Assembly: GCF_014334335.1 (NCBI RefSeq)
Contig: NZ_JACSEU010000001.1
Location: 930,001-994,000, forward strand
Source of the DNA: Treponema sp. Marseille-Q3903
GTDB lineage: Bacteria; Spirochaetota; Spirochaetia; Treponematales; Treponemataceae
Direction: 5' to 3'
Length of the DNA stretch: 64,000 nt
Shown here: positions 1 to 64,000 of the stretch, in pieces
Layout of the letters: each line of letters begins with the position of its first letter
How positions within the stretch are numbered: position 1 is the stretch's first letter
Notes under the pieces: generated by a model
The model's database searches: none
Told to the model about the DNA's origin: nothing
What the model saw: the letters and a program-made list of their open reading frames with translations, nothing else
Made by a program: the position numbers and the translations under genes

Positions 1-1
1 A

Positions 2-538
2 ATGGTAGAAAGATATTCTTCAGATGATGATTATGTTGTCCTCGCAGGAGATAAAAATCACGGTGAAGTGATTGGGATTTCAGGGTACGCAGGCTCGAAT
101 TTTAGTCAGATTCAAGATTACGAAGAAGCAAAAAATCTTAAAATAAAAGATTCCGATTCAAAAAACATCATACTTTTGGGGCAGACAACGTACAGCCCGT
201 CGGAGTTTTCAAAAATCAAAGAACTGTTTAAATCACGGTTTAAAAATATAGATGTGATCAACACGATTTGCCCTGCGACAAATGAAAGGCAAAATGCGTT
301 GATCGAATTGTGCAGCAAAGTTGACGGAGTTTTAATTATAGGTGGGAAAACTTCTGCAAATACAATCAGGCTATATCAAACTGCGGCATCAAAATGTAAA
401 TATGCGGCACATATTCAAAGCTCTGATGATATACCTCCTGAGTTTTTTAAGCTCAAAAATGTCGGCATAACAGCCGGTGCCAGCACTCCAGATGTCATCA
501 TCAAAGAAGTTGAAGAAAAGCTGATGAATTCGCAGTGA
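2..538 (+). CDS. ispH: 4-hydroxy-3-methylbut-2-enyl diphosphate reductase (IspH/LytB), 3' part
   Basis: This is the C-terminal 178 residues of IspH, the iron-sulfur enzyme that makes IPP and DMAPP in the last step of the non-mevalonate isoprenoid pathway. The reading frame is open at the left edge, so the methionine at position 2 is probably internal and the true start lies outside the window. Visible family motifs are TICPATNERQ near fragment residue 90 (it holds one of the three cluster cysteines), GGKTSANT (the Ser-X-Asn substrate-binding region) and GITAGASTPD near the end. The stop is at 536-538 and an ndk promoter follows, so it appears to end its transcription unit. The identification is secure; nothing can be said about the missing N-terminus. 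Confidence 0.93.
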   Translation: MVERYSSDDDYVVLAGDKNHGEVIGISGYAGSNFSQIQDYEEAKNLKIKDSDSKNIILLGQTTYSPSEFSKIKELFKSRFKNIDVINTICPATNERQNALIELCSKVDGVLIIGGKTSANTIRLYQTAASKCKYAAHIQSSDDIPPEFFKLKNVGITAGASTPDVIIKEVEEKLMNSQ

Positions 539-582
539 TTGCAATCGAATCAAATTGAGCACCGACAACCGATTTATTTTCC

Positions 583-611
583 TTGAAATCACAATCCAGT
601 TTGTATATAAT
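583..611 (+). promoter_or_regulatory. Promoter of ndk
   Basis: TTGAAA (583-588) and TATAAT (606-611) are separated by exactly 17 bp, a near-consensus housekeeping promoter. Transcription would start near 618, leaving only a few nucleotides before the ATG at 621; AGGGG at 613-617 could serve as a ribosome site only if transcription starts further upstream. Confidence 0.7.
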
Positions 612-620
612 TAGGGGATT

Positions 621-1064
621 ATGAGTAGATGTTTTACAATGTTAAAGCCGGGCGTAGTTAATCGTCGGCTTGTCGGAGAGGTTATTTCACGCCTTGAAAA
701 AAAAGGATTCAAACTTGTCGGTTTAAAAATGGTACACGTGTCTAAAGAGCTTGCAAATGAGCACTATGCTGAGCATTCGGACAAGCCTTTTTTCAGTGGA
801 TTGGTCGATTACATCACGTCGGGACCTGTCGTTGCGATGGTTTGGGAAGCAGATGATTGCGTTGCCTTGATGAGAAAAATGTGCGGGGCAACTAAGCCGT
901 CAGAAGCTGTTCCGGGAACTCTGCGGGGAGATTATTGTATCCACACAGAACGAAACATCATACATTCTTCTGACAGCGATGAAAGTGCTGAACGTGAAAT
1001 CAATCTTTGGTTTAAAAAAGGCGAACTTTACAATTGGAAAGATTGCGAAGACGACTGCTTTTAA
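621..1064 (+). CDS. ndk: Nucleoside diphosphate kinase
   Basis: Ndk transfers the gamma phosphate from ATP to nucleoside diphosphates through a phosphohistidine, balancing cellular NTP pools. The 147-residue length is normal for the family. The N-terminal strand (CFTMLKPGVVNRRLVG) and the active-site signature NIIHSSDSDESAEREI near residues 112-127 are clear; the His of NIIHSSDS is the phosphorylated residue. The second position of the usual H-G-S-D motif is Ser instead of Gly, a mild variant. It has its own promoter just upstream, and gpsA follows after 28 bp, so the two may be co-transcribed. Assignment is certain. Confidence 0.97.
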   Translation: MSRCFTMLKPGVVNRRLVGEVISRLEKKGFKLVGLKMVHVSKELANEHYAEHSDKPFFSGLVDYITSGPVVAMVWEADDCVALMRKMCGATKPSEAVPGTLRGDYCIHTERNIIHSSDSDESAEREINLWFKKGELYNWKDCEDDCF

Positions 1065-1092
1065 TATAAATAATATTTTTAAGAGATGAATA

Positions 1093-2148
1093 ATGGAAAG
1101 TAAAACTGTTGGAGTAATTGGCGGAGGTGCGTGGGGAACAGGTCTTGCCCAAGCGCTTGCACGCGGTGGACACAAAGTTCAGCTTTGGGCTTTGGAAGAT
1201 GATGTAGTTGAGTCGATCAATAAAGAGCATGAAAACAAGCGCTTCCTTCCCGGATTTAAGCTGGAGAAGACGATGACTTGTTCAAAAGACATCATCGAAG
1301 TTGCTACAGATAAAGAATTTTTGATTATTGCATCGCCATCTCTTTATCTTGCGAGTACAGCAAAAAAAATTATCGATGTACCTAACATTGCAGACGGTTC
1401 TACAGTGATTGCCGCTCTTACAAAAGGTTTTGTTCCGTCTTCAGAAGGCGCAAAGCTTGTACTTGAAACAATAGAATCTTCTCTTCCTGAAATCTACAAG
1501 GACTGTACTGTCTACGTTGCGGGACCTTCTCATGCAGAAGAAGTTGCAATGGGTAAGCTGACCGGTCTTGTAGCCGCTTCTCTAAATCCTAAAAATTCAA
1601 TAAGAGTTCGCGAACTTTTGCGTGTTCCGGGACTTATGGTTTTTTCAAGTTTTGACGTTGTAGGAGTTCAGATATGTGCTGCTGCTAAGAACGTCGTTGC
1701 GGTTGTGTACGGAGCTTTTGACGCAATCGCCGAAGAGTCTGATTTATTCGGTGACAATGCCGAAAGCCTTCTTATGGCGGCTGGACTGAACGAAATACAG
1801 ATGCTCGGTTTTGCTATGGGCTCAACTCATGCAGAGACTTTTACGTCGATTTCCGGAGTTGGAGACCTTGATGTAACTTGTAAATCAAAATATGGCCGAA
1901 ATCGCCGCTTTGGACATGATCTTGTAAAAACAGATATACTTTCCAAGTTCAGCGGTATCGATGATTTGATCGCGAATGTCTCAAAAATAGGATATCTTCC
2001 TGAAGGTGCAATTGCATGCAAATACATTCACGAAATTGCAGCAAAAAAAGATTTGAAACTCCCTCTTTCAAACGCTCTTTATAAAGTTTTAAATAAAGAA
2101 GCGACGATAGAAGAAATTGTAGTTTCGCTTCAGTCTCTTGGAAAATAA
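1093..2148 (+). CDS. gpsA: Glycerol-3-phosphate dehydrogenase [NAD(P)+]
   Basis: GpsA reduces dihydroxyacetone phosphate to sn-glycerol 3-phosphate, the backbone for phospholipids. The 351-residue protein starts with the Rossmann signature VGVIGGGAWGTGLAQAL (residues 7-23). It has the TKG substrate-binding segment, the GPSHAEEVA segment near residue 145 and the lysine-containing AAKNVVAV helix expected for the catalytic region. The C-terminus (PEGAIACKYIHEIA, then KLPLSNALYKVL) is typical. It follows ndk closely and precedes ffh. Its last codons contain ACGATAGAAGAA (2104-2115), a 12-mer that recurs in the tandem repeat before ffh, which suggests the repeat unit began as a copy of this gene junction. 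Confidence 0.96.
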   Translation: MESKTVGVIGGGAWGTGLAQALARGGHKVQLWALEDDVVESINKEHENKRFLPGFKLEKTMTCSKDIIEVATDKEFLIIASPSLYLASTAKKIIDVPNIADGSTVIAALTKGFVPSSEGAKLVLETIESSLPEIYKDCTVYVAGPSHAEEVAMGKLTGLVAASLNPKNSIRVRELLRVPGLMVFSSFDVVGVQICAAAKNVVAVVYGAFDAIAEESDLFGDNAESLLMAAGLNEIQMLGFAMGSTHAETFTSISGVGDLDVTCKSKYGRNRRFGHDLVKTDILSKFSGIDDLIANVSKIGYLPEGAIACKYIHEIAAKKDLKLPLSNALYKVLNKEATIEEIVVSLQSLGK

Positions 2149-2222
2149 AAGATATCCGAAACAGCTTCGCGAGATTTATATCGAAATTTACATTGCAATC
2201 CGAAATATTTTAGGGGAACAAA

Positions 2223-2348
2223 ATGTTAGAGAAGATAACAAACACATTCAGCGGAATAGTAAAAAAGTTGAGCGGAAAATCAACAATCACAGAAAAAAAT
2301 ATTGAGGATGCCTACGATAGAAGAACCGTTAAAAATATACGCGGTTAG
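2223..2348 (+). pseudogene. Truncated ffh start, copy 1 (41 codons)
   Basis: An ATG with the same ribosome-binding context as ffh opens a 41-residue frame. Its first 30 residues (MLEKITNTFSGIVKKLSGKS and on to NIEDA) equal the Ffh N-terminus. It then continues as YDRRTVKNIRG and stops at a TAG inside the repeat hairpin. It has no GTPase domain, so it cannot act as Ffh; it is either an abortive duplicate or a translated leader. Confidence 0.75.
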
Positions 2349-2423
2349 CGTATATTTAGGTTCAACACAAAAACGGCTTGAGCGAGATTAATCTCGCAAT
2401 CCGAAATATTTTAGGGGAACAAA

Positions 2424-2549
2424 ATGTTAGAGAAGATAACAAACACATTCAGCGGAATAGTAAAAAAGTTGAGCGGAAAATCAACAATCACAGAAAAAAA
2501 TATTGAGGATGCCTACGATAGAAGAACCGTTAAAAATGTACGCGGCTAG
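2424..2549 (+). pseudogene. Truncated ffh start, copy 2 (41 codons)
   Basis: This is the second copy of the same 41-codon frame, exactly 201 bp after the first. The tail reads YDRRTVKNVRG and stops at the equivalent TAG. The reading frame and the start context are both kept. Whether it is translated cannot be judged from sequence. Confidence 0.75.
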
Positions 2550-2624
2550 CGTATATTTAGGTTCAACACAAAAACGGCTTGAGCGAGATTAATCTCGCAA
2601 TCCGAAATATTTTAGGGGAACAAA

Positions 2625-4079
2625 ATGTTAGAGAAGATAACAAACACATTCAGCGGAATAGTAAAAAAGTTGAGCGGAAAATCAACGATCACAGAAAAAA
2701 ATATTGAGGATGCAGTTGAAGAAATAAAACTAGCGCTTTTAGAAGCCGATGTAAACCTTTGCGTAGTTCGCCGATTTGTCAATTCAACTATCGAAGAAGC
2801 TAAAGGCGAAAAAGTCATAAAATCTGTCAATCCGGGACAGCAGTTTACGAAAATCATCTACGACAAGATGACTGCTATGCTCGGCGATACAAAACAAGAC
2901 CTTCATTTAAAAGGACCCGATACCCAGTCTGTAATTTTGATGCTCGGACTTCAAGGGGCTGGTAAAACGACTGCCGCACATAAACTTGCTGCAAAACTCA
3001 AAAAAGATGGACGCAAACCACTTCTCGCCGCTTGTGATCTTGTTCGTCCTGCAGCGGTTGAACAGTTGAGCCAGCTCGGTGAAAAAATCGGTGTTCCGGT
3101 ATATAAAGAAGATTCTAAAAATGCTGTAAAAAATGCGAAAGGGGCAATCGATTACGCTCGCAAAAACGCCCTCGACACAATCATCATAGATACTGCCGGT
3201 CGCCTTCAGATCGACCAGGAGATGATGGCCGAACTTGTAAAAATAAAAAAAGAGACCGCTCCAGTCGAAGTCTTGCTCGTTGCTGACTCAATGACTGGGC
3301 AAAACGCCGTAGATATTGCTAAATCGTTCGACGAACAGTTAGGGCTGACAGGCGTTATCCTCACAAAGTTTGATTCTGACGCGCGTGGTGGTGCAGCTCT
3401 CTCTCTTAAGACAATCACAGGAAAACCGATTCTCTTTATCGGTACCGGTGAAAAAACAGAAGATTTTGAAGTATTTCATCCTGACAGAATTGCAAGCCGA
3501 ATACTTGGAATGGGTGATGTTGTTTCTCTCGTTGAAAAAGCGCAGGAAACTGTTGATGCAGAAGCTGCCCTTAAAATGCAGAAAAAACTTCAGCGAAATG
3601 AATTTACACTTCAAGATTATCTTGAGCAGTTTCAACAAGTCAAAAAGATGGGAAACATGCAGTCGATTATCGATATGATTCCGGGCATGAACGGAGTCGA
3701 TGCGTCTCAGATGGATTTGGGCAGCCTTAAAAAAAATGAAGCAATAATTCAGAGTATGACATTTAAAGAGAGACTCAATCACCTTATAATAGGTCCGAGC
3801 CGCCGCAAGAGAATTGCAAAAGGTTCAGGAACTTCAGTTGCCGAAGTCAACAAACTTATCAAACAGTTTGAGAAAACAAAACTGATGATGAAAAAGATGA
3901 TCAGAAATCGCGGCATGCAGGGCAGGATGATGAGTCAACTTGGTCTTGACCCGTCCGCAATGTCTGGTTCCGGCGGTTTGGGAGGTCTAGGAGGTGGATT
4001 TCCCGGAGGTATTGATCCGAGCCAGCTTAAAGGCATGGATATGAAAAAACTTATGGAGATGGCGAAAAAGTTTCGCTGA
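2625..4079 (+). CDS. ffh: Signal recognition particle protein Ffh (SRP54)
   Basis: Ffh binds SRP RNA and signal sequences of nascent membrane proteins and delivers ribosomes to FtsY. The N domain covers residues 1 to about 95. The G domain has the P-loop GLQGAGKTT near residues 107-115, DTAGRLQ near 190 and TKFDSDARGGAAL near 247-259. The methionine-rich M domain follows (about 300-435; GRMMSQLGLDPSAM at its end), then a Gly-rich tail (GGLGGLGGGFPGG) and a basic C-terminus. The 484-residue length is slightly above average because of that tail. The start is the third of three near-identical start regions; only this one leads into the full frame. Confidence 0.97.
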   Translation: MLEKITNTFSGIVKKLSGKSTITEKNIEDAVEEIKLALLEADVNLCVVRRFVNSTIEEAKGEKVIKSVNPGQQFTKIIYDKMTAMLGDTKQDLHLKGPDTQSVILMLGLQGAGKTTAAHKLAAKLKKDGRKPLLAACDLVRPAAVEQLSQLGEKIGVPVYKEDSKNAVKNAKGAIDYARKNALDTIIIDTAGRLQIDQEMMAELVKIKKETAPVEVLLVADSMTGQNAVDIAKSFDEQLGLTGVILTKFDSDARGGAALSLKTITGKPILFIGTGEKTEDFEVFHPDRIASRILGMGDVVSLVEKAQETVDAEAALKMQKKLQRNEFTLQDYLEQFQQVKKMGNMQSIIDMIPGMNGVDASQMDLGSLKKNEAIIQSMTFKERLNHLIIGPSRRKRIAKGSGTSVAEVNKLIKQFEKTKLMMKKMIRNRGMQGRMMSQLGLDPSAMSGSGGLGGLGGGFPGGIDPSQLKGMDMKKLMEMAKKFR

Positions 4080-4145
4080 TAAAGTTTCTCTGTAAAAAAA
4101 AAAAATAGATTCGCTGTAAAAAAAAATCGTCGTAGCGTCGTGGAT

Positions 4146-4175
4146 AGATAACAATGAAAACGGATTCTGTTATCT
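4146..4175. other. Inverted repeat between convergent ffh and the CBM48 gene
   Basis: AGATAACA and TGTTATCT form a perfect 8-bp stem that overlaps the stop codon of the minus-strand gene. There is no U-run directly beside it, so a terminator role is only possible. Confidence 0.35.
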
Positions 4176-4892
4176 TACTTCTATAACAGATGCGCTTCTG
4201 CCGTCTTTTGTGTAGACTTTATTAGGATTTGTGTTATCTAGAAATGCAGTCAGCCCAATATAATAATTGTAGAAATATTTTCCCAACGGCAGAGGCAAGT
4301 CAAGTTCATAAAGTCCGGGAGATGTTTCGTTTAGCTCGTAAATCCAAGAATCCCAGTTTGTAAACGTCCCTGCAAGTCTAACTTTTTGACCGCTTTCTCC
4401 TTTGTAGATAAAGTGCACAGTATCATTTTTTGTGATTTCCGTGTTGATATTGATGTTTTTCAAATTTTCTACTTTTGAAAAATAAAGGTTTACAGAGTCG
4501 TCGTATTCTTTAACAGGATTTAGAGGGTCTGTTGTCCAAAGCCCGTCAAATACCAGCCTGTACTTAATCTGAGTAAATTTGTGCTGCCGTTTATAGCAGT
4601 AAAACATGTGAACAGGAGTTTTAGTTTCGTCGTCGTTTGTTTTTGTAAGCACCTCAAAAGGATGAATCACTTTGTAGTTTTCAAAATCAAAAACGATTCC
4701 CACATAGCGATATTTGGGCGCCGCAGTGAAAATAATATAGTCATCGGTGATTACAGGTGCTCCGGGTTTTTCGATTCCGTGCAACAGAGTGTCGAGTTCA
4801 AAGTCTTGATAGTTTGTCAGTTCCGCTGCAAAAAGTTGTGTCGTCGAAAAGAAAAACACCGCAATTGCAAAAAAAAGTGATAACTTTTTCAT
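4170..4892 (-). CDS. Exported protein with glycogen-binding (CBM48-type) domain
   Basis: A 240-residue protein with a Sec signal peptide (MKKLSLFFAIAVFFFSTTQLFA) and, in its C-terminal half, an isoamylase-N/CBM48-like beta-sandwich: VRLAGTFTNWDSWIYEL, then GLYELDLPLPLGKYFYNYY at about residues 165-210. Such domains bind alpha-glucans or serve as a structural fold. The N-terminal half (about 25-150) also looks beta-rich and may be a second copy of the fold, but I recognise no catalytic domain. It lies convergent to ffh and divergent from flcA. It probably sits in the periplasm; its ligand is unknown. Confidence 0.8.
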   Translation of the reverse strand: MKKLSLFFAIAVFFFSTTQLFAAELTNYQDFELDTLLHGIEKPGAPVITDDYIIFTAAPKYRYVGIVFDFENYKVIHPFEVLTKTNDDETKTPVHMFYCYKRQHKFTQIKYRLVFDGLWTTDPLNPVKEYDDSVNLYFSKVENLKNININTEITKNDTVHFIYKGESGQKVRLAGTFTNWDSWIYELNETSPGLYELDLPLPLGKYFYNYYIGLTAFLDNTNPNKVYTKDGRSASVIEVR

Positions 4893-5016
4893 ACTTTGTT
4901 TATCGGAAATTTATTCTGATAGTTTAGTTTTTTTGTCACGATTCTGAATAAGAAAACAATCTAAAAATCGCTTAAGTAGAATCAAAAAACGTCCGTATAT
5001 AAGAGTATAGTTATAC

Positions 5017-5046
5017 TTGTAATTTAAGAGGGAAGTGGGGTAAAAT
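5017..5046 (+). promoter_or_regulatory. Promoter of flcA (leaderless type)
   Basis: TTGTAA (5017-5022), an 18-bp spacer and TAAAAT (5041-5046) end six nucleotides before the ATG at 5053, so transcription should begin at or next to the start codon. GGGG at 5037-5040 lies 12 nt from the ATG and would not be in such a transcript. Confidence 0.55.
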
Positions 5047-5052
5047 TAAAGT

Positions 5053-8000
5053 ATGCCAGGATTAAGTCAGCTCAAACATTTTAGCGATGACCTTCTTGCA
5101 CTCGGAAATGAAGTTTCTGCTCGTGCAAGCCGCGGTGAACAGCCGGTCAAGGTTGAGATTCCGAACACAATAGAAGATAAAAACGACTCAGAAGACTTTG
5201 TTCTTGGTATGCCTGAAATTGAGGCGGAACACGAAGATACATCTGTTGACGAAGACCTTTCAGATTTGGCAGGGCTTGCAACTCCATCTAAATCAGATTC
5301 AAAAGAGCAAAGCGATGAGCCTGCCTCTTCATTTGAAGCACCCGACATGTCGACACTTTTAACTCCTCTTGCCACGTCTGACAATTCGGGAGCCAGCGCA
5401 GACATTCCAGACCTTTCGATGTTTGATGAACCTGAACAGCAAGAAACTGAACCGGTAGTCGAAGAACCTGAAGAAGTGTCAATCGCAGACATGAGCCTCG
5501 ATGACCTCCTCGCAGGCGGCGGATTTGACCAGCCGGAGGAAGAACCTGAAGAACATGCTAAGACTGAAATTCCAAATATAAACGATTTTGAAGAAGTAAA
5601 AGATTTTGATGAAATTGGCACACCTGCTTTTGATAAGTCAACAGCCGAAGATGCCCAGTTGCTTGGAGAATTTGAACCGGGAGAAAAAATCCCTTATGAC
5701 GATGATGAAAAAATTGCTGACGTCGCAGGGCTTTCCAGTGATGTAGGTTTTTCTGACGATAAAAAAGATGACGAAAATGATTCGGCTCCTGAAAATTTAG
5801 CGTCGCTCGATGATTTTGATTCATTTGATTTGCCCGACGATTTTCAATCTTCCGGTGAGAAAAAAGAACCATCTGCAGATGCTCTTTCTCCGGTTGACGA
5901 TTTATCATCAATTGATGATTTGCCTTCTGCGGAATCTTTTGACACATCTGCAGAAAGCTCAGACATTTCTGACGATTTTGACATACCATCTGAAGATTAC
6001 AGCATGCCTGCGGACGGAAATGACATACAGTCTGGCGACTTTGACTCGCTCGCAGAAAGCTTCGGCACATCTGACGACTTTGACTCGCTCGCAGAAAGCT
6101 TCGGCACATCTGGCGATTTCGATGTATCTGCAGAATCATTTGATGCGCCTGCTGCTGATTCTCTTTCACATGAGGAAAGCGCTGACAAACCTGCATCCGC
6201 TGACAAACCTGCATCCGCTGACAGCTCTTTTGCAGCCACTGACAGCTCTTTTGACGATATGTCTCTTCCTGACGACTTTGACTTATCCGGAGGAGAGCAG
6301 TCAGAACACGCAGATGTCCGGGAGCATAAAGACGACTTTGACTCTCTCGACGAAAGTCTTGCCGCACCTAGCGAAGAGATTGCTTCCGCTGACGCAGAAC
6401 ACGCAGATACAAAAATCGAAGATACAAAACAAACTGAAGATGATTCCGGTTCTGTCGGTTTAGAGCCGTTTGACGGTTTTGATTCATCCGATTTGCCCGA
6501 TGATTCAAAATCTTCTGGTACAAAAAAAGAACCTACTATTGACGACTTACTAGGCGGACTTGATTTTGATACTCCCGATTCATCACAGCCATTTGATGAT
6601 TCAGACTCGACAGCTGCTGCCGTAGACGCTACGGAAGATGTCGGCGACATTGAAATCCCCGACACAGATGAAAAAACAGAAAGCGATGATGTTGAAGATT
6701 CGGAAAGTGCAGACACCGAATCGACAGAGCCTCTTGAAATATTCGATACATCTGAGATGGATGGACTTGATTTTGGTATTCAAGAGACCGATTCACAATT
6801 AGGCGGAGGAGACAGCGGCTTTGATTCAGATAATAACGACGACTTTTTGAACAACGGTGAATTTGAAATCAGAGGATTTTCCGATGTCGATATTGCCCAC
6901 GACAAAAACAAAAAAGTAACAAAACTTTTAACTTCAAAGGATAAAGATAAAGGCAAAGGTAAAAGAGCAAAAAATATCGATGAAGCTGACTTTTCTGATG
7001 CTGAAGAAAGCGAAGATTTACCTCCAAATACGCTCACCGACGCACAATACAAAGAGTTCTTAAAAAATCTCTCTGAATATCCTCTCAATCTCAGGCTTGC
7101 TTTCGAGAATTTACTTGTTCAAGATGAATTTACAGATGATGCCGAATTCGAAGTCATTGAAAAAATCTTAAAAAAAGCGCCTGCACGTCAGGTTGCAAGT
7201 ATGCTGGAAAAGATGATGGACACATCTATTCCAATTCCTCGCGATTTTGAACACCGTACAGCAGCCGAATACGATGCTTATAAAAAATCATTGTCTTATC
7301 AGCTGCGAAATAAAATTATTCCCGGAATGCTTGTGGGAATTATGATTTTGCTTGCGAGCTGGGGACTTTTCAATTTTGGAAAATACTGCATATACAGACC
7401 TATAAAAGCGAACGGATTGTACAAACAAGGATATGCGCTTTTGCAGGCAGATGAATACCCTCAGTCCGAAATGAAATTTGAAGAAGCTGTTTCATATAGA
7501 ATCAACAAAAAATGGTTTTTCAATTATGCGCGTGGATATCGGCAGCACAAACAGTATCAGCGTGCCGGAAAAATGTATAAAAATATCCTTGCGTATTTTA
7601 AGCACGACAAAACAGCAGGTATTGAATATGCCGATATGGAATTGAACGACCTCGCAAACTACGAACGCGCAGAAGAAATTGTAAAACGCGAAGTCCTCGA
7701 CTGGCATATAAACGACGCTGACGGAATCTTAAAACTCGGCGATGTATACCTTGAATGGGGCACAGAAAAAGATCCTTCAAAACTGGAACTCGCTCGAGCA
7801 CAATATGCAACTCTTATACAGCTTTACAAGCCGAACGATTTGTATCTTTCAAGGATGATGCGTTATTTTATCCGTTCTGATAATTTACGAGAAGTTTTAC
7901 AATCTCAGCAAAGATTTGAACCTCGTGAAAAATCATTGAATTCCGACGATTGGGCGGAATTGAGCGGCTATCTCCTAGACAAATATTACGGACCGCTTGC

Positions 8001-9000
8001 TCCATCGGAAGAGTATCTTCGTTATGAAATTGAAGGGCTTCGCGGACTTTTGCTGCGGGCAGTTAAGACAAATCCGAACAATCCTGTTGCGCTCTACAAT
8101 CTCGCTAAATATTTTATAAATTCAGGTGAAACAGGCGCAATCGAGAAGACTTTGCAGACTGCAATCGAAAAATTTAATACTGTTCCTTCTATGAAAAGAC
8201 GCGATGTGTATAAGTATATCGACGCTTACAGGCTTCTCGGAGAGCATTATATAACAACGACCGATTATCTGCAGGCGCAAGAACAGTTTGCAGAAGGTAT
8301 TTCATTGTTCACGACAGAACGCGATAACGCAGGTTTTGAAGGCACTCCTGCTATCGGAAAACTTTACAAAGACATGGGCGACATCAAATATTCAATTTCA
8401 GGAGATTATGACGACGCTTTGCTCAATTACAAATATTCTGTTGAACTTGAAAACGACAGCCCTGCAATCCGTTACCGAATAGGTTATATTCAGTACAAAA
8501 ACGGCAATTACCTTGAAGCGCTCGGTTCATTTATGAAAGCCGGAGACGGAAATGTAAAAGAAAGAAATCTTCTTCTCGCAATGGCAAACACGCTTTATCT
8601 GCGTGGCGATGATTATGCGGCTGAAGGCTATTACAATCAGCTTATCGATACACTCGATCGTGAAATCGCCGAACGAGGTCTTGTCCTTCCTCAGATTAAC
8701 GCAAAAGATTACGTCGTCGTAAATACTTATCTTTATGCTTCTAACAATTACGGTGTCACTTTATACAAACTTGCAAAAAGGACGGGAAACAGCAAACTGA
8801 ACGGCGAAGCGATTGTTCAGTTCAGTCAGTCTGTTCGTGCGTGGGATGCGCTTACCCGCAATCAGGAAACTCTCGTCAGACTTAGTGGAAGCAACCTTGC
8901 AGAGCAGAACATTCAATATATAACTCACCCGATTCCGGAATTTGAACCGGCTGTATATACTGAAATTTCTAAAACGCTGCTTGATAAAGAAAAACTTTGA
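5053..9000 (+). CDS. flcA: Periplasmic flagellar collar protein, FlcA-like (TPR)
   Basis: A 1315-residue protein with three parts. Residues 1 to about 640 are very acidic and low in complexity (DFDS, SADxPAS and DDFD repeats). One transmembrane helix lies at about 757-778 (PGMLVGIMILLASWGLFNFG). The rest, to about residue 1300, is helical and TPR-like (NGLYKQGYALLQADEYPQSE, ALYNLAKYFINSGE, IRYRIGYIQYKNGNYLEAL). This architecture and the start MPGLSQLKHFSDDLLALGNE match the spirochaete family of Borrelia BB0326 (FlcA), which builds the flagellar collar around the periplasmic motor. The long acidic cytoplasmic part includes a 39-bp tandem repeat. Assignment to the family is good; the role is transferred from Borrelia. 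Confidence 0.8.
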   Translation: MPGLSQLKHFSDDLLALGNEVSARASRGEQPVKVEIPNTIEDKNDSEDFVLGMPEIEAEHEDTSVDEDLSDLAGLATPSKSDSKEQSDEPASSFEAPDMSTLLTPLATSDNSGASADIPDLSMFDEPEQQETEPVVEEPEEVSIADMSLDDLLAGGGFDQPEEEPEEHAKTEIPNINDFEEVKDFDEIGTPAFDKSTAEDAQLLGEFEPGEKIPYDDDEKIADVAGLSSDVGFSDDKKDDENDSAPENLASLDDFDSFDLPDDFQSSGEKKEPSADALSPVDDLSSIDDLPSAESFDTSAESSDISDDFDIPSEDYSMPADGNDIQSGDFDSLAESFGTSDDFDSLAESFGTSGDFDVSAESFDAPAADSLSHEESADKPASADKPASADSSFAATDSSFDDMSLPDDFDLSGGEQSEHADVREHKDDFDSLDESLAAPSEEIASADAEHADTKIEDTKQTEDDSGSVGLEPFDGFDSSDLPDDSKSSGTKKEPTIDDLLGGLDFDTPDSSQPFDDSDSTAAAVDATEDVGDIEIPDTDEKTESDDVEDSESADTESTEPLEIFDTSEMDGLDFGIQETDSQLGGGDSGFDSDNNDDFLNNGEFEIRGFSDVDIAHDKNKKVTKLLTSKDKDKGKGKRAKNIDEADFSDAEESEDLPPNTLTDAQYKEFLKNLSEYPLNLRLAFENLLVQDEFTDDAEFEVIEKILKKAPARQVASMLEKMMDTSIPIPRDFEHRTAAEYDAYKKSLSYQLRNKIIPGMLVGIMILLASWGLFNFGKYCIYRPIKANGLYKQGYALLQADEYPQSEMKFEEAVSYRINKKWFFNYARGYRQHKQYQRAGKMYKNILAYFKHDKTAGIEYADMELNDLANYERAEEIVKREVLDWHINDADGILKLGDVYLEWGTEKDPSKLELARAQYATLIQLYKPNDLYLSRMMRYFIRSDNLREVLQSQQRFEPREKSLNSDDWAELSGYLLDKYYGPLAPSEEYLRYEIEGLRGLLLRAVKTNPNNPVALYNLAKYFINSGETGAIEKTLQTAIEKFNTVPSMKRRDVYKYIDAYRLLGEHYITTTDYLQAQEQFAEGISLFTTERDNAGFEGTPAIGKLYKDMGDIKYSISGDYDDALLNYKYSVELENDSPAIRYRIGYIQYKNGNYLEALGSFMKAGDGNVKERNLLLAMANTLYLRGDDYAAEGYYNQLIDTLDREIAERGLVLPQINAKDYVVVNTYLYASNNYGVTLYKLAKRTGNSKLNGEAIVQFSQSVRAWDALTRNQETLVRLSGSNLAEQNIQYITHPIPEFEPAVYTEISKTLLDKEKL
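6034..6115 (+). repeat. 39-bp in-frame tandem repeat inside flcA
   Basis: Two adjacent copies with a period of 39 bp (copies start at 6037 and 6076) encode DFDSLAESFGTS followed by D or G; a third, decayed copy starts at 6115. Shorter repeats of DKPASA and TDSSF follow at about 6180-6255. The unit is a multiple of three, so copy-number change would keep the frame. Confidence 0.85.
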
Positions 9001-9018
9001 TATTAAAGCCGGTAGTTT

Positions 9019-9669
9019 ATGCGAAGTATAGATGATAAGAACACTGTTCACACTTTTCAGGACAGAATGCTCTCTGGAATGGTTGAGCGCCAAAAGTTCA
9101 ACAGCCTTTTAAAAGAGCTTTTTAGAAAATCAATTCATATTTGTTCAGCTTTTGTTCCTTATTTTTTGAGCCTTTTTTACTGGCAGGTGATAACTTTGCT
9201 TTGCGTTGTTCTGATTGTTTATTCAATCAGTGAAATATTCCGTTTAAAAGGCTATACGATTCCGCTAGTCTCAAAGATAACTGAGACAGCAGCGCGAAAA
9301 CGAGACGCAAATAAATTTGTGCTTGGACCTGTGACTTTAGTGTGCGGTATTATGCTGGCTTCTTTGCTGCTCCCATTGGATTGCGCTCGTGTTGGAATTT
9401 TTGCCCTTTCTTTTGGAGATGGGCTTGCAAGCCTCACAGGCCGCTTTTTAGGAAAAGTTTCAATTCCGTTTTCCGGAGGAAAAACAGCAGCCGGAAGCCT
9501 TTCGTGTTTTTTTGCAGTCTATATCTCTACATTTATTTGCAGCGGAAACACTCTTGTCTCGCTTATCGTCGCTTTTGCTGCGATGATTATTGAATTGCTT
9601 CCAATCAAAGATTTTGACAATCTTGTAATTCCAATCTCAATCGGCGCTCTTTTTATGTTTTTACGCTGA
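9019..9669 (+). CDS. Polyprenol/dolichol kinase-like membrane protein
   Basis: A 216-residue membrane protein with about six hydrophobic segments. The sequence GDGLASLTGRFLGK (about residues 133-146), preceded by FALSF, is the signature of the SEC59/DGK1/VTE5 superfamily of CTP-dependent lipid kinases, related to CDP-diacylglycerol synthases. The likely substrate is a polyprenol, phytol or diacylglycerol. Residues 1-30 are a hydrophilic cytoplasmic extension. It begins 18 bp after flcA on the same strand, so the two are probably co-transcribed. Confidence 0.75.
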   Translation: MRSIDDKNTVHTFQDRMLSGMVERQKFNSLLKELFRKSIHICSAFVPYFLSLFYWQVITLLCVVLIVYSISEIFRLKGYTIPLVSKITETAARKRDANKFVLGPVTLVCGIMLASLLLPLDCARVGIFALSFGDGLASLTGRFLGKVSIPFSGGKTAAGSLSCFFAVYISTFICSGNTLVSLIVAFAAMIIELLPIKDFDNLVIPISIGALFMFLR

Positions 9670-9684
9670 TAAAATCTGATAAAA

Positions 9685-10500
9685 TTAATCAAGCCACAGG
9701 TAATGATGATGAACTTCTCTTATGTAAACAGCAGTTCCAAAACACAAGAGAATCGGACCTAAAATTGCAGAAATGATATTCGAACATGCAAACACAATGT
9801 AATATCCTATTATCATCGTTGAAAATCCTAAAGTAATCTTTTGGCTGCATTCATTTTTCCTATTATTCAAAAATAAGGTCAGAGTACACAGCACAGAAAT
9901 TATGACAGAAAACGCAAAAATGCTTTTAGAAAGTCCGTTTGATATCCTAAAATTCGAGAAAATAACGGCAGAGTTTAACGGGATTATTTTAGAAACGAAA
10001 ATCGAAAGGATGATCAGCACAATGCAGTACCTGTCAGTCTTTTGACGATATTGCTCAGAAGAAAAAAAGACTGTACCCATCAAAGCGAGCGGAGCCAGAA
10101 AATATGAAAAGAGCTGGATATTTCCCTCTGTTATAAGAATGGTAGAATACGTTCCTGAAAGATGAAAAAGAGGAACAAATAGTCTTGTTGCATTTATAAA
10201 ACATGCTGCTAAAAACAAAAGAAAATAAACAATATCAGGTGCCTGAGTTTTTTCAAAACTGTGATAAATTATATTAGTCGTCACCGCAACATAAATGAGC
10301 TGAAAAAATATTCCAATAAAAACACAGAAAAAATTATCTTTTGTCAAAAAGTTCGTGCCGGAATCTTTTATATATGTTTCGGGGATTGTCAATGAGCCTG
10401 TAAAATATTGCCAAGCAACCACAAAAGCGCTTAAAAGAAGAAAAATCGTTGTGATGATAAAAAAAATAAATGTAATTCTGTTTCGCACTCTGACTGTCAT
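9685..10500 (-). CDS. Polytopic membrane protein of unknown function
   Basis: A 271-residue protein with about seven predicted membrane helices (near residues 9-30, 54-77, 90-112, 128-146, 158-180, 190-212 and 226-255) joined by short loops. I recognise no catalytic motif. The count and spacing recall 7TM membrane modules, but no sensor or enzyme domain is fused. It is convergent with the preceding gene, with only 15 bp between the stops, and divergent from the DUF2259 gene. I regard it as a real gene because of its consistent membrane pattern, but I cannot give it a function. Confidence 0.65.
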   Translation of the reverse strand: MTVRVRNRITFIFFIITTIFLLLSAFVVAWQYFTGSLTIPETYIKDSGTNFLTKDNFFCVFIGIFFQLIYVAVTTNIIYHSFEKTQAPDIVYFLLFLAACFINATRLFVPLFHLSGTYSTILITEGNIQLFSYFLAPLALMGTVFFSSEQYRQKTDRYCIVLIILSIFVSKIIPLNSAVIFSNFRISNGLSKSIFAFSVIISVLCTLTLFLNNRKNECSQKITLGFSTMIIGYYIVFACSNIISAILGPILLCFGTAVYIREVHHHYLWLD

Positions 10501-10596
10501 ATTAAAAATGATAGCGAGAAGATAAATAATAGTAAAGAGTAAAAAAAATCAGCCGAAAATCTAGTAATGGCAAATAGAACGGGAGGATTTTATTTT

Positions 10597-11301
10597 ATGA
10601 AAAAGTCTATCATTTGCAGTTTGCTTTTAGCATTCGGATTTACAGCATTGTCAGCAGGCGATGTCGCAACTTTTGTTGATAAAGGGTTCTCAACTGACGG
10701 CAAGTATTATGTATTCGGACAGTATGGTAAAACAGATAAAAAATTTCAGGGTTGGGCAGAAATCTATCAGGTTGACATTGCGCAAAACGATTATGTAGAT
10801 AAAGGACTTTTTAAAACAAAACCGTCTGCCGTTACATCAGATAAAAACGGATACGATGTGTATCAATCGTTGGAAGCTGCAAGTTTTTATTATTATAAAG
10901 ATATAAAATTAGAAACTGCAAATCCCGATCATGTGCTGTACATTTTAGACGATGTGAACAAAACAGGCGAAGACGAAATCATATTTAAGGACTTCCGCAC
11001 TGCCGATATTGAAAATCAAAATACATATAACATAAAACTTTATCCGACTGTAACCGGTAAAGGCAAAAATTCAAAATCATCTTTTTACATCATGCTGGAA
11101 ATTAAAGATAAAAACGGAAATATTGTGACGAGCCGAAAAATCGGTTCTCCAGATATCAGGCGCAAAGGCGTTACAAATTACAAAATCGAACGCATCTTCT
11201 GTGATTCAACTGAAAAAAATCTAATCTTCGTAATCGAAAAGATGCTGGAAGATGATTCAGGAACATCGATAAGATACATGGTAGAGGCGGCAAAGTTTTA
11301 A
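10597..11301 (+). CDS. Predicted secreted protein, DUF2259-like
   Basis: The start is placed at the ATG at 10597 because GGGAGG lies 10 nt upstream and a typical signal peptide follows (MKKSIICSLLLAFGFTALSA); the upstream in-frame ATG at 10567 would add ten non-signal residues. The mature protein has an N-terminal block FVDKGFSTDGKYYVFGQYGKTDKKFQGWAEIYQVD that resembles the DUF2259 family of predicted secreted proteins in treponemes. The rest is beta-rich with regular KDKNGNIV-like turns. The function is unknown; a periplasmic location is inferred from the signal peptide. Confidence 0.7.
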   Translation: MKKSIICSLLLAFGFTALSAGDVATFVDKGFSTDGKYYVFGQYGKTDKKFQGWAEIYQVDIAQNDYVDKGLFKTKPSAVTSDKNGYDVYQSLEAASFYYYKDIKLETANPDHVLYILDDVNKTGEDEIIFKDFRTADIENQNTYNIKLYPTVTGKGKNSKSSFYIMLEIKDKNGNIVTSRKIGSPDIRRKGVTNYKIERIFCDSTEKNLIFVIEKMLEDDSGTSIRYMVEAAKF

Positions 11302-11410
11302 CTAATCTCAACGCTGATTGTGTTTAAAGTTAAAATCCGCAGTTTGTTGCTGTTCTGAAAACGGCTTCCAAGCTTCGCTTGTGCAGATGTTTTCTGAAAA
11401 AAATAGCGGG

Positions 11411-11488
11411 AATTTTGTCAAAAATCGCATCTTAAAACCTATTATATATATGAGACTATAAAAACCCGGACAGTTTTTCGGTAGTCTC
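11411..11488 (+). promoter_or_regulatory. Upstream region of the lamin-tail lipoprotein: shared element and inverted repeat
   Basis: The gap 11302-11565 holds AATTTTGTCAAAAATCG (11411-11427), an exact 17-bp match to a sequence before gspD. It is followed by TATTATATATA and an inverted repeat ATGAGACT ... AGTCTCAT flanking an A/T-rich loop. The arrangement suggests a controlled promoter, but no known riboswitch fits. Confidence 0.45.
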
Positions 11489-11565
11489 ATGCAAAAAAGC
11501 GCACATTTTGAAAGAGAGCTTTCATTGCGCAACTGTTTTTGCTTTTGCAGGGCAGGAGGTTTTAA

Positions 11566-12639
11566 GTGCTCAATTTAAATAAATCGAAATTGAAAGTTGT
11601 CGGAGTCCTTGCCGTCCAGACAATCATCCTTTCAGGCATCACTCTTTTTGCTGTCTTTCCTTTTTCATGCAAAATTACTCAAGAAGGAATCGAAATTATC
11701 GGTGGAGACTATACTCCGCCGTCAATCGTAGATTTTTCTGTCATAGACGATAAAACTGTAAAAATGAATTTCTCAGATGCTGTGAAATTGAACGAAGTTA
11801 TAGTCAGCAACAATACAGATAAAATTAAAGCCGATGTTGAGTACATTGACGACAAAAACAGCGTGCTTTTTAAGTTTGAAAAAGAGACAAAAATTGGCAA
11901 TCGTTATGAGCTGTTCGGCGTCGTCGAAGATAAAATCGGCAACACTTTGACTTTTTGTATCCCGTTCACAGGCTATAATTCAAAGCTGCCAAAAATCGTA
12001 ATGACTGAAGTTCAGATAAAAAAAGGAACCGGAAAAGAGAACGGTGTTGAAGTGTTTAGAGGTGAATTTGTAGAATTGCTCGCACTTGAAAACGGAAATC
12101 TAGTGGGGCTCGAATTGCACAGCGCTTCAGACGGGGTTGCAAAAAAATATGTTTTTAGCCCTGTTGAAGTAAAAAAAGGGGAAATCTTAGTCGTTCATCT
12201 TCGGAAAGCCGGTGACGGCTGTATAAATGAAACTGTGAATTTAGATGAAGCGACTGCTCCTTTTTCAAAGAACGGAGTGAGAGACTTGTGGTCTGACAAC
12301 ACCGGTGCGAGATTTAACGATACTTTTGATGTTATCTACCTTCGCAACAGCGTCTCTGATAAAATAGTCGACGCTTTGATGTATGCACAGCCTTCCGTTT
12401 CTGAATGGAAAAGCAATGTTTCTGAAGTCGTAGAAGAAGTTGTAAAAAGCGGGATATATTCTGACGGCTCAATTGACAATGCCGTGTCGAGCAAAGGCTG
12501 TTCCGCTTTGAAATCACTTACAAGAACAGATGCGCGTGCCATCTACAATGATTTAACTAATGGTGGCGTAATCTCGTACCCATGTAAATGCAATTCAAAT
12601 ACATGGGAGATTAAACCTGTGTCTCCCGGAATTCTCTGA
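11566..12639 (+). CDS. Lipoprotein with Ig-like and lamin-tail-like domains
   Basis: The start is a GTG with a strong AGGAGG seven or so nucleotides upstream. The 357-residue product has a basic N-terminus, one hydrophobic stretch (VVGVLAVQTIILSGITLFAVF) and FPFSC at residues 31-35, acceptable as a spirochaete lipobox. Residues about 50-135 form an Ig-like domain of the kind found between surface modules (TPPSIVDFSVIDDKTVKMNFS, then GNRYELFGVVEDKIGN). Residues about 140-340 resemble a lamin-tail fold (PKIVMTEVQI ... GEFVELLALENGNLVGLELHS). It is probably anchored to a membrane and exposed; the ligand is unknown. Confidence 0.7.
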   Translation: MLNLNKSKLKVVGVLAVQTIILSGITLFAVFPFSCKITQEGIEIIGGDYTPPSIVDFSVIDDKTVKMNFSDAVKLNEVIVSNNTDKIKADVEYIDDKNSVLFKFEKETKIGNRYELFGVVEDKIGNTLTFCIPFTGYNSKLPKIVMTEVQIKKGTGKENGVEVFRGEFVELLALENGNLVGLELHSASDGVAKKYVFSPVEVKKGEILVVHLRKAGDGCINETVNLDEATAPFSKNGVRDLWSDNTGARFNDTFDVIYLRNSVSDKIVDALMYAQPSVSEWKSNVSEVVEEVVKSGIYSDGSIDNAVSSKGCSALKSLTRTDARAIYNDLTNGGVISYPCKCNSNTWEIKPVSPGIL

Positions 12640-12724
12640 TAATCAATCTGATTAAACTTTGTGCGAAACATAAAGGCAGGGGCGGCGCTTTAGTATTTTT
12701 CGATTATATGATACATTCTCTACT

Positions 12725-15007
12725 ATGGTAGAATTATTAGCTCCTGCGGGAAATATCGAATCGCTTGAAGCCGCAATCGGTGAAGGGGCAGATGCTGTTT
12801 ATCTTGGTCTCAAAAGTTTTAACGCGCGTATGCGAACGACAAATTTCGCATGGAATCAGTTTGAGGCGGCTGTTGAAAGCATTCACCGGCAGAATAAGAA
12901 AATCTATGTCACTGTGAATACTGTATGTGAAGAACGCGAGACTGAAAGGCTCTATCGTTTTCTTTCATATTTAAATGAAGTTGGTCCGGACGGGCTTATC
13001 GTTCAAGATTTTGCTGTGATGCGCATGGCTCAGGAATTTTTTCCGAATATGGAACTTCACGCGTCTACTCAGATGAACGTTGAAAGCTCAAATGCTGTTC
13101 GACTCCTTAACGACAATGGAATAAAAAGATGTGTTTTGGCACGCGAACTCGGTCTTGATGAGATAAAAAAAATTAAACAGGAGACTGGTTCTGAACTTGA
13201 AGTGTTTGTTCACGGGGCTCTTTGTGTCAGCGAGAGCGGGCTTTGTCTTTTTTCGAGTTTTCTTGGCGGAAAATCTGCAAACAGAGGAATGTGCACGCAA
13301 GCTTGCCGTCGTCTTTATACGGCTGATGTTCCCGGCGGAATCAAACAAGGATATTATTTTTCTCCGTGCGATTTGCAGTTGATAGAACAGATTCCCGACC
13401 TTATCGAAGCTGGTGTCGACTCATTCAAAATTGAAGGGCGAATGAAAAGCGCAGAATATGTAGGCAGCGTTGTCTCCGCATATCGCTATGTGATAGATCA
13501 TTATCAAGAAGATAAAAAAGGTGCGCTTGCGACAGGAAAACGAATTCTTGCCGGCGACTTTGCACGGAGCAAAACAAACTATTGGTACGGATTTAAAACT
13601 CTCGAAGAAGGAGTTGATAACGCTGCCGATAAAATTTTGAATCCTGACCAAGCCGGCGGAACGGGCATTTATCTTGGAAAAATTGCCGCAGTCAAAGCTG
13701 CTGACAAAGAACTCGCCAATGCAATTCGCGAAATGTTGCCGGAAGACGCAACCCCTGAACAGAAAAATATCATGATGGCAGAACTTCGCGGTGGCAGTTA
13801 CGACCCTGACCCCGGAGATTCAATCCGCATCCATAAAAAAGATGACTCAGGACGTGTGAGCCACAAAATCAAGACTGTTGAAGTAGATGAAGAAACAGGA
13901 AAACGTTTGATAGACATTCCCGGCAATTTTGGTATCGGTGATGAAGTTTATCTGCTTCAGATAAAAGCTGGCTCAAAGCGTTACAAACGCATTCTTCCAA
14001 GTGATATAAGCCGTTACAGAAAACAGCCTAAAGATGAAATTCTTCCGATTCTCGATTTGACTCCCGTAAAAAATAAAGAACTTTCGTTTTTCCCTGAAGG
14101 AATATATGTTCAGGTTTCTTCAATCGCTGATGTTTTTGCAATTCAGGGGCTCAATCCTGTTCGTGTGATAATAGAATACAATTCAGATACAAGCTTTGAT
14201 ATTTTAAATCATAAAACTGTTTTGCCGTTTTCTAAAAAGCAGATTTTCATCTCTCTCGACCCGTTTTGTTCCGCTTCGCAGGAAGATAAACTCAAAGAAG
14301 ATCTCGACAGGCTTATCGCAGACGGGTACAACAACTTTGTCGTAAACAACATCGCCCACATTCAGATGTTGAAAAAAACTGATTCAAATGTCGTCGCGGG
14401 ACCGTATCTTTATACTTTCAACAGATGGGCTGTAAGTTGGCTTGAAAATCAAAATATCGGTGCATTTATAATGCCTTATGAAAATTCAAAACGCAACCTT
14501 GAAGCGACTTTTGAACCTCAAGTCCGAAGCCGTGTCCTTGTCCCTGTTTTTGCTTATCCTGCGCTGTTCAGGATGCGGTTTAAATTGCCGGAAGATTACA
14601 ATTTTACTTATTTTGAAGATAAGGAAGGTACAGAATTTAAAGTGAATTCTACAAAAGACGGTTCTTTTGTTATGCCTGAATCACCTTTTTCGATCCTCGA
14701 CAAGACGGAATACATCACAAAATCAGGGTTCCGCAAGCTTTTGATTGATTTTTCTAAGACAAAAGTAAACCGCAGTCAGATTAAAGCAATCCAATCGTCG
14801 TTACAAAAAAAATCAATTTTGCCGGATATTTCAAGGTTTAATTGGAAAGAAGGTTTTTATTCTCAACAGCAGATGGAAGAATATCGCGAGATGAATGAAA
14901 AGCAGGTTTCTCGTGTTGCTGAAAAAGGCGGAAATCGTGTCGGAAAGCAAGGTAGAGCCCGCTTGAAAAACAGTGGATATAACTCTCAGCATGGCAAAAG
15001 GAAATAG
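12725..15007 (+). CDS. U32 family peptidase-like protein (RlhA/YhbU type)
   Basis: A 760-residue member of the U32 family. It starts MVELLAPAGNIESLEAAIGEGADAVYLG and has the signature VFVHGALCVSESGLCLFSSF near residues 160-180, followed by the cysteine-bearing NRGMCTQACRRLY. Well-studied relatives act in 23S rRNA or tRNA hydroxylation (RlhA, TrhP); others were first described as collagenases. The C-terminal 450 residues, rich in charged segments, correspond to the long version of the family. The basic tail (GGNRVGKQGRARLKN) would suit RNA binding. No Shine-Dalgarno is seen; TATGAT (12707-12712) lies 12 nt before the ATG. Confidence 0.85.
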   Translation: MVELLAPAGNIESLEAAIGEGADAVYLGLKSFNARMRTTNFAWNQFEAAVESIHRQNKKIYVTVNTVCEERETERLYRFLSYLNEVGPDGLIVQDFAVMRMAQEFFPNMELHASTQMNVESSNAVRLLNDNGIKRCVLARELGLDEIKKIKQETGSELEVFVHGALCVSESGLCLFSSFLGGKSANRGMCTQACRRLYTADVPGGIKQGYYFSPCDLQLIEQIPDLIEAGVDSFKIEGRMKSAEYVGSVVSAYRYVIDHYQEDKKGALATGKRILAGDFARSKTNYWYGFKTLEEGVDNAADKILNPDQAGGTGIYLGKIAAVKAADKELANAIREMLPEDATPEQKNIMMAELRGGSYDPDPGDSIRIHKKDDSGRVSHKIKTVEVDEETGKRLIDIPGNFGIGDEVYLLQIKAGSKRYKRILPSDISRYRKQPKDEILPILDLTPVKNKELSFFPEGIYVQVSSIADVFAIQGLNPVRVIIEYNSDTSFDILNHKTVLPFSKKQIFISLDPFCSASQEDKLKEDLDRLIADGYNNFVVNNIAHIQMLKKTDSNVVAGPYLYTFNRWAVSWLENQNIGAFIMPYENSKRNLEATFEPQVRSRVLVPVFAYPALFRMRFKLPEDYNFTYFEDKEGTEFKVNSTKDGSFVMPESPFSILDKTEYITKSGFRKLLIDFSKTKVNRSQIKAIQSSLQKKSILPDISRFNWKEGFYSQQQMEEYREMNEKQVSRVAEKGGNRVGKQGRARLKNSGYNSQHGKRK

Positions 15008-15012
15008 TGATA

Positions 15013-15084
15013 AACAAAGTGTGAGAAAAACTTAATCGCACAAAATCGATGTTTTGTTTTGAGATATTTCAATCACACTTTGTT
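15013..15084. terminator. Long inverted repeat between convergent U32 and ssb genes
   Basis: AACAAAGTGTGA (15013-15024) and TCACACTTTGTT (15073-15084) pair perfectly over 12 bp, with an inner CAAAA/TTTTG pair in the loop. The position between convergent genes suits a bidirectional terminator, although the loop is long (48 nt) and the U-run is weak. Confidence 0.5.
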
Positions 15085-15092
15085 ATTTTCAT

Positions 15093-15527
15093 CTAAAATG
15101 CTACTTCTTCAGTCTCCTTTTCTTTTGTTGTAACTGCATGTGAAGGTGTTTCTGCAACTTCTGACTTTTTTGTTTCACTTTTTTCATAATCGGTTTTTGA
15201 CATAGGTTTGAATTCTATGTGTTCTGCGACGACATAGACTCTGCTTGAGTTTTTCCCTTCCGAATTTTTCCAAGTGTCCTGTTTGAGCCGTCCAACAATG
15301 CGAATACCACGCCCTTTTGTGCTTTGCTTTGAGCAGTAGTCTGCAAGTTTTCCGTATGATTCAACATCAAAAAATGATACTTCTTCAACACCCTGATCAT
15401 TTTTGTTTTTGTAGAAGCGGTTTACCGCAACTGACATTTTGTACACTTTGAATCCCTGTGACGGTTCTGTCAATGTTCCTTCTCTAACGAGATTTCCTTC
15501 CAAAATAATTGAGTTTAAGTTGTTCAT
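15093..15527 (-). CDS. ssb: Single-stranded DNA-binding protein
   Basis: The start at 15527 is chosen because GAGGG lies about nine nucleotides upstream and the OB-fold begins at once (MNNLNSIILEGNLVRE); the frame remains open further upstream but without SSB homology. The 144-residue product has the family elements YKMSVAVNRFYKN, VSFFDVESYGKLADYC, GIRIVGRLKQDTW and VYVVAEHIEF. The C-terminal tail is short and ends EEVAF: acidic and finishing in Phe, but not the usual DDDIPF. It would coat single-stranded DNA in replication and repair. Its upstream region carries the element also found before gspD. Confidence 0.93.
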   Translation of the reverse strand: MNNLNSIILEGNLVREGTLTEPSQGFKVYKMSVAVNRFYKNKNDQGVEEVSFFDVESYGKLADYCSKQSTKGRGIRIVGRLKQDTWKNSEGKNSSRVYVVAEHIEFKPMSKTDYEKSETKKSEVAETPSHAVTTKEKETEEVAF

Positions 15528-15600
15528 AAATACACCCTCTTTTGTAATAAAATAATGATTCAGCCGGCCGGACTGTCGTGCAGAATAAATTTTATCTGCA

Positions 15601-15637
15601 TTATAATATTTGCCGCAAAATGAGGTTTTTGACAAAA
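15601..15637 (-). promoter_or_regulatory. ssb upstream element shared with gspD
   Basis: Read on the minus strand, this contains TTTTGTCAAAAA, eight bases, TGCGGCAAATA and then TATAAT. The first two blocks have the same sequence and spacing before gspD (24290-24321). TATAAT may be the -10 of ssb, with a leader of about 70 nt to the start. Confidence 0.5.
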
Positions 15638-15678
15638 AAAGAGAAAAAAAATTAAATAAAATTACTGAATGTAAAAAA

Positions 15679-17574
15679 TCAGTTAAAATTGCTTACAAGG
15701 CGAATCATGTACAGAATCACGTAATCTGTAAGAGATTTAGAATCTTTGATTTTCTGCATATTCGGAGTGTTTACAAGAGTTTTTGCAAGGTTTTCAACAC
15801 GTTCTTTCGTAAAGCTCGTTGCCGAAAGTGTTTTTACAACTCGTCTTGTGTAATCGCGAATTAAAGCGTTTACATCTTCTGTAAGATTATTGTACGCTTC
15901 TTTTGATATCATCGTATTCCACTGTTTTATAAGATAATCGAGCTCTCTGTCCATCGTTGAGCCTTCAGGAACAAAATTATCTACAATACTTTTTGCTTGA
16001 GCCGCAAGCGCCTGAGTTTTTGTAAGTTGTTTGGCAGTCGTCTTTTGTTTTTCATCATCTTCCTGAACAACTTGCTGGACTTGTTTTGAAGTTTGTGAAT
16101 CTGTTTTCTTCTTTGAGGCAAACAATGAGATAAACCATGAAATAACCGGAATCGTATAAAAAAACGGCAATCTCGATTTTGCGTTGGCAAGTATATTTGA
16201 GCTTTTCAGCATAAGGAGCGTGCTGTAAGGAAGAAGATGTCCGTCGATAAACAAATTGAAGCTGTCAAAATCATCTGTATCTTTTTCATAAGAGAGAAGT
16301 GTCATAAAGTTTGCATTTAAAAGTGCATGCAAAATCGGAGAGTTGATCTCTATTAAATCGGCAAGCGCCTTTTCGAACATATCTTTATTTGTCATTTCCG
16401 GAAGTTTTTCAAACCCGAGAAGCGCGTTGTACCATTTATCTTCAAGCTGTCTTTCTACAGAATCGTGAGCTTCGTTACAAAGGCGAACGACAACTTGTAT
16501 AACTTTCTGTTTGTAGACGTAATATCGTCTTCCTGAACTGATTTTAAAAACAAAAAGAGTTGGGAGCTGCGTCGTATCGCTTTCAGTCGTCATGCGCTGT
16601 AAAAACTCTTTTAGATCTTCCTCAGAATATTGTCCGTAAAGTAGACGACCGTTTTTATCTTGAAATTTCAGAATCTGATTCATTGAGTAAAAAAACGGCG
16701 GCTGTGCGAGCGAATGTTCCAGTTCTTTGAGCGCTTCTGAACGTTTGCGAGCTTCCTGAAATTTTTCTTTAAGATATGTGCTGTGAACTTCGAGGATGCT
16801 CACCGCTTGCAAAATGCTCGTATCTTCCTGAGTGCGATCCTGAATTTTCTCAAAATCCTGACGAATGTAATACAGCGTTTGATTCCAGATGTAATAATCA
16901 TCGCCGTCAGAAAAATCTACAAACTGATAGTTTTCCGTGTCTACAAACTGAGTGTAAAAATTGCGGATTGAAATCTCTTTTGTAGGATTTGTGCTGCGGA
17001 TTTTTTTCAGAAAATAATCGTGAAATTCTTCTTTTTTTAATATGCGGCGCACTTTTTTCTGCGCTGTATCGAGAAGAACTTTTAGCGGAACGCATGCCGG
17101 CAAAACCATTGAAGGAACGTCTTTAGGACAATCTATTATGTATAGAAGCGGAGATTTAGGATCTTCTGTTTCTGTTAAGTCTTTAATATGTTGATTTAAA
17201 GATTTTTTTTCGAGCACATTCAGTGGAAAGTTTTTTGGTAAGTCCGCTATTACAGGATACGGGATAGTTTCATTTTTCATTATCTCTTTGAATCTGTTTG
17301 CATAATTTACAGAGAAACTTGAAATTGAAACAATAGTCTTTTTGTTATTGACAGTTATCAGCGCAACAAGGTGTTTTTCGGAAAGTCCTTGAAGTTCCGC
17401 ATTAACAGTATTTGTTGTGTCTGCGAGATATTTTACCAATTCAGCTTTTTCTTCTACATGATGCTCCGCATACTTTTTAATGTAAGTACAGAAATCACGC
17501 AGGTCAATAAATGGAGAATTTGATTTTTCCGCATAATGTCGGATGATAGAACTTAAGTTTGCAGATGTAGCCAT
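15679..17574 (-). CDS. Spirochaete-type hypothetical protein, 631 aa
   Basis: I do not recognise this 631-residue protein. It has no signal peptide. Most of it looks mixed alpha/beta and soluble. A short hydrophobic stretch (FFYTIPVISWFISLFASKKK, about residues 480-500) could be a monotopic membrane or interface helix, and a Gln/Lys/Thr-rich linker follows (about 505-540). The C-terminus is helical. It may be a cytoplasmic or membrane-associated structural protein. It starts without a Shine-Dalgarno; TAGAAT ends about seven nucleotides before the ATG, so the mRNA may be leaderless. The frame is long and coherent with local codon use, so it is a real gene; no function is proposed. Confidence 0.7.
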   Translation of the reverse strand: MATSANLSSIIRHYAEKSNSPFIDLRDFCTYIKKYAEHHVEEKAELVKYLADTTNTVNAELQGLSEKHLVALITVNNKKTIVSISSFSVNYANRFKEIMKNETIPYPVIADLPKNFPLNVLEKKSLNQHIKDLTETEDPKSPLLYIIDCPKDVPSMVLPACVPLKVLLDTAQKKVRRILKKEEFHDYFLKKIRSTNPTKEISIRNFYTQFVDTENYQFVDFSDGDDYYIWNQTLYYIRQDFEKIQDRTQEDTSILQAVSILEVHSTYLKEKFQEARKRSEALKELEHSLAQPPFFYSMNQILKFQDKNGRLLYGQYSEEDLKEFLQRMTTESDTTQLPTLFVFKISSGRRYYVYKQKVIQVVVRLCNEAHDSVERQLEDKWYNALLGFEKLPEMTNKDMFEKALADLIEINSPILHALLNANFMTLLSYEKDTDDFDSFNLFIDGHLLPYSTLLMLKSSNILANAKSRLPFFYTIPVISWFISLFASKKKTDSQTSKQVQQVVQEDDEKQKTTAKQLTKTQALAAQAKSIVDNFVPEGSTMDRELDYLIKQWNTMISKEAYNNLTEDVNALIRDYTRRVVKTLSATSFTKERVENLAKTLVNTPNMQKIKDSKSLTDYVILYMIRLVSNFN

Positions 17575-17626
17575 ATAGCATATTCTATACTATATAGCTA
17601 CTTTTTGAAAGTTATTATTTATAGAA

Positions 17627-18463
17627 TTATTTTATTTGTATTTCGCCGACATTTGTGTGCGCCGTAATTCTTTTATCGGTTTTTCCTCTCTGTGTGTATG
17701 AGCGGCTGCTGTTCTTTCCGCCAACGACGATTGTGCCTACATTTGTTGAAATATTCATATCATAATTTTCAATATCCTGAATCGGATTGATTATTATTTC
17801 GCCTACATTCGACTCGCAGTTGAGCTTATCAAATACAACATTATTGATTTTTACAGCACCGACATTTGTCTGAACACTGCAATCTTCTATATCGACATTT
17901 TTGATAACTATTTTTCCGACATTTGTGTTTACCATCACCGAATCGAGTGATTTTTCTTTTGGAATTGTCATTTCAACATAACAATTTTTGTTGCCCAATC
18001 CGCTGCGGCCAAATCCTTTTTGGCGAATATTCAATGTGTTGTCTTTTACTTCATAAACAGGAACTAAATAATCTCTGGATGTGCGATATTTAATTGAATA
18101 ATCGTTGCCTCGACAGATTTTTACGCCCATTATTTTTGCATTCAGTTTGATGGAATTAAAACTGTTTAATTTTTCTTTTCCTGATTTTTTTCTGTATGAA
18201 AATCTGTTTTTGTTCCAGTCATTTGAGTCGTCTGCAAAATCATCATCGGAGTTTTCTGCAAAATCATCATCATCAAAAGCGTTATCAAAATCATAATCGA
18301 AATCATCGTCAAAATCTAAATTGAAATTTTGGGATTTTAGTTGATTGTATGCGCTCCCCAATTCTGAAATTAAATTATACCTGCCGATGTGATACCATGT
18401 TCCGGCAATTATACAACCGATTGTAAAAATGCTAATAATTGTAATAAATATTTTCTTTTTCAT
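17627..18463 (-). CDS. Membrane-anchored DUF4097-type beta-repeat protein
   Basis: The start at 18463 is preferred because GGAG (minus strand of 18470-18473) is well placed; an ATG 12 bp upstream is possible. Residues 1-24 form a signal anchor. An Asp-rich segment follows (about 45-75: DFDDDFDYDFDNAFDDDDF), then a beta-helix-like domain with recurring NVG units (VNTNVGKIVIKN, VQTNVGAVKINN, CESNVGEIIINP, ISTNVGTIVVGG, AHTNVGEIQIK), the hallmark of DUF4097/LiaF-like proteins. The acidic segment could bind cations. It is the third gene of an operon with PadR and HAAS proteins, a set often tied to envelope stress in Firmicutes. The exact role here is unknown. Confidence 0.8.
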   Translation of the reverse strand: MKKKIFITIISIFTIGCIIAGTWYHIGRYNLISELGSAYNQLKSQNFNLDFDDDFDYDFDNAFDDDDFAENSDDDFADDSNDWNKNRFSYRKKSGKEKLNSFNSIKLNAKIMGVKICRGNDYSIKYRTSRDYLVPVYEVKDNTLNIRQKGFGRSGLGNKNCYVEMTIPKEKSLDSVMVNTNVGKIVIKNVDIEDCSVQTNVGAVKINNVVFDKLNCESNVGEIIINPIQDIENYDMNISTNVGTIVVGGKNSSRSYTQRGKTDKRITAHTNVGEIQIK

Positions 18464-18482
18464 CTTTTTCTCCATTTTATAT

Positions 18483-19445
18483 TTACACTTCCTCGCCATT
18501 CATAGCTTTGAGAATTATTTTTCCAACTCCGGCAACCGGCCAGATAAGCCACGAAATGTCCCATCGGAATGTCAAAAAACTGATACACAGGTATATGCAA
18601 AGCACAACAGACCAGTAGATGCTCATTATTGATTTTAGGTTTGGATTTTTGTATGAATCTGATTTTTTTGGTGCTTTGAATTCTGTAGCATTGTTGATGT
18701 TGATCAGATGGTCATAAATTTTTTTCATCTTTATTGAAGTTACAATTAGGTAAACTCCAACGCTGATAAAAATAAAAAAGAACGCTCCTTCAAGATTGTT
18801 TATAAATTCGTTTTCAAAACTGTCCAAAAAGACTGCCGGCACAAAACACAGCACACATAAAAGAACACCAAGTGAATATTTTATGCTGTATGTTGTTATA
18901 AATGCGCTTTTTCGTTCTTTTAACTGATCAATTGTGACAGAATCTATTGCGCATGGTTCATGTTTGATATATTTCCATTGTTCCATTGTGTTTGGAACGA
19001 CAATAAAAAGAGCGATAGCGATCCCGAGCATTACGAACATTCCAAGAACGCCATATCTATCTCCAAAGTTTGCGCTGTGTGCTAAAATTGGGGGGATAAA
19101 ACACATAATGCAAAGCGATATTGCAATAGTTGTCAGCCTGATAGCCTTAAACTTTGCTTCAATGTACTTGTTAACTTCTTCAAATGAAAGTTTATGACGG
19201 TTTATTTTGTCCTGCTTGTTCGAATAAAGGATATCCTCGATTCCAAGTGTTTTTGCAAGTTCGTCGAGATTTCCGAAATTCGAGATTACTTCGCCGACAG
19301 CTTCGTTTTCAGATTTGCCTTCTTTTATCAGCTCCGTGTATTTGTCTTCCATCATCTGAAGCAGTTCAGATTTTGCTTTTATAACTTTGTCTGTCAATGG
19401 CAAACCGCGGAACATCGAATCTAAATAACTTTTAATTGTTTCCAT
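18483..19445 (-). CDS. HAAS-domain (DUF1700-like) membrane protein
   Basis: A 320-residue protein. Residues 1-75 form the alpha-helical HAAS/permease-prefix domain (LDSMFRGLPLTDKVIKAKSELLQMMEDKY, then GEVISNFGNLDELAKTLG), which typically pairs with PadR regulators. A membrane part with about five helices follows (near 110-130, 135-155, 195-215, 220-245 and 290-310). It starts 9 bp after padR with AGGAG upstream and ends 20 bp before the next start, so the three genes form one operon. Known HAAS proteins are thought to be signalling or anti-regulator membrane components; no enzymatic role is evident. Confidence 0.8.
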   Translation of the reverse strand: METIKSYLDSMFRGLPLTDKVIKAKSELLQMMEDKYTELIKEGKSENEAVGEVISNFGNLDELAKTLGIEDILYSNKQDKINRHKLSFEEVNKYIEAKFKAIRLTTIAISLCIMCFIPPILAHSANFGDRYGVLGMFVMLGIAIALFIVVPNTMEQWKYIKHEPCAIDSVTIDQLKERKSAFITTYSIKYSLGVLLCVLCFVPAVFLDSFENEFINNLEGAFFFIFISVGVYLIVTSIKMKKIYDHLININNATEFKAPKKSDSYKNPNLKSIMSIYWSVVLCIYLCISFLTFRWDISWLIWPVAGVGKIILKAMNGEEV

Positions 19446-19454
19446 AATTTTCTC

Positions 19455-19784
19455 CTATTTTGCTATAAATTTTTCGATAACCTCTTTTGTGAGGTTCCAC
19501 TCTTCACATTTTTCTTTGTAGTAGTTTCTGCCTTTGTCGGTGATACGGTAGTAAGTACGACGTTTGCCGTTTTCTGCATTTTTTGAATAAGATTCGACAT
19601 AACCGTTTGTTTCCATTCGCGCAAATGCAGAATAAAGAGTTGTCTCTTTTATTATGTACTTTTCTTCCGAAACTTCCCTGATGTTTCTGGACAACTCGTA
19701 TCCGTAAGAATCATTTTGCAGAAGCAGATACAAAATCATTGTGTCGTTATAACCGCGTATAACATCACTGCTGATTGTTATCAT
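19455..19784 (-). CDS. PadR family transcriptional regulator
   Basis: A 109-residue winged-helix protein of the PadR s1 type. It has GYNDTMILYLLLQNDSYGYELSRNI (helix 1-2), the recognition region KETTLYSAFARMETNGYVESY and the wing NGKRRTYYRITDKGRNYY, ending in a short dimerisation helix. AGGAGG lies just upstream of the ATG. As first gene of the operon it should repress its own promoter and respond to a small molecule or envelope stress. Hairpin-rich repeats lie directly upstream. Confidence 0.92.
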   Translation of the reverse strand: MITISSDVIRGYNDTMILYLLLQNDSYGYELSRNIREVSEEKYIIKETTLYSAFARMETNGYVESYSKNAENGKRRTYYRITDKGRNYYKEKCEEWNLTKEVIEKFIAK

Positions 19785-19789
19785 TCTTC

Positions 19790-19977
19790 CTCCTATAAAA
19801 ACACCGCGTTAGCGGCAGCGCATGGATGCGCTGAATCAAAGTTTACGGAGCGCGACGCGCAAAGTAAACTTTAGTGGTAAAAATTACAAGGAAGTGATTT
19901 TTACCACACTCCTATAAAAACACCGCGTTAGCGGCAGCGCACGGATGCGCTGAATCAAAGTTTACGGAGCGCGACGC
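19790..19977. repeat. Direct repeat with nested hairpins upstream of padR
   Basis: A 69-bp sequence occurs at 19790-19858 and again at 19909-19977 (offset 119 bp), with one difference in the shared part. Each copy contains the hairpin CCGC-GTTA-GCGG and the near-palindrome AGCGCAYGGATGCGCT. Between the copies lie two more inverted repeats: AAAGTTTAC/GTAAACTTT and GTGGTAAAAAT/ATTTTTACCAC (19874-19884 with 19897-19907). It looks like a REP-type intergenic element rather than a coding remnant. Confidence 0.8.
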
Positions 19978-20056
19978 AACTCAGCGCTTTTTTCATCAGT
20001 CGTTACAACGATTATCGTGGTATTACGGCTGACGTAGTATAATATAATGCATCGAC

Positions 20057-20070
20057 GTTGATATGTCAAC
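20057..20070. promoter_or_regulatory. Candidate operator between padR and hisC
   Basis: GTTGA-TATG-TCAAC is an inverted repeat with 5-bp arms in the divergent region 19978-20119, close to promoter-like A/T-rich DNA. It could be the PadR site, but PadR operators vary and this is only a candidate. Confidence 0.3.
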
Positions 20071-20084
20071 AAAAATAAAAATAA

Positions 20085-20113
20085 TTGAAAATTTACTTAT
20101 AACAGACTAAAAT
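20085..20113 (+). promoter_or_regulatory. Promoter of hisC (leaderless type)
   Basis: TTGAAA (20085-20090), a 17-bp spacer and TAAAAT (20108-20113) end six nucleotides before the hisC ATG at 20120. No Shine-Dalgarno is present, so the transcript probably starts at the AUG. Confidence 0.65.
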
Positions 20114-20119
20114 ACATAT

Positions 20120-21277
20120 ATGTTGATGTCAAAACGTATGAGTGGACTTCATCCTTATGTTCCCGGAGAGCAACCTAAAGACCGCGTCTATATAAAACTC
20201 AATGCAAATGAAAATCCTTATCCGCCGAGTGAATCAGTGCAGAATGCTGTGCTTGAATTTGTAAAAAATCATCCTGAGAAAATGGGGCTTTATCCCGATC
20301 CTGATTCTAATGAACTTCGTGCAGCGATTGCTGATATGTTAAATCAGTCAGGCGGCGTTTTATGCCGTGCAAAAATCGATGGTAAAAAAGTGCTTCCTTC
20401 TGATGAAGATAAGCTTGCGTTTACTGTTACTCCCGACATGATTTACTGCGGTAACGGCTCTGATGAAGTTCTTTCGTTTCTTTTTTACGCTTTTTTTGAT
20501 TCTTCAAAGAAATTTGTCATGCCGGAATTTACGTACAGTTTTTATCCTGTTTACGCCGGTTTTTATGATATTCCGATAGACTGCGTCCCTCTAAAAGCGG
20601 ACTGGTCGCTCGACACTTCTGAAATGATTAAGCGAGCCGCTCTAAATAATGGCGGAATAATTTTTGCAAATCCTAATGCTCCGACAGGAATCGGGCTTAA
20701 ACGCAGCGATGTTCTACAGATGTTGAAAGCTGCAAATCAAGATGAAATCTTTGTCGTTGATGAAGCGTATGTAGATTTTGGCGGGGAGTCGTGCATCTCG
20801 CTTCTTTCAGATTTTAAAAATCTTGTGATTGTGCGCACGTTTTCTAAAAGTTTGTGCGGAGCAGGGCAAAGGCTCGGTTACATTGTTGCAAATCCTGAGC
20901 TCGTAAATATCGTCACAACTGTAAAAAACAGCGTCAATCATTTTCCAATCGACGCAATTGCGCAAGTAAGCGGAACTGCTGCCTGCCGAGATGTCGCATA
21001 TTACGTAGACACATCGCGCCGCATTGTGCAGGAACGCGACAAGTTTTATGATTTTCTCAAAGAAAACGGATTTTTTGTCATCAAGAGCCAAACAAACTTT
21101 CTCTTTGCAAAACATCAAAAAATCGGTGGCGAAAAACTTTACAAAGCCGTAAAAGAAAACGGCATTTTGATACGTCATTTTGCAACAAAGGGAATTGAAG
21201 AATTTGTAAGAATCTCAATTGGAACGCCACATCAGATGGAAATGCTTGCTCAGGCGATTCTCAAGGCGATTAAATAA
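20120..21277 (+). CDS. hisC: Histidinol-phosphate aminotransferase
   Basis: HisC is a PLP enzyme of fold type I that converts imidazole-acetol phosphate to L-histidinol phosphate. The 385-residue protein has the N-terminal KLNANENPYPPS, the YCGNGSDEVLSF cofactor region, NPNAPTG near residue 190, FVVDEAYVDF and the Schiff-base lysine in TFSKSLCGAGQRLGY near residue 243; the C-terminal Arg of EEFVRISIGTP binds the carboxylate. There is an insertion of about 20 residues near 78-98 (GVLCRAKIDGKKVLPSDED). No other his genes are in the window, so it may serve histidine or another transamination. A phosphoesterase follows after 15 bp. Confidence 0.93.
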   Translation: MLMSKRMSGLHPYVPGEQPKDRVYIKLNANENPYPPSESVQNAVLEFVKNHPEKMGLYPDPDSNELRAAIADMLNQSGGVLCRAKIDGKKVLPSDEDKLAFTVTPDMIYCGNGSDEVLSFLFYAFFDSSKKFVMPEFTYSFYPVYAGFYDIPIDCVPLKADWSLDTSEMIKRAALNNGGIIFANPNAPTGIGLKRSDVLQMLKAANQDEIFVVDEAYVDFGGESCISLLSDFKNLVIVRTFSKSLCGAGQRLGYIVANPELVNIVTTVKNSVNHFPIDAIAQVSGTAACRDVAYYVDTSRRIVQERDKFYDFLKENGFFVIKSQTNFLFAKHQKIGGEKLYKAVKENGILIRHFATKGIEEFVRISIGTPHQMEMLAQAILKAIK

Positions 21278-21292
21278 GCTGGAGGCTATGTT

Positions 21293-21985
21293 ATGAAGAT
21301 TTTAGTGATAAGCGACTTGCATGCACACAATGATGTTTTAGACAAGATGGACGAACAGTTCAAAGTTGCCGACGCCGTTGTCTTTGGCGGTGACTTTGCT
21401 GCGTGTTTTAAACCTGAAACTGGCAAAGAAGCGCTCAAAGCGCTTTGTTCAAAACATGATAATATCTTTGCAGTGCTCGGAAACTGTGATAATGAATCGT
21501 TTCTTGAAGATATTGAAAATCATGACATCAGCGTAGAAAATGCTCTTGTATTTCATGAAGGACTTGCGTTTGCAGGTGCCGGAGGCGGAACAAAGTTCAC
21601 AGGCAAAACGGAGTTTGAACGCGAAGAAGATGAAATCCTCGCTGATTTTGATATTGTAAAAGACTCGATTGAACAGTCGGGAGACAAATCGTTGTGGAAA
21701 AATCTGATACTTGTAAGCCATAATCCGCCTGTTGCAGAAAAAATCGATTCTTTTGACGGAGTCCATCATGCCGGCAGCCAAAAATTCACTGATTTTATAA
21801 AAGAAAACAAACCGTTAGCAGTACTCTGCGGTCATATCCACGAGGGAACAGGGATTGAAAAAATTGGAGAAACTGTTGTTATAAATCCGGGCAGCCTTGG
21901 TGAAAAAGGAACTTACGCTTGGCTCATCATTGAAAAAGATGGAGACTGTTGGAAAGTTGTCTCAACTGAAATAAATCAGTTATAA
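21293..21985 (+). CDS. Calcineurin-like metallophosphoesterase
   Basis: A 230-residue single-domain phosphoesterase. Metal ligands are visible in the expected order: ISDLHAH (D-x-H), GGDFAA, GNCDN, SHNPP and GHIHEG. This is the YfcE/MJ0936-type two-metal fold, which hydrolyses phosphodiesters or phosphomonoesters. It lies 15 bp after hisC with GGAGG upstream, so it is likely translated from the same transcript; a link to histidine synthesis is possible but unproven. A promoter for the next gene sits inside its 3' end. Confidence 0.88.
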   Translation: MKILVISDLHAHNDVLDKMDEQFKVADAVVFGGDFAACFKPETGKEALKALCSKHDNIFAVLGNCDNESFLEDIENHDISVENALVFHEGLAFAGAGGGTKFTGKTEFEREEDEILADFDIVKDSIEQSGDKSLWKNLILVSHNPPVAEKIDSFDGVHHAGSQKFTDFIKENKPLAVLCGHIHEGTGIEKIGETVVINPGSLGEKGTYAWLIIEKDGDCWKVVSTEINQL

Positions 21986-22003
21986 TGTAAACATGATATG
22001 TTT
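21957..22003 (+). promoter_or_regulatory. Promoter with operator-like palindrome upstream of 22033
   Basis: TTGTCT (21957-21962), an 18-bp spacer and TATAAT (21981-21986) are followed by the inverted repeat AAACAT-GAT-ATGTTT (21989-22003), which covers the expected transcription start. This is a typical place for a repressor site. Confidence 0.5.
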
Positions 22004-22032
22004 TAATTTAGAGATTTTTACGGGAGACGTGT

Positions 22033-22983
22033 TTGCTTAATCTTAAAAAAAATATTTTTACAGTTTTATTTCTCGGATTTGCGGCAGGATGTTCATTTGC
22101 TCAGATAGGTTTTTCTAGCATCAGCCTTGTAACTTTCAGAACAAAACTTTCATACACAATCGGTGAAGATACTCAGGCGTATACTGCAAAACGAGAGCTC
22201 AACCCTTTCTCAATAAACAAATACGAAACGACTTACGCACTGTGGTATTCTGTCAGAGTCAATGCGGAAAAAATCGGTTATTATTTTCAAAATCCTGGTC
22301 AGGGTGGTTCAAACGGCAAACGAGGAGCCCCCTCAACCGAATTAGATTATGCTCAGCCTGTCACAATGATAAACTGGTACGATGCTATTGTGTGGTGCAA
22401 CGCTTTGAGTGAACTTCGCGGTAAGACTCCATGTTATGCCTACAACGGAGACGTATTGCGTGATTCAAGCGATACAGCTGCATGTGATTTGTGTGTGTGC
22501 AATTGGAAAGCTGATGGTTACAGACTTCCTTCCGAAGCTGAATGGGAATATGCTGCAAGGCGCACTAGAATGGGATTGCAGCGCGGAGATATGATAAGCG
22601 GTCAGCTTACTTCAGATCCTGAAGAAGGGCTTTTGTATGCGTGGTCATCAGAAAACGCAACATCTACTCACAATGTTGGGACTGCCGGTATTCCTTTTAT
22701 TCCCGATGAAATATCTTACCCTGCTACAGGAAACGCAAACGGTGCAGGGCTTTACGATATGTGCGGGAACGTGCTTGAATTTTGTTGGGACTGGTTTTCT
22801 GACTATACATCTGATAATCAAACAGGTCCTGATGTAGGATTTGAACGAGTTAGCCGCGGTGGAAGCTGGTCTGAATATACGATGTTTTTGTATGCAGGTG
22901 ACAGATACAGCTACGATCCAAACGAATTTTATAATTATATGGGATTTAGAATCTGCTGCACCGCACAGCTTTCTGAAGAATAA
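22033..22983 (+). CDS. Exported formylglycine-generating-enzyme-like (SUMF1) protein
   Basis: The start is a TTG with GGGAG six nucleotides upstream. A signal sequence (KKNIFTVLFLGFAAGCSFA) suggests a lipoprotein or a cleaved exported protein. The rest is an FGE-sulfatase/SUMF1 fold: PFSINKYETTYALWYSV, QPVTMINWYDAIVWCNAL, YRLPSEAEWEYAAR, GLYDMCGNVLEFCWDW, VSRGGSWSE and MGFRIC. In this large superfamily most bacterial members are not sulfatase activators but binding or effector modules; I do not see clear active-site cysteines in the canonical arrangement. It abuts the stop of convergent corA with no gap. Confidence 0.82.
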   Translation: MLNLKKNIFTVLFLGFAAGCSFAQIGFSSISLVTFRTKLSYTIGEDTQAYTAKRELNPFSINKYETTYALWYSVRVNAEKIGYYFQNPGQGGSNGKRGAPSTELDYAQPVTMINWYDAIVWCNALSELRGKTPCYAYNGDVLRDSSDTAACDLCVCNWKADGYRLPSEAEWEYAARRTRMGLQRGDMISGQLTSDPEEGLLYAWSSENATSTHNVGTAGIPFIPDEISYPATGNANGAGLYDMCGNVLEFCWDWFSDYTSDNQTGPDVGFERVSRGGSWSEYTMFLYAGDRYSYDPNEFYNYMGFRICCTAQLSEE

Positions 22984-24036
22984 TTATTTTTTTAATTTCT
23001 TTTCTTGAAGTTTTAAACGTCTTGCTTCTTGTCGAACTTTGCTTTTCTGTTTTCTAGACATTTTTCTGGCGTTTTTTATCGCTTTTATAGTATCTCTGTT
23101 GAAATTCAACAGCCATGTGCAGATAAATATCGAAACTACACAGAGAATCGTTGCCATAATCAACGGCCAGTAGCCTGGTAATTTATCAAAAGGCTGTCGA
23201 AAGTTCATTCCAAAATAACTTGTTACAAAAGTAGGAGCCATCATCACAAGGTTGATTATAGCGAGTTTTTTCATCACAACGTTCAAGTTATTTGAGATTA
23301 CAGAAGAGTACGCTTCCATGACGCCTAACAAAATGTTTGAATACGTATCGGCCATCTCAATAGCCTGACGATTGTCTATTTCAACACCTTCAACAAAGTC
23401 GATGTCGTCTTCGCCAAACTGGATAAGTTTTGTGCTCTTCATCTTCATAAAAAGCAGCGAATTGCTTTTGAGCGAAGTTGTAAAGTAAACAAGAGATTTT
23501 TCAAGCCCGAGCATGAGCATGATTTCTTTGTTTTCAATTTCAAGGCGCATCTCGTTTTGGATGCTGGTCGAGCGCCTGTTTATCTCTTTAAGATAACGCA
23601 AAAAATTTAAGTTTGCCCGATTCAAAATGTGAACAATAAATGATGGAAAGTCGTTTAGCCGCACGTTTCGTATTCTGTTTGAGCCGAAATCTCGCAAAAC
23701 TTCACTGTCTGTCCAGCACATTGTGATGATTATCTTTCCTTTTATGATGATTCCGATTGGAAGCGTATAATAAAGTGTTTCCGCTGACGGATCGTAAACA
23801 GGAACACGGACAATTGTAAGAATATATCCGCTGTCACCTTCTTCAATACGAGACAGTTCATCAGGGTCAAGGATGTCTAATATGTGGTCTTGTTCAAGTT
23901 GATATTCTTCCTGCAAAAATGTAGTTTCGTCGCGGGTTACGCTGCGCGCATCGACCCAAACAGGAAGTGATTCGTCTATGTCGTCTTTTTTTGTTTTTTT
24001 GAATTGACCTTCAATCTGCTGCCAGTATGTAATCAT
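22984..24036 (-). CDS. corA: CorA-type magnesium/cobalt transporter
   Basis: CorA forms a pentameric channel for Mg2+ (and Co2+/Ni2+). The 350-residue protein has the large cytoplasmic domain and, at the end, two membrane helices. TM1 ends in the selectivity motif YFGMNF (GMN intact) near residue 285, and TM2 is PLIMATILCVVSIFICTWLLNF. The very basic tail (KNARKMSRKQKSKVRQEARRLK) is normal. Its start has CGGAG upstream. A 23-codon frame with an excellent ribosome site lies about 70 bp upstream on the same strand and could be a regulatory leader. Confidence 0.95.
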   Translation of the reverse strand: MITYWQQIEGQFKKTKKDDIDESLPVWVDARSVTRDETTFLQEEYQLEQDHILDILDPDELSRIEEGDSGYILTIVRVPVYDPSAETLYYTLPIGIIIKGKIIITMCWTDSEVLRDFGSNRIRNVRLNDFPSFIVHILNRANLNFLRYLKEINRRSTSIQNEMRLEIENKEIMLMLGLEKSLVYFTTSLKSNSLLFMKMKSTKLIQFGEDDIDFVEGVEIDNRQAIEMADTYSNILLGVMEAYSSVISNNLNVVMKKLAIINLVMMAPTFVTSYFGMNFRQPFDKLPGYWPLIMATILCVVSIFICTWLLNFNRDTIKAIKNARKMSRKQKSKVRQEARRLKLQEKKLKK

Positions 24037-24103
24037 GATTATACTCCGTAATATTTTTTAGATAGTGAGAAGCCTTTTGATCAACACTGATTTTGATGTT
24101 CTG

Positions 24104-24175
24104 TCAGAAAATGATAATCAAGAGACTTTTTGTTTTTGTCAACGAATGTATGGGATAACTCGACCCACCGTCCAT
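24104..24175 (-). CDS. Possible 23-aa leader peptide upstream of corA
   Basis: An ATG five nucleotides after AGGAGG (minus strand) opens a 23-residue frame, MDGGSSYPIHSLTKTKSLLIIIF, ending 67 bp before corA. The ribosome site is the best in the region and nothing else explains it. It may be a leader peptide acting on corA, as short peptides do before some Mg2+ transport genes. It may equally be a chance frame. Confidence 0.35.
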   Translation of the reverse strand: MDGGSSYPIHSLTKTKSLLIIIF

Positions 24176-24194
24176 GGTTGCCTCCTGATAAAAA

Positions 24195-24214
24195 TAAATA
24201 TCAAATGATATTTA
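24195..24214. promoter_or_regulatory. 20-bp perfect palindrome upstream of the secretion operon
   Basis: TAAATATCAAATGATATTTA reads identically on both strands apart from the central AA. It lies in the 306-bp corA-gspD gap, about 50 bp before a small SD-led frame and 130 bp before gspD. It is a candidate repressor or activator site; the gap also holds a 24-codon frame and the TTTTGTCAAAA element. Confidence 0.45.
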
Positions 24215-24246
24215 CGTTATTTTAATGAATAAGGAGAGGTTTTGCA

Positions 24247-24321
24247 ATGATAAATAAAAATTTAAATTTTAGCAAAATCTTATCGGAAATTTTGTCAAAA
24301 ATCGTATTCTGCGGCAAATAG
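24247..24321 (+). CDS. Possible 24-aa leader peptide before gspD
   Basis: AAGGAGAG lies close upstream of an ATG that opens a frame of 24 residues (MINKNLNFSKILSEILSKIV, then FCGK). It stops 21 bp before the gspD start. The DNA of its second half is the element shared with the ssb upstream region, so the sequence may be kept for regulation and not for the peptide. No homologue is known to me. Confidence 0.35.
   Translation: MINKNLNFSKILSEILSKIVFCGK
24288..24321 (+). promoter_or_regulatory. Shared TTTTGTCAAAA element before gspD
   Basis: AATTTTGTCAAAAATCG (24288-24304) is identical to 11411-11427. The longer form, with TGCGGCAAATA eight bases further on, matches the ssb upstream region. See the separate finding. 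Confidence 0.5.
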
Positions 24322-24342
24322 TATTGTGGAGGTTAAAATATT

Positions 24343-26370
24343 TTGAGGCAGATGTTTTTTTCCGGTTGCGGAAAGTTTAAAAAGCTTGTGTTCTTTGTTC
24401 TGATTTTGGTGTTTGATTTTTTTTGTGTGGTTGCGAACGACGGATACTATAGTTGGGATTTTTCTGATTGCGATATTAAGGATATTCTTTTTGCCGTTTC
24501 AATTGACACCGGGATTTCCATAGTTCCTGATGATACTGTAAGCGGTAAAGGTAGCTTAAAGTTTGCAGGGAAAGAATTTGATGCTGCTTTTGAAGCGTTT
24601 TTGAAATCGGAGAGATTGTTTGTGAGCCGAGAACGTGATGTCTGGACTGTGAGCCGTTACTCACTTAGGAAAGAAAGGAATCTGTTATATTTAGATGTAT
24701 GCGATTTGACTCCTGTTCAGGTTGTTGAGAAATTATCAAAATCGATTAAAGGTGTGTTGACGTTTGATTCGTTGCCTGCTCAGAGGATTTCTGTTCATTT
24801 TTCAGGAATTACTGAGGAGAATTTGGTTGAAAGTTTGGCTAAACAGATAGGTGGATACACTGTTGTGCGCGGAGAACTTGGATATCATCTTGCGAAGAAA
24901 AATGAAAATAGACGTGTCGAATTTGGCGGTTCTGTTCTAGTTGAAAAAATAGATGACGGTTTTTCTGTTGACTTGAGAGAATGTAGTTTTACTGAAGTTG
25001 TCGAAAGGTTGTTTGAAATTGAAAAATTCAATGGAACTGATGTCAGTTTTTGTTTACTAGGTTGTAGTGATGCGAAAATTCAGAGATCTGTTTTTATTGG
25101 AGAAAATTTTTCGGATACTTTAAAAAAATTATGTTTACAAGCGGGCTGCAATTATGTATTTGAAGGTGATTTATTTTATTTTTTTGCAGATAGCAACTCA
25201 AAATCGGAAATCATCTCGGGTACAAGAAACTGGAGAAAATTTCAATTACGGTATACAAAGCCTCAGGATATTTTTTCCTTCATTTTTAAGAGGGTTGGAA
25301 AACTTGAAACAATTGCGCTTCCTGATGAAACTGCATTTTTGTGTTGCGCAAGCGAAAAAGAAAGTCTGGAAATTCAAAACTTATTATCTGAAGTGGACGT
25401 AAAGCAGTCTGTTTATCTTGTAAATCTGAAATACATAAAACCGTGCGAGCTTGTTGAACATCTTCCGCCTTGCGTCGAAAAAAATGCGCTTTTTTTTGCT
25501 GATGACAACAATTCGCTGTATTTTAGGGGAACCGAAGAAGCGTATAAAAATATGTGTTCTCAGATAGAGCTTTGTGACCGTCCTGTAAAACGTCTGACGT
25601 ATGATTTGCTTATCTTGCAATATGATGAAACGGGCTGCAACACATGGAGCTCATCGTTTGATTGTAAAAGGGTTTCTGCCGGAGATAAAAATAATATTTC
25701 CGTAGTTTTAGGTTCTGTGACAAGTTTTAACTTAAATATTGTGACTTCATTTGGGCTTGTGTTTGCAGCAGAACTTCAAAGTTCGATTGAGGAAAACAAA
25801 ACTAAAGTCTTTGCTGACACAACTCTTCACGGAGTTTCAGGAAAGCAGATCAGTTTTCAAAATACAAATACTTACAGATACAGGGATAATAATGTCGATC
25901 CTCAAACCGGAAAACCTGTTTATTCGGGTGTAACAAGGGAAATATCGTCCGGTATAAAACTTGACGTGCTCGGTTGGGTAAGCGGTGACAATCAGATTAC
26001 TAGCAGGGTGACTGCATCAGTTTCAAGACAGGGTACCGATATGTCTGCACAGACAGGAAACCCGCCGCCTACTTCTGAAAAAATTCTTACGACGGAAGTT
26101 TGCGGAAAGAGCGGGGAACCTGTTGTCTTAAGCGGTTTATTTCAGACTGCTGACAGTTTGCAGCAAAAGAGGACGCCTTTTCTTTCAAAAATTCCAATAA
26201 TTGGGCAGCTGTTTAAATCGAAAAAGCAGACAAATGAACAGAGCCAAATGGTTATCTATCTTGTTCCGCACCTTGACAATCAGAAAGCTGAAAAAAATGA
26301 GCAGAATTTTACAGAAGAATGGGCTAAAGAGCGAATTGAAAACTTGATTGAAATAATTGATGAAAAGTAA
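24343..26370 (+). CDS. gspD: Type II secretion secretin GspD
   Basis: Translation probably begins at TTG 24343 (GGAGG ten nucleotides upstream); an ATG lies three codons on. The 675-residue protein has a signal sequence (about 5-30), an N0-type domain (SWDFSDCDIKDILFAVSIDTGISIVP) and further periplasmic N-domains to about residue 420. The secretin core follows at about 440-640, with VFADTTLHGVSGKQISFQ, the segment TPFLSKIPIIGQLFKSKK and the closing MVIYLVPHL. Secretins form the outer-membrane gate. It is the first gene of an 11-gene plus-strand array (gspD to rhs) with gaps of 0-30 bp or overlaps. The C-terminal tail after the core is short. Confidence 0.9.
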   Translation: MRQMFFSGCGKFKKLVFFVLILVFDFFCVVANDGYYSWDFSDCDIKDILFAVSIDTGISIVPDDTVSGKGSLKFAGKEFDAAFEAFLKSERLFVSRERDVWTVSRYSLRKERNLLYLDVCDLTPVQVVEKLSKSIKGVLTFDSLPAQRISVHFSGITEENLVESLAKQIGGYTVVRGELGYHLAKKNENRRVEFGGSVLVEKIDDGFSVDLRECSFTEVVERLFEIEKFNGTDVSFCLLGCSDAKIQRSVFIGENFSDTLKKLCLQAGCNYVFEGDLFYFFADSNSKSEIISGTRNWRKFQLRYTKPQDIFSFIFKRVGKLETIALPDETAFLCCASEKESLEIQNLLSEVDVKQSVYLVNLKYIKPCELVEHLPPCVEKNALFFADDNNSLYFRGTEEAYKNMCSQIELCDRPVKRLTYDLLILQYDETGCNTWSSSFDCKRVSAGDKNNISVVLGSVTSFNLNIVTSFGLVFAAELQSSIEENKTKVFADTTLHGVSGKQISFQNTNTYRYRDNNVDPQTGKPVYSGVTREISSGIKLDVLGWVSGDNQITSRVTASVSRQGTDMSAQTGNPPPTSEKILTTEVCGKSGEPVVLSGLFQTADSLQQKRTPFLSKIPIIGQLFKSKKQTNEQSQMVIYLVPHLDNQKAEKNEQNFTEEWAKERIENLIEIIDEK

Positions 26371-26396
26371 AAAAGACGGAGATTTAGGAGGCAAAG

Positions 26397-27911
26397 ATGA
26401 GTGATTTTATTTTTAAGCTGACACCGGCGTACTGTCTCTACAATGGAGTTGCGGTCAAAGAGCAGCATGGATGTAAAATTTTTTTTATAATCGAAAATTT
26501 TGAAAACGAAATCCTGAAAAACAGTTTAAGGCGTGCATTCGACAGATATCTTGAAGATATTCTTTTGATAGACGGTTGTCCCTCTGAATATCAAGGTTTT
26601 TCTCAGATTGATTTTGTAGAAGGGAAACGCGAAGAGATAAGAAATTATGTTTCGGGGCTTTTCAAATCGAATGGCGAAAATCTGCCGTCTTTACAAGAAA
26701 ATGATAACAACAGTGACGAGGCTGCGGCTGTCATTCTTTTGGAGAGCATTTTGTCTGAAGCGAGAAAGGAAAATGCGACAGATATCCATATCGAAAAAAA
26801 TTGTGTCAAATTTCGGATAAATGGAATGTTGAAAACCCATGTCAGCTTGCTTCCTGAAAAAACTGTTGAACTTGTTCAGCGAATAAAACTTCTTGCCGGA
26901 ATGAATGTCCTTGAAAAACGAAAAAGTCAGGACGGACATTTTGTTCACGGGAATTCCAATCCTCTTTTTTTGCGTGTTTCGACAATTCCTGTCATTGGGA
27001 AAGAATATTCGGGAGATGAATCGCTTGTGATTCGTCTACTAGATACCGCAAGAGTTCCTCTCGCAATAGACTCTCTTGGTTTTAATCAGACGCAGATGGA
27101 AAAAATAAAAATGCTTGAAGGATACAAATGCGGACTTGTTGTCGTCTGCGGACCCACAGGATCCGGAAAATCTACGACAGTTGCATCAATTCTGCTTGAA
27201 ATTCAAAAGAAAATGTGCGGGCAATTAAAGATTATCAGCCTTGAAGATCCTCCTGAATATGTGATTCCCGGCGTTTCACAGATTCACGCCGGCAGTCAGG
27301 AAAACGGAGATAAATGTTCTTTTTCGGAATCGCTTGACCATATTTTCAGGCAAGACCCTGACGTAATCATGATTGGCGAGATAAGAGATGAGACGAGCGC
27401 AAACGCAGCGTTGAGGGCGGCACTGACAGGGCATCTTGTTTTTGCGACGCTTCACACGGGCAGCGCTGCCGAATCGATTTTGCGTCTGGAAAATCTAGGA
27501 TTAGACAGGGACATTTTGGCGTCTGTATTGCAGGGGGTAATCTGTCAAGAGCTGAACTATTTTGATGAAAAAGTCAGGCTCTACGCAGATATTGCAATAC
27601 CAAATTCGCGGTTTATAAAATCTATCTCAGTTACAAAAGATGAAGATTCAATTGATCAGCTGATGGAGCATTTTACAAATTATTCTGAAATCTTTGACAG
27701 AACTCTCGCTGTTTTGACAGGCAGAAATCAATTTTCGCAAGAAAATGCAGTTGAGTTGGAAGCGGGCGAGCCGATCGTTCTCGAGCAAAATGCCATTGTT
27801 GAGAAAAAATCAGTGTCTGCTTCAAAAACTAATGTTGAAATTGAAAAACAGCTGTGGAAAAGCAAAAGAGGAGCGCAGCGTGAAAGGAAAATTCACAAGA
27901 GAATTGTATGA
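26397..27911 (+). CDS. gspE: Type II secretion ATPase GspE
   Basis: The AAA-type motor of the secretion system. Walker A is GPTGSGKSTT near residues 252-261. The Asp and His boxes and Walker B are visible as ISLEDPPEY, QDPDVIMIGEIRD near 320-332 and ATLHTGSA near 350. The N-terminal domain is shorter than usual. The tetracysteine zinc module normally found after the His box is absent; the region reads VICQELNYFDEKVRLYADIA with one cysteine only, so the C-terminal part is reduced. The last 30 bp overlap the start of gspF. TAGGAGG precedes the ATG. Confidence 0.92.
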   Translation: MSDFIFKLTPAYCLYNGVAVKEQHGCKIFFIIENFENEILKNSLRRAFDRYLEDILLIDGCPSEYQGFSQIDFVEGKREEIRNYVSGLFKSNGENLPSLQENDNNSDEAAAVILLESILSEARKENATDIHIEKNCVKFRINGMLKTHVSLLPEKTVELVQRIKLLAGMNVLEKRKSQDGHFVHGNSNPLFLRVSTIPVIGKEYSGDESLVIRLLDTARVPLAIDSLGFNQTQMEKIKMLEGYKCGLVVVCGPTGSGKSTTVASILLEIQKKMCGQLKIISLEDPPEYVIPGVSQIHAGSQENGDKCSFSESLDHIFRQDPDVIMIGEIRDETSANAALRAALTGHLVFATLHTGSAAESILRLENLGLDRDILASVLQGVICQELNYFDEKVRLYADIAIPNSRFIKSISVTKDEDSIDQLMEHFTNYSEIFDRTLAVLTGRNQFSQENAVELEAGEPIVLEQNAIVEKKSVSASKTNVEIEKQLWKSKRGAQRERKIHKRIV

Positions 27912-28767
27912 ACTTTATGCAAAGCAAAACATTGGACTTGCAGAATGCTTGCGTATCATCAGTCATAAGCCGGGCAGAAAAAAAGATTTTGTAAAAAAAA
28001 CTGCTGAATATCTTCATAAATCGCTGGAAGATGGGAATTTTTTATCGAACGCTATGAAAACGTGCCCTTATTTTGATTTCGACGATATCTATATTTCTTT
28101 CATCAGAATTGCGGAGAAGACAGGAAAGTTTAAAGAAACAATCAGATACCTTATGAAGAAAATAGAACGTCAAGATGAAAGTCGAAATAAAGTTTTCGGC
28201 GCTATCATTTATCCGATTTTTGTCGTCGTTATCTCGGTTGTCGCATGTGTCTTTGTCTGTGCATATCTGAAAAAAGGAAGCATCGCTGATGTGTTTTGTT
28301 ACGTTGCGATTTTATCAGGAGCCTGTATTTTAATGCTTTTGATGATTGTCAAGTTTATTGGAGAAAACAAAACTTATGAGGCATTTCTCGCTGCCGATTT
28401 TCTGGTCAAAGCCGGATGCGGTATTTCTGCGGCAGTCGAATGTGCTGCCGGAATTGTTGGAAACAATACAAAAACCGGAAGGATTTTTAAGACTGCTAAA
28501 GAAAAACTTGAATATGGCTTTGATTTAAAAAGAGCTTTTTGTACCGATGGCAATTTTTCCGACGCTTTTTATTATGCAGATATTTCAGGAAATCAAACAG
28601 ATGTTTTTGAAAAGATTGCAATTTATCTGAATCAAAAAGATGAGAAAAAGAGAAAAGTTTGCCTTGTTTTGATTGAACCTGTTTTTATCTTGGTCACAGG
28701 TGTTTTTCTGTTTTCACTGATTTTAAAATTTATGGTTCCGTATTTGACGGATTTTAATTGGGTTTAA
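27880..28767 (+). CDS. gspF: Type II secretion inner-membrane platform protein GspF
   Basis: The GTG at 27880, six nucleotides after GAGGAG, is the likely start; the gene overlaps gspE by 32 bp in another frame. The 295-residue product contains both GspF cytoplasmic domains (ELYAKQNIGLAECLRIISHKPG ... IRIAEKTGKFKETIRYL; and FLVKAGCGISAAVECAAGIVG ... YADISGNQTDVFEKI) and three hydrophobic segments (near 105-125, 135-155 and 265-290). Typical GspF is about 400 residues, so this lacks the N-terminal cytoplasmic extension. It would bridge the ATPase and the pseudopilus. Confidence 0.85.
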   Translation: MKGKFTRELYELYAKQNIGLAECLRIISHKPGRKKDFVKKTAEYLHKSLEDGNFLSNAMKTCPYFDFDDIYISFIRIAEKTGKFKETIRYLMKKIERQDESRNKVFGAIIYPIFVVVISVVACVFVCAYLKKGSIADVFCYVAILSGACILMLLMIVKFIGENKTYEAFLAADFLVKAGCGISAAVECAAGIVGNNTKTGRIFKTAKEKLEYGFDLKRAFCTDGNFSDAFYYADISGNQTDVFEKIAIYLNQKDEKKRKVCLVLIEPVFILVTGVFLFSLILKFMVPYLTDFNWV

Positions 28768-28779
28768 GGAGGTTTGAAA

Positions 28780-29295
28780 TTGAATTTTAGAGCGTTGCTT
28801 TTTTTGAGGAGGAGTAGTGGAAAGTTTAAAAGAAAACGAATGTGCGGATTTCATCAATCTGAAGGATTTACGTTTATCGAAACAATCGTCGTCATCGCAA
28901 TCGGGACAATTCTTTCTGCAGGATGCGTATATTCAGGAGAAAAACTCATCGCAATTGCGCGAAAAGCGGCAGCAAAAAGCCAGATTGGGCAGTTCAGCTC
29001 CGCATTGCAGACGTATTTCCTCGATTGTGGCAGATTCCCGACAACGGAACAAGGACTTAAAGCTCTGTGGGAAAAACCGGTTTTCTATCCTGTACCGGAA
29101 AATTGGAACGGACCATACGTTGACCGTCAACCCGGTTCTGATCCGTGGGGAACCGATTTTAAGTATATCAGCGCTGAAAGTTCCTCTCTGCCGTCAGAGG
29201 TTCCTTCGAATCTGCCCTTTGTACTTATCTCATACGGAGCGGATAAAAAAGAAGGCGGTCAAGGAGATGACAGTGACATTGTTTCCTGGAAGTAA
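28780..29295 (+). CDS. gspG: Major pseudopilin GspG
   Basis: The probable start is TTG 28780, seven nucleotides after AAGGAGG; an ATG at 28840 would give a shorter leader. The product has a class III prepilin signal, EGFTFIETIVVIAIG, with cleavage expected between G and F and the Glu at +5 kept. The body has the GspG hallmarks: FLDCGRFPTTEQGLKALWEKP, WNGPYVDRQPGSDPWGTDFKYI and the calcium-loop-like SYGADKKEGGQGDDSDIVSW at the end. It is the piston subunit of the system. The leader is unusually long and basic (FKRKRMCGFHQS). No prepilin peptidase gene is in this window. Confidence 0.9.
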   Translation: MNFRALLFLRRSSGKFKRKRMCGFHQSEGFTFIETIVVIAIGTILSAGCVYSGEKLIAIARKAAAKSQIGQFSSALQTYFLDCGRFPTTEQGLKALWEKPVFYPVPENWNGPYVDRQPGSDPWGTDFKYISAESSSLPSEVPSNLPFVLISYGADKKEGGQGDDSDIVSWK

Positions 29296-29464
29296 GATTG
29301 CTGTTGTTTCGATTGTTCTAGTGTTCACAGCTTTTACGCTTGTCACAAACTGCGTGCGCACACAAAAAAAACTTGAAATTCAAAACAATCGTCATCAGCT
29401 GGAAATTGTAAAAAAACATCTTGATGAACAGAACAAACTTGAAATTGCCGGAAGCCGAATATGA
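29273..29464 (+). CDS. Small bitopic membrane protein in the secretion operon
   Basis: A GTG at 29273, six nucleotides after AAGGAG, opens a 63-residue frame overlapping the gspG end by 23 bp. The product has one membrane helix (KIAVVSIVLVFTAFTLVTNCV) followed by a charged, Gln/Glu/Lys-rich helix (QKKLEIQNNRHQLEIVKKHL), likely a coiled coil. An ATG at 29267 is the alternative start but sits too close to the ribosome site. Its operon position suggests an assembly component that stands in for one of the missing Gsp proteins (C, L, M or a minor pseudopilin). This is an inference from location and topology. Confidence 0.6.
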   Translation: MTLFPGSKIAVVSIVLVFTAFTLVTNCVRTQKKLEIQNNRHQLEIVKKHLDEQNKLEIAGSRI

Positions 29465-29474
29465 GACAATCGAT

Positions 29475-29840
29475 ATGAAATATTTTGAGATTATTTTAGT
29501 TGTGATAATGATGACTTTGCTTTCATCAGCAATGGCCGGGAGCGTTTCATCTGTTCATAAAGTCATCGAAAAATCGGAAAAAAGCCGCAGGGAATTAGAT
29601 TCGTTTGTGTTTATTTCAGATAGTTTTAGAAAAACGTGCAATGGAAAATGTTTTTCAAATCTTGAAGAATGGCAAGTTACGTGCAGAGTTATGTGGAATC
29701 TTGAGTATATAGGATGGGCAGACGCTGAAGATTTTATGAAAGTCGAAGCTGAGCCTGATGAAAAACTTTACTACGGCAGATGGAGCGGCCCTGATGGAAA
29801 TGGAGAAGTTTATTGCAGATGTCATGGAAAGAAAATGTAG
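29475..29840 (+). CDS. Pseudopilin-like protein without a canonical prepilin leader
   Basis: The chosen ATG is 10 nt after the stop of the small membrane gene. The 121-residue product begins MKYFEIILVVIMMTLLSSAMAG, which resembles the hydrophobic helix of pseudopilins (FTLIEILVVI) but lacks the Gly-1 residue and the usual Glu+5 spacing. A cysteine-containing domain follows (FRKTCNGKCFSN, WQVTCRVMWNLEY, CRCHGKKM). It could be a minor pseudopilin (H/I/J position) that is not processed by the standard peptidase, or another membrane subunit. An in-frame upstream TTG/ATG at 29421-29424 would lengthen it by 18 residues. Confidence 0.55.
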   Translation: MKYFEIILVVIMMTLLSSAMAGSVSSVHKVIEKSEKSRRELDSFVFISDSFRKTCNGKCFSNLEEWQVTCRVMWNLEYIGWADAEDFMKVEAEPDEKLYYGRWSGPDGNGEVYCRCHGKKM

Positions 29841-30946
29841 TTCATAAAAATGATGCCGAACGATATAAAATTGCAGTCCCATTTAATTTTTTGTTCGGTA
29901 AAAAAAGGCAAAAGTATATTTCATCGGAATTGGAAAAACGACATCCGTGTTTTACAGATGATTTCGGGTTTGATTCAGTTTTGACTTTGGTACATGGAAA
30001 ACCTATGCTCGACGTTGTTGTTGCAAAAAAAATAAAGCTCGAAGAAAACATCGCTGACTTAAAAAAAAGAAAATTTGTTTACGCTGCCGGATTTGTGTTT
30101 TTTGTCATCTGTCTTTTGCTCTTTTCCTTCGTTATTGTTTTTAATCACAAGAATGATAAGACAAAGGCGTTTGAAAATGATGAAAAAGAAGACGGTGTTG
30201 AACAAACAAATGTGCAGTATTCTGCTGGGGCAGATGGTTTTTCCGGTTTTGATTTTTGTGATTTTTTATTTGAAATTGTTGGAAAAAATAACGGGCGAAT
30301 CAGAGAGCTGTCATTAAAGTACGATTGTTTTACACAGACAGTTGAAGCTTTAGCAAAAGGTATTTATCCCGAACAGTTCTCTGAAATTTATTCGGATTTG
30401 TTTATTTTGCCTGTCAGTTATGAATCGGAAGTTCCTGTTTTAAAATGTAAGTATAAAGGAAAAGTCAAAATCGATAAAAAAAACGAAACATGCGATTTAA
30501 AAAGCTTTTTGCCGCGAATCAGAAAAGTGCTTGTTCAGTGTGATGGCGATCTTATCGAGGAAAGCATAAATCCGATTTTGTTTAGGTTTAATTACGGCGA
30601 TGTGGAAAAAATCTTGAGGGAAATCGATTGTGTCTGCAAAGATGAAAATGTAGGAATTACGCAATTCGATATTGCTGAAAATCAAAAGACAATTTTATTT
30701 GATAAAGATGTCAGCTACTGTGACGGGATAAAACTTAAAAACATCTGTGACAACATCAGGCTGTTTGATGTTCGTGTAAAACACGTAAAAAAGACAACTA
30801 TATCTGAGAAAAAAGCTACTGAAATGAAAATCGCAAAAAACATTGCAAAAAACATCACAAAAATCGGGGAAGTGAAGTATCAAGACGGGACAACTAATGT
30901 CTTTTACAAAGACTCAAACGGGAAATTAGTCAAGGAGAGAATGTGA
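29813..30946 (+). CDS. Bitopic inner-membrane protein of the secretion operon, unassigned
   Basis: The TTG at 29813 is seven nucleotides after GGAG and overlaps the preceding gene by 28 bp. The 377-residue product has about 85 cytoplasmic residues, one membrane helix (FVYAAGFVFFVICLLLFSFVIVF, about 87-110) and about 265 periplasmic residues with beta-rich and ferredoxin-like character (IEESINPILFRFNYGDVEKILREID). This topology and its place after the pseudopilins match GspL or PilN/O-like assembly proteins, but the actin-like cytoplasmic domain of GspL is missing. The C-terminal segment ISEKKATEMKIAKNIAKNITKIGEV is basic and helical. Function is unproven. Confidence 0.6.
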   Translation: MQMSWKENVVHKNDAERYKIAVPFNFLFGKKRQKYISSELEKRHPCFTDDFGFDSVLTLVHGKPMLDVVVAKKIKLEENIADLKKRKFVYAAGFVFFVICLLLFSFVIVFNHKNDKTKAFENDEKEDGVEQTNVQYSAGADGFSGFDFCDFLFEIVGKNNGRIRELSLKYDCFTQTVEALAKGIYPEQFSEIYSDLFILPVSYESEVPVLKCKYKGKVKIDKKNETCDLKSFLPRIRKVLVQCDGDLIEESINPILFRFNYGDVEKILREIDCVCKDENVGITQFDIAENQKTILFDKDVSYCDGIKLKNICDNIRLFDVRVKHVKKTTISEKKATEMKIAKNIAKNITKIGEVKYQDGTTNVFYKDSNGKLVKERM

Positions 30947-31542
30947 ATAGAAAAAGTACAGTTTTTAGCTTAATCATCGGTTTTATGATTTTTTTTACGG
31001 GATGCGTTTCAAAACCTCATTTCAGCGGAAAAGGAGACATGTGCGGAATGATTCTCGATGAAAACAACAAGCCTATCTCTGACTTTATTATTTATTGCAA
31101 TTCCGGCCCACTTTTTTTTGGGGCAGCAAGTACAAATGCAGAAGGTATTTTTGTCTTTCACGATGTTCCATCGGGAGAGTACTCCCTGTACGGCGAAAAA
31201 AACGGTTTTGTAAAAATGAAAAAAACAGGCTATTTTTTCAACGACAGAACAAAACTTTTCTGTTGCCAATTGATATCAGCTTCTACCGCATTTTGTAAAA
31301 TCGATAAATATTTGAAAAACGGAGAAATAGAAAACGCCGCAGAGCTCGTTGAAAAAATCTGTTTTGAAAAAGACTCTGTGCTCGCTTCTGTTGTCATTTC
31401 TTATCAGATTTACCTTTTGTCTTTTGACACAAACAAAAACAAAAATAAAAAGAAAATCGAAAAATTTATAAAAAGGCTTCGGGAATTAAAATCGATTGAC
31501 TGCAAAAATTATGCAGATGAAATGGAGGAAAAATTATTATGA
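30943..31542 (+). CDS. Lipoprotein with carboxypeptidase-regulatory-like domain
   Basis: It starts at a GTG that overlaps the previous stop (ATGTGA). The 199-residue product has a lipoprotein signal ending FFTGC. Residues about 30-95 form a CarboxypepD-regulatory-like beta-sandwich (GMILDENNKPISDFIIYCNSG, STNAEGIFVFHDVPSGEYSLYGEKNGFV). The rest is helical and basic (NKNKNKKKIEKFIKRLRELK). It could be a periplasmic accessory or a pilotin-like factor for the secretin, judging from position only. Translation appears coupled to both neighbours. Confidence 0.6.
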   Translation: MNRKSTVFSLIIGFMIFFTGCVSKPHFSGKGDMCGMILDENNKPISDFIIYCNSGPLFFGAASTNAEGIFVFHDVPSGEYSLYGEKNGFVKMKKTGYFFNDRTKLFCCQLISASTAFCKIDKYLKNGEIENAAELVEKICFEKDSVLASVVISYQIYLLSFDTNKNKNKKKIEKFIKRLRELKSIDCKNYADEMEEKLL

Positions 31543-31985
31543 AAATATTGTTTATAAAAAATAGCCTTGCACTTGTCATTTTTGCATTTTTTATGATAAC
31601 AGGATGTTCTTGTTTTGCTGAAAACAATATTCCGTATATTGTCGACGCAACTGTGGAAATGAAAGAATCATCATCAGAATACGAAATATGTGGACTAGAT
31701 CTTTATTTTTTGAATAAGTCTGAAAGCGATGTCGAATCATTTACAATCTCTTTCTTTTTGTTTGATAAAGACGGTAATCCTATATCGACTGGGAAAAGCA
31801 ACATCGTGCTGACGATTGAAAAGCAAATTGAAAAAGAAAAACCGTTCACGACGTGTATCAGCCTTGATAAATACTTCAACGTCGTCCCCGATGAAATATA
31901 CGGAATAGATTATCTTTACGTCAGCAGAATTGAATATTCTGACGGTTCTGTGTGGTCTGACCCATTTGGAATGAAGCGTTTTTGA
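31539..31985 (+). CDS. Small lipoprotein of the secretion operon
   Basis: Its ATG overlaps the previous stop by 4 bp (ATGA). The 148-residue product has a signal with MITGCSCFA, a probable lipobox, and a beta-rich domain (VDATVEMKESSSEYEICGLDLYFLNKSE, FTISFFLFDKDGNPIS). It resembles a FxLYD-like sandwich, but I would not name a family with certainty. Two lipoproteins in a row in a secretin operon make a pilotin role for one of them possible. Confidence 0.55.
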   Translation: MKILFIKNSLALVIFAFFMITGCSCFAENNIPYIVDATVEMKESSSEYEICGLDLYFLNKSESDVESFTISFFLFDKDGNPISTGKSNIVLTIEKQIEKEKPFTTCISLDKYFNVVPDEIYGIDYLYVSRIEYSDGSVWSDPFGMKRF

Positions 31986-31996
31986 AAGGGGGGGAG

Positions 31997-33409
31997 ATGA
32001 AAAATCGTAAAAAAATATTTTTGATTTTATCTGCTTTGTCTGTTTGCATTTTTGACGTGCTTTTTTTGTTCAGCTGCAAAATGATTTTCCCCGACGTCAT
32101 GAAAAACGGCGGAGAGCATATTTCAATCGACAAACCTGAACACAAATACGATGATGAGTCAAAACTTGAACAGCCTCTGTGGAATATTTTAATCTACATG
32201 TCCGCTGACAACAACCTTGAAGGAAACGCAATCGATGATATCTGTGAGATGGAGAGTTCCAACCTTGATGTAGAAAAAGTTTGCGTTTTCGTCTTAATCG
32301 ACAGGCATCCGGGGTATGACTCATCAGATGGGAACTGGACAGGGACTCGTTTATATAGATTAAAAACAAATTCTAAAATTTCCAAAAAAAAGATAATTTC
32401 CGAAGAGATTGAATGCAGGGAACTCGGTTTAAAAAAAGGCGAAAATACAGAACTCGATATGTCGTCTCAGTATGTTTTTTCCGATTCGTTGAGTTTTATC
32501 ACAAAACATTTTCCTGCAAAAAATTATGGGCTTATAATCTGGGGGCATGGAACCGGATATAAAGGCTTTTCGTATGACGAAACTTCGAGAACTTATATGA
32601 CGCTGTCTCAATTCGGAGACTCTCTTTGTTCCACTCTCGGAGACAGCAAGTTAGACTTTATCGGGTTTGACACATGCTTTGGAGCGGAAATTGAAGTTGT
32701 CTATGAGTTGAAAGATTACGCTTCGTATTTCATCGGGACGGAAGGGCTTCAGACAACAACAGGGTGGAATTATAAAGAGATATTCAATCAGTTTCAGCAA
32801 AACGAAAATAAAACCGCATTTGTTTTTTGTAAAGCAGTAAATGACAATTTTAAAAAGTCGTATTCAACTGTTCCAAAAGCATCGATTGCATGCGTCGATA
32901 CGGCTAAATTTAGAGAATATTTTTCAGCTTTTGACGATTTTTGTTTTGAATCTGCAAAAGTCATCATAAGTCGCAATGTAAGAGATGATATCATCGATAT
33001 TTTGCTTTCAAAAAAAGAAGTCAAAACAGAGCGGTATTCATACGAATCTGTCGGAAGCGACATTTATTTAGATAATTATTCGCTTGTGAAAAATCTGACT
33101 GATTATTTTAGAAAAAAATTAAACGCAGAAGATTCTGCTCAAATTATAAAACGGGCGGAAAAATTTTTCGAAAGCGATGAGGCTGTTGTGGCTGAATCAT
33201 GGGCATCTGATAGAGACAGAGGCGGGCTTGGAGTTTACTTTTCGACATATACGTCAGGGCTTCTTTTGAGCGTAGCCCATCCGGGTGAATACACAAAAGG
33301 AAAATACGCAAATCAGATTCAGTTTGTAAAAGACAGCAACGGCTATGTTCCCGACACGAAGATGGGGGTAAGTCTTTTAAACAAACTTTTTTACTCAGGA
33401 TACAATTAA
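31997..33409 (+). CDS. Clostripain-type (C11) cysteine peptidase, exported
   Basis: The ATG at 31997 follows AAGGGGG by five nucleotides. A signal with FLFSC suggests a lipoprotein. The catalytic core is clear: WNILIYMSADNNLEGNAIDDICEME at the domain start, the His motif YGLIIWGHGTGY (His about 184) and the Cys motif FIGFDTCFGAEIEVVYEL (Cys about 227), the order and spacing of clan CD C11 peptidases, which cut after Arg or Lys. Many C11 enzymes self-process. It sits between the secretion genes and the RHS gene, only 16 bp before the latter, so it may be a co-exported substrate or the enzyme that trims the RHS protein. Confidence 0.87.
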   Translation: MKNRKKIFLILSALSVCIFDVLFLFSCKMIFPDVMKNGGEHISIDKPEHKYDDESKLEQPLWNILIYMSADNNLEGNAIDDICEMESSNLDVEKVCVFVLIDRHPGYDSSDGNWTGTRLYRLKTNSKISKKKIISEEIECRELGLKKGENTELDMSSQYVFSDSLSFITKHFPAKNYGLIIWGHGTGYKGFSYDETSRTYMTLSQFGDSLCSTLGDSKLDFIGFDTCFGAEIEVVYELKDYASYFIGTEGLQTTTGWNYKEIFNQFQQNENKTAFVFCKAVNDNFKKSYSTVPKASIACVDTAKFREYFSAFDDFCFESAKVIISRNVRDDIIDILLSKKEVKTERYSYESVGSDIYLDNYSLVKNLTDYFRKKLNAEDSAQIIKRAEKFFESDEAVVAESWASDRDRGGLGVYFSTYTSGLLLSVAHPGEYTKGKYANQIQFVKDSNGYVPDTKMGVSLLNKLFYSGYN

Positions 33410-33425
33410 TTTTTTAGGAGGGTTT

Positions 33426-36400
33426 ATGAAAAAAATACGAGGAATCTTATTTATCATTTTGTTATCGTTTCTTTCTGTAAATGTTCTTTACGCAAAAAAA
33501 AATAAACCGAGCAATAACAACGAGAGTTCTTCAAATAGCAAAACATCAGGTAGCGGGAAAGCAAAAGATAATTATAACAAATCTACGCAAAATTCAGGGA
33601 ATGCTACAAGTACTGCAAACGGAGCAAAAAGCGCTGCTGTGGAAGCAAAGAAAGCGCTTGAAAAAAAAGATAAGGCAGCTGCAAGAGTAAAACTAGCAAA
33701 AGCCAAAGAGGAAGCTTCAAAAGCTAGAAATGATCTTGCAAAAGCGAAAGCCGAAGAAAAACGTGCTAAATTACAAGCTGCAAAAGAAAGAGCCGCAATG
33801 GCGAGGGCGAACTCAAAGGATATTGAGGCGGTTAATAAAGAATTGTATGAAGCAGAAGTTGAAGCGACACAGGCTCTTCGAGATGCGGAGGACGCTTCTA
33901 TCGATGCGGCTCGTGCAATTCGAGAAGTGGAAGAATCCCTTGATGAGTTTGGCGAGCTCAAAGCGGCCGCAGAAGATGCACAAAATGCTGCTGACGAAGT
34001 TGAGAAAGCTTCTAACGAATTGAGAAACATGGAAAATAAAGTTTTGAATGAAGAAGAAAATAGATTAAAAGAAGTATATGACAATATGTTAAAAATTAAA
34101 ACAGTTTTGGGTCCCGACGAGAGGAAGGCGTTTTCCGACTGGTATAATAGACAGAAAGAGAATCTTAAAACAAAAGTAAAAGATGATCCGAGAGTTAAAG
34201 AAAAATATCGTGAACTTGAAAAAAAATGCGATTATGCAAAGACCATGTATAAAAATCTGGGTGATACCTACAGAAAATACAATATGGTTGGAGACCCTGT
34301 CAACATCGCAGATGGAAGTTATTCTTGGTCGAACGATGATTTTACAGCGACGTGCTATCAATCATCCTTTTTGATAAAGCGAAGCTTTTGTGAAAATAAA
34401 TCTGTAGAATCGTTCGGGAAAGGCTGGACGTGCCCTTTTGATTCTCGAATTGTAAGGTGCGTTTTTGATGATTATGACAAAGATATAAAAAACGCTGAAG
34501 AAAAAATCGCTCTTGCTGCGAGAATGAAAGCGATTTGCGACAAATACAACAGAGATTTTCCAAATTACCCCGATGACATTTTGATTTCCTACGAAATAAA
34601 AGCTAAAAACATCGGTGCTGTTTTTGAAGGTGTAAAACAATACTGTGTGCAGAGAAACAATTTGAGAAATTTTCTTATCGATAAAAACAAATATGTCACG
34701 TACGGAAGATTTTCGAATCCGGAAAGTTATAGCGGCTTTGAAAACAACTTGAAACTCCTCGACGAAGATGGCAGTGAACATTTTTTTTCATACGATTCAA
34801 ACGGAAAATGGAAGACTCTTTCAAAATTGTCTTCGCTGAACATGACGCTTTATGGGCTCGATCAAAACGGAAATATCGCATCTGACGACAACACTGACGG
34901 CGGATATCTTTTAAAATTTTCAGATGGAAACAAGATTTATTATTCAAAATATGGCGTGCTGGAGAAAAAAGTCGATAGGAACAACAACGTAACTCAATAC
35001 AAAAATATCGGCGGGCGGATAAACGAAATAATTCTTGCAAACGGAGAGCGTATCAGCGTAAAGAGAGACGGTTCTAACTTTATAACAGAGATTTCAAGCG
35101 ATGTTTATGGGAAATCGACTTATTCATACAATGCGAACACCTTGAAAACCATCACAGACAATTCAGGTTATAATTTTGGATATCAGTACAATCAAAACTT
35201 AAATCTAACTAAAATTATCCGCGGTGACGGAAGCAGTATCTCTATCAACTATGAATACAATCCGCTGCTTTTAAAAAATGTATGTGCCGCAGTTGCTACC
35301 GATTCCGGTTTAACCGAAAAATTTTCCCTCGATGTTGCAAAACGACAGATGATTCATACTTCTTATTCCGGAAAAAACGAAATAAGCCGTTTTAACAATT
35401 ATGGAAGCCCAGTCGAAGTCATCGATATTTACGGTAACAGAACGTTATTTGAATATAATTCTGACAATCTGATTATGACAGTTTCCGAATGCGGCGTAAA
35501 AAAACATCTTCTTTATGATGATAAATTGCGTTTGATATCGGTTTGTTATGACGGCGGCGGAGCAACTCATTTTAAATACAATGATTTCAATCAGCTCACG
35601 CAGATAACTGATTCCGATAATTTTTCGAGAACGTATCAATACGACAAAAAAGGAAATTTGCTCTTTGAGTATTTTAATGGCGATAAAGTCGCCGAGTATG
35701 AATACAATGAAAAAGGTCAAAAAATCAGGGAGAGGAACAAAAATTTTGAAATCGAATACGAATATGATAGATACGGAAATCTGACTAAACAAAAAAATGT
35801 AGAACTCAATGGCAATCGAAGGATATTTATAAACTCCTATCAATACGATTCTCAAAACAGGCTTATAAAATATTCCGATGAAAACGGTCATTTTGTAAAA
35901 TATCAATATGGAGAAAATTCCGTAACGCAGATTTGTGACAATTCAAGAAAAATTGAGCGAAAATACGATAAACGAAAACTTGAAAAGGAATCTGTGATTT
36001 TCGATTTAGTCAGCGGCAAAAAATATGAAGTGCGAAAAACTTATGATGAGCGCAATAATCTTGTGAAGAAATACATCGATGGGCAATTATCAGAAGAATA
36101 TGTGTACGATGATGACAATGTTCTCGTATGCGAAACTAAATGGAACATCCCTCACAAAGATTCACCGATAGAAAGATTTTTTTGCAAAACAGATTATATT
36201 TACGACAGCAAAGGATTTGTCAAAACTGTAAAAAAATATGATTCAAAAACAAAGGCGGAAGTTGCCTATCACAAAAAAGTTGACGAGCGTTCTGAAAATA
36301 CCGTTATCACTCAGACAGATCCGTCAGGGTTCACTTTGAAAAACACTTTTGACAAATTTGGAAGAATAATCAAAGAAGAGGCGAGCGACGGAACTGTGAG

Positions 36401-39400
36401 GATAATTAGATATTCTAAAGCTGGAAGAATTAAGCGGATAGACGTAAACGATTTTACTTCTTTAGAATATTTTTACAACAATGATGGAAGCTATTATACG
36501 ATAAAATCGACAAAAAACGGTAAATCGGAGAGATGTGATTATGATTTTAATGACAATCTTATATCTGTAAAAGATTTCTCAGGTTTGGAATTTTCTTATC
36601 AATACGATTCTGCAGGCGATTTGATTTACAAAAAAACTCCTTCGTATGAAATAAAACTCACCAGAGACGATTACAGAAGGGTGATCAAAGAAAAAATTGA
36701 ATCAACATCGTTTGGAAGCGAAAGCAGATTTTCAAGCGAAATCGAATACGTGTACGATGATTCTGCAAACGCAGTTTTTGAAAAGCACGGAGGAGCTTGC
36801 TGTCGTATCACAAGATTTGACGGTTTTGGAAATATGATTGAGCGGACAGACGAGAAAGGTCATCAGATATTCATATATAATTATAGGGGAGAGTGCATTG
36901 AGAATGTTGACGGCAATCAAAATAAAACAATATTCGATTATTCTCCTGAAGGGAAAATATGTTATATAAAATATCCTGATGGAATTGAAGAATTCCCACT
37001 TGATAATCAGTCAAAAAAATATGATTCTGCGACAAGAACGATTGAGATAAAAGATGCGTTCGGGGCAGAAAGTAAAATCATCTTCAATAAAGACAATCAG
37101 ATTTCTTCAAAAACCGATTCAAAAACCGGAACTTACATTTATTCATGCAGCGAAGACAAAAACCTTTATAGAAAAACAATCGAAATAAAAAAAGAAAACG
37201 GAGCTTCAAGGCAATATAATTATGATTTTGAAGGAAATTTGATAAGTGAAAGAAATGAAGTTGGAAAAGTTCAGTCTTATGTTTATGACGGAGAGCACAA
37301 CGTTGTTGAACTGACAAATTTTAGCGGCAAAAAAGATTCTTTCAAGCACGATTTTTCAAACAACACTGAAACATTTTCATACAGCGACGGAAATTGGGCA
37401 AAGATAAGCCGCAATCCGCTTGGTCTCATAACAAAAATGGAAGGAAATTCATTTTGTTATCGGTATCAGTATGACGATTACGGAAAACTTTTAAAATTTA
37501 TCGATGATAAAACTGATGTTGAAGTTGAATATAAATATGACGTGTATGGCAGATGTATCGAAAAAAAATCGCCAAATTTTGTTTTCATCTATCAATACGA
37601 CGAATGTGGCAGAATAAATAAAATTTCAGAAAATATTTCAGGAATCGGCATAGATATAAAATACGATTCTCGTTCCAGAAAAACTGAAATGGTTTATTCA
37701 AATGGGATTGAAACTCGCTGGAAATATAATAAAATCGGGCTTCTCGAAAGCTGTGTAACAAAAAATCAAATCGGTGAGATACTAAATGCTGATTTTATTC
37801 TTTATGACGAAAACAATAGAATCAACTTTGTTTGCGACAAAGACGGCAATTACAGGAAATACGATTACGACAACGATGGAAAACTGATTTCGGAAAAGCA
37901 GAAACTGACTCCCGACATCGTAGAATTCTATAAGAATGAGGCAATCGATTGCGGACTGTATCTCGATTCAAAAAATACCGGCGCTGCTGTGTTCAATATT
38001 GATTATTCAGATTATGATGCAATCAATCAGGTGATGAAAAATGCGGGAATTGAAAATGTGAAAGTGCAGTTGAATCAGCCTGTGTGGGTTCAAAACTATC
38101 AGTATACGTCTGAAGGCAATGTAAAGTCAGCTGAAAATATCTTTGGAAAGATTTCTTACGAGTATGATATTGCAGGGAGGCTCTGCCTAAAGCGCTGTCA
38201 AAACACCGAATCGGAAGGCATGAAGTTTGAATGGGACGATGATAACTGCCTTACAAAGATTTCTAACAAAGACAAAGAGATTTTGTTTGTCTATAATTCT
38301 CAAAAAAGACCTGTCTCAATCATAGAAAAAGATATCGCTTTAAATGAATACAAAGTCGATGAATATAAATACGATGCTTTTGGACGGCGCATTCAGCACA
38401 CCGATAGCGACGGAGTTGTAAAAAATATCGTTTACGACGGTTTTTTGACTTGCGTTTTGGAATGCTACGTTTTGATGGAAAACGGAGAATCTAATATCAA
38501 ATATGCAGCAGGAAATGTTGACTACGGAGATGATTTTGACAATTTCAGACGTGTCGATGACAGTAAATATAAAGCGTTCGAAAACTCGAAAGGACTTCAT
38601 CCGCCAGTTGTTGAAACATATCCTGAAACGTATAAATCATTCGATAGTTCTCAATTTGATATTTCTCAAAACGAAAAAAAATCAAAGACAAAATCGGCTA
38701 AAAATGATAATTCGTATGCAGTTTTGAATTTTGCATGTGTTCCTCTTGTCTACATAAATTTTTCATCTGCAAAAAACTCCTGTGATGAAAAAGAATACGC
38801 CGTTGTCGATTTTAAGGAAAACTGTTCTGCATTTTGCAAAAACGATTCTTTTTCAGTCGATTTTAACGTATATGACGCGTGGGGAAATATAATCAACAAT
38901 TCAGAAACTGCATCGTACAGTTTATCGAGTTCATACAATTCAGGATTTTGCTTTTATGATCTTGGATACAGAGATTATTTTCCTCAGTTGAAATGTTTTT
39001 CATCTCTTGACCCGATAAGAGCCGGGAACAATTGGTTTGCGTTTTGCGCTGGTGACCCTGTAAACTATTTTGATGTTCAAGGGTTTGATATCAATAACGT
39101 AGCCCAAAATCATACAATGCAAGATTACAATGATATCAACCTTGGAAATTCTCATGAAGAGAAAATTGCCAAATATGGATGTTATTTGATAAGCCTGGCT
39201 GATATCATCGCACAGATGAACAAGGATTTAGGACTTGATAATGAACATAAAAATAAATATGAAGATCCGTTGATAGCAAACAGCGATTCTGATTTATTTT
39301 CGGCGAACTCAGGAGATTTGAAAGGGGATCATGCAATGGATAAGCTTTTTGGAGAAGGTAACTGGAAAACCTATAACGGTGAAAACAGCACCACTTGTGA

Positions 39401-39680
39401 ACGTGACCTAGCACTTTATATGGCGAACGTTCTTCCAAGAAATTATTACGCTGTAGGCGTTTTTGATCTTTCGGAAGCATGTCCAAAAGCTGTAAATCAC
39501 ATGGTTGTACTAAACGGGCTTCCTGATGAAAACGGATATTTTGATGAAAGTTCAATCACAGTATCGAGCGAAAATGATACAAAACGGTTGAATGACGATC
39601 AAAAGAAATTAGCATACAGAAGTGGAAATCTAAAAGAAGTGCGCTTGATTTCAGACAGCCACGATTTTTGCAAAAAATAA
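33426..39680 (+). CDS. Giant RHS/YD-repeat exported protein with C39-like tip
   Basis: A 2084-residue protein with a Sec signal peptide (MKKIRGILFIILLSFLSVNV). A long Lys/Ala/Glu helical segment (about 60-280) is probably a coiled-coil stalk. A DUF6531-like start of the RHS shell follows (MVGDPVNIADGSYSW near 286), then dozens of YD repeats (YEYDRYGNLT, YKYDVYGRCIEKKS and similar). The RHS core terminus is near 1835-1885 (SSLDPIRAGNNWFAFCAGDPVNYFDVQG). The usual DPxG self-cleavage motif reads DVQG. The last 195 residues resemble a papain-like C39 peptidase domain: KYGCYLISLAD with Cys about 1919 and NHMVVLNGLPDENG with His about 2025. No immunity-like gene follows. It is the last gene of the secretion array. 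Confidence 0.88.
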   Translation: MKKIRGILFIILLSFLSVNVLYAKKNKPSNNNESSSNSKTSGSGKAKDNYNKSTQNSGNATSTANGAKSAAVEAKKALEKKDKAAARVKLAKAKEEASKARNDLAKAKAEEKRAKLQAAKERAAMARANSKDIEAVNKELYEAEVEATQALRDAEDASIDAARAIREVEESLDEFGELKAAAEDAQNAADEVEKASNELRNMENKVLNEEENRLKEVYDNMLKIKTVLGPDERKAFSDWYNRQKENLKTKVKDDPRVKEKYRELEKKCDYAKTMYKNLGDTYRKYNMVGDPVNIADGSYSWSNDDFTATCYQSSFLIKRSFCENKSVESFGKGWTCPFDSRIVRCVFDDYDKDIKNAEEKIALAARMKAICDKYNRDFPNYPDDILISYEIKAKNIGAVFEGVKQYCVQRNNLRNFLIDKNKYVTYGRFSNPESYSGFENNLKLLDEDGSEHFFSYDSNGKWKTLSKLSSLNMTLYGLDQNGNIASDDNTDGGYLLKFSDGNKIYYSKYGVLEKKVDRNNNVTQYKNIGGRINEIILANGERISVKRDGSNFITEISSDVYGKSTYSYNANTLKTITDNSGYNFGYQYNQNLNLTKIIRGDGSSISINYEYNPLLLKNVCAAVATDSGLTEKFSLDVAKRQMIHTSYSGKNEISRFNNYGSPVEVIDIYGNRTLFEYNSDNLIMTVSECGVKKHLLYDDKLRLISVCYDGGGATHFKYNDFNQLTQITDSDNFSRTYQYDKKGNLLFEYFNGDKVAEYEYNEKGQKIRERNKNFEIEYEYDRYGNLTKQKNVELNGNRRIFINSYQYDSQNRLIKYSDENGHFVKYQYGENSVTQICDNSRKIERKYDKRKLEKESVIFDLVSGKKYEVRKTYDERNNLVKKYIDGQLSEEYVYDDDNVLVCETKWNIPHKDSPIERFFCKTDYIYDSKGFVKTVKKYDSKTKAEVAYHKKVDERSENTVITQTDPSGFTLKNTFDKFGRIIKEEASDGTVRIIRYSKAGRIKRIDVNDFTSLEYFYNNDGSYYTIKSTKNGKSERCDYDFNDNLISVKDFSGLEFSYQYDSAGDLIYKKTPSYEIKLTRDDYRRVIKEKIESTSFGSESRFSSEIEYVYDDSANAVFEKHGGACCRITRFDGFGNMIERTDEKGHQIFIYNYRGECIENVDGNQNKTIFDYSPEGKICYIKYPDGIEEFPLDNQSKKYDSATRTIEIKDAFGAESKIIFNKDNQISSKTDSKTGTYIYSCSEDKNLYRKTIEIKKENGASRQYNYDFEGNLISERNEVGKVQSYVYDGEHNVVELTNFSGKKDSFKHDFSNNTETFSYSDGNWAKISRNPLGLITKMEGNSFCYRYQYDDYGKLLKFIDDKTDVEVEYKYDVYGRCIEKKSPNFVFIYQYDECGRINKISENISGIGIDIKYDSRSRKTEMVYSNGIETRWKYNKIGLLESCVTKNQIGEILNADFILYDENNRINFVCDKDGNYRKYDYDNDGKLISEKQKLTPDIVEFYKNEAIDCGLYLDSKNTGAAVFNIDYSDYDAINQVMKNAGIENVKVQLNQPVWVQNYQYTSEGNVKSAENIFGKISYEYDIAGRLCLKRCQNTESEGMKFEWDDDNCLTKISNKDKEILFVYNSQKRPVSIIEKDIALNEYKVDEYKYDAFGRRIQHTDSDGVVKNIVYDGFLTCVLECYVLMENGESNIKYAAGNVDYGDDFDNFRRVDDSKYKAFENSKGLHPPVVETYPETYKSFDSSQFDISQNEKKSKTKSAKNDNSYAVLNFACVPLVYINFSSAKNSCDEKEYAVVDFKENCSAFCKNDSFSVDFNVYDAWGNIINNSETASYSLSSSYNSGFCFYDLGYRDYFPQLKCFSSLDPIRAGNNWFAFCAGDPVNYFDVQGFDINNVAQNHTMQDYNDINLGNSHEEKIAKYGCYLISLADIIAQMNKDLGLDNEHKNKYEDPLIANSDSDLFSANSGDLKGDHAMDKLFGEGNWKTYNGENSTTCERDLALYMANVLPRNYYAVGVFDLSEACPKAVNHMVVLNGLPDENGYFDESSITVSSENDTKRLNDDQKKLAYRSGNLKEVRLISDSHDFCKK

Positions 39681-39728
39681 AAAGTAAAATAACAGCGGAT
39701 AAATAAAACGGCAGAATCAAAGTTAAAT

Positions 39729-39763
39729 AAAAACGCCACCGGTTTTGTTCAGATGGCGTTTTT
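39729..39763. terminator. Bidirectional terminator between the RHS gene and the CobW gene
   Basis: AAAAACGCCA (39729-39738) and TGGCGTTTTT (39754-39763) form a stem flanked by A-runs and T-runs on both sides. It fits termination of the long plus-strand array and of the minus-strand gene. Confidence 0.85.
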
Positions 39764-39775
39764 AATTTTTCAAAA

Positions 39776-40999
39776 TCAGTCGAGGCAGGCGTCGAGGTCT
39801 TTAGAAATCTGTTCTTTGTCAAGATGACGTCCTATAATTACTAGCTTGATCATTCTGTCACCGACTTTTTCATCCCAGTCTTTTTGCATTTCAGGTTCTT
39901 CTGCGAGGACTTTCTTCTGTTCTGCCGGTGGGCACGATGCGAGCCAGTTTCCTGAATAGCCTGCTTGAATCTGACGCCCTGATGTTTCAAGGACGTAAGC
40001 CATTTCGTCTTCATCGCTGAACCATATTACGCCTTTTGAACGTATGATGTTTCGCGGCCAGTTGCTCGCATATTTGTCTAGTTTTTGACGGTTGAACGGG
40101 CGGCGACGGTAATAGACAAACGAGCCGATTCCGTATTCATCTTCAGATTCTCCTTCATGTTTGTGCTCGTGGTGGTGATGGTGATGACCGTGACTTTCAT
40201 TGTGTTCGTCATGACCGTGACCGTGTTCATGCTCCTCGTGGTGATGATGTCCGTGTTCATGCTCGTCATCGTGTTCATCATCTTCTTCATCTTCATGTTC
40301 GTGTTCTTCGAGAGCCTTTACCCAGCCCGCACTCGCATAAACAGTTTCAAAATCAAACCTGTCTGTTCCCATGATTTCTTCAACAGGAACATCACACCTG
40401 ATTGTTTCAATCACTTTTACAGTCGGCTGAATCTTGTTGATTACAGCACGAACCATCTTCATCTGCTCGTCAGTAACTAAGTCGCGTTTGTTTACTATCA
40501 ATGTAGAACAGAATTCTATCTGCTGAATTAAAAGAGATTCGATATCTTCTTCTTCAATTCCATCTTTCAACAGTGATTTGCCTTCGTCAAATTCGTCAAC
40601 AAGGCGGCTTGCGTCTACAACTCCGACGACGTTGTCAAGTTTTCCTATTTCGATAGTTTCAATTGCCTGTGCAATCGGCATAGGTTCACAAACACCTGAC
40701 GCTTCGATCATGATGTAGTCGTATTTGCCTGTTTTCATTAGCTCTTCAATCTGATTCACCATATCTGACTTCAGCGTGCAGCAGATACAGCCGTTTGTTA
40801 AAGGAACGATTGAGCCGGAATCTTTAATCTGCGCTTCTTTAGAGATAAGCTTTTCGTCGACGTTTACTTCTCCGATATCGTTTACAATGACAGCAACTCT
40901 GTAACCTTTCTGATTTGTAAGCACTCTGTTCAGCAAAGTCGTTTTCCCTGCCCCAAGATAACCGCAGAGCAATGTGATTGGAATTCTTTTTTTATTCAT
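39776..40999 (-). CDS. CobW/COG0523 metallochaperone GTPase with His-rich region
   Basis: The start is set at 40999 (MNKKRIPITLLCGYLGAGKTTLLN, with GAGG upstream), not at the earlier in-frame codon. The 407-residue protein has Walker A GYLGAGKTT (13-21), the metal motif CICC preceded by NGC (near 66-70), VNKRDL (NKxD-type) and a C-terminal CobW_C domain ending in LVIIGRHLD. Between the domains, at about residues 230-295, lies an extreme His/Glu/Asp tract (HGHHHHEEHEHGHGH and SHGHHHHHHEHKHE). Such proteins insert or store Zn2+ or another metal, and the tract could buffer many ions. A Zur-like site was not found by eye. Confidence 0.93.
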   Translation of the reverse strand: MNKKRIPITLLCGYLGAGKTTLLNRVLTNQKGYRVAVIVNDIGEVNVDEKLISKEAQIKDSGSIVPLTNGCICCTLKSDMVNQIEELMKTGKYDYIMIEASGVCEPMPIAQAIETIEIGKLDNVVGVVDASRLVDEFDEGKSLLKDGIEEEDIESLLIQQIEFCSTLIVNKRDLVTDEQMKMVRAVINKIQPTVKVIETIRCDVPVEEIMGTDRFDFETVYASAGWVKALEEHEHEDEEDDEHDDEHEHGHHHHEEHEHGHGHDEHNESHGHHHHHHEHKHEGESEDEYGIGSFVYYRRRPFNRQKLDKYASNWPRNIIRSKGVIWFSDEDEMAYVLETSGRQIQAGYSGNWLASCPPAEQKKVLAEEPEMQKDWDEKVGDRMIKLVIIGRHLDKEQISKDLDACLD

Positions 41000-41199
41000 A
41001 TTATTTATACCTCGATTTTTCAGATTATTAACAACTAATATAATAAAAAAAATGTGAAAAGTATATGAAATATGGAACAAATAGAAGCAAAATTATGGTA
41101 TATTATCCGAACAATGGGTGTCGCAAACCAAAAGTCAGTTATTTTTTTTGTGACAGTTCCACACTTTATAATCATGCTATTTATAAAAAGAGGATGAAA

Positions 41200-42033
41200 A
41201 TGAAAAGAATCATCACTGTTCAAGATATTTCTTGTGTTGGAAAATGCTCACTGACTGTGGCGCTTCCCGTAATATCTGCGATGGGAGTTGAAGCATGCGT
41301 TTTGCCAACTGCTGTTCTTTCAACGCACACGGCATTCAAAGGTTTCACATTCCGAGACCTCACTCAAGACATTTTGCCGATATGTGAACACTGGAAACAG
41401 GAAAAAATTCATTTTGATGCGATCTATACCGGTTATCTTGGGTCGTTTGAACAGCTGGAGCTGATGCACAGACTTATCGCCGATTTTGGCGGGAAAGATA
41501 CACTTACTGTCGTTGACCCGTGCATGGCAGATAACGGAAAACTTTACCCAGGTTTTACACAGGAATTTGCGTTTGCGATGGCAAAACTCTCTGGCAAAGC
41601 TGATATAATTCTTCCGAATATGACAGAAGCAAGCTATCTGCTCGGTGTTCCATATATTCAAAGCGGTTATGATAAAGAGTATGTCGAAAAAATCTTAAAA
41701 AGCCTCGCAGCACTCGGTGCAAAAAAAGTCGTCCTCAAAGGTGTTCAATTCAATGAAAACGAAATAGGAATTGCATCTTATGACTCGACATCAGATGAAT
41801 TCGGCTGGTATTTTCACAAAAAAATGAGCGAGAGTTTTCATGGCACCGGCGACATTTTTGCAAGCGTTTTGACAGGAGCTATGATGAGAGGTTTTTCCAT
41901 TTCCGAATCATATAAACTCGCAGCTGATTTTGTCGTTGAGTCTATAAAATGCACGTTGAGCCACAGAGATTATAATTGGTACGGTGTAGATTTTGAATCT
42001 GCAATCCCGTACCTTTTGAACAGATTGAATTAA
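41200..42033 (+). CDS. Pyridoxamine kinase (PdxK/PfkB-type)
   Basis: The ATG at 41200 is six nucleotides after AAAGAGG; a start two codons earlier is possible. The 277-residue product is a ribokinase-fold vitamin B6 kinase: ITVQDISCVGKCSLTVALPVISAMG at the N-terminus, AIYTGYLGS, VVDPCMADNGKLY, LPNMTEASYLLG and the anion-hole region FHGTGDIFASVLTGAMM near residue 218, with Asp of GTGD as base. It phosphorylates pyridoxal, pyridoxine or pyridoxamine. It is divergent from the CobW gene. The 656-aa gene ends three bases after it on the other strand. Confidence 0.88.
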   Translation: MKRIITVQDISCVGKCSLTVALPVISAMGVEACVLPTAVLSTHTAFKGFTFRDLTQDILPICEHWKQEKIHFDAIYTGYLGSFEQLELMHRLIADFGGKDTLTVVDPCMADNGKLYPGFTQEFAFAMAKLSGKADIILPNMTEASYLLGVPYIQSGYDKEYVEKILKSLAALGAKKVVLKGVQFNENEIGIASYDSTSDEFGWYFHKKMSESFHGTGDIFASVLTGAMMRGFSISESYKLAADFVVESIKCTLSHRDYNWYGVDFESAIPYLLNRLN

Positions 42034-42036
42034 TCT

Positions 42037-44007
42037 CTACTTGGCAGATTTTTTATAACTTGCACGAATTGCGTCTGCGAACAATTTATTTTGGTCCGTT
42101 CTTAGCGGGACGGAGAACAGAGGCTTTCCATCTGTATCTGAAACTCGCCAGATATGCATCGGATCAGTGCTGTATGCAGGGCTGTCGGGGTTGTTTATAA
42201 ACCAGTCGAGGACTGCAATAAAACAGAGCGTGTACTTCAATAGATTTGCATTTGTCGCTTTTGTATTTGCAGTTCTATTCTGAGCTCCTAACAGAACATC
42301 GAGGCGTTTTGAAATCTCATTCGGAATATCAAAGTTGTAGTGTTCCCATGGATTTTCAATCAGGTTGCACTTGCCGCGAGTCTTTGCTTGCCTGTCAACT
42401 TCATTTATCAAAACTGTTAAATACTTGCGTGCGTAATCTGTCCTGTGGAAAAGCGGTCTATACTTGCTTTCGTCTACAGGATGTTCAAGGATCAGTTTTT
42501 CGAATTTAAAGTTTGGCATAAAATGATAAGTGACTTGCCACAGCAAATCTGTAATCATTCTTTTTCCTATGTGAGATTTTACAAAATCCGGTTGAGAATA
42601 CGTTGAGTTCACAAGGTCGCACAGCGGTTCGCAGTAAAGAAATTCAAAAGTGTCTTCACGATATGCAGCCCATTCATCGATTATTGATATGATGTTATCA
42701 GTACCTTTTTTTGAACTGTCTGTCTCTACAAATTTTATGTTGTGACAACCGTGGAAACAATCTTCAATGATATGCTGAAGCACAACGATAACCTGAACAG
42801 GATTATCAGGGGCAAGGAGATTAAATCCGTCTTTAAATTTAAATAAAGGCTGGAAGTAAGGGAACAAGTCTGGATGATTATCGAGATTGTCAAAACCTGC
42901 CTCAGGGAACATCTGATTTAAAAGTTTTAAACCTGTAATAACTGTCTCGTCTTTTATTCCTTTTTGTGGCGGCGTGACTTTCGGCTTGTTTTCTTTAGGT
43001 GCTGGCTCTTTAGGTTTTTCAGGCAGAAGAAGATCGAATTTATGCAAACCTACAAATTTGAGAATTTCTCCTGCTTTTGAATTGAAAAATGAAGGATAAT
43101 AGTCAAAAGAATCGCTGCACATTCTCATGAGAAGAGGATAAAGTTTTTTTATGATTTCCGTATCGATATAAAGCCATTCAGTGATTGCCTGCTTTGCAAA
43201 ATTCGAAAGCTTTTCTTTTGGGCATTCAGGATAAGCAGCTTCATCAGAGTAGATTTCTTTAATCAGCTTTGGTATTTTGTTGTTGCCGTAATAATAGACT
43301 GTGATTAATGGCTTGTAGACTGCCCGTACAAAAGGAATTAAGTCGGCAACTATCAATGGTTCCGAATAACTATCAAGATTGATATATTCAAGTTTTATAG
43401 TCTGCATTGACCAGCCTGCGACAGTTCTCAGAAATTTAAACTTGATATCTGTTCCATTCGCAATTTTCGCTTTATATGTTGAAGGAGCAATTTGAATCAA
43501 AGTTTTTATGACAGTGATAAATTTTTCCATGTGCTCCATCATCTGTTTTAGGTCGTACTCATAAAAACCCGGAATTATTTTTTCTGTTCCGTTTTTTTGT
43601 AAAGTCCTGATAAAATTAAACATTCCGTAATTAGGTTTAATTTTATATTCGGGAGACATCATCATCTTGTCTATTATTGCCGCTGTTTTTTTAGAAATTG
43701 ATGGAAGCTCTTCACGCTTTCGTCTCTTTGCAGCCAGCATTGCAGCAGTGTTCGCATTTGAGCCGCTGTTTGCCCCTGAGCCGGAGCTCCCGCTTCCTGA
43801 TTGTCTCATAATTCTGCCTGCTTTTGAAGAATTTCCACTGTTTGCGGCAGAAGATGCTGAAAATGAGCGTTCATAAAGTATCTCACCCCCAAGTTTTTTG
43901 GCCATTGTTGCAGCGTCTGTGTCACTGATTTCACCAATATTTTTACGAGTTTTATCCAAAGTACCGGGCTCCCAGTCCGCAGTTTTTCTTACATGATCAT
44001 CATTCAA
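42037..44007 (-). CDS. Spirochaete-type hypothetical protein, 656 aa
   Basis: The start is a TTG, six nucleotides after AGGAGG (minus strand of 44014-44019). The 656-residue protein is soluble. It has an N-terminal disordered part with an Ala/Gly/Ser-rich stretch (SGSGSSGSGANSGSNANT, about 70-90), a Pro/Lys linker (KPKEPAPKENKPKVTPPQKG, about 335-360) and two large alpha-helical domains around it. I recognise no catalytic motif and no signal peptide. It is 10 bp from the DUF2804 gene stop and is probably co-transcribed with it. The helical domains are reminiscent of scaffold proteins, but no function can be assigned. Confidence 0.7.
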   Translation of the reverse strand: MNDDHVRKTADWEPGTLDKTRKNIGEISDTDAATMAKKLGGEILYERSFSASSAANSGNSSKAGRIMRQSGSGSSGSGANSGSNANTAAMLAAKRRKREELPSISKKTAAIIDKMMMSPEYKIKPNYGMFNFIRTLQKNGTEKIIPGFYEYDLKQMMEHMEKFITVIKTLIQIAPSTYKAKIANGTDIKFKFLRTVAGWSMQTIKLEYINLDSYSEPLIVADLIPFVRAVYKPLITVYYYGNNKIPKLIKEIYSDEAAYPECPKEKLSNFAKQAITEWLYIDTEIIKKLYPLLMRMCSDSFDYYPSFFNSKAGEILKFVGLHKFDLLLPEKPKEPAPKENKPKVTPPQKGIKDETVITGLKLLNQMFPEAGFDNLDNHPDLFPYFQPLFKFKDGFNLLAPDNPVQVIVVLQHIIEDCFHGCHNIKFVETDSSKKGTDNIISIIDEWAAYREDTFEFLYCEPLCDLVNSTYSQPDFVKSHIGKRMITDLLWQVTYHFMPNFKFEKLILEHPVDESKYRPLFHRTDYARKYLTVLINEVDRQAKTRGKCNLIENPWEHYNFDIPNEISKRLDVLLGAQNRTANTKATNANLLKYTLCFIAVLDWFINNPDSPAYSTDPMHIWRVSDTDGKPLFSVPLRTDQNKLFADAIRASYKKSAK

Positions 44008-44017
44008 AATACCCCTC

Positions 44018-45067
44018 CTAAATCCTTAAAACACCTTTTTGAAGAATTCCTGGAAAATTCTTCAAAGGTATTTTTTCTCCATCAGATGTAAGTAGGACGC
44101 CCTCAAATGTTCCGTAAATTGTGTTGTAACTTGTACGGAGCGCAATAAGATTGAGGATGCTTGAATTTATTGAAACAGGAGTAAAAGTAAGGTCTATCAT
44201 ACTTTCCGTATCCTGAATAATCCATTTTTCATTAATTCCAAAAGGGTGCGTGATGTATACTGATGGAAGTGCCGTGATTTTGCCATCTACGACGAGAACG
44301 TTGTTGTTATAGCTGTCGGCATCTGCTGCATCAAGGTTTGAAGATGAAATACTGAATTCAACATTTTGGTCTTTTATTTTACCGAGCGCCTGAATCACTG
44401 TAGTTTTTGTCTGCATTTTAAAATATGCACGATTCAAAATCATCATTCCAAGACCATCAGATTCTGCCATTTCATCGTTGATTTTTATTCGGCTGTGCAA
44501 ACTCATAGAAGAAAACCACGTAGCCGATACACGCGAAGAGCTAGGAGACGGGTTTACAAACATTGCGTCGTTGTACATCGCATCGTGACGGAGTGAATAA
44601 AACAACGCTTCAATATTAGGACGGACGTTGTCACCTTTTAAATTCAATGTGAGTGCATTGTGCTGATGGTGCCGTCCCCACGAAATTTTCATAAAACGAG
44701 ACTTTCTGTAACTTGCACAAATACCTCTCGTTGTATCATTTGGAACGAATCGGAGGCGCGGAGGCATTATAACGTGGTAAACATATTTTTTACCGGAGTT
44801 TTTATCCCATATTATGGTTTGAGCGAGCCCAAGCGCTTTAAAATCGTAAAACTGAGCGAAACCTATATATTTTTCAACAGAAAAAACGTATCTCAGGCAA
44901 CTTTTTATTCGCAAATTTGAAAGGAAAACAGGCATCGGGATGCCCGCGTAAGGTGCGTGCATTCCTCTGATGTCTATCTTTGGAGAAACACCGGAATAAG
45001 TTCCGAATGCTGCTTGCCCATTTTTAATAAGTTTTTTCGGTGGAGTGTCAAATTTACGGTTATACAT
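44018..45067 (-). CDS. DUF2804 family protein
   Basis: I place the start at 45067 (MYNRKFDTPP) because TATAAT lies six nucleotides before it; an in-frame ATG exists at 45103, upstream of that box. The 349-residue protein matches the general pattern of DUF2804 (RGMHAPYAGIPMPVFL near the N-terminus, the middle ISWGRHHQHNALTL region, and a closing YGTFEGVLLTSDGEKIPLKNFPGI). The family has a calycin-like double barrel related to AttH/tocopherol-cyclase folds and may bind a hydrophobic ligand. It is the first gene of an operon with the 656-aa protein. Confidence 0.75.
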   Translation of the reverse strand: MYNRKFDTPPKKLIKNGQAAFGTYSGVSPKIDIRGMHAPYAGIPMPVFLSNLRIKSCLRYVFSVEKYIGFAQFYDFKALGLAQTIIWDKNSGKKYVYHVIMPPRLRFVPNDTTRGICASYRKSRFMKISWGRHHQHNALTLNLKGDNVRPNIEALFYSLRHDAMYNDAMFVNPSPSSSRVSATWFSSMSLHSRIKINDEMAESDGLGMMILNRAYFKMQTKTTVIQALGKIKDQNVEFSISSSNLDAADADSYNNNVLVVDGKITALPSVYITHPFGINEKWIIQDTESMIDLTFTPVSINSSILNLIALRTSYNTIYGTFEGVLLTSDGEKIPLKNFPGILQKGVLRI

Positions 45068-45217
45068 TCCTATATTATATATCATATAATCGGATTTTAG
45101 CAATCAAACTTTCCCGACTTTTAAACGGTACATGAGAATTGAGATGTCGCTGCGGGCGGTTTGCTTTTCTAACTGTGAATAACAATGTCGCTGTTTTTTT
45201 TGATTTTGTATAAAAGT

Positions 45218-45246
45218 TTGTAATATCTTTCAACCGGTCGTATAAT
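45218..45246 (+). promoter_or_regulatory. Promoter of the beta-CASP gene
   Basis: TTGTAA (45218-45223), a 17-bp spacer and TATAAT (45241-45246). Transcription should start near 45253, giving a 20-odd nucleotide leader with GGAG before the ATG at 45276. Confidence 0.65.
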
Positions 45247-45275
45247 AAAAAAATAAAGTTTGTGGAGATTAATTT

Positions 45276-46700
45276 ATGGCAATAAAATGTTTTTCGTTAG
45301 GTGCTGCAGGAGAAGTTACCGGCTCTAAACATATTTTTCAGATTGATGACAGAATATTTATGGTAGACTGCGGTTCGTTTCAAGGAAAGAGAAGAGAATC
45401 CGATGAAAAAAATCGTAATTTTCAAATTGACACTGACAAGCTTGAATCGGTCATTATAACTCATGGTCATCTCGATCATGTGGGGCTTTTGCCTCTTCTT
45501 ACAAAACACGGATATTCTGGGAACATATATGCAACCCCCGCAACTCGCGACATAGCAAATCTAGTGATGATGGACAGCGCACGCATTCAGGCGCATGATG
45601 CCGAATTCCTTGCAAAACAAGCGCGAAAAAAAGGCGAAAAATTCAGTTGGAAACCTCTTTACAATGAAGCTGACTGCATAAGTGCCGCAAATCAGATTGT
45701 CTCACTTTCATACAATAGGAAGATGTTCATTGCCCCTGACGTTCAACTGGAATTTTTTGATGCAGGGCACATACTCGGTTCTGCATTCGCCAACATCACA
45801 ATCAACCCGAATAAAACTAATCCCAAAAAAGAAACTCGAATTTTGTATACAGGAGATATTGGTCGCAAATGTAAACCGATAATCAGAAATCCTTCCGTAG
45901 ATATGCCTGCCCCAGATTACATTTATCTTGAATCTACTTATGGTGATACGCTCCACGTCAACCACGATTTTGCTATGAAAGAACTTGAGCGAATTGTCCG
46001 CGAAGCATGTGCAAAAAAAGGCAAAATCATCATACCGTCATTTGCAATCGAAAGAGCTCAAGAACTCGTCTTTTATCTTCATCTCCTTACTGACCAAAAA
46101 AAGATTCCTGTTATACCTATTTATGTCGATTCCCCGATGGCTAGCAATGCCACTTCTGTTTTTCGCGTTCACCCTGAGTGCTACGATGAAAGCGTAAATG
46201 AAGCTTTTTTGAAACATCACAAAAATCCTTTTGGTTTTAATTCTCTGACTTACACGACGAGCGTTGAAGAATCGAAGCGGCTCAATAAAAAGGAAGGCCC
46301 TATGATTATTATTTCTGCCGATGGAATGTGCGAAGCGGGGCGCGTTCTCTATCATCTCGCAAACGAAATCACAAACCCCAAAAATACTGTGATGATTGTA
46401 GGTTACATGGCAGAAAATACTCTCGGCCGCCGTATATATGATGGTCAAGAAGAAGTGAAGATTCTCGGCGATATGTACAAGGTCGGCGCAAAGATTGAGC
46501 GATGCAATGGGTTCAGCGCACATGCTGATTACAGCGAAATGATTGAATGGCTTAACGAAATCGACACAAGCAGACTCAAAAAAATTTTCTTAGTTCATGG
46601 AGAGGCAGAGCAGCAAAAAGGATTCAAACAACACCTGGCAGACGCCGGATTTTCACATGTTGAAATTGTAGAACCGGAAAAAGAATATAAACTAGTTTGA
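45276..46700 (+). CDS. Metallo-beta-lactamase/beta-CASP RNA-processing-type hydrolase
   Basis: A 474-residue member of the MBL-beta-CASP group of CPSF73-like nucleases. The metal site is seen in THGHLDHVG (near 60-68), DAGHILGSA (near 164) and YTGDIGRK. The beta-CASP insert follows, with YLESTYGD, IPSFAIERAQELVF and PMASNATSVF, and the RNA-specificity end has MIIISADGMCEAGR, VGYMAENTLGRRI and the final metal ligand GFSAHADYSEM. These enzymes cut RNA; the substrate here is unknown. It is monocistronic, with its own promoter. Confidence 0.92.
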   Translation: MAIKCFSLGAAGEVTGSKHIFQIDDRIFMVDCGSFQGKRRESDEKNRNFQIDTDKLESVIITHGHLDHVGLLPLLTKHGYSGNIYATPATRDIANLVMMDSARIQAHDAEFLAKQARKKGEKFSWKPLYNEADCISAANQIVSLSYNRKMFIAPDVQLEFFDAGHILGSAFANITINPNKTNPKKETRILYTGDIGRKCKPIIRNPSVDMPAPDYIYLESTYGDTLHVNHDFAMKELERIVREACAKKGKIIIPSFAIERAQELVFYLHLLTDQKKIPVIPIYVDSPMASNATSVFRVHPECYDESVNEAFLKHHKNPFGFNSLTYTTSVEESKRLNKKEGPMIIISADGMCEAGRVLYHLANEITNPKNTVMIVGYMAENTLGRRIYDGQEEVKILGDMYKVGAKIERCNGFSAHADYSEMIEWLNEIDTSRLKKIFLVHGEAEQQKGFKQHLADAGFSHVEIVEPEKEYKLV

Positions 46701-46758
46701 ACAAGTTGTAAAAATGCGTTATGGTAATCTCATATCAAATGAATAGGAGATATATACT

Positions 46759-47313
46759 ATGATGAAAAAAATAAAGATATTGGTAGTCATGGTTGTGCTT
46801 ATGTGCAGCACATCAGCTTTCGCAAAAGATTTTGATTGGTCTAATTCATGGTGCAACTATGGAAACGGAATCAAAAAAGGCGATGTGCTTTTGTCTGTTG
46901 ACACCGGATTTTCTTGGTCGCCTTTTACCGCGGTTAATACAGGCAGGTGGTCTTTGCCTTATGCAATAGTTGACCTTCAGGTTGCATGCCCAGTATGGAA
47001 ACTTCCGTTTACTTTTGGCGGATATGTAGGGGCATCTTACGATAATTTGAATCATAACTATGGCAATTTTACTGTTTTATTTGGCGGCAGTTCCGAATAC
47101 CACATGATGATGCCTCCCAAAAAACTTGATTTGTACGCCGGAATAAAATACGGTTTTCGTGTCAATTTTTCAAAAGTATATCCGTCAGGACATCACATCG
47201 GTGGTGATTGGGGACTTAACTTAGGTGCATCATGGTTTTTTACTGATTCATTTGGCGTAAATCTTGAGTTTGGATATCCGATCAATAAGATTGGCGTAGT
47301 GTTTAAAATTTAA
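46759..47313 (+). CDS. Small outer-membrane beta-barrel protein
   Basis: A 184-residue protein with a signal peptide (MMKKIKILVVMVVLMCSTSAFA) and alternating beta strands rich in aromatic residues (DVLLSVDTGFSWSPF, LPFTFGGYVGASYDN, KLDLYAGIKYGFRVNFS, GLNLGASWFFTDSFGVNLEFG). It ends in a hydrophobic residue (VVFKI), as outer-membrane barrels do. Its size suits an eight-strand OmpA/OmpW-like barrel. It has AGGAGA upstream. The surface or porin role is not determined. Confidence 0.75.
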   Translation: MMKKIKILVVMVVLMCSTSAFAKDFDWSNSWCNYGNGIKKGDVLLSVDTGFSWSPFTAVNTGRWSLPYAIVDLQVACPVWKLPFTFGGYVGASYDNLNHNYGNFTVLFGGSSEYHMMMPPKKLDLYAGIKYGFRVNFSKVYPSGHHIGGDWGLNLGASWFFTDSFGVNLEFGYPINKIGVVFKI

Positions 47314-47363
47314 TTTTTAGCTCTTATTCATTCTTTGGGCTGCAATCGTTATGTCATGTAGGC

Positions 47364-47394
47364 TTTCTATTTTTTTTGTGTAAAAAAATAGAAA
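47364..47394. other. A/T hairpin in the 302-bp gap before pflB
   Basis: TTTCTATTTTTTT and AAAAAAATAGAAA pair over 13 bp with a 5-nt loop. It may end transcription of the barrel gene, but lacks a following U-run. The same gap holds a palindrome, a promoter and a leader peptide, given separately. Confidence 0.45.
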
Positions 47395-47407
47395 AACAAT
47401 TAAAATG

Positions 47408-47423
47408 ACACTAAATATAGTGT
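47408..47423. promoter_or_regulatory. Operator-like palindrome upstream of pflB promoter
   Basis: ACACTA-AATA-TAGTGT is a perfect inverted repeat about 38 bp before the -35 box of the pflB promoter. It resembles binding sites of Crp/Fnr or redox regulators in form but does not match the FNR or Rex consensus. Confidence 0.35.
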
Positions 47424-47460
47424 ATTCGCAATAAGTTTTTCTAAAAAAATGAGAATTCGC

Positions 47461-47489
47461 TTGAAGAAAGAAATGCAATGCATTATTAT
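47461..47489 (+). promoter_or_regulatory. Promoter of pflB
   Basis: TTGAAG (47461-47466), a 17-bp spacer and TATTAT (47484-47489). Transcription should start near 47496, about 55 nt before the leader peptide start. Confidence 0.6.
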
Positions 47490-47529
47490 TATAGCGATAC
47501 CGATACGGAAAGTTTTTCCATTTCATTCC

Positions 47530-47595
47530 GGAATCATAAAGGAGTCCGCAATGGAAATCGGTAAATTAATATCCAAGGGAATCATGAAGGAGTCC
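47530..47595 (+). repeat. Duplicated ribosome-site segment before pflB
   Basis: GGAATCATAAAGGAGTCC (47530-47547) recurs as GGAATCATGAAGGAGTCC (47578-47595), 48 bp apart. Each copy contains AAGGAG. The first drives the leader peptide; the second lies inside the leader reading frame, 24 nt before the pflB start. Confidence 0.8.
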
Positions 47596-47619
47596 TGCGG
47601 AAAAAGAGGTTTTATATGA
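47551..47619 (+). CDS. 22-aa leader peptide coupled to pflB
   Basis: An ATG preceded by AAAGGAG opens a 22-residue frame ([20 protein letters not shown], then FI). Its TGA stop overlaps the pflB ATG (ATATGA), a classic arrangement for translational coupling. The frame spans the second copy of the ribosome-site repeat. The peptide itself may have no function; the overlap is the notable feature. Confidence 0.5.
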
Positions 47620-49913
47620 CTTTAAGACCAGAATGGGAAGGATTTAATCCTGACGGTTTATGGACAAGCGAAGTTAACGTTCGCGACTTTATTCAGGCTA
47701 ACTACACACAGTTTGATGGCGATTCATCATTCTTGACTGGACCTACAGCCGCTACAAACAAATTGTTTGGCGAACTTCAGAAATTACAGAAAGCTGAACA
47801 CAACAAAAAATCTGTTGGTTTAGATGGAAAAGAGAGATCTGGCGTCCTCGATATGGACACAGATGTTGTCACAAGTCTTACATCACACCCTGCCGGATAT
47901 ATTTGCCCGGAAGGAAAAGAGCTTGAACAGGTTGTAGGTATTCAGACTGATAAACCGTTGAAAAGAGCATTTATGCCATACGGCGGAATCAAGATGGCAG
48001 AACAGTCATGTGAAATGTATGGCTATAAACCGAATGCTGAACTTCACAAAATTTTTACAGAATATCATAAAACTCACTCAGATGCTGTATTTGAAGTATA
48101 CACTCCTGAAATTCGTAAAGCGCGTAAAGCACATATTTTGACAGGTTTGCCGGATACTTACGGTCGTGGTCGAATTGTAGGTGACTATCGCCGTGTTGCT
48201 CTTTACGGTATCGACTATCTCATTGAACAAAAAGAAGAAGATAAATTGCTTTGTGGAAACGGAACGATGACAGAAGACATAATTCGTCAGCGTGAAGAGC
48301 TTTCAGAGCAGATTAAAGCTTTGAAAGGCATTAAAGCGATGGCTGCTATCTACGGTTATGATATCTCTAAACCGGCTACAAATGCTAGAGAAGCATTCCA
48401 GTGGTTGTACTTTGGTTATCTTGCTGCAATCAAAACTCAAAACGGTGCCGCAATGTCTGTAGGTCGTATATCTACTTTCTTGGACTGTTACATCGAGCGT
48501 GATTTGAAAAAAGGCATCCTCACTGAAGAAAAAGCTCAGGAGCTTGTTGACCACATCGTTATGAAATTCCGTATGGTACGTTTTGCACGTATCGAATCTT
48601 ACAATCAGTTGTTCTCAGGTGACCCTATTTGGGCTACACTAGAAGTTGCCGGTCTTGGACAGGATGGACGTTCTCAGGTAACAAAGAACGATTTCCGTTT
48701 CCTCCACACATTGGAAAACATGGGACCTTCTCCAGAGCCGAACATCACTGTATTGTACTCAAAGAGACTCCCTGAAAATTTCCGCAAGTATGCTGCTAAG
48801 ATTTCCATAGATACTTCTTCAATCCAGTACGAAAATGATGACGTGATGCGTCCAATCTGGGGAGATGACTATTCAATCTGCTGTTGTGTATCTGCAACTC
48901 AGACAGGTAAAGAAATGCAGTTCTTCGGTGCTCGCGCTAACTTGGCAAAAGCACTTCTTTACGCAATCAACGGCGGCAAAGATGAAGGGGCAGGTCTCAC
49001 TCCTTATGCACAGGTTGGTCCTGAGCTTCAGCCAATCACATCAGAATACCTTGATTATGATGAAGTAATCAGAAAATACGATGTTATGCTCGAATGGCTT
49101 GTTGCTCTTTATGTAAATACTTTGAATGCAATTCACTATATGCACGATAAATACTACTATGAAGCAGCTGAATTGGCTTTGATCGATAGCGATGTGCGCC
49201 GTACATTTGCTACAGGTATTGCAGGTTTCTCTCACGTAGTTGACTCGCTTTGTGCTATCAAATATGCAAAAGTAAAAGTTATTCGTGATGACCACGGTCT
49301 TGCATGTGACTTTAAGCCTGAAGGAGATTTCCCTCGCTACGGTCAGGATGATGATCGTGCTGATGAAATTGCTGTATGGTTGCTTAAGTCTTTCATGGGC
49401 AAAATCAAGAAACACCCTACATACCGCAATGCCGAACCTACAACTTCTATCCTTACAATTACTTCTAACGTTGTATACGGTAAGGCTACTGGTGCTCTTC
49501 CTAACGGACGTCCGGCACATGCTCCATTCTCACCGGGAGCTTCTCCATCTTATGGGGCAGAGACAAAAGGTTTGATTAAGTCTTTGAACTCTGTTGCAAA
49601 AGTTCCATACAAATACTCACTTGATGGAATCTCAAACACGCAGACAATTAACCCATCTGCTCTCGGACATAACGAAACTGAACGAGTTGAAAATCTTGTA
49701 AACGTTCTCGATGGCTACTTCTCTAAGGGAGCTCACCACTTGAATGTGAACGTATTTGGTGTTGACAAACTTAAAGATTGTCAAGCACACCCGGAAAAAC
49801 CTGAATATGCTAACTTCACAGTTCGTGTATCTGGTTATGCTGTACGATTTATCAACCTTACAAAAGAGCAGCAGGACGACGTCATCGCTCGTACTTGCCA
49901 TGCTAGTTTGTAA
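47616..49913 (+). CDS. pflB: Formate acetyltransferase (pyruvate formate-lyase)
   Basis: PflB splits pyruvate with CoA into acetyl-CoA and formate in anaerobes through a glycyl radical. The 765-residue length is normal. The active-site cysteines lie in [25 protein letters not shown] near residues 422-424; the third Cys in a row and SAT in place of the common SPM are small variants. The radical loop is RVSGYAVRF near residue 740. The codon choice is strongly biased to frequent codons, pointing to high expression. A strong terminator follows. Its activase gene pflA lies 4.3 kb downstream. Confidence 0.97.
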
Positions 49914-49940
49914 TTATCGTCATATAAAGTTTGACGAGTA

Positions 49941-49980
49941 AAAAAATACCGTGTGAGAATACTTCACACGGTATTTTTTT
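49941..49980 (+). terminator. Terminator of pflB (also suits copA on the other strand)
   Basis: A 16-bp stem, AAAAAATACCGTGTGA / TCACACGGTATTTTTT (arms 49941-49956 and 49964-49979), with a 7-nt loop and a T-run. It separates pflB from convergent copA. Confidence 0.9.
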
Positions 49981-50016
49981 TGCTGTAAATTATCACAAAT
50001 TACCGCATCGACAAAA

Positions 50017-50220
50017 TTATCCTATAAAATCGTAGCCGGCATCTGTAACAGCATTTTTCAATGCATCTTTTCCTACATCTTTTGTCATCGTGATAACGAC
50101 TTTGCCTTTCTTGTGATTTGCAACAGCGCTTTCAACGCCATCGATTTTTTCAAGTGCTTCTTTTACGTGTGCTTCGCAATGTTCACACATCATTCCATTT
50201 ACTTTGATTGTCTTTTTCAT
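50017..50220 (-). CDS. Possible internally started CopZ-like copper chaperone (C-terminal part of copA)
   Basis: Within the copA frame, ATG at 50220 is preceded by GAGGAG and a 6-nt spacer (minus strand). It would give a free 67-residue HMA protein (MKKTIKVNGMMCEHCEAHVK and on to AGYDFIG) of normal CopZ size. This may be a functional internal start or a relic of a copZ gene whose boundary with copA was lost. Confidence 0.5.
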   Translation of the reverse strand: MKKTIKVNGMMCEHCEAHVKEALEKIDGVESAVANHKKGKVVITMTKDVGKDALKNAVTDAGYDFIG

Positions 50221-52605
50221 ATCAGACTCCTCGTTGATTTTGTTTACATTTTCCGACTGTTTTACAACTGCCGAAACTCTTTTATTTTTTACTCTAAAGA
50301 AGTTCAACCTCAGAGCATTTGTGACGACGCAGAAACTCGAAAGGCTCATTGCTGCGGCTCCAAGCATAGGGTTCATATCGAGCCCGAATGCGTGGTGATA
50401 TGCTCCGGCGGCAATAGGTATTAAAATTATATTGTAGAAAAAAGCCCAGAACAAATTTTCATGGATATTTTTCAGCGTTGAGCGGCTTAAGCGAATCGCA
50501 GTCACGACATCGCTGAGTTTACTTTTCATCAAGACAATGTCTGCAGCGTCGATTGCGACATCTGTTCCGGCTCCTATCGCAACACCGGCGTCAGCGGTAG
50601 TCAGGGCTGGAGCGTCGTTTATTCCGTCTCCGACCATCATAACTTTTCCGATTTTTTTGAGTTTTTTTATATTTTCTGCCTTAGCGTCAGGAAGAACCCC
50701 CGAAATAATTTTGCTTACTCCGGCTTTTTGACCGATTGCATTTGCTGTTTTTTCATTGTCACCTGTCAGCATAACTGTTTTGATGTTTAATCTTGCGAGT
50801 TCTGAAATTGCCTCCGGGCTATCTTCTTTTATCACATCAGCGACAGCTATCAGCCCAAGAATGCGGACAGTCTTTTTTTCATCCTTTTTGATGTTTTCGG
50901 CAAAGACAAGCGGTGTTTTTCCGACTGAGCACAGTTCTTCAATTTTCGCAGAAAGTGCATCTGGAATCTCTGTTATCTTTTTTATGTAATCGATTTTGCC
51001 GCCGTAAAGCTCAATCTCGTTTCCGCCGTCAATAAGTTTGCCTCGAACGCCGTTCCCGATAACAGCTTCAAAATCATCGATTTCCGGTATTTTTGCATTT
51101 TGTTTTTTTGCTTCAATGACGACAGCTTTTGCAAGAGGATGTTCGCTTTTAGATTCAAGTGCGTATGCTTTATACAACAGTTCTGTCGCTCCGCAATTGT
51201 CGGCAGGTACTATATCTGTGACAACAGGCTCTCCTTTTGTGATTGTTCCTGTTTTATCGAGCACAACAATCTGTGTGCGTCCTGCATTTTCCAGAGCGGC
51301 GGAAGTTTTAAACAATATTCCTTTTTTTGCACCGACACCGTTACCGACCATGATTGCAACAGGAGTTGCAAGACCTAGCGCACATGGACAACTCACAACA
51401 AGGACAGCTATCGCATGGCTCAATGCAAACGGAAGTTCCGCCCCGAGTATCAGCCAGATTGTAAAAGTGACTGCGGCAATCAGAATTACGGCAGGCACGA
51501 ATATTCCCGAAACTTTATCTGCAATTTTTGCGATAGGTGCTTTTGTGGCGGCGGCATCGCTTACCATCTGAATGATTTGAGAAAGAGTTGTGTCTTTTCC
51601 GACTCTCGTTGCACGGCATTTTATGTATCCTGAAATATTGATTGTTGCAGCAGAAACTGAGCTGTCTGCACCTTTATCAACAGGGATAGATTCTCCTGTA
51701 AGTGCCGATTCATTTATTGATGTATTTCCTTCAACGATAAATCCGTCTACAGGGATATTTTGACCAGGTCGGACAACAAAAATATCTCCGGGTTTTACGG
51801 ATTCTACAGGAACTTCTTTTTCTACATCATCAGATAAAATAATCGCAGTTTTCGGTGCAAGCTTCATCAGGCTTTTTAATGCGTCTGTAGTGCGTCCTTT
51901 TGAAATAGCTTCAAGAAGTTTTCCGACAGTTATCAGAGTTAAAATCATCGCTGCGCTTTCAAAATAAAGATTGTGCATAAGCGACATGATTTTTTTATTA
52001 TCGGCTGCAATGACTGCATCTGTCATTCCAAAAAGGACAACTGTGCTATAGATGAACGAGATTCCTGAGCCCATTGCAACGAGCGTGTCCATATTTGGAG
52101 AGCCATGCAAAACGCTTTTTGTTCCGCTGATAAAAAACTTTTTATTTATCAGCATTACAATTGCGGCAAAAATCATTTGAACTAAGCTTATTGCAACGTG
52201 ATTTCCATTGAACCACGTCGGCAATGGAAAGTTCCACATCGTGTGTCCCATGCTAAAATACATCAGGATAAGAAGAAAAAACACTGACCAGCACAACCTT
52301 TTTACAAGTTTTGTGATTTCGCTATCTTTGCTTGCCGAGCTAGATGCGTTTGCCTTACCTTCGATGCTCGTTCTCTCTGATGAATCTTCACAAGCTGATG
52401 AAGATGCTTTTTGTATTTCAGCTCCATATCCTGCATTTTCGACTGCTTTGATAATATCAGCTGCACTTGCAGTCCCTTCAACTCCCATAGAGTTTGTCAA
52501 AAGGCTTACAGCACAAGATGTAACTCCGGGAACTTTTGTTACAGCTTTTTCAACACGGGCAGAGCAGGCAGCACATGACATGCCCGTTACATCATATTTT
52601 TCCAT
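50017..52605 (-). CDS. copA: Copper-exporting P1B-type ATPase with N- and C-terminal HMA domains
   Basis: CopA pumps Cu+ out of the cytoplasm. The 862-residue protein has an N-terminal metal-binding domain (GMSCAACSARVEKAV), eight membrane helices, the actuator motif TGESIPVDKG, the membrane metal site SCPCALGLATP, DKTGTIT, SEHPLAKA and VGDGINDAPAL. Unusually, a second HMA domain follows the last helix (about residues 796-862, GMMCEHCEAHVKEAL). This domain starts with its own Met, six nucleotides after GAGGAG, so it could also be made alone (next entry). The gene follows csoR by 5 bp and forms a copper operon with it. Confidence 0.95.
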   Translation of the reverse strand: MEKYDVTGMSCAACSARVEKAVTKVPGVTSCAVSLLTNSMGVEGTASAADIIKAVENAGYGAEIQKASSSACEDSSERTSIEGKANASSSASKDSEITKLVKRLCWSVFFLLILMYFSMGHTMWNFPLPTWFNGNHVAISLVQMIFAAIVMLINKKFFISGTKSVLHGSPNMDTLVAMGSGISFIYSTVVLFGMTDAVIAADNKKIMSLMHNLYFESAAMILTLITVGKLLEAISKGRTTDALKSLMKLAPKTAIILSDDVEKEVPVESVKPGDIFVVRPGQNIPVDGFIVEGNTSINESALTGESIPVDKGADSSVSAATINISGYIKCRATRVGKDTTLSQIIQMVSDAAATKAPIAKIADKVSGIFVPAVILIAAVTFTIWLILGAELPFALSHAIAVLVVSCPCALGLATPVAIMVGNGVGAKKGILFKTSAALENAGRTQIVVLDKTGTITKGEPVVTDIVPADNCGATELLYKAYALESKSEHPLAKAVVIEAKKQNAKIPEIDDFEAVIGNGVRGKLIDGGNEIELYGGKIDYIKKITEIPDALSAKIEELCSVGKTPLVFAENIKKDEKKTVRILGLIAVADVIKEDSPEAISELARLNIKTVMLTGDNEKTANAIGQKAGVSKIISGVLPDAKAENIKKLKKIGKVMMVGDGINDAPALTTADAGVAIGAGTDVAIDAADIVLMKSKLSDVVTAIRLSRSTLKNIHENLFWAFFYNIILIPIAAGAYHHAFGLDMNPMLGAAAMSLSSFCVVTNALRLNFFRVKNKRVSAVVKQSENVNKINEESDMKKTIKVNGMMCEHCEAHVKEALEKIDGVESAVANHKKGKVVITMTKDVGKDALKNAVTDAGYDFIG

Positions 52606-52610
52606 ATTGT

Positions 52611-52931
52611 TTACCTCATCATCTTTTGGATTGTGTCTACAAGTTCATCTACAACTTCTGATTTTCCTTTTTTTATGTCGTCGACAACGCAAGTGTGGAT
52701 ATGGTTTGCAAGGAGAACTTTGCTGAATGAATTGAGAGCGGAAGTTACAGCAGATGCTTGAATTAAAACATCAGTGCAGTAAGCGTCATTTTCAAGCATT
52801 TTTTTTAAGCCGCGAATTTGCCCTTCAATCCTGTTCAATCTGTTTAACAATAGTTTATATTCTTCAGGGGAACGTTCTTTTTTCTTTTTAGAACTGCAAC
52901 AGCGGCATTTTTCTGTTTCGTTTTCAGTCAT
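52611..52931 (-). CDS. csoR: CsoR-family copper-sensing repressor
   Basis: The start at 52931 follows a GGGGG ribosome site. The helical domain has RLNRIEGQIRGLKKMLEND and the Cu+-binding triad Cys52, His77 and Cys81; the 25- and 4-residue spacings equal those of CsoR. Binding of Cu+ releases the operator and turns on copA. An extra Cys cluster (CRCCSS, 9-14) and a KKKK stretch precede the domain. The operator candidate overlaps the leader of its own gene. Confidence 0.93.
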   Translation of the reverse strand: MTENETEKCRCCSSKKKKERSPEEYKLLLNRLNRIEGQIRGLKKMLENDAYCTDVLIQASAVTSALNSFSKVLLANHIHTCVVDDIKKGKSEVVDELVDTIQKMMR

Positions 52932-52937
52932 TTTTTT

Positions 52938-52997
52938 ATACCCCCACACGGTATTTTGTCTAGATTAAATATATACTTCTTAGCGCACATAAGTCAA
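52938..52997 (-). promoter_or_regulatory. csoR-copA promoter and candidate CsoR operator
   Basis: On the minus strand, TTGACT (52997-52992), an 18-bp spacer and TATATT (52973-52968) form the promoter. Downstream, ATACC-7 bp-GGTAT with a G-run (52954-52938) resembles the TACCCC/GGGGTA CsoR box and covers the ribosome site. Confidence 0.55.
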
Positions 52998-53021
52998 TAG
53001 TTTTTAAACGATTTGTCCGGC

Positions 53022-53060
53022 GATGTCTCTCAATGATGTCTCTCAATGATGTCGCAAAAT
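53022..53060 (+). repeat. 13-bp tandem repeat upstream of the RluA gene
   Basis: GATGTCTCTCAAT occurs twice (53022-53034, 53035-53047), followed by the decayed copy GATGTCGCAAAAT. GCAAAATGATAA also recurs at about 53093. No regulator is known to me for this pattern. Confidence 0.7.
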
Positions 53061-53113
53061 GATAAAAAATGTGACAGCTATCTTTTGTCTTTGCAAAATG
53101 ATAATATGTCGCA

Positions 53114-54091
53114 ATGAACATAAAATCGCATGTAAAAACTTCTGAAAGCTATAAACAAAATCACAATCGCGAAAAAATCGAAATTCTTTACAAAGATAAT
53201 CATATTGTTGTGATTTATAAACCTGAGGGAATTCTCTCTGTTCCTTATCCCGGAAGCAAAAACAAAACTGCTCAGTCTGTTTTGGAAGATATGCTGCGCA
53301 AAGCGGGAACTGCAAACACTCATCATAAACCTTATGCGGTTCATCGACTTGACCGTGATACGAGCGGCGTGATGATGTTTGCGCTTACAGAAAGTGCCCA
53401 AAAGAAGATAATGAACACGTGGCACAAAATGGTGATCGAGCGGCTTTACCGTGCAGTTGCGGAAATTTCTCACAACGCGGAAAACTTGCCGGATGCAGGT
53501 TCAATAGATGACCCGATCGCTCAAAATGCGCACAATGTCGGATTTGTTCCAAAAGAAAGATATTGTGAGAATAAAAACGAAAATCTGCGCGGTAGCTGGA
53601 GCGATAACGGAAACGGAAACGGGAACGGGAAAACTTCTTCAGAGTTTAAAACCGTTCCTGCGCGTACAAACTACAAGATTATTTTAAGAGGGCAAACTCA
53701 TGTACTTTTTGAACTGTCGCTCGATACTGGGAAAAAAAATCAGATTCGTGCACATCTTGCAGCACACGGATACCCAATCGCAGGTGATAAAGAACATCGT
53801 GCTCATACAGATCATTTTGGCAGGCTGTGTCTTCACGCACGCACTCTTGAATTCAATCATCCTTTTACAGGAGAGCTTTTAAAATTTGAAGTTGAAGAAC
53901 CGGAAGAATGGAACGAATATGTAAAACGCGGCGATAAAAATCCAAAAAATCCATTTTGGGATTTGGGACGAAATGATTTTGATTCAAAACACTGTGAAAG
54001 TCAGCGATTGCAGGCGGGGCAAAAACGGCTTTCAGGAAAAGATAAAGCGCACATGAATTTCATCGAAAGTGGAAAAAAGTTTAGAAAATAG
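53114..54091 (+). CDS. RluA-family RNA pseudouridine synthase
   Basis: A 325-residue enzyme that isomerises uridine in rRNA or tRNA. Motif I is YKPEGILSVP, motif II is VHRLDRDTSGVMMFA with catalytic Asp about 80, and motif III is GKKNQIRAHLAAHGYPIAGD. An Asn/Gly-rich insert (ENLRGSWSDNGNGNGNG, about 155-175) separates the central strands, and a basic tail ends the protein. No S4 domain is visible. No Shine-Dalgarno is present: GATAAT ends eight nucleotides before the ATG. Confidence 0.92.
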   Translation: MNIKSHVKTSESYKQNHNREKIEILYKDNHIVVIYKPEGILSVPYPGSKNKTAQSVLEDMLRKAGTANTHHKPYAVHRLDRDTSGVMMFALTESAQKKIMNTWHKMVIERLYRAVAEISHNAENLPDAGSIDDPIAQNAHNVGFVPKERYCENKNENLRGSWSDNGNGNGNGKTSSEFKTVPARTNYKIILRGQTHVLFELSLDTGKKNQIRAHLAAHGYPIAGDKEHRAHTDHFGRLCLHARTLEFNHPFTGELLKFEVEEPEEWNEYVKRGDKNPKNPFWDLGRNDFDSKHCESQRLQAGQKRLSGKDKAHMNFIESGKKFRK

Positions 54092-54178
54092 TTATATTTA
54101 AAAAGCAAAGTAAAAATTTTTATCATTTGGTTCTTTGCGAAAGAAAATCGGTGTCATGTACCGTGATAGGGGCAAAAT

Positions 54179-54925
54179 ATGCAAGGGTATATTCATCAGT
54201 TGGAGAGTTTTGGTTGTGCGGACGGACCAGGTTCTCGTTTTATCATCTTTTTTAGCGGCTGTCCGTTGAGGTGCAAATACTGTCACAATCCCGATACTTG
54301 GAAGATGACAGATGGAAAACTTTACACATCAGACGAACTTGTAAAAGAGGCGATGTCTTGCAAGGAATACTGGGGGAAAAAAGGCGGCATAACAGTCAGC
54401 GGTGGGGAGCCTCTCTTTCAAATTGATTTTCTGATAGAGCTTCTTACAAAATTTAAAGCGCTCGGTGTGAATACTTGCATAGACACGGCCGGAGCTCCTT
54501 TTGTAAAAGAAGGCGAATGGTTTGAAAAGTTCAAAAAACTGATGGAAGTGACCGACTTGCTTTTGATGGATATAAAACATATCAATGAAGAAGAGCACGT
54601 CAAACTCACCGGCAAAACTGGAAAAAATATTCGCGAAATGTTTTATTATCTTGATGAAATAAAAAAGCCTATCTGGATTCGCCACGTGCTTGTTCCTGGC
54701 ATTACAGACAAAGAGGAATATCTTATACAGACTCGCGATTTTATCCGTACATTGCACAATGTTGAACGTGTTGAAATTCTTCCTTATCATGGGCTGGGTG
54801 CTATAAAATATAAAGATTTAGGCATTGAGTATGCGCTAAAAGATCTTGAAAGCCCGACTGTTGAAAGTGTGAAAAAAGCAAGGGAAATCCTTGAATGTGA
54901 AAAATACACAAAATGGCAGCAGTAG
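54179..54925 (+). CDS. pflA: Pyruvate formate-lyase-activating enzyme
   Basis: A radical-SAM enzyme that installs the glycyl radical on PflB. The 248-residue protein carries the CxxxCxxC cluster motif at Cys28, Cys32 and Cys35 (SGCPLRCKYCHNPDTW). Further marks are GGITVSGGEPLFQ, CIDTAGAP, DLLLMDIKH and VRHVLVPGITD-like IRHVLVPGITD. It is separated from pflB by the copper operon and the RluA gene, so the two are not in one operon. gatB follows after 48 bp. Confidence 0.95.
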   Translation: MQGYIHQLESFGCADGPGSRFIIFFSGCPLRCKYCHNPDTWKMTDGKLYTSDELVKEAMSCKEYWGKKGGITVSGGEPLFQIDFLIELLTKFKALGVNTCIDTAGAPFVKEGEWFEKFKKLMEVTDLLLMDIKHINEEEHVKLTGKTGKNIREMFYYLDEIKKPIWIRHVLVPGITDKEEYLIQTRDFIRTLHNVERVEILPYHGLGAIKYKDLGIEYALKDLESPTVESVKKAREILECEKYTKWQQ

Positions 54926-54973
54926 AAACAACATCATTTTTTTGATATACTTTTTTCACTGTTTTGGGAGAAA

Positions 54974-56518
54974 ATGATGATTGATAAATGGGAAATTGTA
55001 ATCGGTTGCGAGATTCATACTCAGCTTTTGACAAAGACAAAGGCGTTTTGTGCTTGCGAAAATCGTTATGGCGGAATGCCGGACACTCGTGTTTGTCCTG
55101 TTTGTCTTGGACTTCCCGGTGCAATGCCTCGTATTTCTAAAGGGTATGTAGAGCTTGGAGCTGTAGCAGGTCTTGCTTTAAACTGCAATATCGCGCGTTT
55201 TACAAAATTTGACCGAAAGCATTATTTTTATCCTGACTTGGCTAAAGGGTATCAGATTACGCAATATGATATTCCGCTTTGTGCAGACGGTTATGTAGAT
55301 TTACCTTTTAGAAGTTTCCCGGAAGATGAGCAGCCCGGTGGGAAAAAATGCCGTCCGCAAAACTTTAAAGGCGAGGATTGTATAATTGAATCAAACGGTC
55401 AAAAATATAGACGTGTCCGCATTGAACGCATTCACCTTGAGGAAGACGTAGGCAAATCTCTTCACTTGCAGGGCTCGCATTCTTACATCGATTATAACCG
55501 CTGCGGCACACCGCTTATTGAAATTGTAACAAAACCTGATATGACTTCTCCTGAAGAAGCAGCGCTGTTTATGCAGACAGTGCAGGAGATTCTTCGCTAT
55601 GTAAAAGTTACTAACGGAAACCTTGAAGAAGGAAATATGCGCTGTGATGCAAACATCAACTTGAACATTTGGGAAGATGGAAAAGAATATCACACTCCGA
55701 TTTCCGAAATTAAAAACTTAAACTCTTTTAAGTCAATTCGCGAGGCATGCACATACGAAGCTCAGCGCCAGTTGAAGCAGTTCCAAGAAGACCGTCAGGA
55801 GTTTGTTGCCGGTTACAAAAACACTATGAACTGGGACGAAGAAAAAGGCGTCACAAATATCATGCGTACTAAAAACTCTTTTGTTGACTATCGTTTTACA
55901 ACAGAGCCCGATATTAAACCGTTTACTGTCAGCGAAGAACTTATTGAGACTGCCGTTAAAAATGTCGGAGAACTCCCGGAAGCTAAACGCCAGCGTTATA
56001 AAAAAGAATTTTCCATGACCGATTTTGATGTTGAAACAATTACATCTACAAAAGAGCTTGCAATGTTTTTTGAAGACGCTGCTGCAAAATCAAAAAATCC
56101 TAAGAAAGCCGTAAATATCATCCTCGCTGAACTCCTTGCAGTTTTGAATGAAAAGAGAGAGACAATCAGCGATGTAAAGATTACGCCTGCCCATATTGCG
56201 GAATTTGCAGACGCTCTCGAAGATGGCAAAATTACTTCAAAGCAAGGAAAAGAAGTTTTTGCGGAAATGATGGCGTCAAACAAAAGGCCTTTGGAAATCA
56301 TCAAAGAAAAAGGAATGAAAGTTGTCAGCGATTCTGCTGAAATAGACAAGATTGTGCAGGACGTGATTGCAGCAAATCCGAAAGCTATCGAAGATTTTAA
56401 AAGCGGCAAGACGAATGTCACAGGCTGGCTGATGGGGCAAGTTATGAAGCTGTCTCATGGGAAGGCGAATCCGAAACAGGCAACCGAGATTTTGAACAAG
56501 TATCTTTCAAAAATGTAA
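54974..56518 (+). CDS. gatB: Aspartyl/glutamyl-tRNA amidotransferase subunit B
   Basis: GatB is the kinase-transferase subunit that converts Glu-tRNA(Gln) and Asp-tRNA(Asn) to amidated forms. The 514-residue protein has WEIVIGCEIHTQL, CPVCLGLPGAMP, KHYFYPDLAKGYQITQYD, the HLEEDVGKSLH signature and RCDANINL, then the helical and YqeY-like C-terminal domain (GWLMGQVMKLSHGKANPKQATEIL). Two ATGs occur in tandem after GGGAG; the first is used here. A strong terminator follows. gatA and gatC are not in the window. Confidence 0.97.
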   Translation: MMIDKWEIVIGCEIHTQLLTKTKAFCACENRYGGMPDTRVCPVCLGLPGAMPRISKGYVELGAVAGLALNCNIARFTKFDRKHYFYPDLAKGYQITQYDIPLCADGYVDLPFRSFPEDEQPGGKKCRPQNFKGEDCIIESNGQKYRRVRIERIHLEEDVGKSLHLQGSHSYIDYNRCGTPLIEIVTKPDMTSPEEAALFMQTVQEILRYVKVTNGNLEEGNMRCDANINLNIWEDGKEYHTPISEIKNLNSFKSIREACTYEAQRQLKQFQEDRQEFVAGYKNTMNWDEEKGVTNIMRTKNSFVDYRFTTEPDIKPFTVSEELIETAVKNVGELPEAKRQRYKKEFSMTDFDVETITSTKELAMFFEDAAAKSKNPKKAVNIILAELLAVLNEKRETISDVKITPAHIAEFADALEDGKITSKQGKEVFAEMMASNKRPLEIIKEKGMKVVSDSAEIDKIVQDVIAANPKAIEDFKSGKTNVTGWLMGQVMKLSHGKANPKQATEILNKYLSKM

Positions 56519-56520
56519 TT

Positions 56521-56568
56521 AAGCCTGTTGTTATATTTGTTCGTTTTTTTTGTTACAGGCTTTTTTTC
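56521..56568 (+). terminator. Terminator of gatB
   Basis: AAGCCTGT (56521-56528) pairs with ACAGGCTT (56555-56562), followed by TTTTTT. It lies immediately after the gatB stop and before the convergent EAL gene. Confidence 0.8.
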
Positions 56569-56577
56569 TCTGATATG

Positions 56578-58827
56578 CTAACTATGTTCCCCGATGAACT
56601 TGAGAAAATCCTCTTCGGAAAGTGGGCGTGAATAGAAAAATCCTTGAGCTTGATCGCATTCAATCGACTTCAAAAAATCTCGCTGCTGCTGAGTTTCAAC
56701 GCCTTCAAATACAGTTTTCTTTTCAAGGTTTTTGCTCAAGTCTACCAAAATTTTTATAAAACCGGCAGCTTTATCGTCGAGCGCTCCGTCTTCGTTTGTT
56801 GAAGATTCAAGAAAATCCCTGTCAAATTTAAGAACGTCGACAGGAATTTTTGTCAGCATATTCAGAGAAGATTCTCCGCTTCCAAAGTCATCCATCGCAA
56901 CTGAAAAACCTTCTTTGTGGAGCAATGTCGTTATCTCTCTAAGAGTGTTGTTGTCCATAAATGAGCGTTCAATCACCTCAAGTTGAATATAGTCAGCCGG
57001 AACATCATATTTTCTAAACAGTTCAAGAAAATCGTGCATAAACTTTTCAGGTTTATTGTGGTTGCGAGACATATTTATGGAAATCGGAATAATTTTTTTG
57101 CCATTTTTTATCTGCTTGCTCAAAAACTTAAATACACATTCATATACAAAAAAATCTAGCCTGACTATAAATCCATTTTGTTCAAAAAGCGGTATGAATT
57201 TTGATGGCAACAAAAGCCCAAGCTCAGGACTTTTCCATCTTACAAGAGCTTCTGCACCTACAACTTTTTCATCTATAAGAGAAATTTTTGGTTGATACAT
57301 TACAAAAAATTGTTCTTTTTCCAGCGCTTGAAGCATCTGGCTTTCAATAAAACGCTCTTCATTGATTTTTTTGAGAAGTCTGGAATTGTAAACGGAATAC
57401 TGCGTTAAAAGATTGTCTTTGATCGTGCTTTTAGCAAATGAAGCTTGTCCTATCAGTTCTTTTATTGTGATTTTATCGTTTGCGTTTTCCGGCATATAAA
57501 ATGAAATTCCAAATTTCGCAAAAAACGGTATGTCATATGATTTCGCTTCTTTAGTAACTTTTTCGAGATTTGCTTTAAAAACAGACATCGTCTTTTGTAT
57601 CAAATCGACCTTAAAAAATCCATAAAAATGGTCTGCGTATCCGTGCCCAATAATTCCGCAAGATTCCTGTGCAAACTCGTTAAGCATATTTGCAAAAAAT
57701 ACAAGCAGTTTGTCCGCACCTTTTTCGCCGTAGTTCTGATTGATAAATTTAAATCCGCGAATATCGCATTCAACGAGCATAAACTTAGAATCCCTGTCTG
57801 CTTTTAAAATTTTTGTCGCCTTTTTTTCAAAATGCTGGCGTGTCCATAAATGAGTCAGCGGATCATGAAACTTGATAAAAAATTGTTTTTTCTCAAAATA
57901 ACTCAACTTTTTTATTTCAATCAATAAAAGAATAAATATAAATGAAAAGGTAAGGGTAAAAATTATCTTTTTTGTATTATGATTTTTTTCGTACATTCTT
58001 TGAATGTCGGCTTTTGGAAGCACAACTCCGATTGTCCATTGAGTTTCTTTAATTTTTGAAAAAAGTAAATCTATTATTTCACCTTTTGTAGAAACCGATT
58101 CAATTTTTCCAGCATGTGCGTTTGCGATGTATTCTGAAGAAAAAGCATTGTATTTTTTGTTAGAAGGAAAGTATTTATTCCCAATCAGTTTGTCGTTGCT
58201 GCTCGTGATAAATCTGCCATCGCCATCAAGAATTATTATTGAGCCTTTTTTTCCAATTTTGATATTTTTGAGGTGTTCCGTAAAGTCGCTCAATTTTATA
58301 GATGCGCAAATAGAACCTTTTTGACTATTGCTCTTATCAAAGACCGGAATTTCAATTATAAAACCGTTCTCATACGAATCCGGAATATTGTCGATATTGC
58401 TTATGTAAAAATCATTTTTTTCAATTTTTGGATAATTTTTTGAATTCAGTTCAATGATGTTTCCATTTGAAAAAAATCCTCTGTTTTTCTTTTTATCAAA
58501 ATAATATATTTCAAAAAAATCAGGATTCGCTTTGTAGCTGTTTTTTTTCAGAAATTCATGAATTTCTTCATCTGATGCAGACGATAAAAAATCTTCAATG
58601 TAAAAAACTCCAATCGATGAACGGTAATTTTCAAGCTGAAGTCTTACCAATCGGGAATAGCTGTATAATAGCTCGTTTGCATTTTCATAATAATTTTGTT
58701 TACCGGAGTTGAAAGTTCTGTTGATTATGGAATTTATCGCTGTAATAAAAATAACCATAAATACAACGACAATGAGAAAAGTTGAAATCAGTTTTGCGAG
58801 GTCTGAATTTAATTGTGTTCTTTCCAT
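56578..58827 (-). CDS. Membrane-bound c-di-GMP phosphodiesterase (sensor, degenerate GGDEF, EAL)
   Basis: A 749-residue protein. TM1 is at about 15-35, an extracytoplasmic Cache-like sensor at 36-285 and TM2 near 290-308 (IIFTLTFSFIFILLLIEI). A GGDEF-type domain follows (320-480), whose signature reads GYADHFYGF and is degenerate. The EAL domain (490-749) keeps EALVRW, ISINMSRNH, the QLEVIERS segment, MDDFGSGESSLNML, KFDRDFLE and GVETQQQRDFL. It should therefore break down c-di-GMP under control of an external signal. It is transcribed alone, on the opposite strand to gatB. Confidence 0.92.
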   Translation of the reverse strand: MERTQLNSDLAKLISTFLIVVVFMVIFITAINSIINRTFNSGKQNYYENANELLYSYSRLVRLQLENYRSSIGVFYIEDFLSSASDEEIHEFLKKNSYKANPDFFEIYYFDKKKNRGFFSNGNIIELNSKNYPKIEKNDFYISNIDNIPDSYENGFIIEIPVFDKSNSQKGSICASIKLSDFTEHLKNIKIGKKGSIIILDGDGRFITSSNDKLIGNKYFPSNKKYNAFSSEYIANAHAGKIESVSTKGEIIDLLFSKIKETQWTIGVVLPKADIQRMYEKNHNTKKIIFTLTFSFIFILLLIEIKKLSYFEKKQFFIKFHDPLTHLWTRQHFEKKATKILKADRDSKFMLVECDIRGFKFINQNYGEKGADKLLVFFANMLNEFAQESCGIIGHGYADHFYGFFKVDLIQKTMSVFKANLEKVTKEAKSYDIPFFAKFGISFYMPENANDKITIKELIGQASFAKSTIKDNLLTQYSVYNSRLLKKINEERFIESQMLQALEKEQFFVMYQPKISLIDEKVVGAEALVRWKSPELGLLLPSKFIPLFEQNGFIVRLDFFVYECVFKFLSKQIKNGKKIIPISINMSRNHNKPEKFMHDFLELFRKYDVPADYIQLEVIERSFMDNNTLREITTLLHKEGFSVAMDDFGSGESSLNMLTKIPVDVLKFDRDFLESSTNEDGALDDKAAGFIKILVDLSKNLEKKTVFEGVETQQQRDFLKSIECDQAQGFFYSRPLSEEDFLKFIGEHS

Positions 58828-58998
58828 TCTTTAATTCACTTTTTACAAGAAAGCTTTCTGTCAATAATGATAACATGAATTTCGCTAAACCGAAATTAAA
58901 AATTGTGTTGAAATTAAAATTTGTAGAAATAAAAAATTAAAAAAGTGAGGATTTGCCTTGTCGATTGATTTTGAGCAATAACTTGTGGAATCTTGTTT

Positions 58999-59661
58999 TT
59001 ACAAAATTTTCCTGAGAGGCTTTTCAATAAGCTGGACAGCAGGGCCTATCAAAATTGACATTACAATTGAACCTATCAGTGAACCTTGCATTCCATCGGG
59101 AGAAAATTGTGCAGCGACAACTCCGATTCCGACTGTTGCAAAATCCCAAGTGATACGGACAATAAAATAAGGTATTTTTGGCATCCATTTCGCGATAATC
59201 GCAGCGGAAGCATCATAAGGCGCAATACCAAGCTGTGCATTCATATAGATTGCAGCCGTGATAACAAAACTTACAATTGAGATTATGAAGATAGCAAGGC
59301 GAATTTCAAAAATTCCATCTTGAATAAATTCGTGAAATCCAGTCGTTGCCCATATCCACCGGCAGAAGTCAGCAGTATAGCCAATTAAAACCATATTTGC
59401 AATCGTTCCAAAACCTATCATATAGTGACCAAAAATAAAAGTAAAAATCAACATCAGTCCGTAGACAATTACACCAGTATTTCCAAGTGAAAGTCCGATT
59501 GCATGTGAAATATTCAAGTTCATAAAACTTGCAGGGTCAATGCCCCAATCGACTTCAATCAAAAGCGATATAAAAAAGCCCATCAAAATAACAGCAGGCA
59601 GCATAAATGCAAGTCGTTTTCTAAGATTTGGGACAACAAATTGTCTAAAAGAAAATTTCAT
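58999..59661 (-). CDS. YczE/YitT-like integral membrane protein
   Basis: A 220-residue protein with about five or six helices. It has WGIDPASFMNLNISHAIGLSLGNTG and, in the second half, AQLGIAPYDASAAIIAKWMPKIPYFIVRITWDFATVGIGV, two similar G-I-x-P-x-D/A segments that are typical of the YczE/YyaS/YitT family. The family is sometimes linked to small-molecule export, but no substrate is known. The gene is isolated between the EAL gene and divergent mrp. Confidence 0.75.
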   Translation of the reverse strand: MKFSFRQFVVPNLRKRLAFMLPAVILMGFFISLLIEVDWGIDPASFMNLNISHAIGLSLGNTGVIVYGLMLIFTFIFGHYMIGFGTIANMVLIGYTADFCRWIWATTGFHEFIQDGIFEIRLAIFIISIVSFVITAAIYMNAQLGIAPYDASAAIIAKWMPKIPYFIVRITWDFATVGIGVVAAQFSPDGMQGSLIGSIVMSILIGPAVQLIEKPLRKIL

Positions 59662-59820
59662 AAAATAGAAACCTCAGCTTTAGCTTAAAATGAACTTATT
59701 TGTAATATACTGAGTTTGGTAGATAAAAACAACTGGGGATATTCCCTAAAAATTATGTTGTATTTTAGATATTAAACTATTATATTTTAAATAGATTTTT
59801 AATTTTTATGGGAGACAGAT

Positions 59821-60651
59821 ATGGCTGAATGCTCACATGATTGCGGTACATGCGGTGAAACGTGCGAAAAAAAAGATTTCCAAGTTAGTTTGCATAAAGG
59901 TAGCTCCGTTAAAAAAGTTATCGGAATTCTCAGCGGCAAGGGAGGAGTTGGCAAATCTCTTGTGACAAGTCTTCTTGCAAGCAAAGTAAATAAAGATGGA
60001 TTTAGATCGGCAATCCTCGACGCTGATATAACCGGTCCTTCAATCCCTGAAAGTTTTGGGGTAGGCGAAGTTCGTGCAGAATCGGTAGAAGGTCAGGAAG
60101 CGTTAAAACCTGTAGTTACAGATTCCGGTATCCAGCTTATGTCTATGAATTTCTTGCTTCAGAATGAAACAGATCCTGTTATATGGCGTGGACCTGTCAT
60201 TGCAGGTGCGGTAAAGCAGTTCTGGACAGATGTAATCTGGCACGATGTAGATTTTATGTTTGTTGATATGCCTCCGGGAACAGGAGACGTTCCTCTTACA
60301 GTATTTCAGTCGCTGCCTGTAGACGGAATCATAGTAGTTTCATCTCCACAGCAGCTTGTCCGCGTCATTGTAGAAAAAGCTGTAAACATGGCAAACATGA
60401 TGAATATTCCAATTCTCGGAATTGTAGAAAACATGAGTTATGTGAAATGCCCTGAATGCGGCAAAGAAATCACAGTGTTTGGAAAAAGCAATATCGATGA
60501 AGTTGCAAAAAATTTCAATATTCCGGTCCTTGCGCGCATTCCAATGGAAGAATCAACAAGCCGCGCTGTCGATGCAGGAGATATTGAAAGCCTTGATATT
60601 CCTGAACTTGAAGTCGCCGCCGCTAAAATTGAATCGCTTTTACAAAAATAA
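59821..60651 (+). CDS. mrp: Mrp/NBP35-type iron-sulfur carrier ATPase
   Basis: A 276-residue P-loop protein that carries Fe-S clusters to apoproteins. The N-terminus has a cysteine-rich segment (CSHDCGTCGETCEKK) like NBP35. The deviant Walker A SGKGGVGKS lies near 38-46, LDADITGPSIPE near 66, and VDMPPGTGDVPLT near 157. A CPECGK motif (CxxC) near residue 214 binds the bridging cluster. GGGAG is placed before the ATG. The promoter for the next gene is inside its last codons. Confidence 0.93.
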   Translation: MAECSHDCGTCGETCEKKDFQVSLHKGSSVKKVIGILSGKGGVGKSLVTSLLASKVNKDGFRSAILDADITGPSIPESFGVGEVRAESVEGQEALKPVVTDSGIQLMSMNFLLQNETDPVIWRGPVIAGAVKQFWTDVIWHDVDFMFVDMPPGTGDVPLTVFQSLPVDGIIVVSSPQQLVRVIVEKAVNMANMMNIPILGIVENMSYVKCPECGKEITVFGKSNIDEVAKNFNIPVLARIPMEESTSRAVDAGDIESLDIPELEVAAAKIESLLQK

Positions 60652-60667
60652 AAATATAGTATATAAT
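60639..60667 (+). promoter_or_regulatory. Promoter of the TrpR-like gene (leaderless type)
   Basis: TTTACA (60639-60644), a 17-bp spacer and TATAAT (60662-60667) end seven nucleotides before the GTG at 60675, at the expected transcription start. Confidence 0.7.
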
Positions 60668-60674
60668 TGTTTCT

Positions 60675-61001
60675 GTGGATAAAAACGAAAAAGAAACATC
60701 GGAAAACAAAATATACGCTTCGTATATAGAAGAAACGATTCGTGAATTGTGCCATCTTTTGAAGGTTGCAGACGATGAAGAATTTACGTACCAATTTTTT
60801 GTTAATCTCTTTACTAAACCGGAATTAAAAGATTTTGCAAACAGATGGCTTTTAGTTAAAGAGATTGACAAGGGCACCACTCAGCGTGACATCGCAAAAA
60901 AGTTCAATATGTCGCTGTGCAAAATCACGCGTGGTTCCAAAATCTTGCACGACGGCGACAGTGCATTTAGAAAAATGCTCGAAATGCTCAAAAATAGCTA
61001 A
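60675..61001 (+). CDS. TrpR/YerC-family regulator
   Basis: A 108-residue helical protein started by GTG. It matches the YerC/YecD branch of the Trp repressor superfamily: LFTKPELKDFANRWLLVKEIDKGTTQRDIAKKFNMSLCKITRGSKIL contains the helix-turn-helix (TQRDIAKKFNMSLCKITRGS, about residues 67-86), and ANRWLLVKEI is the shared dimer segment. In this branch the ligand and target genes are mostly unknown. No trp genes are nearby. Its transcript probably has no leader. Confidence 0.88.
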   Translation: MDKNEKETSENKIYASYIEETIRELCHLLKVADDEEFTYQFFVNLFTKPELKDFANRWLLVKEIDKGTTQRDIAKKFNMSLCKITRGSKILHDGDSAFRKMLEMLKNS

Positions 61002-61065
61002 ATTACTATGTGCTTTCTCCGATAAGTAAATATAGAATTGGACAACTATATTTTGTGGGGAAAAC

Positions 61066-63819
61066 ATGAATAAAATATCAACACTTTTAATATTAACCCT
61101 TATTTTTTTATTGGGCAGTTGTGCCTCGTCTCAAAAGAAGAAAACTCCGCAGGAGTTGTTGCGCGAAGGGAATATTGCAGCGGCTAAAAACGAATTTGTT
61201 ACACCTTCAGATATCAACGCTGTAGATGAAGATGGAAATACTGTTTTGCATCTTGCCGCAAAGATTGATAATCCTGACTTGATCACTTACTTTATTTTGA
61301 AAGGTGCGGATCCTGAAATAAAAAATAATAAAGGCGACACGCCGCTTCACGTTGCTGTAAAAAATTATTGTTTAAAATCAGCTTCTGCACTTGCCGCAGT
61401 TAGCGACACTCTTTTTTCTCGCGATGCTGATGGTATGACAGCGCTCGATTTAGGGCTTCAATCTGATGATGAATATTACGATATTTTTATAACGACAAAA
61501 GCCGGCGAAGTGCGCGATTTAAATGGTCAGACAATCGTGCATTATTTTGTAAAAGCAAAAAATCTCAAAGGGATTGTTCAGTGCATTAAAAAAGGAATTC
61601 CGATTTCTGTAAAAGATGATAGCGGAAAAACTCCGCTCGATGTTGCGTTTCAGAATATCGATGATGAAGAATCTGTTGAAATTGCGGCTGAGCTTATCAT
61701 GGGCGGTGCAGAGCAAGTCGATACGGAATTCTCATACTTTCAAGATGCAATCAGCGTCAGAAACGTAAATATGCGTTTTGACGATAGTCAGACACCCCTT
61801 CATATCGCTGCGATTTACGGCCACAATGCGATTGCAAAGTACCTTCTTGTAAACAATGCCGACACAAGCGTTCAAGACAGTTCTGGAGCAACTCCGCTTC
61901 ATGAAGCTGTTCGCTACGGAAATATTGAAATTGTAAAATCGCTTTTGAACGCCGGCGCAGATGTAAATGCAAAAGACAATATAGGGAAGACTCCTGTAAT
62001 GCTGATTATTCCGCGTGATAAAATCGAAGACATTTACGAACTGCTCGTAAAGTATCGTGCAAATCTTCTTCAAAAAGATATGTTCGGCGATACTGTTTTG
62101 CACACAGCTACAATGCTAAACGTAGGTCTAAAGACATTGGAATTCCTTGTAAAAAATGGAGCTGATGTAAATGCCCGCAATAAAGAAGGCGTTACGCCGC
62201 TTGCAATTGCTGTTCAAAAAGGCGACATAGTTTCTGTAAAATATCTTACGATGAACAAAGCCGATATCCACACGCAGGATACTCACGCAAATACTCCTCT
62301 TTCAATGGCTCTCGCAGGCTCAGACGAGATGCTTGAAGCTGTTGTCGTAAGCTCAAACGTAGTTTCTCAAGATTCCGATGGAAATACACCTCTTCACATA
62401 GCTTTGATGACAGATGCTCCTCTTTCGAAAATTAAATACATCGTAAGCCTTGCGACAGATGTGAACGAACGAAACAGAGACGGTAATTCAGCCCTTTTTC
62501 TGGCTGTTATGAAAAATCGACAAAAAGTAGGTGAGATTCTTCTAGCTAAAAATGCCGATATTTTTTCAACAAACACAAATAACAATTCTCCGTTGCGAAT
62601 TGCGCTTAAATACGGCGGAACAATCCAAAACTGGCTTATCACTTCGCAGACAATTTCTTCTAAAGACGGAAGCGGAAATTCAGTTCTTCACTATGCAGCG
62701 GAATGGAAATATGCAAACGCAATCAAGAGCCTTGTCACAAAAGGCGCAGATATCAATGCAAAAAATGCAAATGGAGAAACTCCGTTATTCAATGCGGCAA
62801 AGACAAACGATCCTACCATAATTCAAGTTGTGGTAGACTGCGGCGCAAATATCAACGCTCGCGATAATCTTGGAAGTACGCCTCTTCATACTGCTGTGCG
62901 ATGGGACGCTTTGGAATCTGTTTCAAAACTTTTGTTGCTCGGAATAAATATCAATGCACAAAATACAGCTGGTAAGTCGGCACTTGCAGAAGCAGTTATC
63001 GCTGGAAAATATGAAATAGCAAAAAATCTGCTTGAAAGCGATGCAGACCCGAATATATGCGATTCGACAGGTGTGACAATTTTGATGGACGCAATTCGCG
63101 GTAATAATGTAGATGATGTGGCACTTTTGCTTGAGTACGGGGCAAATCCTAATGTTCAGGAAATCAACGGACGCAATTCTTACCATGAAGCCGCATATTC
63201 AGGAAACAAAGATATAATCAAATTGATTCGAGATGCCGGCGGCGATCCACTTTCGAGAGATAAACAAGGCAATACTCCGTTCTCGATTGTCTTAAATAAA
63301 AATATAGATATCATCAAAGAAGTTCTTGGAACAAAATATACGATTACAGACAGCGACGGCAACACACCTGTTCACATTGTCGTGCGGAACAAAATGTCAG
63401 GAAATCTTTTAAGGTTTTTGATATCGACAGGTTATCCGATAGATACAAGAAACTCATCAGGATATACTCCGTTATCTTATGCAATCGAGATGAACGATGT
63501 AAAAACGGCTGAGATTCTCCTTGAACATGGCGCAAATCCGTTCCAGATGATAGATAGAAAAGGTAAAAATGGAGTTTCAATCGCTCTCGAACAAGAAGAC
63601 AAAAATATGATTGCAAATATTGTAAAATATGCGGGCAGCATGACTGATGTAAAAGGCAACACGATTTTGCACTACGCAGCAAAAACTTGCTCTGAATCAA
63701 TGGTGCGAAATTTGATTTCGTATGGAATAGATAAAACAGTCAGCAACGTTTCTGGAGATACTGCATACACAATCGCAGTGAGATGGAAAAGACCTGAAAT
63801 TGCTGCATTGTTGAAATAG
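61066..63819 (+). CDS. Ankyrin-repeat lipoprotein
   Basis: A 917-residue protein with a signal ending LLGSCASS (lipobox, Cys about 19) and an almost continuous chain of about 25 ankyrin repeats from residue 45 to the end (DGNTVLHLAAKIDNPDL, GATPLHEAVRYGNIEIVKSLL, LGSTPLHTAVRWDALESVSKLL, GNTILHYAAKTCSESMVRNLI). It is probably tethered to a membrane and faces the periplasm or the outside. The repeats make a long solenoid for protein binding; the partner is unknown. GTGGGG precedes the ATG. A rhodanese-like lipoprotein starts 8 bp after it and may share the transcript. Confidence 0.9.
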   Translation: MNKISTLLILTLIFLLGSCASSQKKKTPQELLREGNIAAAKNEFVTPSDINAVDEDGNTVLHLAAKIDNPDLITYFILKGADPEIKNNKGDTPLHVAVKNYCLKSASALAAVSDTLFSRDADGMTALDLGLQSDDEYYDIFITTKAGEVRDLNGQTIVHYFVKAKNLKGIVQCIKKGIPISVKDDSGKTPLDVAFQNIDDEESVEIAAELIMGGAEQVDTEFSYFQDAISVRNVNMRFDDSQTPLHIAAIYGHNAIAKYLLVNNADTSVQDSSGATPLHEAVRYGNIEIVKSLLNAGADVNAKDNIGKTPVMLIIPRDKIEDIYELLVKYRANLLQKDMFGDTVLHTATMLNVGLKTLEFLVKNGADVNARNKEGVTPLAIAVQKGDIVSVKYLTMNKADIHTQDTHANTPLSMALAGSDEMLEAVVVSSNVVSQDSDGNTPLHIALMTDAPLSKIKYIVSLATDVNERNRDGNSALFLAVMKNRQKVGEILLAKNADIFSTNTNNNSPLRIALKYGGTIQNWLITSQTISSKDGSGNSVLHYAAEWKYANAIKSLVTKGADINAKNANGETPLFNAAKTNDPTIIQVVVDCGANINARDNLGSTPLHTAVRWDALESVSKLLLLGININAQNTAGKSALAEAVIAGKYEIAKNLLESDADPNICDSTGVTILMDAIRGNNVDDVALLLEYGANPNVQEINGRNSYHEAAYSGNKDIIKLIRDAGGDPLSRDKQGNTPFSIVLNKNIDIIKEVLGTKYTITDSDGNTPVHIVVRNKMSGNLLRFLISTGYPIDTRNSSGYTPLSYAIEMNDVKTAEILLEHGANPFQMIDRKGKNGVSIALEQEDKNMIANIVKYAGSMTDVKGNTILHYAAKTCSESMVRNLISYGIDKTVSNVSGDTAYTIAVRWKRPEIAALLK

Positions 63820-63827
63820 AGGAAAAT

Positions 63828-64000
63828 ATGAAAAAATACTATATTGCACTTATAGTTTTATTGATGGCTATAATACCTTGTTGTGCAAAATCTTCAAAAA
63901 AGGATGCGTTTGTAATGACTTTTAGATCTGTTTCGATGGCTGAAGGTTTAAAACTTATGTCTCAAGATAATGATTATGTTTTGCTCGATGTAAGACGCCC
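63828..64000 (+). CDS. Rhodanese-like domain lipoprotein, 5' part
   Basis: The ATG at 63828 follows GAGGAAA; the frame is open to the right edge. The 57 visible residues have a lipoprotein signal (MKKYYIALIVLLMAIIPCCA) and the start of a rhodanese fold (SMAEGLKLMSQDNDYVLLDV, then RRP). The Cys active site lies beyond the window. It is likely the second gene of the ankyrin operon. Confidence 0.75.
   Translation, partial: MKKYYIALIVLLMAIIPCCAKSSKKDAFVMTFRSVSMAEGLKLMSQDNDYVLLDVRR

Follow-up and report, generated by a model that had tools for sequence, protein, structure and literature searches.

The window, i.e., the whole stretch of 64,000 nucleotides of Treponema sp. Marseille-Q3903 DNA that was analysed, carries at positions 24343-39680 eleven genes, all on the plus strand, running from gspD to the gene of a giant RHS protein and followed by a terminator-like hairpin:

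24343..26370, plus strand: gspD-like secretin, first gene of the array (675 aa, TTG start; PF00263, 92.4 bits)
26397..27911, plus strand: gspE-like ATPase (PF00437, 232.6 bits)
27880..28767 (start approximate), plus strand: gspF-like inner-membrane protein (PF00482, 100.2 bits)
28774..29295, plus strand: gspG major pseudopilin (TIGR01710, 100.4 bits vs a cut-off of 88.85; N_methyl)
29267..29464, plus strand: o5a, 65 aa, with one hydrophobic stretch, pseudopilin-like from its position alone
29475..29840, plus strand: o5, leaderless, read as minor-pseudopilin-like (E at position 5; alignment A5)
29813..30946, plus strand: o6, probable compact GspL/GspM(PilO)-like assembly-platform protein
30943..31542, plus strand: o7, lipoprotein by reading, with a carboxypeptidase-regulatory-like domain (PF13620, 22.1 bits, short of the cut-off of 32.3)
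31539..31985, plus strand: o8, exported DUF5780-like protein (PF19092, 27.1, just under the cut-off of 28.2)
31982 or 31997..33409, plus strand: C11 (clostripain-family) peptidase (PF03415, 139.1 bits)
33426..39680, plus strand: RHS protein, 2084 aa (PF05593 in 7 stretches; Rhs_assc_core, 35.5 bits)
39084..39680, plus strand: C-terminal domain of the RHS protein, 198 aa (alignment A8)
39729..39766, plus strand: intrinsic-terminator-like hairpin 3' of RHS (-13.8 kcal/mol; z -2.97 over 39722-39775)

Each junction within the array is either a gap of at most 26 bp or an overlap of at most 32 bp, and the compact run of eleven genes described in the original prediction, with its coordinates, was thereby confirmed. 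As regards the predicted lack of an internal hairpin terminator, no stable hairpin was found at the C11-RHS junction (fold z of 0.04), and the one noted above follows the RHS stop codon, its stem lying about 50-85 bp past it with T runs behind. A consensus scan of positions 23500-41000 returned 54 promoter-like sites (47.3 ± 6.6 by chance) and 14 terminator-like sites (12.5 ± 3.7 by chance); both counts are at chance level, and the scan therefore speaks neither for nor against an internal promoter. An ATG at 24352 is a possible alternative start of gspD, and the gspF reading frame opens at 27745, the start near 27880 being suggested by relatives. Among the small proteins, o5a has weak matches at two other loci (L034 and L039), and o5, for which no Pfam model exceeds its cut-off, gives a profile that matches with 12.9 bits a 136-aa ORF located 3' of gspG at locus L154. 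The o7 profile scores 35.5 bits at this same locus, a similar lipoprotein being thus present in a fuller type II secretion system (T2SS) of treponemes.

The identification of GspD, GspE, GspF and GspG was upheld by Pfam matches for all four, that of the secretin being the sole PF00263 match in the source genome. With the NCBIfam equivalog models, GspG passes its cut-off and the other three proteins stay below theirs. It had also been claimed that GspC, GspL, GspM and the prepilin peptidase are absent from the cluster. This is correct for the prepilin peptidase, since an A24 peptidase is encoded outside the array (G000:C1:307926-308258; 28.7 bits vs a cut-off of 26.5); such a peptidase is present in 21 of the 26 genomes with a secretin match vs 1 of the 33 others, G005 (one 18-bit secretin match) being placed among the 33. 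For GspC, the model PF11356 finds nothing in the whole genome, a model which matches in just 3 of 14 control genomes. The GspL model PF05134 likewise has no match in the whole source genome. However, "absent" is too strong for GspL and GspM because o6 shows a modest fold likeness to parts of GspL and PilO, and a gene for the L/M function is probably not lacking, judging from these folds; GspM, GspC and PilP are not among the PDB matches listed for o6. Hence, the notion that GspL/M and the prepilin peptidase are missing was revised in view of o6 and of the A24 gene, and the secretion system is less reduced than first noted. It has in common with the canonical T2SS (Vibrio Eps, Klebsiella Pul) the D, E, F and G components, a prepilin peptidase and GspL/PilO-like folds, and differs from it by having no GspC or GspL detectable with Pfam, a single short L/M-like protein, and the C11 and RHS genes within the array. 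It is very improbable that the gsp genes encode a type IV pilus or a DNA-uptake machine instead: gspD does score higher with the PilQ model (86.7 bits) than with the GspD model (78.0 bits), both under their cut-offs, the best fold match of o6 is PilO, and the GspL-type domain is related to pilus PilM, but GspG passes the cut-off for T2SS major pseudopilins, every listed fold match to the N-terminal part of o6 is of T2SS GspL type, and the array holds a single GspE/PilT-type ATPase.

The last two genes had been rightly taken for an exported cysteine peptidase and a Sec-signal RHS protein, as supported by PF03415 for the former, PF05593 and Rhs_assc_core for the latter, and N-termini that read as a lipoprotein signal (LFSC) and a Sec signal, respectively. 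A crude signal-peptide rule called 58 of 60 C11 proteins lipoproteins but also 20 of 80 GspE proteins exported; because of the latter result the rule was dropped, and signals and lipoboxes were read by eye. The C11 protein has the His and Cys of the catalytic dyad, and its family profile (A3) matches the clostripain structure 9cip in the PDB with an E-value of 1.5e-39. The RHS protein is laid out as a Sec signal, a Lys/Ala-rich N region, an RHS core and a variable C-terminal domain, and it matches Rhs proteins in the PDB (best E-value 9.7e-16). Its core shows homology, across stretches of one to several hundred residues, to those of the T6SS Rhs effectors (PDB 8h8a, 7q97, 8qja and others), from which it differs by its Sec signal and T2SS neighbourhood, no Pfam match to PAAR or VgrG being found in the protein or in its array. 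It also resembles the TcB/TcC-type SpvB-TcdB_midN-RHS proteins of a second treponeme T2SS lineage, which are likewise giant RHS proteins beside T2SS genes; these match the SpvB and TcdB_midN models strongly (L154 and L058) whereas the window RHS protein matches neither. A T6SS or Tc route was rejected for the window RHS protein on the grounds of these four missing matches. Besides, no match to viral contigs was obtained.

The conservation of the gene order, proposed as a check in the original prediction, was then evaluated across relatives. Of 80 loci, 62 were retained because 8.5 kb or more of sequence follows gspD there (the other 18, being shorter, were left out). Among these 62, the order gspD-E-F-G-o6-o8-C11-RHS is collinear in 46, well above what chance would give, and the part from gspD through C11 in 57; C11 is present in 58. 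Within a sample of 59 relatives, an array-type gspD (E-value of 1e-100 or better and at least 40% identity) occurs in 18 genomes, leaving out G039 (38%, outgroup) and G030 (40%, last half only). All 18 contain the C11 family at more than 430 bits and the RHS core family at more than 500 bits, as opposed to none of the 41 others, where the best scores are 264 and 309 (the latter in G039), respectively. A chance adjacency was ruled out on account of the 46 collinear loci and of these 18/18 vs 0/41 counts, the genomes being related and the trials not independent.

The predicted association of RHS with the gsp genes, borne out by the 46 collinear loci, does not extend to 8 loci of the same clade where RHS lies apart from them, nor to 3 of 17 loci in a second same-genus set; this set partly overlaps the first, and its 3 loci are partly the same as the 8. 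Relatives with RHS set apart from the gsp genes had been named in the original prediction as evidence against it, and this objection applies in part. All 8 genomes retain a full-length RHS protein of the family (1861-2069 aa). At L159, o8, C11, RHS and an exported ORF are found together at another site, as a moved block. In the outgroup, C11 is present and RHS is missing at the usual place in 6 of 8 rows; in one of these six (L125), RHS is nearby in a permuted order. From such loci it could be argued that T2SS and C11 form a unit for secretion and processing in general, for instance of degradative enzymes, RHS being merely the last gene and coding for a Sec-exported envelope protein of the WapA kind that makes no use of GspD. 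Indeed, five outgroup loci (L128, L134, L135, L136 and L140) show gspDEFG-o6-o8-C11 with no RHS adjoining C11, and a search for RHS repeats (PF05593) gave no match in the genomes of L128, L135 and L140. The genome of L138 likewise has no PF05593 match, yet profile A11 finds an RHS tail there (L168), apparently on the same contig, G039:C12; because PF05593 misses some RHS proteins, RHS absence in the other outgroup genomes is to be read as a lower bound. A general unit nevertheless seems unlikely in view of the co-occurrence of the RHS family with array-type gspD, of the other arrangements that also place RHS near the gsp genes (in permuted order at L163, and 1.4-2.7 kb upstream of gspD at L168, L061 and L052), and of the second T2SS lineage of the genus, which carries another giant RHS protein.

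In all 46 loci with an adjacent RHS gene, C11 lies immediately 5' of it. The His/Cys dyad is intact in 58 of 62 aligned C11 proteins, including that of the window. At L120 and L124, Glu replaces the His with RHS alongside, and the dyad is lost in two of three C11 proteins at loci where RHS is elsewhere (L094-L096). From the sequence distances, C11 and RHS co-diverge beyond gspD: their partial correlation given gspD is 0.45 (as high in 0 of 499 permutations; RHS distances taken from the first part of RHS only, 909 columns), and those of C11 with GspE, o6 and GspG range from -0.16 to -0.06. The partial correlation between o8 and C11 is 0.28, again reached in 0 of 499 permutations. Linkage alone could give rise to the C11-RHS correlation. 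The presence of C11 without RHS at the usual place in the outgroup suggests that C11 has another or older role. In another reading, C11 would itself be a surface protease or the chief substrate of the T2SS, and would be linked to RHS without any enzyme-substrate relation. We regard it as somewhat unlikely. C11 was in the locus before RHS became adjacent, provided that the root drawn for the tree is right, the correlation could be neighbour hitch-hiking as in the o8-C11 pair, and one genome (G029) keeps a full RHS protein while its sole C11-profile match is without both catalytic residues; against this stand the invariable position of C11 directly before an adjacent RHS gene and the dyad loss in two of the three loci devoid of a neighbouring RHS.

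Among 15 RHS proteins compared over core and tail (105 pairs), the pairs L035/L033 and L035/L040 have cores 47-49% identical and dissimilar tails, and the tails of L035 and L146 are alike at 46%. The window tail is 36% similar to the L034 tail, contains conserved Cys and His residues, and has no Pfam match; none of 26 RHS tails exceeds any Pfam cut-off, and PDB searches with the profiles of tail classes A7, A9 and A10 gave chance matches or none. An exported, immunity-like ORF lies directly 3' of RHS in 20 of the 28 loci with the RHS 3' end in hand, the exported HtrA-like protease gene found at this place in L037 and L038 being not counted as such. Of 190 pairs of these downstream ORFs, 17 show similarity, both members of each such pair belonging to one tail class; the ORF is class-specific in the YkuD-like class, to which L165 (T. 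bryantii B25) belongs, and similar in just 1 of 15 pairs in class C (six tails). Thus, with tails swapped on conserved cores and downstream ORFs paired with the tail in some classes, the RHS protein looks like a polymorphic toxin at the sequence level. The window and seven other loci are without a counted downstream ORF, and an L034-type ORF was searched for in the source genome and not found, this search having no positive control. Since no immunity-like gene lies 3' of RHS in the window, protection there would come from elsewhere or not be needed. These eight loci, together with the rumen, reticulum, omasum or faeces named in the records of many relatives, could point to a eukaryotic target such as rumen protozoa rather than bacteria. 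Such a target is quite improbable, given the tail-class-specific downstream ORFs and the orphan tip array present in the source genome, both typical of antibacterial toxin-immunity systems.

Taken as a whole, the array is conserved in gut treponemes, and its make-up suggests a toxin-secretion island. On balance, and with modest confidence, we favor an island that combines a compact T2SS, a C11 peptidase releasing RHS, export via GspD and immunity encoded downstream. The machine would consist of GspD, GspE, GspF, GspG, small pseudopilin-like proteins, o6 as GspL/M-like platform and a prepilin peptidase supplied from elsewhere, and would be inherited with the small envelope proteins o7 and o8, the membrane-anchored C11 and the giant RHS protein. 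The latter would reach the periplasm by Sec, its shell folding around the swappable C-terminal domain, be trimmed or released by the lipoprotein C11, exit via the GspD channel and act on neighbouring cells, while the downstream exported protein, where present, would protect the producer. Gene order is no proof of substrate. It is also conceivable, at a little less than even chance, that this is a dedicated T2SS with essentially one cargo, in which Gsp machine, lipoprotein C11 maturase and an exchangeable RHS toxin plus immunity cassette co-evolve; such a self-contained island would be to the T2SS what CdiA/CdiB and T6SS-Rhs are among other secretion routes, and would have arisen more than once in spirochaetes.

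The original prediction of a new kind of delivery cassette has to be narrowed, as the route itself has precedents. In Xanthomonas perforans, the available part of one report describes an RHS-family bacteriocin, Bcn-A, whose activity requires the T2SS secretin, being lost in an xpsD (GspD) mutant, and whose locus has an immunity gene (PMC7259588). In the same part, Bcn-A is without a signal sequence, unlike the window RHS protein, and its five-ORF locus has no gsp gene, a C11 peptidase being not mentioned there (PMC7259588). In the sections consulted of Zhang et al. (2012), Sec/T2SS figures among the routes taken by polymorphic toxins with RHS repeats, and Table 1 assigns it no signature neighbouring genes (PMC3482391). 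These toxins share with the present system a signal peptide, RHS repeats, a variable C-terminal domain, immunity neighbours and standalone cassettes, and clan CD peptidases are proposed as processing enzymes; the caspase-like peptidase is usually a toxin domain, whereas the array has a separate lipoprotein gene (PMC3482391, same sections). What looks new is the linked gsp-C11-RHS island with its C11 partner, which was not found in the open-licence PMC papers searched.

The array is also present in T. ruminis (L104 and L164). A published survey, in the portion available, lists for this species neither a complete secretion system nor RHS/YD repeats (PMC8049484); the array indicates that T. ruminis has a set of secretion genes and an RHS protein. 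In Treponema bryantii and T. ruminis, RHS is tied physically and evolutionarily to secretin, ATPase, pseudopilin and peptidase genes. As the tied genes occur in named isolates, the crossing of the outer membrane by an RHS shell of about 2000 residues bearing a signal peptide becomes testable.

The window spans 930001-994000 of contig C1 in a 2.51-Mb genome. In it, eleven genes run in series on the plus strand, separated by gaps of at most 26 bp or joined by short overlaps:

24343-39680, plus strand: gspD, gspE, gspF, gspG, o5a, o5, o6, o7, o8, C11 and RHS, in this order
o5a and o5: two small pseudopilin-like genes after gspG
o6: probable GspL/GspM(PilO)-like platform protein
o7: lipoprotein
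o8: exported protein
C11: clostripain-family peptidase gene preceding RHS
RHS: 2084 aa, last in the array

The assignments of gspD, E, F and G, C11 and RHS were backed by Pfam; among the NCBIfam models, that of GspG was passed and those of GspD, E and F were not. A hairpin with T runs lies 3' of RHS (39729-39766, z -2.97), and none was seen at the C11-RHS junction. Counts of promoter-like and terminator-like sites in the region are at chance level, so that the array is a likely operon and no more. Directly 5' of gspD, a strong ribosome-binding site precedes an ORF of 24 codons (24246-24320), which may encode a leader peptide or be a chance frame. As in several relatives, o5 (29475-29840) has the look of a leaderless pseudopilin, with a Met start and Glu at position 5.

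The gspD-alignment scan gave 144 places, the best 80 of which were kept; their titles name Treponema or spirochaetes, with rumen or faeces in many. Gene order was counted in the 62 loci among these best 80 of 144 with at least 8.5 kb 3' of gspD. C11 is present in 58 of them, and D-E-F-G-o6-o8-C11 is collinear in 57. RHS directly follows C11 in 46/62, all 46 with the complete D-E-F-G-o6-o8-C11-RHS order, so that the gspDEFG-C11-RHS order proposed for a search across spirochaete genomes proved to be conserved. In 17 same-genus loci, partly overlapping the 62, RHS follows C11 in 13, lies elsewhere in three and is cut by a contig end in one. On the gspD tree (63 rows), the RHS-adjacent state requires four changes (shuffled mean 14.5; 0/500 as low), which, under midpoint rooting, would amount to a single gain followed by three losses. 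In the 8-row outgroup, six rows have C11 and none has RHS in its usual position. The array C11 of loci L134 and L136, and likewise the C11 of genome G054 (L153), in which no gspD match was found, are open frames of 832-913 aa that carry additional N-terminal sequence.

Clade gspD (E of 1e-100 or better, at least 40% identity) qualified 18 of 59 relatives. The RHS core profile exceeded 500 bits in 18/18 of these and 0/41 others (next score 309, in G039, whose gspD is of the outgroup), and the C11 profile exceeded 430 bits in the same 18/18 and 0/41 (next 264); because the 59 genomes are related, these counts should not be taken as independent trials. Of the 41 genomes without clade gspD, 18 do have weaker RHS-repeat matches.

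Adjacent RHS is lacking in eight in-clade genomes, and each of them has an RHS elsewhere (1861-2069 aa, same family by profile). Therefore, within the clade RHS is kept in the genome and its position is not fixed. This goes in part against the original prediction of one delivery cassette of gsp genes, C11 and RHS, which named relatives with RHS apart from the gsp genes as refuting it. L159 is one such other site, where o8, C11 and RHS are grouped with an exported ORF; in G019, o8-C11 ends one contig and RHS starts another, consistent with the same move, the contigs not being joined. Among eight outgroup genomes, RHS and a lipoprotein gene adjoin gspF in a permuted array in G072 (L163), RHS lies on a different contig in G077, G075 has only a 270-aa open frame, an RHS tail was found by profile near gspD in G078 (L168), and the RHS search gave none in the remaining four. 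Two further families of the order (L061 in G038, L052 in G044, L168 in G039) have RHS and small exported ORFs 1.4-2.7 kb 5' of gspD, a prepilin peptidase gene separating RHS from gspD.

C11 and RHS co-diverge. In pairwise distances over 47 loci, RHS being taken by its first 909 columns, their partial correlation given gspD was 0.45 (0/499 permutations reach it). Given gspD, C11 gave -0.16 against E, -0.06 against o6 and -0.07 against G, and RHS gave 0.09 against E, 0.07 against G, 0.08 against o8 and 0.16 against o6 (the last also 0/499); o8 against C11 gave 0.28 (0/499). Such co-divergence could also come from non-functional exchange of linked neighbours. The C11 dyad is intact in 58/62 sequences. 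L094 and L095, both with RHS elsewhere, have lost it, and their relative L096 has it intact; in L120 and L124 its His is replaced by Glu with RHS kept, and G029 has a full RHS and a dead sole C11. Because RHS is kept with an altered dyad in G029, L120 and L124, the plausible step in which C11 cleaves RHS cannot be obligatory everywhere; that C11 acts on RHS at all has about an even chance.

The variable C-terminal tails of RHS are swapped between cores. Among 15 RHS proteins compared, tails can be dissimilar on cores 47-49% identical (L035/L033, L035/L040), and L035 and L146, which lie at different chromosomal sites, have a tail in common (46%), their cores being 42% identical. The 3' end of RHS was available in 28 loci (one partly masked, one split into two frames). 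In 20 of them, an exported ORF lies directly 3' on the same strand, signals being read by eye; the other eight are the window, L037, L038, L043, L044, L046, T. ruminis (L164) and JC4 (L167), an exported HtrA-like gene in L037 and L038 being left out of the count. Among the 190 pairs of these 20 ORFs, 17 are similar, every one within a single tail class. Tails and ORFs are thus paired in some classes (YkuD-like, 15/15 pairs; N2, 1/1; C, 1/15), classes being drawn from alignments and reading, with three of the 20 loci lacking a firm one. In the YkuD-like class, the immunity-like ORF of L035 (3072-3966, minus strand) contains a domain that scores 80.5 bits with PF25302 (NADase_transloc). No Pfam model passed its cut-off on 26 RHS tails (0/26); sub-threshold matches were YkuD (L035, L147), NlpC/P60 (L161) and unrelated names. 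The Cys and His conserved in several tail classes suggest that several are cell-wall or peptide hydrolases. A toxin-immunity reading is quite probable, confidence being kept lower because class C tails show little ORF pairing.

The window's genome also carries, on the minus strand of contig C1 (617-36659; L169, L148, L053), RHS 3' tips, eight or nine in number, together with small ORFs, transposase-like ORFs and an N-terminal gspD fragment of ~225 aa. These tips are nearest the L040/L144/L035 type (47-75%), another type than the window RHS; their likeness to the latter is about 25-29% in longer stretches and 38-50% in short core ends. The block has the look of a second locus that decayed into an orphan cassette array. 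In a second lineage of type II secretion system (T2SS) in the genus (L154 in G031, L057 in G021, L058 in G009), lipoproteins and a giant protein are encoded next; the giant protein matches SpvB, TcdB_midN and RHS in L154 (3380 aa) and L058 (3150 aa) and is cut at 1313 aa in L057; in L058, gspE, F and G do not adjoin gspD.

The sequences show gene order, joint occurrence, tail swapping, co-divergence and, in some classes, pairing of tail with ORF. In the mechanism that we propose beyond these, RHS would enter via Sec, be trimmed by C11, exit through GspD and act on competitors, with immunity as a further element. Exit through GspD is reasonably probable, and the whole scheme of a toxin-secretion island is slightly favoured. 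Bcn-A, an RHS-family bacteriocin of Xanthomonas perforans, has its activity lost in an xpsD mutant (PMC7259588). Zhang et al. (2012; PMC3482391) assign many polymorphic toxins of the RHS type to a Sec/T2SS class without signature neighbours and propose caspase-like peptidases as processing domains, whereas C11 of the treponeme array is a separate lipoprotein gene. A genome paper covering T. ruminis lists for it neither a complete secretion system nor RHS/YD repeats (PMC8049484); the RU1 chromosome (CP031518; L104, L164) has the gsp-C11-RHS array, with an RHS open frame of 1931 aa. The gsp-C11-RHS array was not found in the literature searched. Given the Bcn-A and Zhang precedents, we read the treponeme array as a polymorphic RHS toxin system of a familiar sort, to which a linked T2SS that looks dedicated and a C11 lipoprotein with a gene of its own are added.
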